Source: a virus
Direction: 5' to 3' (one strand)
IMG/VR virus record: IMGVR_UViG_3300037838_000105
Span: 1-32,954 of that record
Length of the DNA stretch: 32,954 nt
Every line of letters starts with the position of its first letter. Within the stretch, counting starts at the first letter, position 1. The notes below the pieces were generated by a model that saw only the letters and a list, made by a program, of their open reading frames with translations, searched no databases and had not been told where the DNA came from. Shown piece after piece: positions 1 to 32,954 of the stretch. Made by a program: the position numbers and the translations under genes.

Positions 1-138
1 CTTTCTATGATGTGGTTGGGGTCGGGAGGGCCGGTTCGGCCACCGTGTGAACCTTAGCAACGGCATGTCGAGTTGGAACATTATGAGGTCCTGTCGGTGG
101 GTCCATGTATCGGTGCTTCGCACCTCCGTCTCCGACCG

Positions 139-225
139 CTACTTTCTTCGGATCTGATGCTTGAGATATGCCGCATAGGCCAAGAGGCCCACGATTGCTA
201 TGTAGAACAGTATGCCGGATATCAT
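139..225 (-). CDS. Possible 28-aa single-pass membrane peptide
   Basis: The peptide begins MISGILFYIAIVGLLAYAAY and ends in a basic tail (KHQIRRK), a typical small inner-membrane peptide with the positive end in the cytoplasm. A GGAG lies about 12 bases before the ATG, further away than usual. A longer reading from base 390 exists, but its N-terminal part would cross the repeat region and shows no protein-like character, so the inner ATG is preferred. No function can be assigned. The opposite orientation to the array that follows and the very small size make this a weak call. Confidence 0.33.
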   Translation of the reverse strand: MISGILFYIAIVGLLAYAAYLKHQIRRK

Positions 226-239
226 GTGTGTATTTAACT

Positions 240-505
240 CCGCGGCTGGTAATGTTTGGTAATAGCACAATAGGATGGTGGGCGAGCCAGATCGGAACCG
301 TGGTAAGCGTTGGTAGACCAAACCTAAATCACCTGAGGGTTTCGCACCGCGAGCACGGAATCCGGTAACATTTGGTAGGGCTAGACACATGTCAAACGCT
401 TGGTGGTTTTGGTATGGTCACAGGGGTTGGTAACGATTGGTAAGCCTCCCGCCTTCTGGCTCTGCCCCTGCCGTGTGTGACCTTTACCAAACATTACCAC
501 CGCGG
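240..505. repeat. Iteron-like cluster GGTAA-N3-TTGGTA (five copies)
   Basis: The 14-mer GGTAANNNTTGGTA occurs at 248-261, 302-315, 364-377 and 429-442 on the plus strand and at 485-498 on the minus strand, spaced 54-65 bases apart. Each copy contains two GGT(A) half-sites about one helical turn apart. The outermost copies are both TGT versions and each carries a flanking CCGCGG (240-245 and 500-505), so they form an inverted pair of about 22 bases bracketing the cluster. Degenerate relatives occur near 395-405 and 557-569. Positions 226-601 hold no convincing gene. The arrangement suggests a protein-binding array: an origin, a partition-like site or a transcriptional control region. Confidence 0.75.
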
Positions 506-601
506 CCTAGGACAGGGGATCAAACCAGATGCACCATTCAGAGTTGGACAGTGTAGATGGTAATGGTTGCCGGGCGGGCAGGGTTATAACCGTATAGAAC
601 G

Positions 602-832
602 ATGACGCACAGTGGCACACAGTGGAGAACCGTACTCACACTCAGAAAGGGTCACACGGTGGTGGTCGGTGTCGGAAACGAAAAAGTTTTTCAGAACGGT
701 CACGGTCGCATAGCATTTTATGAGCATGGTGGTAAAACTGGTATGGCAATGGTAAAATACCCGGGGTATAAAAAAAATGCACAGCGGAAATATTACCCCC
801 GCATACCCAGGTTTGACAATCGTGTCGTTTGA
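602..832 (+). CDS. Hypothetical small basic protein (76 aa)
   Basis: Not recognised. The 76-aa product is rich in Gly, Lys, Arg and Tyr, has no membrane segment and contains a GVGNEKVFQNGHGR stretch that could be a beta-hairpin. It is the first gene of the plus-strand small-gene array. There is no Shine-Dalgarno sequence before the ATG; TATAAC (585-590) and TATAGA (593-598) lie just upstream and could be a -10 element, but I see no good -35. Its 3' end contains the promoter of the next gene. It may be an early host-takeover gene, judged only from its position and size. Confidence 0.4.
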   Translation: MTHSGTQWRTVLTLRKGHTVVVGVGNEKVFQNGHGRIAFYEHGGKTGMAMVKYPGYKKNAQRKYYPRIPRFDNRVV

Positions 833-841
833 CCGTATAAT
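813..841 (+). promoter_or_regulatory. Consensus sigma70 promoter, TTGACA-N17-TATAAT
   Basis: TTGACA at 813-818 and TATAAT at 836-841 both match the bacterial housekeeping consensus exactly with an optimal 17-base spacer. The predicted transcription start (about 848) coincides with the ATG at 849, so the transcript would be leaderless. This implies early expression by unmodified host RNA polymerase. Confidence 0.8.
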
Positions 842-848
842 AACCTAC

Positions 849-1031
849 ATGCAATACTACTATGTTCTAGCGTATATGGGTAAACACTGCTATCGTTACT
901 ATGTGCAGTTGGACCCAGAATCTGCTGACATACTTCATGATGTGCTTATTAGCCGGTACGATCTAGTGCAAGTGTGTGCAGTCAAACACTCAGATGTGGA
1001 TCCCGCAATACTGATCGCACCTGCACCTTAA
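849..1031 (+). CDS. Hypothetical small protein (60 aa), probably early
   Basis: Not recognised. The product starts MQYYYVLAYMGKHCYRYYVQ, is Tyr-rich, and has a mixed alpha/beta look with no clear membrane helix. The reading frame is open back to 777, but the perfect promoter at 813-841 and its expected start point favour the ATG at 849. There is no ribosome binding site, consistent with a leaderless message. The next gene starts nine bases after the stop codon. Confidence 0.6.
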   Translation: MQYYYVLAYMGKHCYRYYVQLDPESADILHDVLISRYDLVQVCAVKHSDVDPAILIAPAP

Positions 1032-1039
1032 ATACACGT

Positions 1040-1294
1040 ATGCTTGTGCGTACAGTCATACTATATGCCGTCATGACTGTGTGTGCAGTCGCTTTCCACG
1101 AACACACCTATGCTGTGTGGGAACTGCGGGAAGAACTCCAGATACGTTTCATGAACATGTGGGAGTTGTTGGATCAACTCAAGTACGTCACAGCAGAACA
1201 GCGTGTGATGGTGTATGCGGAGATCGATCACATACGGGCCGAGATCGAACACATCATAGATGAGTTAATACGACTAGATAAAGAACAGCACTAG
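1040..1294 (+). CDS. Small membrane-anchored coiled-coil protein (84 aa)
   Basis: Residues 1-16 (MLVRTVILYAVMTVCAVAF) form a hydrophobic leader or anchor. Residues from about 25 to the end are highly charged with a heptad-like pattern (WELREELQIRFMNMWELLDQL... AEIDHIRAEIEHIIDELIRL), so a long helix or coiled coil is likely, probably in the periplasm or at the membrane face. The frame is open back to 974, but the residues encoded there are Arg/Thr-rich and unlike a protein start, so the ATG at 1040 is chosen. An anchored helical protein fits many phage exclusion or lysis-accessory proteins; no family is recognised. Confidence 0.58.
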   Translation: MLVRTVILYAVMTVCAVAFHEHTYAVWELREELQIRFMNMWELLDQLKYVTAEQRVMVYAEIDHIRAEIEHIIDELIRLDKEQH

Positions 1295-1310
1295 GCACAT
1301 ACATATTTGT

Positions 1311-1538
1311 ATGATCAAGGTCATTGTCATGGTGCTGTGCATCTTTGTTGTTCCCGGCACAGTCATGGGCACCATCAGTAGCATCAGGGCAGGGCAGATT
1401 GACCCACACCGGGTGTACCTCAGATCAAAAATTTTTGCACAGCGGATTTTCAATCCCACGACCCACCGGCATGTGCGTGACCACTGGCAGTACTACCTGT
1501 TGATCGCTGGATTCATACTGGTCGCACTGGGCTATTGA
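1311..1538 (+). CDS. Small two-helix membrane protein (75 aa)
   Basis: Residues 2-20 (IKVIVMVLCIFVVPGTVMG) are an N-terminal hydrophobic segment and residues 60-75 (WQYYLLIAGFILVALGY) a second one, separated by a basic, Arg-rich stretch. The protein ends directly at the end of the second helix. It is spaced 16 bases after the previous gene in the same direction. It has no Shine-Dalgarno sequence. The function is unknown; a holin-like or host-membrane role is possible but not supported by any motif. Confidence 0.58.
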   Translation: MIKVIVMVLCIFVVPGTVMGTISSIRAGQIDPHRVYLRSKIFAQRIFNPTTHRHVRDHWQYYLLIAGFILVALGY

Positions 1539-1541
1539 TCC

Positions 1542-1550
1542 TGCTATAAT
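1542..1550 (+). promoter_or_regulatory. Extended -10 promoter, TGC-TATAAT
   Basis: TATAAT at 1545-1550 is preceded by TGC (1542-1544), an extended -10 element that can work without a -35 box; none is visible. It lies just after the stop of the previous gene and 17 bases before the ATG at 1568, so it could drive genes from 1568 onward. Confidence 0.5.
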
Positions 1551-1567
1551 CACACAGTATCGGATAC

Positions 1568-1624
1568 ATGGCAACTATGGGTGATCGGAAGCGAGAGTGG
1601 AAGTCACCCAACGCCATCGCATAG
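1568..1624 (+). CDS. Possible 18-aa peptide
   Basis: An 18-codon frame (MATMGDRKREWKSPNAIA) follows the extended -10 promoter. It has no ribosome binding site and no recognisable feature apart from its charge. It could equally be untranslated leader of the 1702 gene. Listed only because it lies between a credible promoter and the next gene; positions 1625-1701 hold nothing else I can identify. Confidence 0.2.
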   Translation: MATMGDRKREWKSPNAIA

Positions 1625-1701
1625 CACCTATGCATCATTAACACTACAGTTTTGACCTGCAACATGATAAAATAGTGTAAAACAAAGGAACAATCCAACA
1701 C

Positions 1702-1887
1702 ATGATATACACAGACCAAGAGCACGAATGGTTGAGCAAACCGGCAAAGAAGAAGAGGGTCAGCAACCAGACAGCGGACGGATCAGCACCCCAAGAGCAA
1801 GATGACAGATTGTGGCAACGATGCTGGGGCATACAGACAACCATAGAAGTGGACGGCAAGAAGTACATAGTGCCCATACAACTGTAA
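1702..1887 (+). CDS. Hypothetical small hydrophilic protein (61 aa)
   Basis: Not recognised. The N-terminal half is charged and rich in Lys and Gln (WLSKPAKKKRVSNQT), and the C-terminal half reads like a short beta-rich domain (CWGIQTTIEVDGKKYIVPIQL). An AAGGA sequence about 12 bases before the ATG may serve as a ribosome binding site. It is soluble and probably cytoplasmic. Its place in the small-gene array suggests an early accessory role. Confidence 0.55.
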   Translation: MIYTDQEHEWLSKPAKKKRVSNQTADGSAPQEQDDRLWQRCWGIQTTIEVDGKKYIVPIQL

Positions 1888-1915
1888 TGGAATACACGGA
1901 GAGGCACATCATATA

Positions 1916-2017
1916 ATGTCAGAGCAACAGAAGTACAATCTGGTGGAACGGTACAGGTTGGACACATGGGCGTTCGTGGCGTTCTTCGCGATCATGGGCC
2001 TGGTCACGCACCTGTAA
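1916..2017 (+). CDS. Small membrane peptide (33 aa)
   Basis: The 33-aa product has a charged N-terminal half (MSEQQKYNLVERYRLDT) and a single hydrophobic helix (WAFVAFFAIMGLVTHL) ending at the C-terminus. A purine-rich GGAGAGG lies about 12 bases before the ATG. It sits 28 bases after the previous stop in the same direction. Codon use (GTG, CTG, TTC, ACG) matches the neighbouring real genes, which supports translation. No function can be assigned. Confidence 0.48.
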   Translation: MSEQQKYNLVERYRLDTWAFVAFFAIMGLVTHL

Positions 2018-2036
2018 TAATACCACATATAAAAGG

Positions 2037-2065
2037 TTGACCCGGACACAGTTATAGTGTATTAT
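2037..2065 (+). promoter_or_regulatory. Sigma70-type promoter of clpP, TTGACC-N17-TATTAT
   Basis: TTGACC (2037-2042) and TATTAT (2060-2065) are separated by 17 bases. An inverted repeat GTTATA-N6-TATAAC (2051-2068) overlaps the -10 box and could be an operator. The ATG of clpP lies nine bases after the -10, and there is no Shine-Dalgarno sequence, so translation would be leaderless or nearly so. Confidence 0.65.
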
Positions 2066-2073
2066 AACTGCAT

Positions 2074-2673
2074 ATGCCACTTACACCAATAGTGATAGAA
2101 CAGACATCCAAAGGTGAGAGAAGTTACGATATTTTCAGTAGACTTCTAAAGGACAGGATAATCATGTTGGAAGGACCGATAGAGGAACACACCGCATCAG
2201 TGCTGTGTGCTCAACTGTTATTCTTGGAGTCACAAGATGCCCAGAAGGATATAACCCTTTATATCAATTCGCCGGGCGGACTGGTAACGGCAGGCATGGC
2301 GATATACGACACCATGCAGTATGTGAGATCAGACATACAAACGATAGTGGTGGGCCAGGCTTGTAGTATGGGCTCACTCCTAGCAAGTGCGGGTACAAAG
2401 GGCAAGCGGATGATGTTGCCACACGCAAGACACATGATACACCAACCACTGGGCGGGGCGAGTGGACAGGCCACTGATGTTGAGATCAGGGCAAACGAAT
2501 TACTGCGTTGGAAGAAAGAACTAACAGAGATATACGAGAAGACGACGGGCCAACCCTTACAGAAGTTGAAGGATGACATGGAACGAGACAAGTTCATGAA
2601 TGCCGATGAGGCAGTTGCATACGGACTTGTGGACAAGATAGTAACCAGCAGGGAACAGGACAACCAGGAGTAA
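2074..2673 (+). CDS. clpP: ATP-dependent Clp protease proteolytic subunit
   Basis: A full-length ClpP serine peptidase of 199 aa (bacterial forms are about 200). The catalytic triad is visible: Ser98 in GQACSMGS, His123 in HMIHQPLGG and Asp172 in MERDKFM. The oxyanion and handle-helix regions ([18 protein letters not shown], residues 64-81) are intact. ClpP forms a double heptameric barrel and depends on a Clp ATPase (ClpX or ClpA), which the phage does not encode here, so it would have to work with host ATPases, possibly as mixed barrels. It heads a plus-strand operon that leads into the bL33 gene. ClpP homologues are known from marine phages; no propeptide is evident. Confidence 0.97.
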
Positions 2674-2674
2674 C

Positions 2675-2887
2675 ATGACAGATGATAGATCAGAAGACAA
2701 GAGTTACGAGAACGAGTCCACGAGAGACACAACACCAATGGTTCAGATCACCTTGAAGGAATACGACAAGATGAAAGAAAGATCCAAATACATCACAGAC
2801 AGGGATCTGATCGGCTGTATCGACAAGATAGAAGAGCTTGTCAGGGCATTGAGAAAACACATAGTCAGAACTGATATCGATAATTAA
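2675..2887 (+). CDS. Hypothetical charged small protein (70 aa)
   Basis: Not recognised. It begins one base after the clpP stop with a good ribosome binding site (CAGGAG, four bases before the ATG), so it is translationally linked to clpP. The first 20 residues are Asp/Glu/Ser/Thr-rich and probably disordered; residues 22-70 (VQITLKEYDKMKERSKYITDRDLIGCIDKIEELVRALRKHI) form a charged helical region that may be a coiled coil. The tight link to clpP makes an adaptor or substrate-delivery role imaginable, but no motif supports this. Confidence 0.72.
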   Translation: MTDDRSEDKSYENESTRDTTPMVQITLKEYDKMKERSKYITDRDLIGCIDKIEELVRALRKHIVRTDIDN

Positions 2888-2891
2888 CAGT

Positions 2892-3008
2892 ATGTTTTAC
2901 ATCTGGCACACACTGATAATCGCCACGTTCATAGCAGTGGCATACTACATGGGATACCATCATGGCGGCAAAAAAGCCAAAGTCAAAGAAACCATACGTA
3001 AAAGTTAG
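2892..3008 (+). CDS. Small membrane protein overlapping the bL33 gene (38 aa)
   Basis: The product is MFYIWHTLIIATFIAVAYYM followed by a basic tail GYHHGGKKAKVKETIRKS: one transmembrane helix with a positively charged cytoplasmic end. It starts four bases after the previous stop. Its last 47 bases overlap the first codons of the bL33 gene in another frame, so both proteins take a Lys-rich stretch from the same DNA. No family is recognised; the helix and charge pattern are convincing as a real membrane peptide. Confidence 0.55.
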   Translation: MFYIWHTLIIATFIAVAYYMGYHHGGKKAKVKETIRKS

Positions 3009-3177
3009 ACTGGTACCAGAGGATTCCAAGATGAAGGATCACGGTTACTACTACTACGCGATGAAACCTGGCAAGGGCGAGAAGCAGAACCAGAAACTGC
3101 GAATGCGTAAGTTCGACCCCATAACACAGAAACACATATGGTGGGTTGAGAAGAAACTGCCACCACATTCCAAATAG
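2962..3177 (+). CDS. rpmG: Ribosomal protein bL33 homologue (phage-encoded)
   Basis: The 71-aa product aligns by eye with bacterial ribosomal protein L33 (about 50-55 aa): KVRLVPEDS... corresponds to the IRLVSSAGTG strand, GYYYYAMKPGKGEKQNQKLRMRKFDP to FYTTTKNKRTxPEKLELKKFDP, and KHIWWVEKKL to the KHVxYKEAKIK end. Compared with host forms it has an N-terminal Lys-rich extension, a short insert before the Tyr-rich strand and a C-terminal PPHSK tail. bL33 sits near the E site of the large subunit, and the phage copy may replace the host one. No zinc-binding cysteine pairs are present. The ATG at 2962 lies inside the preceding gene. The 3' end is duplicated at 5400-5462. Confidence 0.78.
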   Translation: MAAKKPKSKKPYVKVRLVPEDSKMKDHGYYYYAMKPGKGEKQNQKLRMRKFDPITQKHIWWVEKKLPPHSK

Positions 3178-3201
3178 TCATAATCACACAACCATAAGTA
3201 C

Positions 3202-3230
3202 TTGCGAATAATAACTATTCGCAATACAAT
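3202..3230 (+). promoter_or_regulatory. Promoter with inverted-repeat operator
   Basis: TTGCGA (3202-3207) and TACAAT (3225-3230) are 17 bases apart and form a plausible sigma70 promoter. A perfect 9-base inverted repeat (TTGCGAATA, five-base loop, TATTCGCAA; 3202-3224) fills exactly the -35 box and spacer, as repressor operators often do. The ATG of the next gene is only six bases after the -10 box. Confidence 0.6.
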
Positions 3231-3235
3231 AAACT

Positions 3236-3421
3236 ATGACAGAATTAATAAAAAAAATCGGAAGTTATCACGCAAGGTTCTTTGCATTTGTATCTATGAA
3301 AGCAAAAACATCTAAGATGTGGGCAATACTATTAACGTTAGCTGTTCTATATGAGATCGTAGAACACACGGTATGGCCTATACTAGTACCTTACCTAGCA
3401 TATCAACACTGGTTTAACTAA
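3236..3421 (+). CDS. Small membrane protein (61 aa)
   Basis: The N-terminal 25 residues are amphipathic and basic (MTELIKKIGSYHARFFAFVSMKAKTSK), followed by a hydrophobic segment WAILLTLAVLYEIVEH and a second moderately hydrophobic stretch TVWPILVPYLAYQHW. It is probably an inner-membrane protein. The gene is clearly more AT-rich than those upstream (TTA, ATA, AAA codons), which matches the proposal that a new cassette begins after 3177. It ends four bases before the stop of the convergent isocitrate lyase gene. The function is unknown. Confidence 0.65.
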   Translation: MTELIKKIGSYHARFFAFVSMKAKTSKMWAILLTLAVLYEIVEHTVWPILVPYLAYQHWFN

Positions 3422-3424
3422 AAT

Positions 3425-4669
3425 TTAATTAAATTGCTCTTCTTCTGTAGAACCTTCTAGAGCACTCAACGTATTACTTCCTGTAACAACTTTTGCTATC
3501 TCATCGAAGTATCCTGCACCCACTTCTCTCTGGTGCTTAACTGCTGTGAATCCATCGGCTTGTGACACAAACTCTTTCTGCTGTAGTTCAACGAACGCGG
3601 TCATGCCAGTCTCTTTGTATTTTTTAGACAGATCAAACATGCTATGGTTCAGCGAATGAAATCCTGCAAGTGTGATAAATTGAAACTTACAACCAATCTC
3701 TCCTAGCTCATCTTTGAAACTTCTTATTTGTGTGTCTGTTAGTTTAGCCTTCCAGTTAAATGACGGAGAACAGTTGTAAGCGAACATCTTGTTTGGAAAC
3801 TTCTTACGCACTTCTGTACAGAACTCTTTAGCTTCACCGATGTCTGGGTTACCTGTCTCCATCCATATTAGATCACAGTACGGTGCATACGCAAGTCCAC
3901 GTGCAATGGCCTGTTCCATACCAGCATTGGTCCTGTAGAACCCTTCTGCTGTACGTTCACCAGTTATGAATTTTTTATCTATATCGTCATGGTCGCTGGT
4001 AATCAAGTTACCCGCAAGTGAATCTGTCCTTGCTATAATAACAGTTGGTACACCCATCGTGTCCGCGGCCAGTCTTGCCGCTATCAGTTTCTGGACCATC
4101 TCAGAAGTCGGAACTAAAACCTTACCACCCATGTGTCCGCATTTCTTTGCAGATGACAGTTGATCCTCGAGGTGTATACCTGCCGCACCTTCCCTGATCA
4201 TGTGTTTGAATAATTCGTGTGTGTTCAGCACCCCACCGAACCCTGATTCGGCATCCGCGACTATTGGTAAGAAATAATCTGTGTCTCCTGTGCCCTCCAT
4301 TGTCTGTATCTGGTCTGCACGTATGAATGTGTTGTTGATCTTCTTGATAACGTTTGGTACGCTTTCGGTGTTGTACAACGACTGATCGGGATACATCTCA
4401 TCTGACGAGTTCGCATCTGCCGCCACTTGCCATCCAGAAAGATACACTGCATCTAGTCCGGCCTTGGCCTGTTGTAGTGCTTGGTTACCTGTGAGGGCAC
4501 CCAAGGCACTCACGTAAGGTAAGTTGTTTAACTTATCCCATAGTTTATTAGAGCCGTCCTCGGCCAGAGTGTACTTGATGTTTGCGGTACCGCTCAACCT
4601 CTTTACGTCCTCTTGCGAGTAAGGTCTAACAACGCCGTCCCATCTGTCGGAGTTCCAATCTATTGACAT
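3425..4669 (-). CDS. aceA: Isocitrate lyase
   Basis: A complete isocitrate lyase of 414 aa (E. coli AceA is 434). It cleaves isocitrate to glyoxylate and succinate, the first step of the glyoxylate bypass. Visible signature: KKCGHMGGK with catalytic Cys177, the metal-site stretches VADAESGFGG (137-146) and GIHLEDQ (164-170), ARTDS (213-217), WMETGNPD (269-276), NCSPSFNW (299-306) and TLAGFH (333-338). Nothing essential seems missing, so the enzyme is probably active. No malate synthase is present in the window. It follows a 54-aa gene by 11 bases and shares that gene's control region. There is no Shine-Dalgarno sequence before the ATG. In a phage this is an auxiliary metabolic gene that would redirect host carbon flow. 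Confidence 0.97.
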   Translation of the reverse strand: MSIDWNSDRWDGVVRPYSQEDVKRLSGTANIKYTLAEDGSNKLWDKLNNLPYVSALGALTGNQALQQAKAGLDAVYLSGWQVAADANSSDEMYPDQSLYNTESVPNVIKKINNTFIRADQIQTMEGTGDTDYFLPIVADAESGFGGVLNTHELFKHMIREGAAGIHLEDQLSSAKKCGHMGGKVLVPTSEMVQKLIAARLAADTMGVPTVIIARTDSLAGNLITSDHDDIDKKFITGERTAEGFYRTNAGMEQAIARGLAYAPYCDLIWMETGNPDIGEAKEFCTEVRKKFPNKMFAYNCSPSFNWKAKLTDTQIRSFKDELGEIGCKFQFITLAGFHSLNHSMFDLSKKYKETGMTAFVELQQKEFVSQADGFTAVKHQREVGAGYFDEIAKVVTGSNTLSALEGSTEEEQFN

Positions 4670-4680
4670 GTACGTATATA

Positions 4681-4845
4681 TTAACTTGTTTGGTGTACTG
4701 TCTCTGATATGGTCTCTATCGTGGGAGTGCTATTTACAGTCACGACTTCTAGCATCTCAGGTGTTTCATCCCAACAGCAGTCGTCACGAGAAACACATTT
4801 GCTTTCAACATAGACCTTCTTGGTCTTTTTCTTGTCTTCGTACAT
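4681..4845 (-). CDS. Hypothetical Cys-containing small protein (54 aa)
   Basis: Not recognised. The sequence starts MYEDKKKTKKVYVESKCVSR and continues DDCCWDETPEMLEVV, giving three cysteines within nine residues and a Thr/Ser-rich acidic tail. AAAGGA lies nine bases before the ATG, a good ribosome binding site. It is the first gene of the leftward isocitrate lyase transcript, 11 bases before aceA, so it may be co-regulated with it. The cysteines could bind a metal, but the spacing matches no family I know. Confidence 0.62.
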   Translation of the reverse strand: MYEDKKKTKKVYVESKCVSRDDCCWDETPEMLEVVTVNSTPTIETISETVHQTS

Positions 4846-4857
4846 TGTATTGTTTCC

Positions 4858-5018
4858 TTTTGTAAATTAATGTTTGTAAATTTACTTATAGTAAACATAT
4901 ACACAAAACCACGGAAAATCAAGTCATACGTTGTAAACGGAGTAAATTTTTTGTAAATTTAAATTTACAAGATTTACAAATAGCAAACTATAATTTACAC
5001 GCTTCTGTTGTAAATATT
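4858..5018. promoter_or_regulatory. Divergent control region rich in TTGTAAA/TTTACAA palindromes
   Basis: This very AT-rich gap separates the leftward aceA transcript from the rightward gene at 5022. It holds at least seven TTGTAAA or TTTACA(A) half-sites, including a perfect 20-base palindrome at 4951-4970 (TTGTAAATTT followed by its reverse complement) and a 10-base one at 4876-4885 (GTAAATTTAC). TATAAT at 4989-4994 suits the rightward gene, and TATAAG on the minus strand (4890-4885) suits the aceA side. Two more TTTACAA copies lie at 6234-6250. The pattern indicates a dimeric regulator binding several operators. Confidence 0.65.
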
Positions 5019-5021
5019 TTT

Positions 5022-5267
5022 ATGTACACACTTGAAAAACGCAAGATGATCTACATCATCAGCAGGAAGCCTACATGGTATCACACGCACTGCCTGACAC
5101 CAAACAATAAATTACCATTATGGTATGACCCAACGTGGGTGATAGGTGACTGTGACCTGTGTGCCATGTCTATCATGAATCAGGATTGGTGGAACGGTTG
5201 TTCGTACAACACGTCACAGAAGAAATTCTACGACGAGATAGATCAAGCACTTAAACTTTGGAAATGA
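5022..5267 (+). CDS. Hypothetical Trp/Cys-rich protein (81 aa)
   Basis: Not recognised. The product is rich in Trp, Tyr and Cys (KPTWYHTHCLTP, YDPTWVIGDCDLCAMSIMNQDWWNGCSYN) and ends in a helical stretch FYDEIDQALKLWK. CDLC with the nearby CLTP cysteine and histidines could form a small metal site. A second start is possible at the internal Met of KRKMIYIIS. It is transcribed away from aceA from the shared palindromic region and ends directly next to the stop of the following minus-strand gene. Confidence 0.62.
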   Translation: MYTLEKRKMIYIISRKPTWYHTHCLTPNNKLPLWYDPTWVIGDCDLCAMSIMNQDWWNGCSYNTSQKKFYDEIDQALKLWK

Positions 5268-5420
5268 TTATTTGAGGCGAGGACTTTTGTTGTCCTTTGA
5301 ATTCAAACGTTTAACCTTGATGTAACGTTTGTTACCTAACTTGTAGATGGTTGGTTTAGGTGGTTCATAGGAGTCGAACAAACTTTGCTTGTAAGTCTCG
5401 ACCCAATCACCCAGAAGCAC
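5268..5420 (-). CDS. Truncated paralogue of the 6255-6416 gene (about 50 aa)
   Basis: The C-terminal 40 residues (WVETYKQSLFDSYEPPKPTI, then YKLGNKRYIKVKRLN) match the intact 53-aa protein encoded at 6255-6416, which reads WFEAYVQKTFESYEPPKPTI, then YKLGSKKYVKVKRLR. The N-terminal part is different: homology stops near 5399, exactly where the duplicated bL33 3' end begins on the other strand. A GTG at 5420-5418 could be a start, but the original start has been lost, so this is either a gene with a newly made N-terminus or a pseudogene. The family is unknown; it has a conserved SYEPPKPTIYKLG core and a basic C-terminus. Confidence 0.5.
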   Translation of the reverse strand: MLLGDWVETYKQSLFDSYEPPKPTIYKLGNKRYIKVKRLNSKDNKSPRLK

Positions 5421-5462
5421 ATATGGTGGGTTGAAAAGAAACTACCGCCACACTCCAAGTAG
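5400..5462 (+). pseudogene. bL33 3'-end remnant (second copy)
   Basis: These 63 bases encode the last 20 residues and stop codon of the bL33 homologue (DPITQKHIWWV, then EKKLPPHSK). Compared with 3115-3177 there are nine differences in 63 bases, all at third codon positions and all synonymous. No start codon or upstream bL33 sequence exists; the match ends abruptly at 5400. It is therefore the tail of a different, once functional bL33 allele, brought in or left behind by recombination. It ends one base before the stop codon of the convergent SGNH hydrolase gene. Confidence 0.82.
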
Positions 5463-5463
5463 T

Positions 5464-6195
5464 CTACACTCCGAACAGTTTATCCTTCAGCAATTTCGTC
5501 ATTGAGTCAGCCAACACCTGTTGTCCCAGTATGTTGGGATGGTTCAGGCAAGGACTGATGTAGGTGTCGAACACCCTGTTGTTGGGTTTGAGGATGGTCA
5601 GCCAGTCCTGAGGGGGATCACTGAATCCCCACGCCAGTTCCGTGAGAGCAGAATCATGCGGTAGCAACCAATTCGCACCCGGCACGATGTTGTAGTGATC
5701 CAACAGTTCCAGCCTACTCCATGTGGAAACAAAGTATGGAGTGATGTCGTGTGCGACGCATGTGGTGTAGATATTGTTGATGTTCAGTGTGGTCTCGAAC
5801 TTGTGGAATCGTAGTTGGTGCCGCAGAATGTTAGTGTCGGGGAAGTTTACGTAATTGTTATCATTGTCGATGTAGTGACATCTACTGACCGGTCCGGGAA
5901 AGGCGAACACCGCAACATAGTTCACGCCATCTTTTTTGGTCTTTGTGAATTCCAACAGGTCACAGTACATGCCCGTGATGGCACGGCCGCCTGCCCCGTA
6001 TAATAAAAAATCTAGTTTCAACTGTTTGCTTGTCAGGATAGGGAACGCAAGGTCAGGCCTGCCCCTCTGTCTATCGATGATCAGCAACGAAGGTATACGG
6101 TCATCATAATCATCTGTGGTGAATCCGCCATGGTGTGTGCCGAGCTCTTGTCCCACGGTGTAACTATCACCGAACCATACTAATGTTGCACTCAT
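5464..6195 (-). CDS. SGNH/GDSL-family hydrolase-like protein
   Basis: The 243-aa product begins with the block I motif FGDSYTVG (Ser11 as the likely nucleophile) and has near its C-terminus NHPNILGQQVLAD, where His219 fits the block V His of SGNH hydrolases. These enzymes act on acyl or acetyl esters of lipids and sugars. A GAGGRAI stretch (residues 87-93) may be the block II glycine. There is no signal peptide, so it should be cytoplasmic. It resembles the 8127-8807 protein only in general fold motifs. In this glycan-rich phage a sugar O-acetyl esterase or transferase is a reasonable guess. Confidence 0.75.
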   Translation of the reverse strand: MSATLVWFGDSYTVGQELGTHHGGFTTDDYDDRIPSLLIIDRQRGRPDLAFPILTSKQLKLDFLLYGAGGRAITGMYCDLLEFTKTKKDGVNYVAVFAFPGPVSRCHYIDNDNNYVNFPDTNILRHQLRFHKFETTLNINNIYTTCVAHDITPYFVSTWSRLELLDHYNIVPGANWLLPHDSALTELAWGFSDPPQDWLTILKPNNRVFDTYISPCLNHPNILGQQVLADSMTKLLKDKLFGV

Positions 6196-6254
6196 CCTAA
6201 TACTTATTCTACCACACTTCTGGTAGTTGATCTTTACAAAATTTACAAACTGTG

Positions 6255-6416
6255 TTACTTGAGGTAAGGACCTTTTGCTTTTGACGTGGTCCTCAGACGT
6301 TTTACTTTGACGTACTTCTTACTGCCAAGTTTGTAGATAGTGGGTTTAGGTGGTTCATATGATTCAAACGTTTTTTGCACGTACGCCTCGAACCATCCTC
6401 TGAGTCTTGCAAACAT
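6255..6416 (-). CDS. Hypothetical small basic protein (53 aa)
   Basis: The protein reads MFARLRGWFEAYVQKTFESY, then EPPKPTIYKLGSKKYVKVKR and a 13-residue basic tail ending GPYLK. It has an amphipathic N-terminal helix followed by a short, probably beta, basic segment. It is the intact member of a family whose truncated copy lies at 5268-5420; conservation of the SYEPPKPTIYKLG core between the copies shows it is a real protein. No Shine-Dalgarno sequence is obvious. Binding to nucleic acid or to a membrane surface is possible from its charge only. Confidence 0.62.
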   Translation of the reverse strand: MFARLRGWFEAYVQKTFESYEPPKPTIYKLGSKKYVKVKRLRTTSKAKGPYLK

Positions 6417-6437
6417 ACTAAACCCTCCATCGCTATA

Positions 6438-6548
6438 TTATTTCTTCCAGAATTTTAGTTTCTCGATGTGTCCCGGTATTGCTTCGAACTTCTCATTCAC
6501 ATACCAACCAGCCGCGAAACCAACTATTAATCCAATTGTTAAAAACAT
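6438..6548 (-). CDS. Small membrane protein (36 aa)
   Basis: The protein has one glycine-rich transmembrane helix (MFLTIGLIVGFAAGWYVNEK) and an amphipathic tail (FEAIPGHIEKLKFWKK). A strong ribosome binding site AAGGAGC lies five bases before the ATG. It follows the 40-aa gene by 10 bases and belongs to the same leftward operon. A GxxxG-like spacing in the helix could allow dimer formation. The function is unknown. Confidence 0.68.
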   Translation of the reverse strand: MFLTIGLIVGFAAGWYVNEKFEAIPGHIEKLKFWKK

Positions 6549-6558
6549 TTGGTGCTCC

Positions 6559-6681
6559 TTATTGTGCTTCTACTGGTGCAGGTTCGTTTGTGATTAGTAT
6601 CCATGCGAATACCACAACAACAACAGCAACACCAATCATTGCTTTTTTATGCTTCTTAATTTCGTCAATTACTTTTTTCAT
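6559..6681 (-). CDS. Leader-like membrane peptide resembling the porin signal region (40 aa)
   Basis: Residues 9-40 read KKHKKAMIGVAVVVVVFAWI, then LITNEPAPVEAQ. The porin encoded at 12626-13564 starts with TKKKAAIGVAIIVALVAIWS, then VMKPAPAEAAE, so the basic start, hydrophobic core, Trp and PAPxEA end all correspond. The difference is that this protein stops where the porin's mature part would begin. A strong ribosome binding site (GGAGGG, six bases before the ATG) argues it is translated. It may be a remnant of a lost secreted protein, a membrane peptide in its own right, or a decoy for signal peptide handling. Confidence 0.68.
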   Translation of the reverse strand: MKKVIDEIKKHKKAMIGVAVVVVVFAWILITNEPAPVEAQ

Positions 6682-6706
6682 TGTACGCCCTCCTAGGAGG
6701 TAACCG

Positions 6707-6714
6707 TATTTATC
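6707..6714 (-). promoter_or_regulatory. T4-type late promoter element, GATAAATA
   Basis: On the minus strand GATAAATA matches the T4 late promoter TATAAATA in seven of eight bases. It lies 25 bases before the start codon at 6681 and overlaps the end of the lipoprotein gene. It would drive the small membrane genes at 6681-6255 late in infection. Confidence 0.4.
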
Positions 6715-7000
6715 TGTCTAGTTTCTGTTCTTCCTGTCGTTTCTTCAATGGACAGTCGTCTGGTGCGAACATACAGCCAAGCACATCCACTATGCTCTCG
6801 AAGTTGGTAGGGCCATTAGGATTCAATAGTTCCTTCTCTTTGTCCATTGCATCCATGTCCTTGGTTATTTCAGCATTCATCTCTTGTTCTGTCTCGTGTG
6901 GTGATTGCCTGTCCACGTGTTGGCCAGGATTGCATGAAGAAAGGCCCACGAGGACTATCACTAGGAATATTATCATGTACCACTCTAACTTTTTATTCAT
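6710..7000 (-). CDS. Small lipoprotein (96 aa)
   Basis: The N-terminus MNKKLEWYMIIFLVIVLVGL followed by SSCN is a classic lipoprotein signal with lipobox LSSC, so Cys23 would be lipidated after signal peptidase II cleavage. The mature part is charged and helical (QEMNAEITKDMDAMDKEKELL) and has two further cysteines in GCMFAPDDCPLKK, which may form a disulfide in the periplasm. Phage lipoproteins commonly act as outer spanins or in superinfection exclusion; the size would fit either. No inner spanin partner is evident nearby. Confidence 0.78.
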   Translation of the reverse strand: MNKKLEWYMIIFLVIVLVGLSSCNPGQHVDRQSPHETEQEMNAEITKDMDAMDKEKELLNPNGPTNFESIVDVLGCMFAPDDCPLKKRQEEQKLDR

Positions 7001-7048
7001 ACTGATTATTTACACCGATAACCTAGAATGCTATATGGTGCTTTTGTC

Positions 7049-7231
7049 TTATTGGAATTTGTTGGCGTTAGTGGCAACCTTGCCAGTATTGGCACCGTTC
7101 TTTATCACATACTTCTGTGTGCCGTTGGCACCCGAGTCTACTTCTGTACGTAGGTGCTTGAACATCAACTTCTGTTTGGCCTCACGTAACATCTTCTGAG
7201 CGTATGCTGTTATTGTTTTTGTGTCTCTCAT
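7049..7231 (-). CDS. Hypothetical small protein (60 aa)
   Basis: Not recognised. The N-terminal half is an amphipathic basic helix (MRDTKTITAYAQKMLREAKQ, then KLMFKHL), and the C-terminal half is Gly/Asn/Thr-rich with a likely short beta segment (TQKYVIKNGANTGKVATNANKF). Start ATG at 7231; there is no strong ribosome binding site. A late-type promoter element lies 17 bases upstream of the start codon, suggesting expression with virion genes. It is the first gene of a leftward group that continues to 5464. Confidence 0.6.
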   Translation of the reverse strand: MRDTKTITAYAQKMLREAKQKLMFKHLRTEVDSGANGTQKYVIKNGANTGKVATNANKFQ

Positions 7232-7248
7232 AACTTTATTATATAGAT

Positions 7249-7256
7249 TATTTATG
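7249..7256 (-). promoter_or_regulatory. T4-type late promoter element, CATAAATA
   Basis: The minus strand reads CATAAATA, one mismatch from the T4 late consensus, 17 bases before the ATG at 7231. No -35 box would be expected for such a promoter. Positions 7257-7400 contain no gene or repeat that I can recognise. Confidence 0.45.
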
Positions 7257-7404
7257 TGTTGTCAACATACCTGGCCTGCATTTAGAACATAGCACATAAT
7301 GGTAATATGTGCAAATATACAGTTACTCCTGGATAGCCTTTACCATGCGTGTGTGTGCTTCTGTGTGCGTTTAACAGGTAGACTAGAACAGGTTTATCGT
7401 GTAA

Positions 7405-7410
7405 TATAAT
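7405..7410 (+). promoter_or_regulatory. -10 box TATAAT of the tRNA cluster
   Basis: TATAAT lies nine bases before the first base of tRNA-Thr. No good -35 box is visible at the usual distance. Its position makes it the likely promoter of the four-tRNA transcript. Confidence 0.5.
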
Positions 7411-7419
7411 TACTGTGAC

Positions 7420-7495
7420 GCCGCTTTAGCTCATTAGGTAGAGCAACTGATTTGTAATCAGTAGGTGCCCAGTTCGAATCCGGGAAGCGGCACCA
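7420..7495 (+). tRNA. tRNA-Thr (TGT anticodon)
   Basis: The 76-base gene has paired acceptor arms GCCGCTT and AAGCGGC, a D-arm (AGCTCATTAGGTAGAGC), an anticodon stem CTGAT/ATCAG with TGT in the loop, and a TTCGAATC T-arm. The 3' CCA (7493-7495) is encoded. It reads ACA and related Thr codons. Confidence 0.95.
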
Positions 7496-7500
7496 CAAAT

Positions 7501-7561
7501 ACCAAACTCACCGTTATTACCATTTACACCTAAACAGTCAATGGTCTCAGCAGAGTTTGGT
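7501..7561 (+). other. Inverted repeat in the tRNA-Thr to tRNA-Ala spacer
   Basis: ACCAAACTC (7501-7509) pairs perfectly with GAGTTTGGT (7553-7561), and within this CCATT (7520-7524) pairs with AATGG (7540-7544). The spacer of the tRNA precursor would fold into a long interrupted hairpin. It may guide processing or be a small RNA; no terminator-like T run follows. Confidence 0.5.
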
Positions 7562-7567
7562 CGGTTT

Positions 7568-7643
7568 GGGGGATTAGCTCATCTGGGAGAGCGCCTGATT
7601 TGCATTCAGGAGGTAGCAGGTTCGATCCCTGTATCCTCCACCA
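7568..7643 (+). tRNA. tRNA-Ala (TGC anticodon)
   Basis: Acceptor arms GGGGGAT and ATCCTCC pair with one G-T wobble. The anticodon stem CCTGA/TCAGG encloses TTTGCAT, giving anticodon TGC. The T-arm has GTTCGATCC. CCA is encoded at 7641-7643. The spacer to the next tRNA is three bases. Confidence 0.95.
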
Positions 7644-7646
7644 AAC

Positions 7647-7721
7647 GGTCCCTTCGTCTATCGGTTAGGACACGTGGTTTTCATCCTCGAAAGAGGGGTT
7701 CGACTCCCCTAGGGACCGCCA
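7647..7721 (+). tRNA. tRNA-Glu (TTC anticodon)
   Basis: The 75-base gene has acceptor arms GGTCCCT and AGGGACC, anticodon loop TTTTCAT with anticodon TTC, and a T-arm GGGGTTCGACTCCCC. CCA is encoded at 7719-7721. The anticodon stem CGTGG/CCTCG has one T-T mismatch, which may be compensated or tolerated. Confidence 0.93.
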
Positions 7722-7730
7722 GACAAAATT

Positions 7731-7807
7731 GTGCCCGTAGTTCAGTTGGATAGAATACGAGTTTCCTAAACTTGGGGTCGGAGGTTCGAATCCTTCCGGG
7801 CACGCCA
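7731..7807 (+). tRNA. tRNA-Arg (CCT anticodon)
   Basis: The 77-base gene has acceptor arms GTGCCCG and CGGGCAC, anticodon stem CGAGT/ACTTG around TTCCTAA, giving CCT (reads AGG), and a T-arm GGAGGTTCGAATCCTTCC. CCA is encoded at 7805-7807. AGG Arg codons are frequent in several genes of this window, such as clpP and the radical SAM genes, which fits a supplementing role. Confidence 0.94.
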
Positions 7808-7827
7808 AACACCACATAATTAATTGT

Positions 7828-8130
7828 GTGAAGAAGTTCTATTCCATAAAGTTGAAACAGTTCAAGGAGAACATACCGCCAGCACTTGCAGAAACAATGT
7901 TGTTGGACGAATCCAAACTTGTCAAGTACCTGTGGAAACACAAGGCACTTGAGTTCAGGTATCCCAAACACAAACACAGACTAGATCTATACGCAGACGA
8001 GAAGTATCTCATGATGGGCAAGTTGAAGTACCCAACAATGTTCGGCAACAAGAAAAGGATGGGCTTCATGGAACTCTACATAGTTCACAGGATCAACCAG
8101 AGGATGAACCTGGCAAGGGGTAGTAAATGA
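7828..8130 (+). CDS. Hypothetical basic protein (100 aa), GTG start
   Basis: Not recognised. The product is strongly basic, rich in Lys and aromatic residues (KKFYSIKLKQFKENIPPALA, WKHKALEFRYPKHKHRLDLY) with no membrane segment. A GTG start at 7828 gives the best N-terminus; no ATG is available near the beginning and no clear ribosome binding site is visible. Its stop overlaps the start of the SGNH gene by ATGA, so the two are translationally coupled. It lies directly after the tRNA cluster and could be on the same transcript. Confidence 0.65.
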   Translation: MKKFYSIKLKQFKENIPPALAETMLLDESKLVKYLWKHKALEFRYPKHKHRLDLYADEKYLMMGKLKYPTMFGNKKRMGFMELYIVHRINQRMNLARGSK

Positions 8131-8807
8131 TAAAGTTTGGTCATTACACAGACAGGGGCCTGCCGGAGTCCGAAGTAGGGTATAGATGTCCTAGTTGGGA
8201 TCCAATGCCTTCGGGAAAGAAGAATGTTATAGTTCTCGGATGCAGTCATACCTACGGGGTAGGTCATGATGACAACACACACTGGGTCGCTCACCTTTCG
8301 AAGCACAACACTACACGTTTAAGGTATTGGAATCTAGCACAACCTGGATGTAGTGCCGACAAGATGATTCGCATACTGTACGGGTCGGAAAAACTCCTAG
8401 AGCCAAGAATAATCATTGCCTGCTGGCCGTTGTGGAGTCGTAGAGAACGGTTGGAAACAGATCCTATAAGTCTTACATCGGGTGATCGGTATCTGAAGAT
8501 GGAAACAGAAGAAACCGATCGGAATAACTTTTTGAAAAATATTTTCCTACTACAAAAGTTTGCCGAGCAAAAAGGCTGTAGTACATTCCATTGCTTTGCT
8601 GATGAGACTTATCAAGAGCACATCGGGGAGTTGAACATACTAAAAGATTATACAATAAGGAACTGCTGGCCACACTGGGACAAATTTACAGCAAGAAACT
8701 TACACGCTAAGCCAAGCCTGGCCTCAGATGGCGAGCACTATGGTGTAGAACATCATGAACGTTTTGCTAAACTATTCCTTGATCATTTTTCTAAGAAATT
8801 AAAATAA
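8127..8807 (+). CDS. SGNH/GDSL-family hydrolase-like protein
   Basis: The 226-aa product has a block I motif VLGCSHTYGVG (Ser40 the likely nucleophile), a possible block II in NLAQPGCSADKMIR, and near the C-terminus SDGEHYGVEHHERFA, where Asp201 and His204 fit the catalytic DxxH of block V. The related GCSHTYG-type proteins are, from memory, common in marine T4-like phages. The substrate is unknown; sugar or lipid acyl esters are usual for the fold. It overlaps the preceding gene by four bases, and its last 25 bases overlap the convergent radical SAM gene. Confidence 0.8.
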   Translation: MIKFGHYTDRGLPESEVGYRCPSWDPMPSGKKNVIVLGCSHTYGVGHDDNTHWVAHLSKHNTTRLRYWNLAQPGCSADKMIRILYGSEKLLEPRIIIACWPLWSRRERLETDPISLTSGDRYLKMETEETDRNNFLKNIFLLQKFAEQKGCSTFHCFADETYQEHIGELNILKDYTIRNCWPHWDKFTARNLHAKPSLASDGEHYGVEHHERFAKLFLDHFSKKLK

Positions 8808-9778
8808 TCTTTTATACTAATCTTACGTAACGCATCTTGCCTGGTGATAAAATCTTCTAGTTCTTTATCATTGTTTCTATCCACTGCTATTTCTTTAGGA
8901 GACATGCTCTTGGCCAATCTTGTAAACTTATTATCGTACTTTACGTTTAACACGCTGGGTTGTTCCAGGAACGCCCAATCGTGTGGTATGTTCTTGTTCT
9001 TGGCAAAGTTTACTATGTCAGGTAGTATTTTTATGTTTAGACAACTCACTGTGGTCCAGAAATTTAGTTGCAACAGTTTGTATTGTTTCTGCAGAGCAAG
9101 ATAGGCATCCACAGTTTTCTTGTAGTTGTCCCACTTGATAGGCCAACGTGCATAGTCATGCACTTGACCGATTCCGTCCAAGCTCATTGTCACTATGACC
9201 ATTATGTTTCTCTTCAACACATCCTCTATCTCTGGGATCATTCTAGACCCGTTGGTGTTCATCCGTACTATCTTCACATTCTCCGGTAGTGCCTTTAAAA
9301 CCTTTTTGTAGTTCTTGCTGGCAGTGGGCTCGCCACCGTTCACATCGAATTCAATTATCCTTTCCTGTGGCAACTTCTTGAACACTTCGTAGTTGTCAAC
9401 ACGTGGATAGTCTCTGGATTCCAGGCTCCCTATCTTTGTGCTGAGTCCGGCATGGCACGACTGGCAGGCACTGTTGCACACATTATCCAACACGCCTCCC
9501 ACTATCAAGTAGTCCTTGCGTATAGGATGTAACATCTTGTGTCTGACTATGCTGTTGGTACGTATGCTTTCACCCTTGACCTTCTCCGACCTCTGACACC
9601 TGAAACATTCCATGGGCCATTGCCCTTGGTCCATTGTGGCACGGACGTTTGCCATCCAATCGCTGTGTTCCAATTCTTCGTGACTGGCAAATCCCTTCGC
9701 ATGTATCATGTGCCCACACTTGCCCACAGAACCGTCTTGGTTAAGTCTTATAAAGTGATCTAGCCTAGGACAGAACAT
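8783..9778 (-). CDS. Radical SAM enzyme with N-terminal twitch/SPASM-like cysteines
   Basis: The 331-aa protein holds the radical SAM cluster motif CNSACQSC (Cys101, 105, 108; CX3CX2C) and a GGEP-type SAM-binding motif (FDVNGGEPTASKNY). The ~90 residues before the core carry extra cysteines (Cys3, 21, 58 and 61, the last two in CFRC), which look like an auxiliary iron-sulfur cluster domain placed N-terminal instead of C-terminal. Such enzymes start radical chemistry on peptides, sugars or other substrates. It is the last gene of a leftward unit with the dehydrogenase and sulfotransferase-like genes, overlapping the latter by 14 bases. The substrate is not predictable from the sequence. Confidence 0.88.
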   Translation of the reverse strand: MFCPRLDHFIRLNQDGSVGKCGHMIHAKGFASHEELEHSDWMANVRATMDQGQWPMECFRCQRSEKVKGESIRTNSIVRHKMLHPIRKDYLIVGGVLDNVCNSACQSCHAGLSTKIGSLESRDYPRVDNYEVFKKLPQERIIEFDVNGGEPTASKNYKKVLKALPENVKIVRMNTNGSRMIPEIEDVLKRNIMVIVTMSLDGIGQVHDYARWPIKWDNYKKTVDAYLALQKQYKLLQLNFWTTVSCLNIKILPDIVNFAKNKNIPHDWAFLEQPSVLNVKYDNKFTRLAKSMSPKEIAVDRNNDKELEDFITRQDALRKISIKDYFNFLEK

Positions 9779-10289
9779 TTTTATATCTTTCCACTATGTG
9801 TTGTAACTTTTGTGTGTGCCCGAGTTGTTCTAATAGTCTGTGATCGACATCAACAAACTCTGCAACAGTGTCCACTATCGTTTTGGACCTGTTACGATGA
9901 TTATGATTGTCACAGTAATCACTTATGGCATCCAGTGGTTTCAATGTCACTGTGCCCTTAAAGAATCTGTACAAGTGGCACAGCCACACGTACTGTGGAA
10001 CAATATGTCTGTCCACAAGATTTCCTTCCTTCACTAGGTGATGAACTTCTGGTACTGTGATATTGTTTTGACTGCTGTACACGTTGATGCCCGACACGAA
10101 ACGTTCGTTGGGGTTCCTGATAATGATATCTATGTGATCGAGTGCATTGATTTCCTCGTTGGTGTAACTCCTGTCACTGGCACGTCTCAAACTTGTTGAA
10201 CCACTGACATAGATAGGATAAACTAATCTCTCACCTATTCCTATCACAACACAGTCTGTGTTCAGCAGTTTACTCCAGTGTTTCAGCAT
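9765..10289 (-). CDS. Sulfotransferase-like protein (174 aa)
   Basis: Residues 55-69 (IIIRNPNERFVSGIN) match the 3'-phosphate binding motif of PAPS-dependent sulfotransferases (IRDPxERFxSGY type). Residues 25-35 (PIYVSGSTSLR) look like a degenerate 5'-phosphosulfate loop (PKxGSTSL) in which the usual Lys is not present. The protein is shorter than typical sulfotransferases (250-300 aa). It may therefore be a reduced or altered member. It lies between the short-chain dehydrogenase and radical SAM genes, overlapping both. Sulfation of a glycan or small molecule is a possible role. Confidence 0.6.
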   Translation of the reverse strand: MLKHWSKLLNTDCVVIGIGERLVYPIYVSGSTSLRRASDRSYTNEEINALDHIDIIIRNPNERFVSGINVYSSQNNITVPEVHHLVKEGNLVDRHIVPQYVWLCHLYRFFKGTVTLKPLDAISDYCDNHNHRNRSKTIVDTVAEFVDVDHRLLEQLGHTQKLQHIVERYKNVLS

Positions 10290-10779
10290 AGTGTTCCTTC
10301 AACACACTACCCACGTAGTGGTTAACGTCCATACCTCCCTTTCCTTGTGTGTTGATCATTCCCGGACGTATAAGTTTCATCTTTGTGTTGCTTGCCTGTG
10401 CATTGAGTTGTTTGTGTGCAAGTTCCAATGCCATTTTTTGATTGCGGTATTGCATTGCCTCACGCATGGATAACCCGTCTATTTGTCGGTCCTCTGCGTT
10501 CTCACACACCTTTGTAGATATATTCCAAATGTGATGCATTTCTTTGTCCTCCTGCCACCTGTGCCATACTTCGAACAGTAGTTCAGTCTGTGCGTACATG
10601 CTTATGGCATTGTTTATGAAAAGGTCACAGGGCTCAATTATAGATGCCGTGTGTGCTGTCCTCCTAATGTTCTCTCCGTCGCTCCTAGAAATACCAACTA
10701 TCTCGTGTCCTTTGGCCGATAGTTGTTCGGCGAACGCTTTGCCAATTCCTTTCTTGTGCCCAGTAATTGCTATTTTCAT
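10270..10779 (-). CDS. Short-chain dehydrogenase/reductase family protein (169 aa)
   Basis: The N-terminus MKIAITGHKKGIGKAFAEQL has the TGxxxGIG dinucleotide-binding motif (residues 6-13). FINNA is the conserved NNA motif, ISTK may provide the catalytic Ser, and YRNQK is the YxxxK catalytic pair. At 169 aa it is much shorter than classical SDRs (about 250), lacking part of the central Rossmann strands and the substrate region; the substrate is unknown. It is the first gene of the leftward unit, and its start faces the 2OG oxygenase gene across a 25-base gap containing a symmetrical late-promoter-like element. Confidence 0.8.
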   Translation of the reverse strand: MKIAITGHKKGIGKAFAEQLSAKGHEIVGISRSDGENIRRTAHTASIIEPCDLFINNAISMYAQTELLFEVWHRWQEDKEMHHIWNISTKVCENAEDRQIDGLSMREAMQYRNQKMALELAHKQLNAQASNTKMKLIRPGMINTQGKGGMDVNHYVGSVLKEHYAETLE

Positions 10780-10788
10780 ATGAAACAG

Positions 10789-10798
10789 TATTTAAATA
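10789..10798. promoter_or_regulatory. Symmetrical late-promoter-like element, TATTTAAATA
   Basis: The perfect 10-base palindrome TATTTAAATA gives TTTAAATA on each strand, one mismatch from the T4 late consensus TATAAATA. It sits between divergent starts at 10779 (minus) and 10805 (plus). The sequence around it (ACAGTATTTA) also occurs at the divergent pair at 17645-17654. Confidence 0.45.
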
Positions 10799-10804
10799 AG
10801 CATA

Positions 10805-11287
10805 ATGAAGTCTTATCACATATTGGATTGCGACAAGCAACAGAAGATAGCAGACAGCCTTTACGGTTATTACGTGGGGATAACAGCCAACAGAGAACTA
10901 AAAGATTTTTGGAACAATCTATCGAGGAAAGAAATACAAGACTATTTCTCAATACCAAACAATCCTTGCAAAGAATGGTTTGATAGTCTAGGACTAAAAG
11001 TCAGAGACATGAGTTTCACTATCTACAATGAAGAAATAATCACACACATACACAAGGACGACCCTCCAGTGATAGCAAAGATAAACTTTCCCGTGTTGAA
11101 CACAAAGGATACCTACAATATTTGGTTCGATGACTACGCCAGGGAGATAGACAGGGTGGAGTGTGATAGGCCGATAGTGTTGCGTAGTGATATACTACAC
11201 ACGGTAGAGATAGGCAAGTCTGCCACATACCCTAGGTTGCAGTTCAGTTTCTGTTTCTACAACGAGCCTCTTCAGTTATTAAAGTAG
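10805..11287 (+). CDS. 2-oxoglutarate/Fe(II)-dependent oxygenase-like protein (160 aa)
   Basis: The facial triad and 2OG-binding residues are visible: HKD (His83, Asp85), His132 in SDILHTVEIG and Arg144 in YPRLQFSFCFY. The sequence between them has the alternating beta-strand pattern of a double-stranded beta-helix (AKINFPVLN, YNIWFDD, RPIVLRSD). Such enzymes hydroxylate or otherwise oxidise proteins, nucleotides, lipids or sugars. At 160 aa it is a compact version. Its last 44 bases overlap the end of the convergent radical SAM gene. Together with its neighbours it suggests a small tailoring pathway. Confidence 0.75.
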   Translation: MKSYHILDCDKQQKIADSLYGYYVGITANRELKDFWNNLSRKEIQDYFSIPNNPCKEWFDSLGLKVRDMSFTIYNEEIITHIHKDDPPVIAKINFPVLNTKDTYNIWFDDYAREIDRVECDRPIVLRSDILHTVEIGKSATYPRLQFSFCFYNEPLQLLK

Positions 11288-12284
11288 GACACTCAATAAA
11301 CCTGTCGTTGTCACGTGCTTGTATCCTATCAATGACCATGTCTATCTGTGTCTTGTATTCTGGTGTGTTCCATATGTCTTGTGTTTTGAAGTCGTCTGTC
11401 GTCCCCCAGTCCTCTATCTTGTTCAGCCATACTCTGTCAGCACCGTACTGCTCTCCCAGGTCGATCATCTGTTGCATCTCATGATAGTTGTCCTTTTGTA
11501 CTACGAAATGCAATATGAATCCGAATCCGTGCTTCTCCTTCTGTTCCGCCATGCATTCCAGGCCTTCCAACATCTTCTCCCAACGGCCACCTAGCCTCAG
11601 TTTCTCATATGTCTCTGGACTGGCCCCGTCTATGCTCACTCCCAACTCATTAAGATTGCTGATGACATATGGCACCCTGGTGTGGAACTCCTTGAACATC
11701 AATCCGTTGGTCAGTATGCTGTACCTTATGTTCTTCCTCTCGGGTGTATGTTCCATGAAGTGCCTGTACACGTGTGAGGCGAACGGATCACCGTCAGATC
11801 CTATGTGCACCTGCATGGGGTGTTCGTAACTGTGCAACCAGTCATTTATCCTGTCAGCGAGGCGTATGCCCAGGTTGTATGCGGAACCCTCCTTGTGGAA
11901 TATCAGTCCCTTCCTACAACTGGGACATCTGAGATTACAACTGTCGTCTATGGCCAGCCTGAGGTGTTTGATGTGATCGGCCTTGTGGTCCATCATGTCT
12001 CCCCCACGTATGTACGGACATTGGTGTTCATTGCAGTAACGGTATGTGCCATCGGTGATGCTGTCCTGCATCTGTCGACGCATGTCGCCACCGATGATAT
12101 CATCTAGTGATTTTATCTGTAGGTTGCCTATGCTCTGCGGTAGCCAACTGGTGCATTCGCAGGCGTAACAAGATCCTTGCTTGTCTATCAGCACAGTGTC
12201 GAAGGGCCGTGAGCATATGGTCTGGATCTTGAGGTCCTTCTGGGTGTTGATGCCGTAGTGGTCGAACAGTCTCTGGTTTATCAT
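11244..12284 (-). CDS. Radical SAM enzyme with N-terminal SPASM-like domain
   Basis: This 346-aa protein has the cluster motif CNLRCPSC (Cys116, 120, 123). The N-terminal 100 residues hold many cysteines (Cys24, 39, 42, 44, 84, 89) in a SPASM-like arrangement (SCYACEC...YCNEHQCPYIRGG). The second motif is SDGDPFAS instead of GGEP. Later motifs (LTNGLMF, ISNLNELGVSIDGASPETYEKLR) are typical of the family and resemble enzymes acting on peptides or sugars. It is distinct from the 8783-9778 enzyme. It overlaps the preceding small gene by ATGA and is driven by the promoter at 12501-12473. Codons are GC-richer than in the SGNH gene at 8127. Confidence 0.9.
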   Translation of the reverse strand: MINQRLFDHYGINTQKDLKIQTICSRPFDTVLIDKQGSCYACECTSWLPQSIGNLQIKSLDDIIGGDMRRQMQDSITDGTYRYCNEHQCPYIRGGDMMDHKADHIKHLRLAIDDSCNLRCPSCRKGLIFHKEGSAYNLGIRLADRINDWLHSYEHPMQVHIGSDGDPFASHVYRHFMEHTPERKNIRYSILTNGLMFKEFHTRVPYVISNLNELGVSIDGASPETYEKLRLGGRWEKMLEGLECMAEQKEKHGFGFILHFVVQKDNYHEMQQMIDLGEQYGADRVWLNKIEDWGTTDDFKTQDIWNTPEYKTQIDMVIDRIQARDNDRFIECPTLITEEARCRNRN

Positions 12285-12448
12285 TTGTCGGGGTCTGTGA
12301 TCATGTCCAGCGTGAGCGGCCGGGTCTCGTCCGGTTCCTGTTCCGGCATCTCCTGTGGCTTCTTCCTCAGCCTACGCTGTTCCCGTTCATGCTGTTTCTG
12401 TAATTTCTTTGCACCCCTGGTGTTCTTGTAGTCGTAGTGTATGCCCAT
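12281..12448 (-). CDS. Hypothetical charged small protein (55 aa)
   Basis: Not recognised. The product (MGIHYDYKNTRGAKKLQKQH, then EREQRRLRKKPQ) has a basic helical first half and an acidic Pro-rich second half (EMPEQEPDETRPLTLDMITD). An excellent ribosome binding site AAAGGAGG lies just upstream of the ATG. The stop overlaps the start of the radical SAM gene by four bases (ATGA). Because small genes next to SPASM-type radical SAM genes are sometimes peptide substrates, this deserves attention, although it has no cysteine and no obvious core-peptide motif. Confidence 0.75.
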   Translation of the reverse strand: MGIHYDYKNTRGAKKLQKQHEREQRRLRKKPQEMPEQEPDETRPLTLDMITDPDK

Positions 12449-12472
12449 CGTGAACCTCCTTTGCTACTCGTA

Positions 12473-12501
12473 ATTATATACGCAAACGACGTTGGTGTAA
12501 A
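12473..12501 (-). promoter_or_regulatory. Sigma70-type promoter TTTACA-N17-TATAAT
   Basis: On the minus strand TTTACA (12501-12496) and TATAAT (12478-12473) have a 17-base spacer. It lies 25 bases before the ATG at 12448 and should drive the 55-aa and radical SAM genes leftward. Confidence 0.72.
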
Positions 12502-12566
12502 CTATTTTGGTAAAAAAAGTTGCACTTAATGGTTGCATTTTGAATAAATATGTCTTACAATCCAGA

Positions 12567-12589
12567 GCGATTGCTAGGCCAGTAATCGC
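12567..12589 (+). promoter_or_regulatory. Hairpin in the porin 5' leader
   Basis: GCGATT (12567-12572) pairs with AATCGC (12584-12589) around an 11-base loop. It lies 36 bases before the porin ATG. AATAAATA (12543-12550) just upstream is one mismatch plus from a T4 late element and may be the promoter, which would put the hairpin in the mRNA leader. AGGAG (12609-12613) is the ribosome binding site. Confidence 0.4.
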
Positions 12590-12625
12590 ACATTAATCAT
12601 ATAGATCACAGGAGAAAATCAATCT

Positions 12626-13564
12626 ATGAAAATGACTAAGAAAAAAGCGGCGATAGGTGTAGCGATTATAGTAGCACTTGTAGCCATATGGTCGGTTATG
12701 AAACCGGCACCGGCTGAAGCGGCCGAAATGAAAGTTTATGGTTCATTGAACTACATGCTTTCAAACAATGAGAATGCTTCAGGCGTGGCAACATCGAAAG
12801 CGGAGAACAACGGTTCTTCAATTGGTGTTGACTTAACAAGCCCACTATCAGAGGGTGTCGACGGCTTCGCGAAGTTAGAAGTTGAAATCGATGCGGATGA
12901 CTCTGGTTCTTCACCATTTGATTCAAAACTAGCATACGCTGGGATTGACATGGGTGACGCAGGTGTGCTATCAGCAGGAAGACAGAACTCTGTGTTTAAG
13001 GGTGCTGTTACATCTAAGACGGATGTGTTCCCAGAATACGGCGGAAGTGCCGCACAGAAATTGTTCAGCAGAGATTCACACACAGTGACTTACTCTAACA
13101 GTTTAGGTGCTATCCAGTTCGACAACTTGATCAAAGTTGACGGCACAACTGGTAAATCGGGCGTTGACGTGTACGAGACTGCGGCCACTATGGACTTATC
13201 TGATTCACTAAACATCGGTGTTGCATACACGGATGACAAAGTGAACGCAGTAGAGTACAAGGGTGCAGGTGTCACGTTTGACATTTCTGATGCTACATCT
13301 ATCGGTTACAACCATACAAGAAAAGAAGTAGAGTCTACTAAACTAGAAACTACTGCTAACGAAGTAGTTGCTTCACACCTAATCGGTGCAACAACTATCT
13401 CAGTTGGTTATGGTGAGATCGAGGATGGTAACAAATACACTACAGTTGGTGCCGAGAAGAAGATCGGTGAGAGCTTTAGTTTATATGGTGCTTTCCAACA
13501 AACTGACGTGCCTACAGGTGTAGACACACAAGACGCGGCCGCTGGAATCAAATTTACATTCTAG
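12626..13564 (+). CDS. Outer-membrane porin (Gram-negative porin type)
   Basis: The 312-aa product begins with a Sec signal peptide (basic MKMTKKK, hydrophobic IGVAIIVALVAIWSV, then PAPAEA with cleavage near residue 32). The mature part starts MKVYGSLNYML, a typical first porin strand, continues with alternating amphipathic strands and short acidic loops, and ends in AAGIKFTF; a terminal Phe preceded by alternating hydrophobic residues is the BAM recognition signal. It would form an outer-membrane beta-barrel, probably a trimer of about 14-16 strands. It stands alone between divergent or convergent operons and has its own leader and terminator. The predicted barrel has many Asp/Glu, suggesting cation preference. 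It could change permeability or receptor availability of infected cells. Confidence 0.88.
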   Translation: MKMTKKKAAIGVAIIVALVAIWSVMKPAPAEAAEMKVYGSLNYMLSNNENASGVATSKAENNGSSIGVDLTSPLSEGVDGFAKLEVEIDADDSGSSPFDSKLAYAGIDMGDAGVLSAGRQNSVFKGAVTSKTDVFPEYGGSAAQKLFSRDSHTVTYSNSLGAIQFDNLIKVDGTTGKSGVDVYETAATMDLSDSLNIGVAYTDDKVNAVEYKGAGVTFDISDATSIGYNHTRKEVESTKLETTANEVVASHLIGATTISVGYGEIEDGNKYTTVGAEKKIGESFSLYGAFQQTDVPTGVDTQDAAAGIKFTF

Positions 13565-13605
13565 TTCGCTAACACTGTGGAGTCGGTCAGCTCAAAGAAG
13601 GGCAG

Positions 13606-13677
13606 GCCGGCTTTACGCTTTTTAACGCTTCGCGTTATTTCTTAACTTACGCTATTTTTGGTAATTTACGCTTTACG
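13606..13677. repeat. TTACGCT short direct repeats around the porin terminator
   Basis: TTTACGCT or TTACGCT recurs near 13612, 13646 and 13666, with a related TTTACGCAC at the end, in the 100-base gap between the convergent porin and FkbM genes. The last copies run into the 3' codons of the FkbM gene. Confidence 0.4.
13623..13637. terminator. Stem-loop terminator between convergent genes
   Basis: TAACGC-TTC-GCGTTA forms a 6-bp stem with a three-base loop. TTTCTT follows on the plus strand, and on the minus strand the stem is followed by AAAAGC, so it works better for the porin transcript. Confidence 0.6.
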
Positions 13678-14331
13678 CACTTTCTTAAAAACGACTTCTT
13701 TCTTTCGAGATCTGCCGTACTCTTTGTAACCCACACTTGACAGGAAGTCAATGATCTCTGTGGCACGCTTTTTGTGTCCTTCGTTCTTGTGTTCTATTTC
13801 TACATTCAGTACAGCGTCGTTGTTGATCAGTGTTTGTTCGCCGCCTAACAGTATATCGTATTCACTGCCCTGTGTGTCGATCTTGATGAGATCTACATTG
13901 GTCAGTTTATAATCATCAAGTCTTTTGATGGGTAATGTTGTCTTGCCGACAGCACTTTCAAAGATTTGATCCCTATAAAAACTATGGCCACCTGACGTAG
14001 TCAATGATGTGTAGAATTCTCGTGTTTCCTCTTTGCTTCCTAGTCCCACTTCGTGTAATGCGAAGTTAGAATGCATTTTCAAATTTTCTTTCAAGCATTC
14101 TATGTTCGATGCCTCGGGCTCAAAAATTATTACATTATTGAATTGTTCACAGAAATCTCTGCTCCAGAAACCAATGTTGCCGCCTATGTCGACCGCTGTA
14201 CGGAAATGTTTTACTTGTTTGAGTGCATACTCTCTTTGTAGTCTTTGATAATTCTTTTCATTATTAGTGATCATCCATTGCTCATAATGACTATCATACT
14301 CTGGAAGAAACCAATCATGTACTTTTTTCAT
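13666..14331 (-). CDS. FkbM-family SAM-dependent methyltransferase
   Basis: The 221-aa protein has the class I methyltransferase motif I AVDIGGNIGFWSRDF, the acidic loop IIFEPEASNIECLKENL, the family-typical LHEVGLGSKEE and the LIKIDTQGSEYDILLGG motif of the FkbM group. These enzymes O-methylate sugars or other small hydroxyl groups. Its start overlaps the stop of gp41 by one base (TAATG), so it is co-expressed with replication genes, an odd place for a glycan enzyme. Its C-terminus is very basic (RSRKKEVVFKKVRKA). Confidence 0.88.
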   Translation of the reverse strand: MKKVHDWFLPEYDSHYEQWMITNNEKNYQRLQREYALKQVKHFRTAVDIGGNIGFWSRDFCEQFNNVIIFEPEASNIECLKENLKMHSNFALHEVGLGSKEETREFYTSLTTSGGHSFYRDQIFESAVGKTTLPIKRLDDYKLTNVDLIKIDTQGSEYDILLGGEQTLINNDAVLNVEIEHKNEGHKKRATEIIDFLSSVGYKEYGRSRKKEVVFKKVRKA

Positions 14332-15809
14332 TATTGTTCTTCATCAGAATGCAACTCGTTCAACAGTTGTCTCAGTTTACCGCCTTCTACTGTGGCCTTT
14401 ACTTTGACTCCCAGTGCATCGCCCTTACGAGGATCCGGCACTTCTGTTCTTGCATCTGTGGACGCATCACCACCAGTTACTTTGGATGTTTGTTTCAGTG
14501 AATCGTAAATCTTGTTCTTGCCCTGTTGATTGTAACTCTGTGATTCTTCCTCATCCAGACTCCTAATTCTTAGACTGTCTACGTCAAACTCTAAATCTAC
14601 TTTCTGTCCAACACCAGAACTCGATCTAGTCTTCATGAACTGTATCTGGTATCTGCCACGTTCCTTCATTGCTCTCGATGTGAATATACCTATCACGTTG
14701 TCTGCCGTCTGTATCTTTGATAGTCCGCCTGAGATGTGACTGTGATCAAATTCTATTTCTTCAACACTTGCTCTGTTCAACTGTGATGCTGTTGCCAACA
14801 CACACTGTTTCTCAACAACCAAGTTTCTAAGTTCCTCTGAGACATATTTGTCTTTGATAAACAAGTCTGCTGGTGATATCCTTTTGCTCTTTGGCATCAT
14901 GAGATCCAAGTAGTCGATCAATATACAATCTATTTTCTTTTTGTTCTTTAGTTCTAGTTCCTTGAGATATGTCCTTACGTCTAGCACATTACTACCACTT
15001 GGCAAGTATTTGATCTGCAGGTTACCTGATTTCTTCTTCAACATCTTGACCTTCATCTCGACATTATCAATTTCAGGGAATACTTTTCTTGTAGGAATAT
15101 TTGTCATCATTGCATCCAGTCTCATGGCTGTAAGTTGTTCACTCAATTCAAAAGATATGTAGCACACGTTCAGTCCGGCCTGTGCCCAGTTAACTGCGAG
15201 ATTCTGCAAGAACAAACTCTTACCTGCACCTGAACCACCTGCAAATATGTTCAGTTCTCCTCTGTTGAATCCACCAAACAGTTTCTTGTCTAGGTTCTGC
15301 CAGCCTGTGCTGATCTGTCCGTTATTGTCTTTTAATGCTTCAAGTCTTCCTCGAGGATCTTCGAAGTAGTCTGTTCCAAGATCTCTTGTGAGTCCTACGC
15401 TGACTGCTTCTTTGACCATGTCTTCTACAGGAGCATAATCTCCCTTCTCTAAAAGATCAGCAGATGAAAGTATTGCTTGTTCTAGTGCCTTGTGTCTTGA
15501 GAATGTTTCGAATTCATCTAGCAACCAATTGAAGTGTGCTGGATCTAGATCCTTTGCTGTTTTTAATTGTATGTCGTGTTGTGCATTGACTATCTCAACC
15601 TCTGGCATCACTTTGTACTCGTCCATGTAATCCTTGACAAACTTTGCAATAGGTTGCAATTTACGATCAAAAGATCCAGGATTGAATATGTTTTGTGCTC
15701 TAGCAAATGATTCAGCATCTGCTAACAACATCTCAATGTACAATTTCTGCACATCGAAAGAATAATCTTTAGCCCGGTGTTGTGGTTCGTTGTTATTGTA
15801 ATCAGCCAT
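14331..15809 (-). CDS. 41: Replicative DNA helicase, T4 gp41-like (DnaB type)
   Basis: The 492-aa protein has an N-terminal helical domain and a RecA-type core: Walker A GGSGAGKS (about residue 185), Walker B CILIDYLDLM, and SQLNRASVEE and FMKTRSSSGVG motifs typical of DnaB/gp41 hexameric helicases. T4 gp41 is 475 aa. It unwinds DNA 5' to 3' on the lagging strand and works with the gp61 primase, whose gene overlaps its start by eight bases. The C-terminal 60 residues are polar and probably flexible, as in relatives. Confidence 0.96.
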   Translation of the reverse strand: MADYNNNEPQHRAKDYSFDVQKLYIEMLLADAESFARAQNIFNPGSFDRKLQPIAKFVKDYMDEYKVMPEVEIVNAQHDIQLKTAKDLDPAHFNWLLDEFETFSRHKALEQAILSSADLLEKGDYAPVEDMVKEAVSVGLTRDLGTDYFEDPRGRLEALKDNNGQISTGWQNLDKKLFGGFNRGELNIFAGGSGAGKSLFLQNLAVNWAQAGLNVCYISFELSEQLTAMRLDAMMTNIPTRKVFPEIDNVEMKVKMLKKKSGNLQIKYLPSGSNVLDVRTYLKELELKNKKKIDCILIDYLDLMMPKSKRISPADLFIKDKYVSEELRNLVVEKQCVLATASQLNRASVEEIEFDHSHISGGLSKIQTADNVIGIFTSRAMKERGRYQIQFMKTRSSSGVGQKVDLEFDVDSLRIRSLDEEESQSYNQQGKNKIYDSLKQTSKVTGGDASTDARTEVPDPRKGDALGVKVKATVEGGKLRQLLNELHSDEEQ

Positions 15810-16815
15810 ACATCTTTCTTTTCAAATCTATTTTTAGTTTACTAGTCTCTGTTGTTTTTAATATTGATTGTATAGTAAACAGTCTACCATATTTTAACAC
15901 AGCATCTGCCACATCGCCAACCGTTTTATCCCATTCTGGAAAAGCAACACTCCAGCCAAACTCTGTCGCTTGATCCACTAATTTCTGTCCCGGGGCATCT
16001 CTGTCTGGTACAACAATTACCGTTCTACCAAGGCCATCTATCAACTCTCTTTGTGTTTCATTTATCTCTGATCCCAGTATGCTCACACCAGAAACGGATA
16101 TGGCATCAAAAGGTCCTTCGGTCACTATAACAAATTTCCTGGTCCAGTCCTGTGCATCCATGTTGAACACATACCCGGGCCACACATCCGTGTAATATTT
16201 TACCCCTTGCGATTCCTCAAACATCCTTCCTGTGAATCCTACTATGTCTCCCCGCCAGTAGAATGGTATCAGCAATCTTTGGTGTATGTCCCAAGTCTTA
16301 TCAGGCGAGTACATGAAGTCATACCAGTCAGCACCTATACCTCTGCTTTCTAGATATTTTAGTAATCCGTCTATCTTCTTCCATTGCGGTTCCGTGAGAT
16401 CGTTGCCCACATACTTTTCTAGCCACACATCCAGTTTGTGTGCATTCTTGGGCAGTGTCTTGTTTTTGAATGACACGAATTTCTTCTTCTCATACTTAAC
16501 ATCACCCTCTTCCTCACGCATGGCCTCTATGGCCAACTTACGTATGGTGTCCTCAGGTATACCTATGTAACTCATAAACTGTCTCATCTTGTAGGTCAGT
16601 TTACGTCCTGTCACATAACTTGTCTTGAAGCCACAGTTGAAACAATGGTAACTTACTGTGCCGTCAGCACTAGTCATAAGTCCCCCACGTTTCTTCTTGT
16701 CAGCAGTCTCTCCATTGTACACACAACAAGGTGCGTTGAAACTGATCCATCCGCTTGGGGTTTTCTTTCTGTTTGCAGGCAGACTAGTCAGAATTGTATT
16801 CTGTATAAGATTCAT
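15802..16815 (-). CDS. 61: DNA primase, T4 gp61-like
   Basis: The 337-aa protein has an N-terminal zinc-ribbon (APCCVYNGE...YHCFNCGF, residues about 29-62) and a TOPRIM domain with VTEGPFDAISV (catalytic Glu) and VPDRDAPG (DxD). It makes RNA primers for lagging-strand synthesis. Length matches T4 gp61 (342 aa). It overlaps the helicase gene and follows the 267-aa structural gene by 13 bases. Confidence 0.94.
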   Translation of the reverse strand: MNLIQNTILTSLPANRKKTPSGWISFNAPCCVYNGETADKKKRGGLMTSADGTVSYHCFNCGFKTSYVTGRKLTYKMRQFMSYIGIPEDTIRKLAIEAMREEEGDVKYEKKKFVSFKNKTLPKNAHKLDVWLEKYVGNDLTEPQWKKIDGLLKYLESRGIGADWYDFMYSPDKTWDIHQRLLIPFYWRGDIVGFTGRMFEESQGVKYYTDVWPGYVFNMDAQDWTRKFVIVTEGPFDAISVSGVSILGSEINETQRELIDGLGRTVIVVPDRDAPGQKLVDQATEFGWSVAFPEWDKTVGDVADAVLKYGRLFTIQSILKTTETSKLKIDLKRKMYG

Positions 16816-16828
16816 AATCTATACTATT

Positions 16829-17632
16829 TTACTGTCTATATAGGATTTTGTCAATCACGCCAGTGTTATCACTGTCGTTGCCCCAACTGAATCTCACACT
16901 GTGGTAAACGCCTGTGAAGTTAAAGTTGGATACTGCTGTAGAATCTGAGAAAGAGTTTGCAGTGGATCCTGCACCTTCCATGGTAATATCAAAGTAGTCT
17001 GTGTTGCTCGGAGATGCACTCATTGTACCTTGCACCCTCAAAGCACCTGAAAAGTTCTTTGTGTACACAGCAATCGTGTGTAAAGCCTTGTTGTTATTGA
17101 TTCCTGGCCTAGCATCTATAGATCCTGATGTGTATCCTAGTGGACCACCTGAGGCCGTAAAACTAGAAACACTTGTACTCGCAACAAATTCCGGATAAGC
17201 ACCATCCAACAACTCTACTGTGCCGGCGGCCGCATATCCTGTGTCTGCATACGTTATTTCTCTACTACCATCTGATTTCACTTCACGTACAGAGAAGTTA
17301 TAGAACTTTGCATCCAATGGTAATAGGTCACCTTCTGTGATCGTACAACTAGCGGCACCCTTTGTGCTTACAGTGGATCCGTCATCTAATATACTCAATG
17401 TCTTTGTGAGGACTGCTTTTTTACTTTCTGAATCTATCATATTGAACTCGTAAGTCTTGGATGTGATGTCCTGTGCCTTCTGGTCCTCGTTTTTAAACGT
17501 GAACGACACTGGGTTTGATACCCCTCTATGCAGTGTTAGGCGTCTATCGTACACTTTTGAGTTCCTTCCGTGATAACCATTTATGTAGGCTATTACCAAT
17601 TGATTTATTAAATACCTTTGTACTGTTTGCAT
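16829..17632 (-). CDS. Probable virion structural protein (267 aa)
   Basis: The N-terminal part (MQTVQRYLINQLVIAYINGY, RRLTLHRGVSNPVSFTFKNEDQ, LDDGSTVSTKGAASCTITEGDL) resembles, from memory, virion proteins of T4-like cyanophages, including the IxxGSTxSxKG pattern. The remainder is rich in Ser, Thr and Gly with alternating hydrophobics, as in beta-sandwich fibre or baseplate decoration proteins. A perfect T4 late promoter lies just upstream. It is the first gene of the transcript that then enters primase and helicase, so late transcription could run into replication genes. Confidence 0.7.
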   Translation of the reverse strand: MQTVQRYLINQLVIAYINGYHGRNSKVYDRRLTLHRGVSNPVSFTFKNEDQKAQDITSKTYEFNMIDSESKKAVLTKTLSILDDGSTVSTKGAASCTITEGDLLPLDAKFYNFSVREVKSDGSREITYADTGYAAAGTVELLDGAYPEFVASTSVSSFTASGGPLGYTSGSIDARPGINNNKALHTIAVYTKNFSGALRVQGTMSASPSNTDYFDITMEGAGSTANSFSDSTAVSNFNFTGVYHSVRFSWGNDSDNTGVIDKILYRQ

Positions 17633-17648
17633 AATACATATTTAACAG

Positions 17649-17656
17649 TATTTATA
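17649..17656 (-). promoter_or_regulatory. T4 late promoter, TATAAATA
   Basis: The minus strand reads TATAAATA, an exact match to the T4 late consensus recognised by the phage sigma gp55 with gp33/gp45. It lies 16 bases before the ATG of the structural gene at 17632. Confidence 0.7.
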
Positions 17657-17664
17657 GATATAGA

Positions 17665-18039
17665 ATGAACGAAATTTTTAACACATTAAGAGACAAGTTC
17701 CCGTTCCTGAGTCTGATCAGAAAGGGCGATTTGGAGTATGTGGGCATAGTACAGAACGAAGATGTCAATGTGATCAGTTTCTATGACTATGGTAGGCTTA
17801 TGATGCCACAAGACAAGATGAAGTTCTTGAAATGTGGAGAAACTTGGTGGCATGAATCAAATCGTAAATTACCAATTAATATATTCCTTAAGGGAGAATT
17901 CAGATACTTTCGTTCCACATTGATTACACTTAACTCTAAGGATGTTGAAATTGTCCATGGCCCCACAGTAAAACTTTCTGAAATTTCAAAGAAACGGGTG
18001 AAAAGAAGAACTATCCAATTAGTAAGAAGACCTACTTAA
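17665..18039 (+). CDS. Conserved marine T4-like phage protein of unknown function (124 aa)
   Basis: From memory this matches a protein widespread in T4-like cyanophages: MNEIFNTLRDKFPFLSLIRK, YVGIVQNEDVNVISFYDYGR, ETWWHESNRKLPINIFLKGE, DVEIVHGPTVKL and a basic RRxIxLVRR end are its hallmarks. The function is unknown. The C-terminal 25 residues are very basic and could bind nucleic acid. It stands alone on the plus strand, divergent from the structural gene across 32 bases, and overlaps the convergent 55-aa gene by eight bases. Confidence 0.85.
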   Translation: MNEIFNTLRDKFPFLSLIRKGDLEYVGIVQNEDVNVISFYDYGRLMMPQDKMKFLKCGETWWHESNRKLPINIFLKGEFRYFRSTLITLNSKDVEIVHGPTVKLSEISKKRVKRRTIQLVRRPT

Positions 18040-18199
18040 TCTTAGTAGGCTCAGTACAATTAATACCATTAACTCTCTCAACATATTTCGTCAAAGGATT
18101 GTCAGCCTGATATGAATGTAATTCTGATGATAATGATGTACTGCTATTGGATGTCTTGCGTTTTTTAGGAAGTTTTTTCTTACGTTTCTGATGGTGCAT
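18032..18199 (-). CDS. Small basic protein (55 aa)
   Basis: The product starts MHHQKRKKKLPKKRKTSNSS and ends NPLTKYVERVNGINCTEPTK plus IK. It has a highly basic, probably disordered N-terminus and a short folded C-terminal end. The ATG at 18199 lies within the last codons of the DnaE-like gene, a 20-base overlap consistent with coupled translation. A longer start at 18217 would add residues lying entirely within that gene and is less likely. The charge suggests nucleic acid binding. Confidence 0.6.
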   Translation of the reverse strand: MHHQKRKKKLPKKRKTSNSSTSLSSELHSYQADNPLTKYVERVNGINCTEPTKIK

Positions 18200-18770
18200 C
18201 AAAACTATATTTAGCACTGCTTATCAAATTCATCTGTACCACTATGGCCTGTGCATATGCCACAGCATGTGATTTCTTAAAGAAATACGATCCGTCTGTT
18301 GGCCTTACCCACACTTCTTTCATTATGTCTACCCAATCCTTGTACATCAACTGACGTTTGGCAGGACGTATAATGGCCAACACAGCCGCGAGTTGTTCTA
18401 TTGTTTTTGGTTCTAGTTTGGATACTATATTGAAATGGCCGTTTAGGTGAAAAAGGTTCTCCACTGTCTTTGGATCTTTCAACATATCCCAATCCGGTTC
18501 CTTTATCATCAGTTCAACCAGTTCCTGTTCGGATTTGACATCCTTGTAGATGTTTACGTTCAGGCAGTCTATCTTGAAGTAACCTCTGTCCTCCGCATTC
18601 TTGTAATCTAATGATGCGTGTCCGGTAACAGGATGTTCAGGTACAACATGGAAGTAAACTCCTGTCTTGTGCTTCTCTGCCTTGCCGTCCTTGATCATAG
18701 ACGCTGGTGTATGTTTGAAAAGTTTTAGAGTATTATCTCTGTCAACGAAATCTATATCTACATCAGGCAT
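18180..18770 (-). CDS. DnaE-palm-like mini-protein (196 aa)
   Basis: The N-terminus MPDVDIDFVDRD matches the PDxDxDF palm motif of C-family DNA polymerases (bacterial Pol III alpha), which supplies two catalytic aspartates. Later segments also follow the Pol III order: KHKTGVYF (cf. KHACGVV), GYFKIDCLNVNIYKDV (cf. LVKFDFLGLRTLT), IEQLAAVLAIIRPAKR (cf. DIAALRPGP) and FFKKSHAVAYAQAIVVQMN (cf. FNKSHAAAYALxAYQTAYLK). At 196 aa it lacks PHP, fingers and tau-binding parts, so it cannot be a full polymerase. A similar protein occurs, from memory, in marine T4-like phages. A structural or regulatory role at the fork is possible. Confidence 0.75.
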   Translation of the reverse strand: MPDVDIDFVDRDNTLKLFKHTPASMIKDGKAEKHKTGVYFHVVPEHPVTGHASLDYKNAEDRGYFKIDCLNVNIYKDVKSEQELVELMIKEPDWDMLKDPKTVENLFHLNGHFNIVSKLEPKTIEQLAAVLAIIRPAKRQLMYKDWVDIMKEVWVRPTDGSYFFKKSHAVAYAQAIVVQMNLISSAKYSFDAPSET

Positions 18771-19003
18771 TAGTGTACACTCCCTTTATCTTTTTCTGCA
18801 TGTTTTATCATCTTGTCTCGTGACCCTGGTTGTAACACTTCCAGTACATCTAATAGTTTTCTATAACCTTCTGTTTTCAAAATTTCTTTGTTGACCTTTG
18901 GCATTATTACTCGTCCTATGGATCCATCCTCTTTTATAATCACAGCACAGTCCCCATCGTCGAACTCTAGGTTGTCAGAAACTTCTAAATCTATTTTAGA
19001 CAA
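18770..19003 (-). CDS. Hypothetical acidic small protein (77 aa)
   Basis: The acidic N-terminal half (DLEVSDNLEFDDGDCAVIIKEDGSIGRVIMP) looks like a small beta domain, followed by a helical region (ILKTEGYRKLLDVLEVLQPGSRDKMIKHAEKD). The stop overlaps the next start by one base (TAATG), and the start overlaps the zinc-finger gene by eight bases. Proteins of this size and pattern occur next to the DnaE-like gene in related phages, from memory. The function is unknown. Confidence 0.78.
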   Translation of the reverse strand: MSKIDLEVSDNLEFDDGDCAVIIKEDGSIGRVIMPKVNKEILKTEGYRKLLDVLEVLQPGSRDKMIKHAEKDKGSVH

Positions 19004-19679
19004 TTTTGGCCTCTCTTGCTGTGTCCTGTACCAACATATGATCCGCTGGATAACTTTTCAATTTGCTTGGCCAGAAACTTGTGTTTATAAATTTTTCAAT
19101 CATTTGTAATTGTTCGTCGTTAAAAGATTTTAACATCCTTTTGCCTGCGTTGCAACCTAGCAACAACCATGGACTAATCTTACCTTGCTGTATGTGTTGC
19201 ACTGCTCTGTTAGTATTCACTAATCTAAAATAGTCAGACCATTGTGCATTCTGTTCTGTTGCCCAGTCCATCATTGTTGCTATACTTCTTTGCAAAGCGG
19301 CCTCGACAGGTTCCGACTTTAGTGCATCAATAAGATATGTCTCATACAAATCATCTCTAGACCAATGATCTAGTTTAATTTTTGATTTTAATACAAACTC
19401 TATGTACTTCTCTGGATACAATGGATTAATATGCATAATGAATCGACCAAACTTTACAAAGGCATTGTAGTATGGACTCTTTACAAAATCGTCATATGTT
19501 TTTGTTTTTGAGTTGTGTTGATGTATTTGATAAAATCTTTGGAACACCATGAATGCATTTACTACCCACTTCTCATCTCGCTGTAGGTATCTACGTTTTG
19601 GTTCGCACAAGTGTACTTGTAGTGTACGTTCCTTTGCAAACTCTTTGCCACAGTATGTGCATTTATTTGTCGACGCCAT
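18996..19679 (-). CDS. Zinc-finger protein of unknown function (227 aa)
   Basis: Residues 7-25 (CTYCGKEFAKERTLQVHLC) form a C2H2/C2HC-like zinc finger. The remaining 200 residues are helical with many aromatic residues (FMVFQRFYQIHQH, YYNAFVKFGRFIMHINPLYP, WLLLGCNAGKRML), with no recognised enzyme motif. Such finger-plus-helical proteins are found near replication genes in marine T4-like phages. The start overlaps the gp62-like gene by 17 bases. DNA binding in replication or recombination is likely but unproven. Confidence 0.8.
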   Translation of the reverse strand: MASTNKCTYCGKEFAKERTLQVHLCEPKRRYLQRDEKWVVNAFMVFQRFYQIHQHNSKTKTYDDFVKSPYYNAFVKFGRFIMHINPLYPEKYIEFVLKSKIKLDHWSRDDLYETYLIDALKSEPVEAALQRSIATMMDWATEQNAQWSDYFRLVNTNRAVQHIQQGKISPWLLLGCNAGKRMLKSFNDEQLQMIEKFINTSFWPSKLKSYPADHMLVQDTAREAKIV

Positions 19680-20115
19680 GGGCCTCCATCAGTTCCTCTA
19701 GTTCTCTGTCTGTTATGATTTTGTCCAAAGTCTCTAGATCTGATTCCTTCCAGTTTGGATACATCTGTTGTAATTTTTTTAGACTCTTGTTTGGCACACG
19801 CTTCATTGGTTTGATCCATTGGTGGAATTGCTGTGTCTCTGCTCCACACATAGAAGTCAGTATCCACAACAGTTTCTTGTGCTTGCCTAGTGTGAAGCAG
19901 TGCTTGTTCACACATTCGTTCACCATCTCAATATAATGTTCTATGTAGAACGGATCCTTCGAGGACACATTAGAAACATATCTCATTAGCATGTAAGGTG
20001 AATATAATGATTTCTCCTTGTCATCTATCCTATCAAAGTAGTCTTTGTTCCGGAAGTCAACCGCTTTGAGTCCGTTCCTTAGATCAAAAAATTTTCTATT
20101 TTTTTCTGCTGGCAT
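19663..20115 (-). CDS. 62: Probable clamp-loader small subunit, gp62-like
   Basis: The 150-aa protein follows the order of features of gp62 in marine T4-like phages: a central LYSPYMLMRYVSN segment (cf. DYAPFLVNRSLS), EMVNECVNKH (cf. NEMNRY), KKLLWILTSM (cf. QYDYLLNSVR), FHQWIKP (cf. YQKWVKA) and a C-terminal helical hairpin MYPNWKESDLETLDKIITDR. gp62 with gp44 loads the gp45 sliding clamp. No gp44 or gp45 gene is in the window, which is unusual because these often lie together; this lowers confidence in the functional name. Confidence 0.55.
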   Translation of the reverse strand: MPAEKNRKFFDLRNGLKAVDFRNKDYFDRIDDKEKSLYSPYMLMRYVSNVSSKDPFYIEHYIEMVNECVNKHCFTLGKHKKLLWILTSMCGAETQQFHQWIKPMKRVPNKSLKKLQQMYPNWKESDLETLDKIITDRELEELMEAHGVDK

Positions 20116-20329
20116 ATTTTAGTGCAAACATTGTGCATTCTTTCGCTGTTACAAATGTTAATTTTAGTTTCTTGTTTTTATGTTGTAAACCTGAAAATTG
20201 GAATTTATGTTTTTTCATGAAGTCAAAGAATCTAAACATCCAATCTTCGTCCATCCACACGGCAATCTTGTTACTGGTTATTAGGATTGGTGCATCGATT
20301 GTTATTGATTTTCTACCAGACCGATCCAT
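20096..20329 (-). CDS. Hypothetical small protein (77 aa)
   Basis: Not recognised. It has a short beta-rich start (KSITIDAPILITSNKIAVWM), an aromatic helix (DEDWMFRFFDFMKKHKF) and a basic C-terminus with a TFVTAKECTMFALKYASRKK tail. The ATG at 20329 lies in the end of the 167-aa gene (17-base overlap), and its stop overlaps the gp62-like gene by 20 bases, so it is part of the same tightly coupled operon. It may be a small replication accessory. Confidence 0.75.
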   Translation of the reverse strand: MDRSGRKSITIDAPILITSNKIAVWMDEDWMFRFFDFMKKHKFQFSGLQHKNKKLKLTFVTAKECTMFALKYASRKK

Positions 20330-20816
20330 AGTCCACCTGTTCGCATTGTCTCGATATGTCCTTTACAAAGTAGGCACACATAGGTTTCGGACCATTGCTC
20401 AATGGCACTGCTAACATCTGTCCTGATTTAATTTTAGGGAAATACCATTTCACCTCTGTGTAGATATCCACCACGTCTATAGGATAGAAATCCGGTTTGG
20501 GACTAGACAATGGGTTGAATGTGAATGCATCAAAGCCTCTATCATTAAGACTCGTGATTGGTAAAACATGCATTTCTGATTGTCCTGCCTCGCCTATCAG
20601 CATCTTCCAGTCCAGAGGCATCTTTATCTTATGTGGTCCAATCTCTAACACTGCCGCCGGAGCATTGAAGCTCTCTAGGAATATTAAGGGAATATAGAAG
20701 AAGTCTGGATTTTCAGGATCTGAATTGTCTAGTACTGCGAATCTTAAATTCTCATCAACCCATTCAGGTATCTTCTCTAACTTGTATGTTCTGTTATCCA
20801 GTGTAAGGATTTTCAT
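20313..20816 (-). CDS. Conserved phage protein of unknown function (167 aa)
   Basis: Sections such as FYIPLIFLESFNAPAAVLEI, KIKMPLDWKMLIGE, ITSLNDRGFDAFTFNPL and EVKWYFPKIKSGQMLAVPL are, from memory, conserved in a hypothetical protein of T4-like cyanophages. It appears beta-rich and soluble, with no catalytic motif that I recognise. It overlaps the end of uvsW by 23 bases and lies directly downstream of it. The conservation suggests an important core function. Confidence 0.8.
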   Translation of the reverse strand: MKILTLDNRTYKLEKIPEWVDENLRFAVLDNSDPENPDFFYIPLIFLESFNAPAAVLEIGPHKIKMPLDWKMLIGEAGQSEMHVLPITSLNDRGFDAFTFNPLSSPKPDFYPIDVVDIYTEVKWYFPKIKSGQMLAVPLSNGPKPMCAYFVKDISRQCEQVDYGSVW

Positions 20817-22260
20817 AATTTATCTTTTCTATATTATACGGGTAATTGGCCTCTTTGTAAAACTTTTTCCTTGCCCCTAGGTGTCTTTTTGCAAACTTGC
20901 AACTGCTGGTAATATCCCATATCTGTACGCTGTCTTTGTCCTCTGCCTTCCTGATACCACGTCCTATGCTCTGTATAACCCTGACAAATGACTTGCCTGG
21001 CTCTATGAGAACAAGATTAAAAATCCTAGGAATATTAATACCAACAGCGGCAACTCCATATGTGGCGATAATAACTTTATTTGTTGCAGTAGATATTTCA
21101 TCATATTGTTCCTTTCTGTCTGTGTTTTTAGTTGATCCGGACACGAACACTGCATCATCTATCTGCTCCTCAAGTATCTCTCCTGCGGAGATCCTATCAA
21201 CCAGTATCAGTGTGTTGCCCGAACTTGAGATGTCCTTTATAGTATTGGCCACCCATTTCATCCTGGTCTTGTCTGTGGTCAGCCATTTTAATTCTTCCCC
21301 GTATGTTTTGAACTGCGGGTGATCCTGTGTCTGTAAAACGTTTACATGACAGTTTGCAAGTACGCCCTTGTCTTGCAGTTCACTGGCCTGTATCCGGTTG
21401 GACACGTCACCTATGCTACATTTCAACCCCATGAACTCATAGTCTGCTTTAGGTACTGTTCCGGTCAGCCCCCAACGTATACCACAGTGTGCAAATGGTC
21501 CTGTCAGTAATCTCTTCAGCACATCTGCCTTTGCCATGTGTACCTCGTCAATTATTACTGTGTTGATTCCTTGTATTGCTTCTAGAAAATCTGTCGTGTG
21601 TTCGTCCTTGCTTTTCTTTTCTAATACATTCAACGATTGCCATGTTGCTATTGTGTTGAATCTGCCCAGTTCTTTCCTGTCGCCGTAGTACACACCAACA
21701 TCTAAATTACAAGCAAGAAAGTCCTCCTCAGTCTGTGTCACAAGACTCTTGTTTGGAACTATGGTAAGTGTCCTTCCATACGGTTCGACCAATTGGCATA
21801 ATGCCGCTGTGATTATGGTCTTACCTGCTCCGGTGGCGATCTCTTGTATGCTCTGTGGATGTTCTATGAACTTGTTAATCGTTTCCACTTGGTAGTCTCT
21901 CAATTCAATCGGCTGTCCCGCGGCTGGATGATTCTCTGGCCATGTTATATGTGAAAGATAATTTTTATCTACTTGTTTAAATTCAAAGTTGTGTTGTTCT
22001 CTTTTGTCCTCAACATCTATGTACACACCGCCCTCATCCAGAATGGGCAGTATCTGATCGACTAGATTTAGATATGTAGTACCACCAAGTCCAAAGAAAC
22101 TGACCTTGCCGTCCCACCTGCCCAGTTTTACTGCTGGTAGATGTCTAGCGTATGGTATCTCGTATTTGAATTTGTTAGATAATCTCTTACGCCATTCGAG
22201 GCTTAGGTTCTCGAACTTCACGTTCACTTCATCTTTTATTACTAATTTACAACTACTCAT
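20794..22260 (-). CDS. uvsW: UvsW-like SF2 DNA helicase
   Basis: The 488-aa protein has an N-terminal DNA-binding region (KLGRWDGKVSFF) and SF2 motifs: Q/I region ELRDYQVETINKF, Walker A EIATGAGKT, DEVH box IIDEVHMAKAD, GLTGTVPK (motif III), LILVDRISAG (IV), KVIIATYGVAAVGINIP (V) and RVIQSIGRGIRKAEDK (VI). UvsW in T4 (503 aa) unwinds R-loops and branched DNA and helps switch from origin-dependent to recombination-dependent replication. It starts one base after the 452-aa gene's stop and is driven by the promoter near 23650. Confidence 0.95.
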   Translation of the reverse strand: MSSCKLVIKDEVNVKFENLSLEWRKRLSNKFKYEIPYARHLPAVKLGRWDGKVSFFGLGGTTYLNLVDQILPILDEGGVYIDVEDKREQHNFEFKQVDKNYLSHITWPENHPAAGQPIELRDYQVETINKFIEHPQSIQEIATGAGKTIITAALCQLVEPYGRTLTIVPNKSLVTQTEEDFLACNLDVGVYYGDRKELGRFNTIATWQSLNVLEKKSKDEHTTDFLEAIQGINTVIIDEVHMAKADVLKRLLTGPFAHCGIRWGLTGTVPKADYEFMGLKCSIGDVSNRIQASELQDKGVLANCHVNVLQTQDHPQFKTYGEELKWLTTDKTRMKWVANTIKDISSSGNTLILVDRISAGEILEEQIDDAVFVSGSTKNTDRKEQYDEISTATNKVIIATYGVAAVGINIPRIFNLVLIEPGKSFVRVIQSIGRGIRKAEDKDSVQIWDITSSCKFAKRHLGARKKFYKEANYPYNIEKINYENPYTG

Positions 22261-22261
22261 T

Positions 22262-23620
22262 CTAAAGTTTTACTATTATGTGATCATGCCAATCCCAATT
22301 ACTCGGTTGGTGATCACTATAATACAACTTTTTTGGAAGATTTTCAAGCATTCTTTTAAGGTTGTCTGTACCCGTGGCATAGTAACCACCGCCCAGTGCA
22401 ACCAGTGATGCCTTTGGTTTTATTTTACTTTTGATTAGTGCTCTCGGTATTCTGTTCCTAACAAATATTAGTTTGGTATTATCGCTGATCAGTTTAAACT
22501 GTTTACTCATTTGATGTAATTCGTATAGGTTCTCAAAGAACTCTCTGGGTTTTTGGTTATCTACCAACCAATGTCTTTCGTTTTTAAACTCATCGATGTC
22601 CTTTCTATACATAGGCTCTTTTATATCAAAACCCCACGAACAATCATTTAAAATATCCACTCCGTGTGCTTTGAAGGCATTCAACCATTCCCAACATTCT
22701 CTTACATCATCTTCCATGTGTATGTCACCACTCACTGGCATTATTAACGGAAAACAGTTCAACTCCATTAATCCTTTGACAACATCTTTTTTTGAATATC
22801 CTTTCGAGTCAATCCATAACTTGTGATAGTTGTTGTGTGCTATCTTGTGGCCTATTGACGTTTGTGCTTCGACGTTGATTCCTTTGGTTGATATGTTAAA
22901 ATTTTTCAAAGAGTCTACTTGTGCCAATGCTGTTTTAGATTTTAAATTCTTGTCCCAGTATTCTTGCAATGACTCGGGAGCATTGTCTAGCATAACTTCG
23001 CCTGCTATTAATCGTGCTGTGGGTTTTCGATGTCCTACCACATGTCTTTTGATCTCTTCATAATCGTTTAACAAACTGTCGTCCATAAACTTGAAATCAT
23101 ATCTCACGGCTATCAAGGTCAGGTAATAAGCAGTAACGTCACTGTGTTGGAAAGTCCATCTTTTTTTCTCACCATCATACAAGGCATACATTCCTGGCAA
23201 GTCACGTTTATCTTTCATGCAACGTATCAGTTGTATAACCTTTTTATTGTAAGGGAATCTCATCTCTATCCGATCGATGTTATCATCGTCAGTGTACTTC
23301 TCTATGACCTTGTCAAAACTAATTACACGGAAGTCGTCCTCGTACACAGGGTTGTCCAACAATTTTTTTATGTCCATGCCATGAGCCTGGAACTTGGTCA
23401 GATATCGTTTTAGTATGACCAGTGCCAGTCTGGCCTGTTTCTCAGTCCAGGCGTACTGTGATTCAGCCAACGATCTCACTGTGTCATAATCTTTTGGGTG
23501 CGGCTTAATTACGGCTGTATTTCCTATCATTGAAGGATTGGCCCAAAAATAATCATTATATGCTAGTATTTTAAGTGCTTCGTTAATTGTTTTTGGTAAA
23601 TCTGTGTGCATATCGGTCAT
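22262..23620 (-). CDS. Large protein of unknown function upstream of uvsW (452 aa)
   Basis: Not confidently recognised. The N-terminal part has AWTEKQARLALVILKRYL, a pattern seen in phage DNA-processing proteins, and a segment GMYALYDGEKKRWTFQHSDVTAYYLTLIAVRY resembling the 'own-bound, Trp-centred' repeat of HARP-type annealing helicases. The C-terminal 200 residues contain a Rossmann-like stretch (CFPLIMPVSGDIH, KLIFVRNRIPRALIKSKIKP, ASLVALGGGYYATG). The operon position, immediately before uvsW with one base between, suggests a partner in recombination or R-loop handling. The ATG at 23620 or the one three codons later could be used; no ribosome binding site is clear. Confidence 0.75.
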   Translation of the reverse strand: MTDMHTDLPKTINEALKILAYNDYFWANPSMIGNTAVIKPHPKDYDTVRSLAESQYAWTEKQARLALVILKRYLTKFQAHGMDIKKLLDNPVYEDDFRVISFDKVIEKYTDDDNIDRIEMRFPYNKKVIQLIRCMKDKRDLPGMYALYDGEKKRWTFQHSDVTAYYLTLIAVRYDFKFMDDSLLNDYEEIKRHVVGHRKPTARLIAGEVMLDNAPESLQEYWDKNLKSKTALAQVDSLKNFNISTKGINVEAQTSIGHKIAHNNYHKLWIDSKGYSKKDVVKGLMELNCFPLIMPVSGDIHMEDDVRECWEWLNAFKAHGVDILNDCSWGFDIKEPMYRKDIDEFKNERHWLVDNQKPREFFENLYELHQMSKQFKLISDNTKLIFVRNRIPRALIKSKIKPKASLVALGGGYYATGTDNLKRMLENLPKKLYYSDHQPSNWDWHDHIIVKL

Positions 23621-23644
23621 GGTATTTTAGATAATTATTAGTAT

Positions 23645-23672
23645 ATTATAGCATAATTGGTAATATTGTCAA
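23645..23672 (-). promoter_or_regulatory. Strong sigma70-type promoter TTGACA-N16-TATAAT
   Basis: On the minus strand TTGACA (23672-23667) and TATAAT (23650-23645) are consensus hexamers with a 16-base spacer. The ATG at 23620 follows a leader of about 18 bases. The -35 box abuts the start codon of the divergent SprT-like gene at 23675. It probably opens the early leftward replication transcript. Confidence 0.8.
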
Positions 23673-23674
23673 CC

Positions 23675-24151
23675 ATGAAAAAAGTAAAAAACAAAGCGGT
23701 AAATGTAAGAAAACAACTTAAGGTCAAGTTGGAAAATACTGCGACTAGATATAAAAATGTAGTTGGATTCAGGCCAACAGAACAACAGGTATATCAGTGG
23801 TTTAGAATTATCAACAAGGCATTATTCAACAGCAGATTACCAATGGTACCACTACATGTGAAAAAACTACATAAGGACTGGGGCAGATGTGTGGTAAACT
23901 GGGACAACAGGAAAACACCCAAAGGCAGGTTCAATCAAAAAATAATTCCTTATCATATAGATTTAGAACACTATATAGAAATACACTGTAAGTTTCCTTC
24001 TTGGAAAGATTTCATAGAAACTTTAGCACACGAAATGGTGCATCTTTACCAAATGACGTGGGTCAAAGATCCTTATGCTAACCACAATGCAAACTTCTTT
24101 GCTTGGAAAAATAAGTTTAAACTTGCAGGCCTAGGCCTGTCGAGATGTTAA
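23675..24151 (+). CDS. SprT-like zinc metallopeptidase
   Basis: The 158-aa protein holds HEMVHLYQ (zinc-binding HExxH with catalytic Glu) and a third ligand candidate in NHNANFFAWKNKF, the typical SprT/Spartan arrangement. GRCVVNW before it corresponds to the strand preceding the active site in the family. Spartan proteins degrade DNA-protein crosslinks; in phage the function is uncertain but DNA-related given the neighbours. A TTG at 23657 would add six residues; the ATG at 23675 gives the basic start MKKVKNKAVNVRKQL. Its end overlaps the convergent 24131 gene by 21 bases. Confidence 0.88.
   Translation: MKKVKNKAVNVRKQLKVKLENTATRYKNVVGFRPTEQQVYQWFRIINKALFNSRLPMVPLHVKKLHKDWGRCVVNWDNRKTPKGRFNQKIIPYHIDLEHYIEIHCKFPSWKDFIETLAHEMVHLYQMTWVKDPYANHNANFFAWKNKFKLAGLGLSRC
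24126..24139. other. Perfect 14-base palindrome at a convergent gene junction
   Basis: CAGGCCTAGGCCTG is fully self-complementary and lies where the SprT-like and 24131 genes overlap tail to tail. It could be a binding site or a cruciform; no T run makes it a standard terminator. Confidence 0.35.
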
Positions 24152-24886
24152 TTCCTTCTCAAATTCAGCGTAACTGATCACTTTACTGTTTCCTAGGTCC
24201 GTGCCTGTCTGTAGATAGTTCAAATAATCTGGAGGGCTGTCATGCACGACGGTGTAGTTGACGTAAGGTCTCATTTTCAACATGTCTCTAAAATTTTTCA
24301 ACCATCCTTCAAATATTTTGTCATCGTTACGCTCACCATAACAGATTGTGTCTTGGTATATGTTGTTGAGTTCGCCTTTGCCGTACTCCCTGAAGTCATA
24401 TCCTATAAGATATATGTTCTTGTGGCCGTGGACACCTGCTGTCCAGAACGCCTGATTGCCCGAGATCCAATGTGGATTATTTGGCGTTAACTTTAACATG
24501 CCCTTGCTCTGTTTCCTGTTTACCTCAAGTACTGGTGCATAGTGTACAGTTTTCAATCCCACTTCATCTTCTACCATCTGCATGGTCATTTTTGTATCAA
24601 CAGAGAATATGAAGTCAGGCATAAAGTCTCTGTACAATGCATTACAACCATATGTCTGTCCAGATGCTTTAAGTTTCTTCAGATCAAAATCTTTACGTGA
24701 AGGACCGTTACCTATGCAATAGGCATTGCCTCGAGGCACTGCGTTGACCTGGTCCTCATAAAATTTGATGTCTTGTATACGTTGTCCTTTACGTATTGTT
24801 GTATTAACAATCACGTCCTCACCTTTGTATGGTTTCCATTCTATAGGTAGTATCTCGTTTCTTTTTCCTATGTTTATCGTCTTCAT
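24131..24886 (-). CDS. Sialyltransferase-like / DUF115-type glycosyltransferase
   Basis: The 251-aa protein contains AYCIGNGPSRKDFDLKKLKA, matching the GNGPSxxxxDxxxL nucleotide-sugar binding motif of CstI-like sialyltransferases and DUF115/MptE-like proteins, followed by YGCNALYRDFMPDFIFSVD, which fits the family's next strand. Later HWISGNQAFWTA and IYLIGYDFREYGKG contain conserved His/Asp. It would transfer a sugar onto the phage-made glycan. It is the last gene of the leftward glycan operon, overlapping the previous gene by ATGA. Confidence 0.65.
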   Translation of the reverse strand: MKTINIGKRNEILPIEWKPYKGEDVIVNTTIRKGQRIQDIKFYEDQVNAVPRGNAYCIGNGPSRKDFDLKKLKASGQTYGCNALYRDFMPDFIFSVDTKMTMQMVEDEVGLKTVHYAPVLEVNRKQSKGMLKLTPNNPHWISGNQAFWTAGVHGHKNIYLIGYDFREYGKGELNNIYQDTICYGERNDDKIFEGWLKNFRDMLKMRPYVNYTVVHDSPPDYLNYLQTGTDLGNSKVISYAEFEKELTSRQA

Positions 24887-25755
24887 TTTAAATATTTCTC
24901 CTCTAATCTTTTTTTGATCCTATTCCATGGTAGCCCTTGTTCTATCTCGTCCTCGAACCATTCTGTGTACGCTAGTTTGTTGGCCCAAGTCAGTCTATTT
25001 GGCATAGCAGGGGTATTGATGTCTGCTAATTTGATATTTCCAACGTCGTGACATAAACTAGATTCTGAGACGAAAACAGGAATGCCTTTCATTACTGCTT
25101 CCATGGCAGGATTACTAGAATGATTAACAACTGCCCATGTTCTTTCTAACGTGGCTTTGAAATCTGTGTCGTCGTACGTCCTAAAATCTCTCTTAGGCAA
25201 TCTCACTTTTACATTCTTAAATTTATCTTCTCTAAATGTGATTATGTTACGAGGATGTGGCCTCACTAGTATGGGTCTGGTGGTGTACTTCCGTATTTCG
25301 TGTATCGTTTGCTCAAACCATTGTGACATTCTAGGAAGACCTTTCCATTGTTCAGATGCATCGTGTTGTCCACATATCACTATCAAATCGCCGGTTGGAT
25401 TCCATGGTCGTAACTCGTGTTTGAACAAAGGCCAACGTTGGTCGTCAAATGTTTGATTGGCAAAGTCAGCATCTCTGTTGATGCCGTTTATGCCTATTTT
25501 AAAACTAAGATTTCTACGAAGTCCTCCTACCTCTATTACAATTACTGGCTTGCCTTCTTTCCTATATCTGTCCCATACGCTTTTGTAACTCTGCATACGA
25601 CCTCTCCACAACACACTCCATATCACTGCCACATCACCGTTGGTCTCTTTGTTGAGATGCACTTCTTCCCCGCTCTTCTGCAGGGACTCTATAAATTTTT
25701 TGAAGATTGTTTTACTGTTCTGTGGACCATGTTCCGGCCATACTTCTATTTTCAT
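24883..25755 (-). CDS. KpsC/KpsS-like capsule polysaccharide transferase A (290 aa)
   Basis: The protein has PILVRPHPRNIITF (sugar-nucleotide binding RPHP loop) and WAVVNHSSNPAMEAVMKGIPVFV, both hallmarks of KpsC/KpsS-type capsule Kdo transferases (GT-B fold). The N-terminal part carries AVIWSVLWRGRMQSYKSVWD and a VIEVGG strand shared with the two relatives encoded at 28265-29245 and 29235-30050. It starts one base before the preceding gene's end. It probably adds a sugar to a lipid or glycan acceptor at the inner membrane face. Confidence 0.75.
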   Translation of the reverse strand: MKIEVWPEHGPQNSKTIFKKFIESLQKSGEEVHLNKETNGDVAVIWSVLWRGRMQSYKSVWDRYRKEGKPVIVIEVGGLRRNLSFKIGINGINRDADFANQTFDDQRWPLFKHELRPWNPTGDLIVICGQHDASEQWKGLPRMSQWFEQTIHEIRKYTTRPILVRPHPRNIITFREDKFKNVKVRLPKRDFRTYDDTDFKATLERTWAVVNHSSNPAMEAVMKGIPVFVSESSLCHDVGNIKLADINTPAMPNRLTWANKLAYTEWFEDEIEQGLPWNRIKKRLEEKYLK

Positions 25756-25756
25756 T

Positions 25757-26620
25757 TTATATTTTTCTCCAGTAGTCTAGATCTTTTATATCTTGGCCGG
25801 CTCCTTTGAAGTCTTTCAATTTGCTTTTACCTTCTGCCTTCCTGTTACCTTTGAAATGATCCATGTACAGTCCCAATTCACTGTTTATGAATACGTGGTG
25901 TCCCCTGACCCCTTTCCAATAACCTATATCGTTTACTTTTACGTTTTTTTCTTTTTGATATTTTTTTGACAAATGCCATAACGTAGAACAATCCGTCCAC
26001 TCAATTAGTTCAAATATTTTGTCAGACACATACAGGTCTTCCCAGTCCTTGGTGAGGTTCTGTATTTCGGGATGATTCAGATTGTACCCTACGAATCCGC
26101 ATTCTGGATACTTTCCACCGTCACTTAGGTTTGGATTTTCCCTGCCCAGATAAGTCAACATTGAATTACTTGGCAGTAGTCCTTCAAAAAACTCTTTTGG
26201 TATTGGTCTAAAGGAGTATGTGTCAGCATCCAACCATATTAGATAATCATAACCTGCAGAATTTTTTATTGCATGAGTTACACAAAAAACCTTGTTTGCA
26301 AATCTCACAGCATTCCAAAGGAAAGATCCTTTAGGTGCCATGGGTATTGGTCTACGCACACCGTTTGGTATTTCGTCTATTTCACCGTTTGCCACAGGAT
26401 CGTCTTTGTACTTGTTCTTAAATTTTAACAACTCAGGCTGTACTTCATGAGCATCCAACCATTCCACTCTCGGATGTTCAAACACATCTTGAGACTGTGC
26501 TTCGTGATACACCGTCACTTGCGTGTCTTGAGGCCAGTGTTGCAACACACTGTCAACAGCTCTCTTGGCGTACTCGTTCCAGGTGCCTGGTTTGTATGAT
26601 GTTAGTACTTTTATTTTCAT
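25757..26620 (-). CDS. DxD glycosyltransferase, copy A (287 aa)
   Basis: The N-terminus MKIKVLTSYKPGTWNEYAKR and the DxD motif in YLIWLDADTYSFRPIPKEFF mark a GT-A type glycosyltransferase. Further motifs are LTYLGREN, YPECGFVGYNLNHP and GHHVFINSELGLYMDHFKGNRK. The protein is closely similar along its whole length to copy B (31041-31931), so the pair arose by duplication. It lies between asnB and the KpsC/S-like A gene in the leftward operon. The donor sugar is unknown. Confidence 0.85.
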   Translation of the reverse strand: MKIKVLTSYKPGTWNEYAKRAVDSVLQHWPQDTQVTVYHEAQSQDVFEHPRVEWLDAHEVQPELLKFKNKYKDDPVANGEIDEIPNGVRRPIPMAPKGSFLWNAVRFANKVFCVTHAIKNSAGYDYLIWLDADTYSFRPIPKEFFEGLLPSNSMLTYLGRENPNLSDGGKYPECGFVGYNLNHPEIQNLTKDWEDLYVSDKIFELIEWTDCSTLWHLSKKYQKEKNVKVNDIGYWKGVRGHHVFINSELGLYMDHFKGNRKAEGKSKLKDFKGAGQDIKDLDYWRKI

Positions 26621-26636
26621 ATTATCGATATTTAAT

Positions 26637-28265
26637 CTACCTGGTCATGTTGTACTTTTTAATCCAATCGGCCACAATCATTGTTGGAATACTTGCCTTG
26701 CCTGTTTTGTTCCACCAATGTTGTAGTGGCACAGTCCATCCTGTCTTCATCTTATTGACAATAACATCTGGTAATAATCCTTTGTATGCAACCTTGGTCA
26801 AAAGTTTAGTATCGCTTTTTGTTTCGCCTATCTTCTCGTCACTATGAATGTCCATGCAGTACTGCATGAAAGTTTTCGTCGCTAAAGGAAAACGTCCTTC
26901 CATGCTGTAAGCCATTCCATACTTGTCGTTCCTCATTAAAAATTCTTCAGGAACCTGTGCAACACAATCCAGTGCCATGTAAGAACCTATGGGGTCATCC
27001 GGGTTCCAAAGATCGTCTGGATAGCATTTTAAAAGTTCATCACGTAATCTTCCTTTGTCATAAACCTTGATTGGTCTCTTGATACGGTTGATCCATTTAT
27101 CTATTATGTCCGACCAACTTTTGAATTGTTCTTTTCTTAATTTCCAATATTTTGGATAGCCGCCCAAAACCTCGTCCCCCATGTCGCCTGCCATTGTGAC
27201 TACTATACCATTACTATGTAATACTTTATTAGTGTAGCAATACATCGATAAGCTCGGATTATACACAGGTTGCTCGATGTAATATATAGAATCATCCCAG
27301 TATTGTTTTGCAATCTCAGGCGTAATAGTTACTTCTGTATGGTTGAAGTTATTGGCATCCGCTAATACCTTGGCACAGTCGGCATCCTCATTATGATCGC
27401 CGTCCTTTGGGTGAATGTAGTTTGGTTCCATCCTGTTAGTGAAAGTGTTGGCATGGCCTAATACGTTCTTAAGTTCATAAGCAACTATGCCGGAATCAAG
27501 TCCGCCACTCAAGAATACTCCAATTTTTCTCCTGCCAATACTTGCCATTTTTATAGACTTTTGTGCCATCTTTCTAAATTCTTCAGCATTAAATTTTTTG
27601 TTTGAATTTGGTTTTATGAATATCCTTTTTGTTTTCACTAACGTTTTGTTGTCCAAGCCATATACAATAGTTTCACCTGCAAGTAATTTTTTTATTCCTG
27701 TGAAAAAAGTATTACGTAATGGATTAATACCGGTTGTGGTCATACAACCTACTGCAAGTTCGTCCTGCTTCCTACTCCCGGGTACTTTATCTAACATTCC
27801 TTTTATCTCTGATCCAAACACCAGTCCTTCTTTTATCAATGCGTAGTAGACAGGTTTAACGCCTGCGTGATCTCTACTCAAAGTCAATGTATTCTTATCA
27901 ACCTCGTAGTATGCAAAGCCGTGCATTGAGTCTATCTCGTCGATAAATGACAATCCAAACTTATCCAATCCCCAAGCAAGTAGTTCGGTGTCACAACCTG
28001 AGGTGTCTGTGAACTCTTTATACTTTTCCTTCAATTCGTAGTAGTTGAAGATTTCTCCATTGTAAACAAGTTTGTTTCCTTTGGGGGTTGTCCATGGTTG
28101 TGTCGCATTGCCTGGTTCACCCATTATACTCAACAAGTTATGACCTAATGTTATCTTATCGTTGTGCCATATGCTTGAACCGTCCGGGCCTCTGTGTTTG
28201 CAAACTTCTATGAATTGTTTTATGAATTCCGGATTATATTCGGTTATGCCGTATATGCCACACAT
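26637..28265 (-). CDS. asnB: Asparagine synthase (glutamine-hydrolysing)
   Basis: The 542-aa protein starts with Cys2 (MCGIYGITEYN), the amidotransferase nucleophile, followed by CKHRGPDGS and the glutaminase domain (VYNGEIFNYYELKEKY). The synthetase domain carries the PP-loop FLSGGLDSGIVAYE and MAGDMGDEVLGGYPKYW. E. coli AsnB is 554 aa. In a glycan cluster such enzymes often amidate uronic acids or other sugars rather than make free Asn. It overlaps the preceding gene by one base. All catalytic motifs are intact. Confidence 0.95.
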   Translation of the reverse strand: MCGIYGITEYNPEFIKQFIEVCKHRGPDGSSIWHNDKITLGHNLLSIMGEPGNATQPWTTPKGNKLVYNGEIFNYYELKEKYKEFTDTSGCDTELLAWGLDKFGLSFIDEIDSMHGFAYYEVDKNTLTLSRDHAGVKPVYYALIKEGLVFGSEIKGMLDKVPGSRKQDELAVGCMTTTGINPLRNTFFTGIKKLLAGETIVYGLDNKTLVKTKRIFIKPNSNKKFNAEEFRKMAQKSIKMASIGRRKIGVFLSGGLDSGIVAYELKNVLGHANTFTNRMEPNYIHPKDGDHNEDADCAKVLADANNFNHTEVTITPEIAKQYWDDSIYYIEQPVYNPSLSMYCYTNKVLHSNGIVVTMAGDMGDEVLGGYPKYWKLRKEQFKSWSDIIDKWINRIKRPIKVYDKGRLRDELLKCYPDDLWNPDDPIGSYMALDCVAQVPEEFLMRNDKYGMAYSMEGRFPLATKTFMQYCMDIHSDEKIGETKSDTKLLTKVAYKGLLPDVIVNKMKTGWTVPLQHWWNKTGKASIPTMIVADWIKKYNMTR

Positions 28266-29245
28266 TACATTCCCAACTTATCTTTAAATCTTTTGAACAC
28301 TGTGCCATCTCTAATTTCCTTTTCGCTCCATAACTTGTATCCAAGATCGTTCAGCCATTGTGTCCTGTCAAGGTACTCTGGAGTTTCTATGTTGTTCAGA
28401 TCTTTGTTTGCCACGGGCCAGCTCAGTGCTAGATCTGAGGTGTTAAATGTAGGGATACCACGCACACATGAATCTACGCCCGCAGTAGAATTGTGTGTAA
28501 CAACGGCATGACAATTGGATATCGCTTCTTGATAATTGAATCTGTAATATTTTTTTTCGTCTCCGTTGAAATATTTCTGTCCTATAACGACTTCAACATC
28601 TTGTGGAAATTCTCCCATCCTGTCTTCAATGTGAACAACATGATTAGGATGTGGTCTCACAATAAATTTTCTATCCGTTGCAGGTCTTAATTTTTCATAC
28701 ACTCCGTGAAACCATTCTATGGGGTCGAGATCGTTCATGCTCCAGTTGTCTTTAGGTTGTAGCACAAACAGGATAGGATCCTCTTGATTGGATTTCCTCC
28801 ATGGTTCACTTTTAATATTCCATCTGGCCTTCGCGGCTTCCCATCGATCGGGCGGACTGTTGTCTGACAAGAAGTCTCCGTTGTTCATAGGTGAAAATAA
28901 TGAAACCCGCCAATGATGTTTTGGGCCATGCACATTACCAAAACTTGAAAGCAAACCACCATCAAAAGTTATTATCTTGATTCCTTTTTTCTTTGCACGT
29001 TCCACTAGGTCACGTCTACGGCCCTTTGTGTGATGCATCTGGTTGGTACCTCCGTATCCAAACATACAGCCAATTGGATGAGTAGGCTCCATTTCGTCTT
29101 TGGTCCACTCTCCGGTTTTCGTCTCATTCACCATGATTGGTTCATCGCCACACGCTTTTATGCCTTCGGCCATGTATTTCAATAGATCGTAACTTGCTCC
29201 TCTACGTCTGTCCTTTACGGTCCTTCTAAATATTTCAACTTTCAT
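28265..29245 (-). CDS. KpsC/KpsS-like capsule polysaccharide transferase B (326 aa)
   Basis: It has KFIVRPHPNHVVHIED, the RPHP sugar-nucleotide loop, and CHAVVTHNSTAGVDSCVRGIPTF, the C-terminal acceptor/donor motif of KpsC/S-like transferases. Its general plan equals the 290-aa and 271-aa relatives, but the N-terminal domain (GCMFGYGGTNQMHHTKGRRRD) is its own variant. It overlaps the 271-aa gene by 11 bases. It probably adds a different sugar of the same glycan. Confidence 0.75.
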   Translation of the reverse strand: MKVEIFRRTVKDRRRGASYDLLKYMAEGIKACGDEPIMVNETKTGEWTKDEMEPTHPIGCMFGYGGTNQMHHTKGRRRDLVERAKKKGIKIITFDGGLLSSFGNVHGPKHHWRVSLFSPMNNGDFLSDNSPPDRWEAAKARWNIKSEPWRKSNQEDPILFVLQPKDNWSMNDLDPIEWFHGVYEKLRPATDRKFIVRPHPNHVVHIEDRMGEFPQDVEVVIGQKYFNGDEKKYYRFNYQEAISNCHAVVTHNSTAGVDSCVRGIPTFNTSDLALSWPVANKDLNNIETPEYLDRTQWLNDLGYKLWSEKEIRDGTVFKRFKDKLGM

Positions 29246-30050
29246 CTAGTATCCTCCAGGCATATCCGTTTCTTAATTCTTCTGCTGTAAATTGACCGTA
29301 TGCCATTGAATAGTATAAAGGTTCTCGGTCAATGTAGCAAGGCTTTTCTATTTTTGAAAAATCTGTTTCCGATATAGGTGCACAAGCATTGTGGGGATCG
29401 GTAAAGCATGGAATTCCTCTTGTTGTTGCTTCTAGAGAAATGTTCGAGTTGTAAGTCACAACAGCGTAGGCGTTGTTCCAGTCTATAGGGCCACTTGGTT
29501 TACTATCATCTTTACCAGTGACTATCATTCCACCGTTTGTGTCACGTCCCATGATAGGATTGTAACCTTTGTTTTTAACAATGATCGGCCTGTCTGTGTT
29601 GGCTTTCAGTGTTGCCAACGTTTTGTCCAACCAATCATGCACACCAAAGAATTCCTTCATGGCATTAGATGGAGGACACACTATTATGTTCTTGCCGTCT
29701 TTTTTCCAAGGATGAATGGGCCATGGGAATGATTTTTTAAAACGATCGTCTGGTCTGTCCTCCTGCCAGTTTTTTAAATGATTGTTTTTAACGATTTTGA
29801 GATAGTAAGGATTGAATCTTGTTTCTCCCCAGTAAGGCCGATCCATGTAATAGAAATCTATGTTATTTTTTTCTGCCCATTTGTATACTAGGTGTGTACC
29901 ACGCAGTACACCAAATATCACTGCCTTGGTGCAATCTGTTTTACGAATAATTTCAATTGGCGAAAGTTTCTTACTGCCTGGTAACCCTTCTTTGGCCCAA
30001 TCAACATATTTTTCTGTGATTTGCCTATTGGTGGAACTAACGTAGATCAT
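29235..30050 (-). CDS. KpsC/KpsS-like transferase C, divergent (271 aa)
   Basis: It is the third relative: AVIFGVLRGTHLVYKWAEKN, YYMDRPYWGETRFNPYYLKI, RPIIVKNKGYNP in place of RPHP, and AVVTYNSNISLEATTRGIPCF. The change of the RPHP His/Pro to KNKG suggests a different donor or reduced activity. The gene overlaps gmd by 14 bases and the 326-aa gene by 11 bases, so translation is coupled. Confidence 0.72.
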   Translation of the reverse strand: MIYVSSTNRQITEKYVDWAKEGLPGSKKLSPIEIIRKTDCTKAVIFGVLRGTHLVYKWAEKNNIDFYYMDRPYWGETRFNPYYLKIVKNNHLKNWQEDRPDDRFKKSFPWPIHPWKKDGKNIIVCPPSNAMKEFFGVHDWLDKTLATLKANTDRPIIVKNKGYNPIMGRDTNGGMIVTGKDDSKPSGPIDWNNAYAVVTYNSNISLEATTRGIPCFTDPHNACAPISETDFSKIEKPCYIDREPLYYSMAYGQFTAEELRNGYAWRILDES

Positions 30051-31020
30051 GAGACAATCTCTTTATGTCTTCATTGACCATCAATGCAACCATGTCTTTG
30101 AATTCGGTCTTAGGTTCCCATCCTAATTTTTCTTTTGCCTTGGCATACGATCCATGCAGTGCGTGTACTTCTGCTGGACGCTTGAAACGTGGGTCAGATT
30201 CGACATATTGTTCCCAATCGTCGATGCCAGCGGTTCTGAAAGCATGAGTAAGCAATTCTCTAATAGAATGTTGCACTCCTGTGCATATTACGTAATCTCC
30301 CGGCTCTTCCAGTTGCACCATTGTGTACATGGCCTCAACAAAGTCTCCAGCAAATCCCCAATCTCTTTTTGCATCTAGGTTTCCTAGTGTAATTTTTTTT
30401 GCAAGTCCTAGTTTGATCTTAGCAACACCGTCTGTGACTTTTCTTGTGACAAACTCCTTGCCCCTTATGGGTGATTCGTGATTGAATAAAATTCCGTTCG
30501 AGGCGTGTATGCTGTAACTTTCTCGGAAGTTAACAGTCATCCAGTAAGCATACAGTTTTGACACACCATATGGAGAACGTGGGTGGAACGGTGTTTGTTC
30601 GTTTTGTAAACCGTCAACGTTTGAGTTGCCGTAGAGTTCACTGGTACTTGCTTGATAGAATTTTGTAAGTGGGTTTTGATTTACTATTGCATTAAGGATA
30701 TTCAACACACCCATTGCATTTACTTCGGTTGTCTGTTTGTTAAGATCCCAACTGGCACCCACAAAACTCTGTGCGGCAAGATTGTAAAATTCATTTGGTC
30801 TAATTGTTTTTACCAAATGATTCACATTGGCATCGTCTGTTATGTCACCAGTGATCAATTCTACATCGTTCTCTATTCCCAGGTAGGAGAGATTAGATAG
30901 ATTTGGATTGCTGTATCTTTTTACCAAACCGTATACTTTATAATCTTTTTCTAATAGGTGCTTGGCGAGGTAAGGACCATCTTGTCCTGTCATTCCTGTT
31001 ACAAATGCAATTTTTTTCAT
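30037..31020 (-). CDS. gmd: GDP-mannose 4,6-dehydratase
   Basis: The 327-aa protein has the NAD(P)-binding TGMTGQDGPYLAKHLLEK motif, DITD, NLAAQSFVGASWDLN, STSELYG (catalytic Thr/Ser-Glu) and the YGVSKLYAYW (YxxxK) pair of Gmd. RGKEFVTRKVTDGVAKI and NLDAKRDWGFAGDFVEAM complete the family signature. It converts GDP-mannose to GDP-4-keto-6-deoxymannose, the precursor of GDP-fucose, rhamnose or perosamine. It is about 40 residues shorter than bacterial Gmd, mostly at the C-terminus and loops. No fucose synthase follows in the window. Confidence 0.95.
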   Translation of the reverse strand: MKKIAFVTGMTGQDGPYLAKHLLEKDYKVYGLVKRYSNPNLSNLSYLGIENDVELITGDITDDANVNHLVKTIRPNEFYNLAAQSFVGASWDLNKQTTEVNAMGVLNILNAIVNQNPLTKFYQASTSELYGNSNVDGLQNEQTPFHPRSPYGVSKLYAYWMTVNFRESYSIHASNGILFNHESPIRGKEFVTRKVTDGVAKIKLGLAKKITLGNLDAKRDWGFAGDFVEAMYTMVQLEEPGDYVICTGVQHSIRELLTHAFRTAGIDDWEQYVESDPRFKRPAEVHALHGSYAKAKEKLGWEPKTEFKDMVALMVNEDIKRLSHDLR

Positions 31021-31040
31021 TTAATGTAATTATGTCTGCT

Positions 31041-31931
31041 TTAACTTGGTGGTACTTTTTTCCAGTAATCTATCTTTTGTAGGTCAAAGGATGCGTTAGG
31101 ATTAACACGGAAATCATTCCTAGCGGATGTGCCGTGTAGTTTCCTCTTACCTTTGAAGTGGTCCATGTATAGTCCTAACTCGCTGTTGATAAAAACATGA
31201 TGACCCTTGACCCCTTTTTGGTACCCTATATCATTTACTAATATGTTTTTTTTGGTCCTGTATATTTTTGACAAATGCCAAAACACATACGAATCATGCC
31301 ATTCGAGTATGCTGAATACATCTCCTGTTTTGTAAAGTTGCTCCCAGTCGTCTATAAAGTTTTGGGTTTCCGGATGCCGGAGGTTGTATCCTACGAATCC
31401 ACATTCCGGATAAACACCCCCGTCACCTAACGTTGGATTTTCTCTACCTAGATATGTCAGCATTGTTTCTTTTGGTAATAATTTTGCAAAAAACTCTAAT
31501 GGCACAGACCTAAAAGTGAAAGTGTCTGCATCTATCCACAGCACATAATCGTATCCGTCGGAGTTACGTACTGCATTGACTACACAAAAAACTTTGTTTG
31601 CAAATCTCACGGCGTCCCAAAGAAAAGAATCTTTATCTTTGTCTAACCCTTGTAAGTCAGGCGATCTTCTTACACCACCTTCTATCTGTTTTATTTTGCC
31701 ATTTGCAGTTGGGTCGTCTTTGTACTTGTCCTTAAATTTGAATAGTTCTGGCTCCGCTTGTGTTAGATCAATACACGTTATTCTACTGTCAACATCCTTT
31801 GGTTGTTGTTCTTCACAGTAGAGAAATATATCCACCTCCGGAGGAAATTGTTCGATCATGGAGTGTATTCCTCGTTTGGCAAACGATCCCCAGGTGCCCG
31901 GTTTGTACGATGTTATAACTTTAATTTTCAT
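31041..31931 (-). CDS. DxD glycosyltransferase, copy B (296 aa)
   Basis: The protein is a near twin of the 287-aa copy A: MKIKVITSYKPGTWGSFAKR, FANKVFCVVNAVRNSDGYDY, LWIDADTFTFRSVPLEFFAK, YPECGFVGYNLRHP and GHHVFINSELGLYMDHFKGK. The ATG at 31931 follows the upstream stop by two bases; a TTG two codons earlier is also open but unnecessary. Copies A and B bracket asnB, the two KpsC/S-like genes and gmd. It probably adds a different, related sugar residue. Confidence 0.85.
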   Translation of the reverse strand: MKIKVITSYKPGTWGSFAKRGIHSMIEQFPPEVDIFLYCEEQQPKDVDSRITCIDLTQAEPELFKFKDKYKDDPTANGKIKQIEGGVRRSPDLQGLDKDKDSFLWDAVRFANKVFCVVNAVRNSDGYDYVLWIDADTFTFRSVPLEFFAKLLPKETMLTYLGRENPTLGDGGVYPECGFVGYNLRHPETQNFIDDWEQLYKTGDVFSILEWHDSYVFWHLSKIYRTKKNILVNDIGYQKGVKGHHVFINSELGLYMDHFKGKRKLHGTSARNDFRVNPNASFDLQKIDYWKKVPPS

Positions 31932-31933
31932 TG

Positions 31934-32954
31934 TCAATCGAGATATTTAAGTAGGTCCGGCACATCGATTTTAAAATTTATTAGGTCGCTGAGTCTTTTT
32001 ATACCTTTGGGTTTCTTGCCACCTTCTAGTTCTATTGGCACTGTGTCGGCCAAGTATAGTTCGTGTTTTAATCCTAGGTGGTGTGAAAGTAACGGATAAA
32101 CTTTCTTATGAATCATGTTAGTGTCCTGTATTTCGATCACTTTTGTTCCTGGTTTACACCAAAGTAGATTGACCAATCCTGCTCCATGAGCCGCGACAAT
32201 GTGTGTTGCTTCTGCAAATGTTTTCATTTGTTCTCGTATTGTCATTGTCTCTAACACAACTGTCTCCCATCCTTTGAGGGCCAATAACAGTTCGTCCGAA
32301 TTTGTCATTCTTCTTGTTTTTGCTCCTGGGCGTAGCACCACAATCTTTCGATGTGGTTCTTTGCTCTCAGAACCATGGAGACCTTTGAAGTGTCTCAGCC
32401 ATGGTGCTAGGTGAGGAGTAATCACTCCGTCCTTTGTATTACTGGCACTGGGCACTAGTAAGTGTTTGAACTGCCACGTTTCATCTTTTGGCATGACGAG
32501 CACTTTTATTTCAGGAAACAATTCTTCGATTACTTTCTTAAAATATCTGCTCTCGTTTGCCAGCACGTAGCAATACTTTGTGAAATCTGTGGACCAGCGT
32601 TTCTCCAACAGCCTAAATTTTGATATCACATCAATCCATATGTGCCATGGGTTGTTCACACTCTCCTCATCGATGGGCAACCATACATACAGATATTTCT
32701 CATGGAAGTGTTGGCTAACAGGCGGTAGCTCTGCCTGTACTTCGTCTCCCCATTCCTTCCATAGTTTGTGTGTCTTGCCTGGTTTGTTCCTGCGTTGATC
32801 TGTGAGCCCCCAGATATAATTGGTTATCAATTTCTGTTGATAGGTTACCAGTAAAGGACAACTATGTACTTTGCAGTCGTGAAATTCAGCAACGAAAGTT
32901 GGTAAACTTGTAAAGTTTGGATCAATATTTTTGTGATATGGTACACTGTAGTCG
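31934..32954 (-). CDS. GT61-family glycosyltransferase, 5' end cut by the window
   Basis: The frame stays open to the window end, so the true start lies outside; a TTG at 32830 is internal. The visible 339 residues include an N-terminal stretch typical of GT61 enzymes (SLPTFVAEFHDCKVHSCPLL) and the C-terminal core TFAEATHIVAAHGAGLVNLLWCKPGTKVIEI, the HGAG loop of the family (formerly DUF563). It transfers a sugar, often xylose or related, to a glycan. The stop overlaps or abuts the next gene. It is the most upstream visible gene of the leftward glycan operon. Confidence 0.85.
   Translation of the reverse strand, partial: DYSVPYHKNIDPNFTSLPTFVAEFHDCKVHSCPLLVTYQQKLITNYIWGLTDQRRNKPGKTHKLWKEWGDEVQAELPPVSQHFHEKYLYVWLPIDEESVNNPWHIWIDVISKFRLLEKRWSTDFTKYCYVLANESRYFKKVIEELFPEIKVLVMPKDETWQFKHLLVPSASNTKDGVITPHLAPWLRHFKGLHGSESKEPHRKIVVLRPGAKTRRMTNSDELLLALKGWETVVLETMTIREQMKTFAEATHIVAAHGAGLVNLLWCKPGTKVIEIQDTNMIHKKVYPLLSHHLGLKHELYLADTVPIELEGGKKPKGIKRLSDLINFKIDVPDLLKYLD

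Follow-up and report, generated by a model that had tools for sequence, protein, structure and literature searches.

A mobile module of radical SAM, sulfotransferase-like and SDR genes in uncultured aquatic T4-like phages, with a possible role in carbohydrate tailoring

Introduction

Do genes for unlike tailoring enzymes that lie side by side in a phage genome form one pathway, or are they neighbours by chance? The question was raised by a region of the IMG/VR virus record IMGVR_UViG_3300037838_000105 (here the window, i.e., the whole stretch of 32,954 nucleotides that was analysed), for which an initial annotation had proposed six enzymes, all overlapping or coupled, that would together make or decorate a molecule, and a 55-aa open reading frame as a possible substrate. 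All of these genes were found in the window (Table 1).

Table 1. Genes of the region studied, with positions in the window; module and frame are defined in the text.
Feature	Position	Strand	Description
g0	7828..8130	+	100 aa, GTG start, unassigned conserved protein; frame gene
SGNH-hydrolase-like protein (SGNH)	8127..8807	+	GCSHTxGxG ... DGxHYG; frame gene, one flank of the insertion site
rSAM1	8783..9778	-	Radical SAM enzyme, N-terminal twitch-like Cys motif; module gene 3
ST	9765..10289	-	Small sulfotransferase-like protein, 174 aa; module gene 2
mini-SDR (SDR)	10270..10779	-	169 aa, SDR motifs TGxxxGIG, NNA, YxxxK intact; module gene 1
2OG-Fe(II) oxygenase (2OG)	10805..11287	+	Compact, 160 aa; optional module gene
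rSAM2	11244..12284	-	Radical SAM, N-terminal SPASM domain; frame gene, other flank of the insertion site
p55	12281..12448	-	Charged 55-aa protein, ends MGIHYDYK... / ...TLDMITDP; frame gene

Results and discussion

Organization of the region

The block consists of genuine, intact genes that evolve under purifying selection, with dN/dS values of 0.04–0.23 in every comparison with unsaturated dS; for SDR and SGNH, dS was saturated in all pairs tried, so that the ratio was not computable, and dN was low against dS. Same-strand overlaps were found only at p55/rSAM2 (an ATGA overlap), SDR/ST (20 bp), ST/rSAM1 (14 bp) and g0/SGNH (4 bp), while rSAM2/2OG and rSAM1/SGNH overlap tail to tail. Several overlaps are present as claimed, but the region is divided into four convergent or divergent units, p55-rSAM2 (-), 2OG (+), SDR-ST-rSAM1 (-) and g0-SGNH (+), and is not one operon.

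Enzyme families

Both rSAM1 and rSAM2 can be assigned to the radical SAM superfamily by their PF04055 scores (34 and 38 bits, respectively; cut-off 29.5), and the Cys residues of the CX3CX2C motif were invariant in both alignments. In rSAM1 this motif (C101, C105, C108; 100% of 132 relatives) is preceded by twitch-like Cys residues at C3, C21, C58 and C61, conserved in 98–100% of the same relatives. The NCBIfam model NF033640 (N_Twi_rSAM, "twitch domain-containing radical SAM protein"), in which an N-terminal twitch/SPASM domain is followed by the radical SAM core as here, aligned to residues 2–286 of rSAM1 with 130 bits (137 bits for rSAM1 of locus L277), both under the cut-off of 170; rSAM3, a twitch radical SAM protein of relatives, passed it with 233–239 bits, and rSAM2 matched over the core only (36 bits). 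The SPASM model PF13186 matched residues 24–89 of rSAM2 with 26 bits (cut-off 21.5). The N-terminal position proposed for the SPASM-like domains is borne out by this match in rSAM2, and rSAM1 stays below the family cut-off. Relatives of rSAM2 were found in 63 distinct loci among the matches listed. Radical SAM genes are scattered through these phages.

No match was obtained for ST in an HMM search, and a sequence-profile search of PDB with ST and 2OG gave nothing useful. The AF2 model of ST (pLDDT 90) showed heparan sulfate 3-O- and N-sulfotransferases as the closest folds in VIA-align (Z 5.0–5.7 over about 135 residues, which is weak, below 8; best for the 3-O-sulfotransferases), with which ST, at only 174 aa, shares 11–15% identity. 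Every top rank was a sulfotransferase, and Foldseek gave E 8e-13 and TM 0.84 to a viral "Sulfotransferase family" model and a weak best PDB match (E 0.26). Residues R58, R63, H95, Q99 and D149 were present in 99–100% of 134 relatives. Most relatives have a 5'-PSB Lys (KNGxSSL) and some an Arg; in the window this Lys is replaced (YVSGSTSL), which makes sulfotransferase activity of this copy uncertain.

The window SDR scored above the PF01370 cut-off and fits the short-chain dehydrogenase/reductase motif set, with T6, G7, G11, I12, G13, N56, N57, A58, Y111 and K115 conserved in 99–100% of 132 relatives; the usual catalytic Ser is present in the window and absent in the copies examined from a second phage group (see below). 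For 2OG, the AF2 model (pLDDT 94) gave Foldseek E values below 1e-3 to 55 chains, nearly all those listed being 2OG enzymes, with the nucleoside-antibiotic hydroxylase 7v4f as the best match (E 7e-5) and PHD2 and KanJ also matched. The predicted fold and the HxD...H...R residues (H83, D85, H132 and R144, in 100% of 44 relatives) argue for a 2OG-Fe(II) oxygenase. The SGNH protein, which had no Pfam match above cut-off, was assigned from its motifs (S40 of block I, D201 and H204 of block V, invariant in 15 sequences) and one weak PDB match to a GDSL lipase (E 0.22). A relationship of SGNH to DUF6473, a neighbour of rSAM2 relatives in bacteria, was rejected (hhalign probability 0.7%, E 0.08). The identities of the module enzymes hold at family level, for ST as sulfotransferase-like, and the corresponding catalysis is presumed.

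SDR, ST and rSAM1 are gained and lost as one module

If the block were a chance neighbourhood, its genes should occur independently of each other in relatives. SDR, ST and rSAM1 did not, but were found to travel together: ST and the mini-SDR both lay beside rSAM1 in 156 of 156 distinct loci with enough flank, and a separate count found SDR beside rSAM1 in 107 of 107 loci, both among the matches listed (the locus scans covered the best 80 loci out of 490–579 confirmed relatives). In the lineage of the window, an SDR-(rSAM3)-ST-rSAM1 block is inserted between rSAM2 and SGNH. Among 48 distinct rSAM2-SGNH intervals listed, 25 contained all three genes, 20 none and 3 some; Fisher p values for the association between SDR, ST and rSAM1 were 1e-10 to 1e-12, which are rough since the loci are related and not independent. 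Parsimony on the rSAM2 tree gave five switches between full and empty intervals, with about 2–4 forced by well-supported branches.

The second phage group carries the set at another site, between gp32 and UvsX, in the order ST-rSAM1-(2OG)-SDR-rSAM3. When gp32-UvsX intervals were anchored on UvsX, which lies outside the module, 6 were full, 23 empty and 0 partial among the matches listed. The second-group module loci listed contained rSAM3 (67/67), UvsX (67/67) and gp32 (63/64). The 2OG gene lies on the same strand as SDR in these phages and on the opposite strand in the window. Gaps within the module are short or negative.

This all-or-none presence at two sites divides the six genes into two units. 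One is a mobile module, gained or lost whole, of SDR, ST and rSAM1, often with 2OG and usually with the twitch radical SAM gene rSAM3. The other is a lineage-specific frame (p55-rSAM2 ... SGNH), distinct from the module and without it in 19 of the 48 loci listed. The proposed six-gene block thus stood for SDR, ST and rSAM1, and for 2OG when present, and failed for rSAM2, p55 and SGNH. The window phage carries only part of the set, without the rSAM3 that is usual elsewhere. In hundreds of contigs from uncultured phages the set seems to be passed on as one unit, and it is very probable that the module is a single functional unit. A chance neighbourhood within a hypervariable region could be argued from the variability of the region, where locus L165 has a different rSAM/SGNH/2OG set, and from the scatter of radical SAM genes; the constant co-occurrence, the two genomic sites, the all-or-none presence and the tight spacing make it highly improbable.

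The frame and p55

SGNH was found in 46 of 48 rSAM2 loci among the matches listed, and g0 is conserved beside it in many relatives. For p55, 62 relatives were found in viral contigs among the matches listed, with dN/dS of 0.07–0.13. It adjoins rSAM2 in 43 of 48 complete loci listed, mostly with an overlapping start, and is absent there in 5. This linkage, the small size of p55, its two conserved ends and the fact that SPASM enzymes frequently act on peptides would suit a RiPP-like pathway in which rSAM2 (and the module) acts on p55 as the precursor peptide, in line with the substrate role suggested initially. However, p55 and rSAM2 were absent from eight module-bearing second-group records (43–145 kb), in which SGNH gave none but one weak match; p55 is therefore probably not the module substrate, and a dedicated precursor in every cluster, as expected of RiPP pathways, was not found. 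Besides, gaps within the module are mostly too small for a precursor gene, and p55 contains no Cys and no hypervariable core. It occurs without rSAM2 in L165, precedes other genes in L165 and L052/L145, and was not found at bacterial rSAM2 loci except for phage contig L166. A RiPP-like pathway is thus considered very unlikely.

Distribution and comparison with known systems

Over 500 relatives of the signature gene of the module were found in uncultured viral contigs, and the carriers are uncultured aquatic T4-like phages. No cultured carrier was found by tblastn against 50,697 phage records, in which rSAM1, rSAM2, SGNH and the rSAM1 and SDR of L277 were unmatched; the window SDR matched FabG-like proteins only (E 4e-3). 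This agrees with the earlier statement that no known phage pathway combines these activities. At E 1e-15, no rSAM1 was found in 398 Pseudomonadota and 392 Planctomycetota genomes, using a profile that does detect module-bearing viral records in a search that had no bacterial positive control. The operon was not described in the literature searched, with limited coverage of subscription papers and preprints.

Marine T4-like phages have been reported to carry radical SAM cassettes (PMC7029224, PMC5332604, PMC7150976); as here, variable regions of aquatic phages contain multiple radical SAM genes (up to 12 per genome) along with glycosyltransferases. The comparison was by description only, and gene order, sulfotransferase/SDR/2OG partners and all-or-none behaviour do not appear in the passages compared. 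The tailoring of aminoglycoside and nucleoside antibiotics (KanJ/KanK, BtrN, 7v4f) also shows some likeness, KanJ and 7v4f being among the 2OG fold matches. In KanJ/KanK and BtrN-type tailoring, 2OG or radical SAM oxidation is paired with a reductase, which is alike in outline. In contrast, the phage module is virus-borne, has a sulfotransferase-like partner and lacks scaffold-forming genes; the likeness is one of fold and outline.

Possible functions of the module

The best overall explanation is a mobile module that tailors a carbohydrate (probability roughly 0.5). The rSAM1 and rSAM3 enzymes would take hydrogen from a sugar carbon and thereby oxidise, epimerise or deoxygenate it, SDR would interconvert the resulting carbonyl and alcohol, 2OG would add or take away a hydroxyl, and ST would sulfate the product with host PAPS as donor. 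The target would most likely be a surface or phage-made glycan or a nucleotide-sugar precursor, giving a changed cell envelope or virion glycan; in the lineage of the window, the module is inserted between SGNH-g0 and the p55-rSAM2 pair resident there. A carbohydrate substrate is about an even bet, and an altered cell surface as the purpose of the module is suggested tentatively.

Several observations point to a carbohydrate: the predicted fold of ST is nearest to heparan sulfate sulfotransferases, the aminoglycoside dioxygenase KanJ is among the matches to the modelled 2OG, GDP-mannose-dehydratase-type genes were present in 7 of 13 records tested, window included, and a GT61 glycosyltransferase lies in the window. 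Twitch/SPASM enzymes that act on sugars are known, for instance BtrN. In addition, glycosyltransferases lead among the neighbours of bacterial rSAM2 relatives (14 GT2 and 9 GT1 matches among 107 proteins), these being loci of rSAM2 relatives and not of the module itself. Against a carbohydrate speak the weak fold match of ST and its replaced 5'-PSB Lys in the window, the second-group location between DNA replication/recombination genes and not in a glycan cluster, and SkfB, a peptide-modifying enzyme, as the solved structure nearest to rSAM1 by sequence.

The gp32-UvsX location, the nucleoside-antibiotic hydroxylase as top structural match of 2OG and the existence of phages with hypermodification pathways would also fit hypermodification of a DNA base, nucleotide or nucleoside. 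However, hydroxymethylated bases usually derive from a thymidylate-synthase-family enzyme, which was present in 0 of 13 records, all possibly fragments; related phages usually lack the module at this site, and ST resembles glycan sulfotransferases. This reading is considered improbable. Somewhat less improbable, though still unlikely, is a module that makes or alters a non-glycan small molecule (lipid, cofactor or signalling nucleotide), for instance against host defence. Radical SAM, SDR, 2OG and sulfotransferase enzymes are commonly combined in small-molecule biosynthesis, and patchy all-or-none presence would suit a host-dependent weapon or counter-defence; against this, no carrier, condensation, transport or resistance genes were seen in the module, and nothing positive indicates any particular molecule.

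A more far-reaching and less likely possibility is a virus-specific pathway without cellular counterpart, whose evolution or persistence is confined to uncultured phages. Its operon of five enzymes (a sulfotransferase, an SDR, 2OG and two radical SAM enzymes of the twitch type) would make a sulfated, radically modified molecule not known from cells.

The radical SAM genes of aquatic phages have so far been counted without an explanation, and a module in which the partners are fixed turns them into a testable biochemical question. It raises the question of what phages produce by combining radical chemistry with sulfate, and how such products may affect host range, superinfection and defence. 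The all-or-none insertion at two sites provides natural pairs of phages with and without the module.

Genes and Their Identities

The 33-kb virus record, from a T4-like phage, encodes DnaB, a primase, a phage DNA helicase and a head maturation protease, and its DnaB was found to be closest (48–53%) to those of large phages of the PA5oct, Atu_ph07 and Phosso types. All seven ORFs described in the initial annotation were recovered at their positions. Family searches supported both radical SAM enzymes (rSAM1 and rSAM2), the N-terminal SPASM domain for one of the two, and the mini short-chain dehydrogenase (SDR). Structure prediction backed the 2OG-Fe(II) oxygenase (2OG) and, more weakly, the sulfotransferase fold of the small sulfotransferase-like protein (ST), and the SGNH hydrolase assignment is based on motifs plus a weak GDSL match. 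dN/dS was 0.04–0.23 where dS was unsaturated; for SDR and SGNH, dS was saturated in every pair tried. The genes had been described as all overlapping or coupled, but they form four short units on both strands.

Other features of the window and of related loci (–, reverse strand; +, forward strand)
Record	Positions	Strand	Feature
Window	3425–4669	–	Isocitrate lyase (Pfam ICL, E 3.7e-105); central-metabolism gene, unusual for a phage
Window	7420–7807	+	Four-tRNA array (Thr, Ala, Glu, Arg) adjoining SGNH and g0, the gene overlapping it
Window	12626–13564	+	Porin-like outer-membrane protein (Porin_1, E 5.9e-10); kept beside p55 in many relatives
Window	26637–32830	–	Sugar/glycan-type genes: asparagine synthase-like, GDP-mannose 4,6-dehydratase, GT61 glycosyltransferase; several genes without Pfam match
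L165 (sister phage, p55 locus)	6250–14955		Different set, named by reading sequences: twitch radical SAM genes, another radical SAM gene with C-terminal Cys domain, aminotransferase-, ferredoxin-reductase-, SGNH- and 2OG-oxygenase-like genes
L025	9100–10005		Extra radical SAM-like gene directly upstream of DnaB, 23% identical to rSAM2
L041	9103–10008		As in L025
L166	4146–10055		Porticoccaceae MAG contig with phage cassette
L208	3198–11992		Clostridial MAG contig; six tandem rSAM2-like genes, most sharing an N-terminal extension

A Module Present as a Whole or Not at All

Scans of IMG/VR with rSAM2, rSAM1, DnaB and p55 (the 55-aa gene beside rSAM2) gave many contigs of the window's lineage; DnaB lies outside the block, so the contigs found with it were not selected by the block. 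The loci are fragments, the best 80 of each scan, in which homologues were called by profiles built in the present analysis and near-copies were merged according to sequence rather than population. Once near-identical rSAM2 genes had been merged, 48 distinct loci extended as far as the next landmark; 46 of them contained SGNH and 43 p55. SDR, ST and rSAM1 were all present in 25/48, all absent in 20/48 and partly present in three (L012, L022, and L131), two rSAM1 calls beyond SGNH having been set to absent by hand; Fisher p-values for co-presence of block genes treat related loci as independent. 2OG was found in 19/48 loci, each of which also had ST and rSAM1. In loci lacking the block, rSAM2 and SGNH usually adjoined, SGNH starting about 1 kb past the end of p55. 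Full and empty loci were mixed in the rSAM2 tree, which is only partly resolved, with five changes by parsimony; its starred branches force two to four.

A scan with the SDR alignment gave 80 best loci, about 60 of them outside this lineage (SDR identity 44–55%). In this second group the order is ST-rSAM1-(2OG)-SDR-rSAM3 in one direction, a permutation of the SDR-(rSAM3)-ST-rSAM1 order of the window's lineage; rSAM3 is a twitch radical SAM enzyme absent from the window. In L286 and L277, gp32 (named from sequence) directly precedes the module and UvsX (named also from phage matches) directly follows it. Two further scans with rSAM1 profiles gave, after merging of near-copies, 156 distinct loci with enough flank; second-group loci among them contained gp32 in 63/64, UvsX in 67/67 and rSAM3 in 67/67 cases. 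Since this set had been picked by module genes, a further scan was anchored on UvsX, outside the module: among 29 loci with enough upstream sequence, six had the full module, 23 none and none a part, with empty gp32–UvsX gaps down to 62 bp. Together with the counts in the window's lineage, this shows all-or-none presence of the module in both phage groups, each with its own insertion site.

Extent of the Module and the Role of p55

Independent occurrence in relatives, which would point to a chance neighborhood, was not borne out for ST and SDR, both found with rSAM1 in 156/156 loci, but was seen for the flanking frame (p55-rSAM2 and SGNH) versus the module, the frame standing alone in 19 loci of the window's lineage. 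The proposed six-gene pathway is thus narrowed to SDR, ST, rSAM1, often 2OG and usually rSAM3, with p55, rSAM2 and SGNH separate. In eight second-group records of 43–145 kb, rSAM2 gave only weak cross-matches, p55 was not found, and SGNH was not found except for one weak match. The suggestion that p55 is the pathway substrate is made unlikely by its absence from these module-bearing records and beside rSAM2 in several loci, although it is conserved; in L165 and L052/L145 it stands before other genes. Gaps inside the module are mostly short and would hardly accommodate a precursor peptide gene, but this argument is not absolute, as the rSAM1–2OG gap, measured between profile ends, exceeded 150 bp in 26/56 cases.

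Predicted Chemistry and Target

SDR, 2OG and both radical SAM enzymes of the module had nearly invariant catalytic residues in relatives and are therefore probably active. The 5′-PSB lysine of ST, present in most relatives, was missing from the window (YVSGSTSL), where ST may be altered or may lack activity. The enzyme combination suggests radical C–H chemistry, carbonyl/alcohol interconversion, hydroxylation and sulfation, all putatively on one scaffold. The site between gp32 and UvsX is suggestive of DNA as target, but a thymidylate-synthase-family gene was not found in 13 records, which are possibly partial. A carbohydrate target is favored by the fold neighbors of ST, by KanJ among the structural matches of 2OG, by genes of the GDP-mannose-dehydratase type in the window and other carriers and, for the frame and not the module, by glycosyltransferase-rich neighborhoods of bacterial rSAM2 relatives.

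Distribution

Radical SAM genes, some of them in cassettes within variable islands, have already been described for marine T4-like phages (PMC5332604, PMC7029224, PMC7150976). One bacterial MAG locus (L166) carries the whole cassette; it looks like a phage contig, either mis-binned or a weak hint of the host. No account of the module operon was found in a literature search outside which most subscription papers and preprints lay. Searches of 50,697 phage records gave no match for the module, and at E 1e-15 no relative of rSAM1 was found among 790 bacterial genomes; on these results, a virus-specific pathway is a fair possibility.
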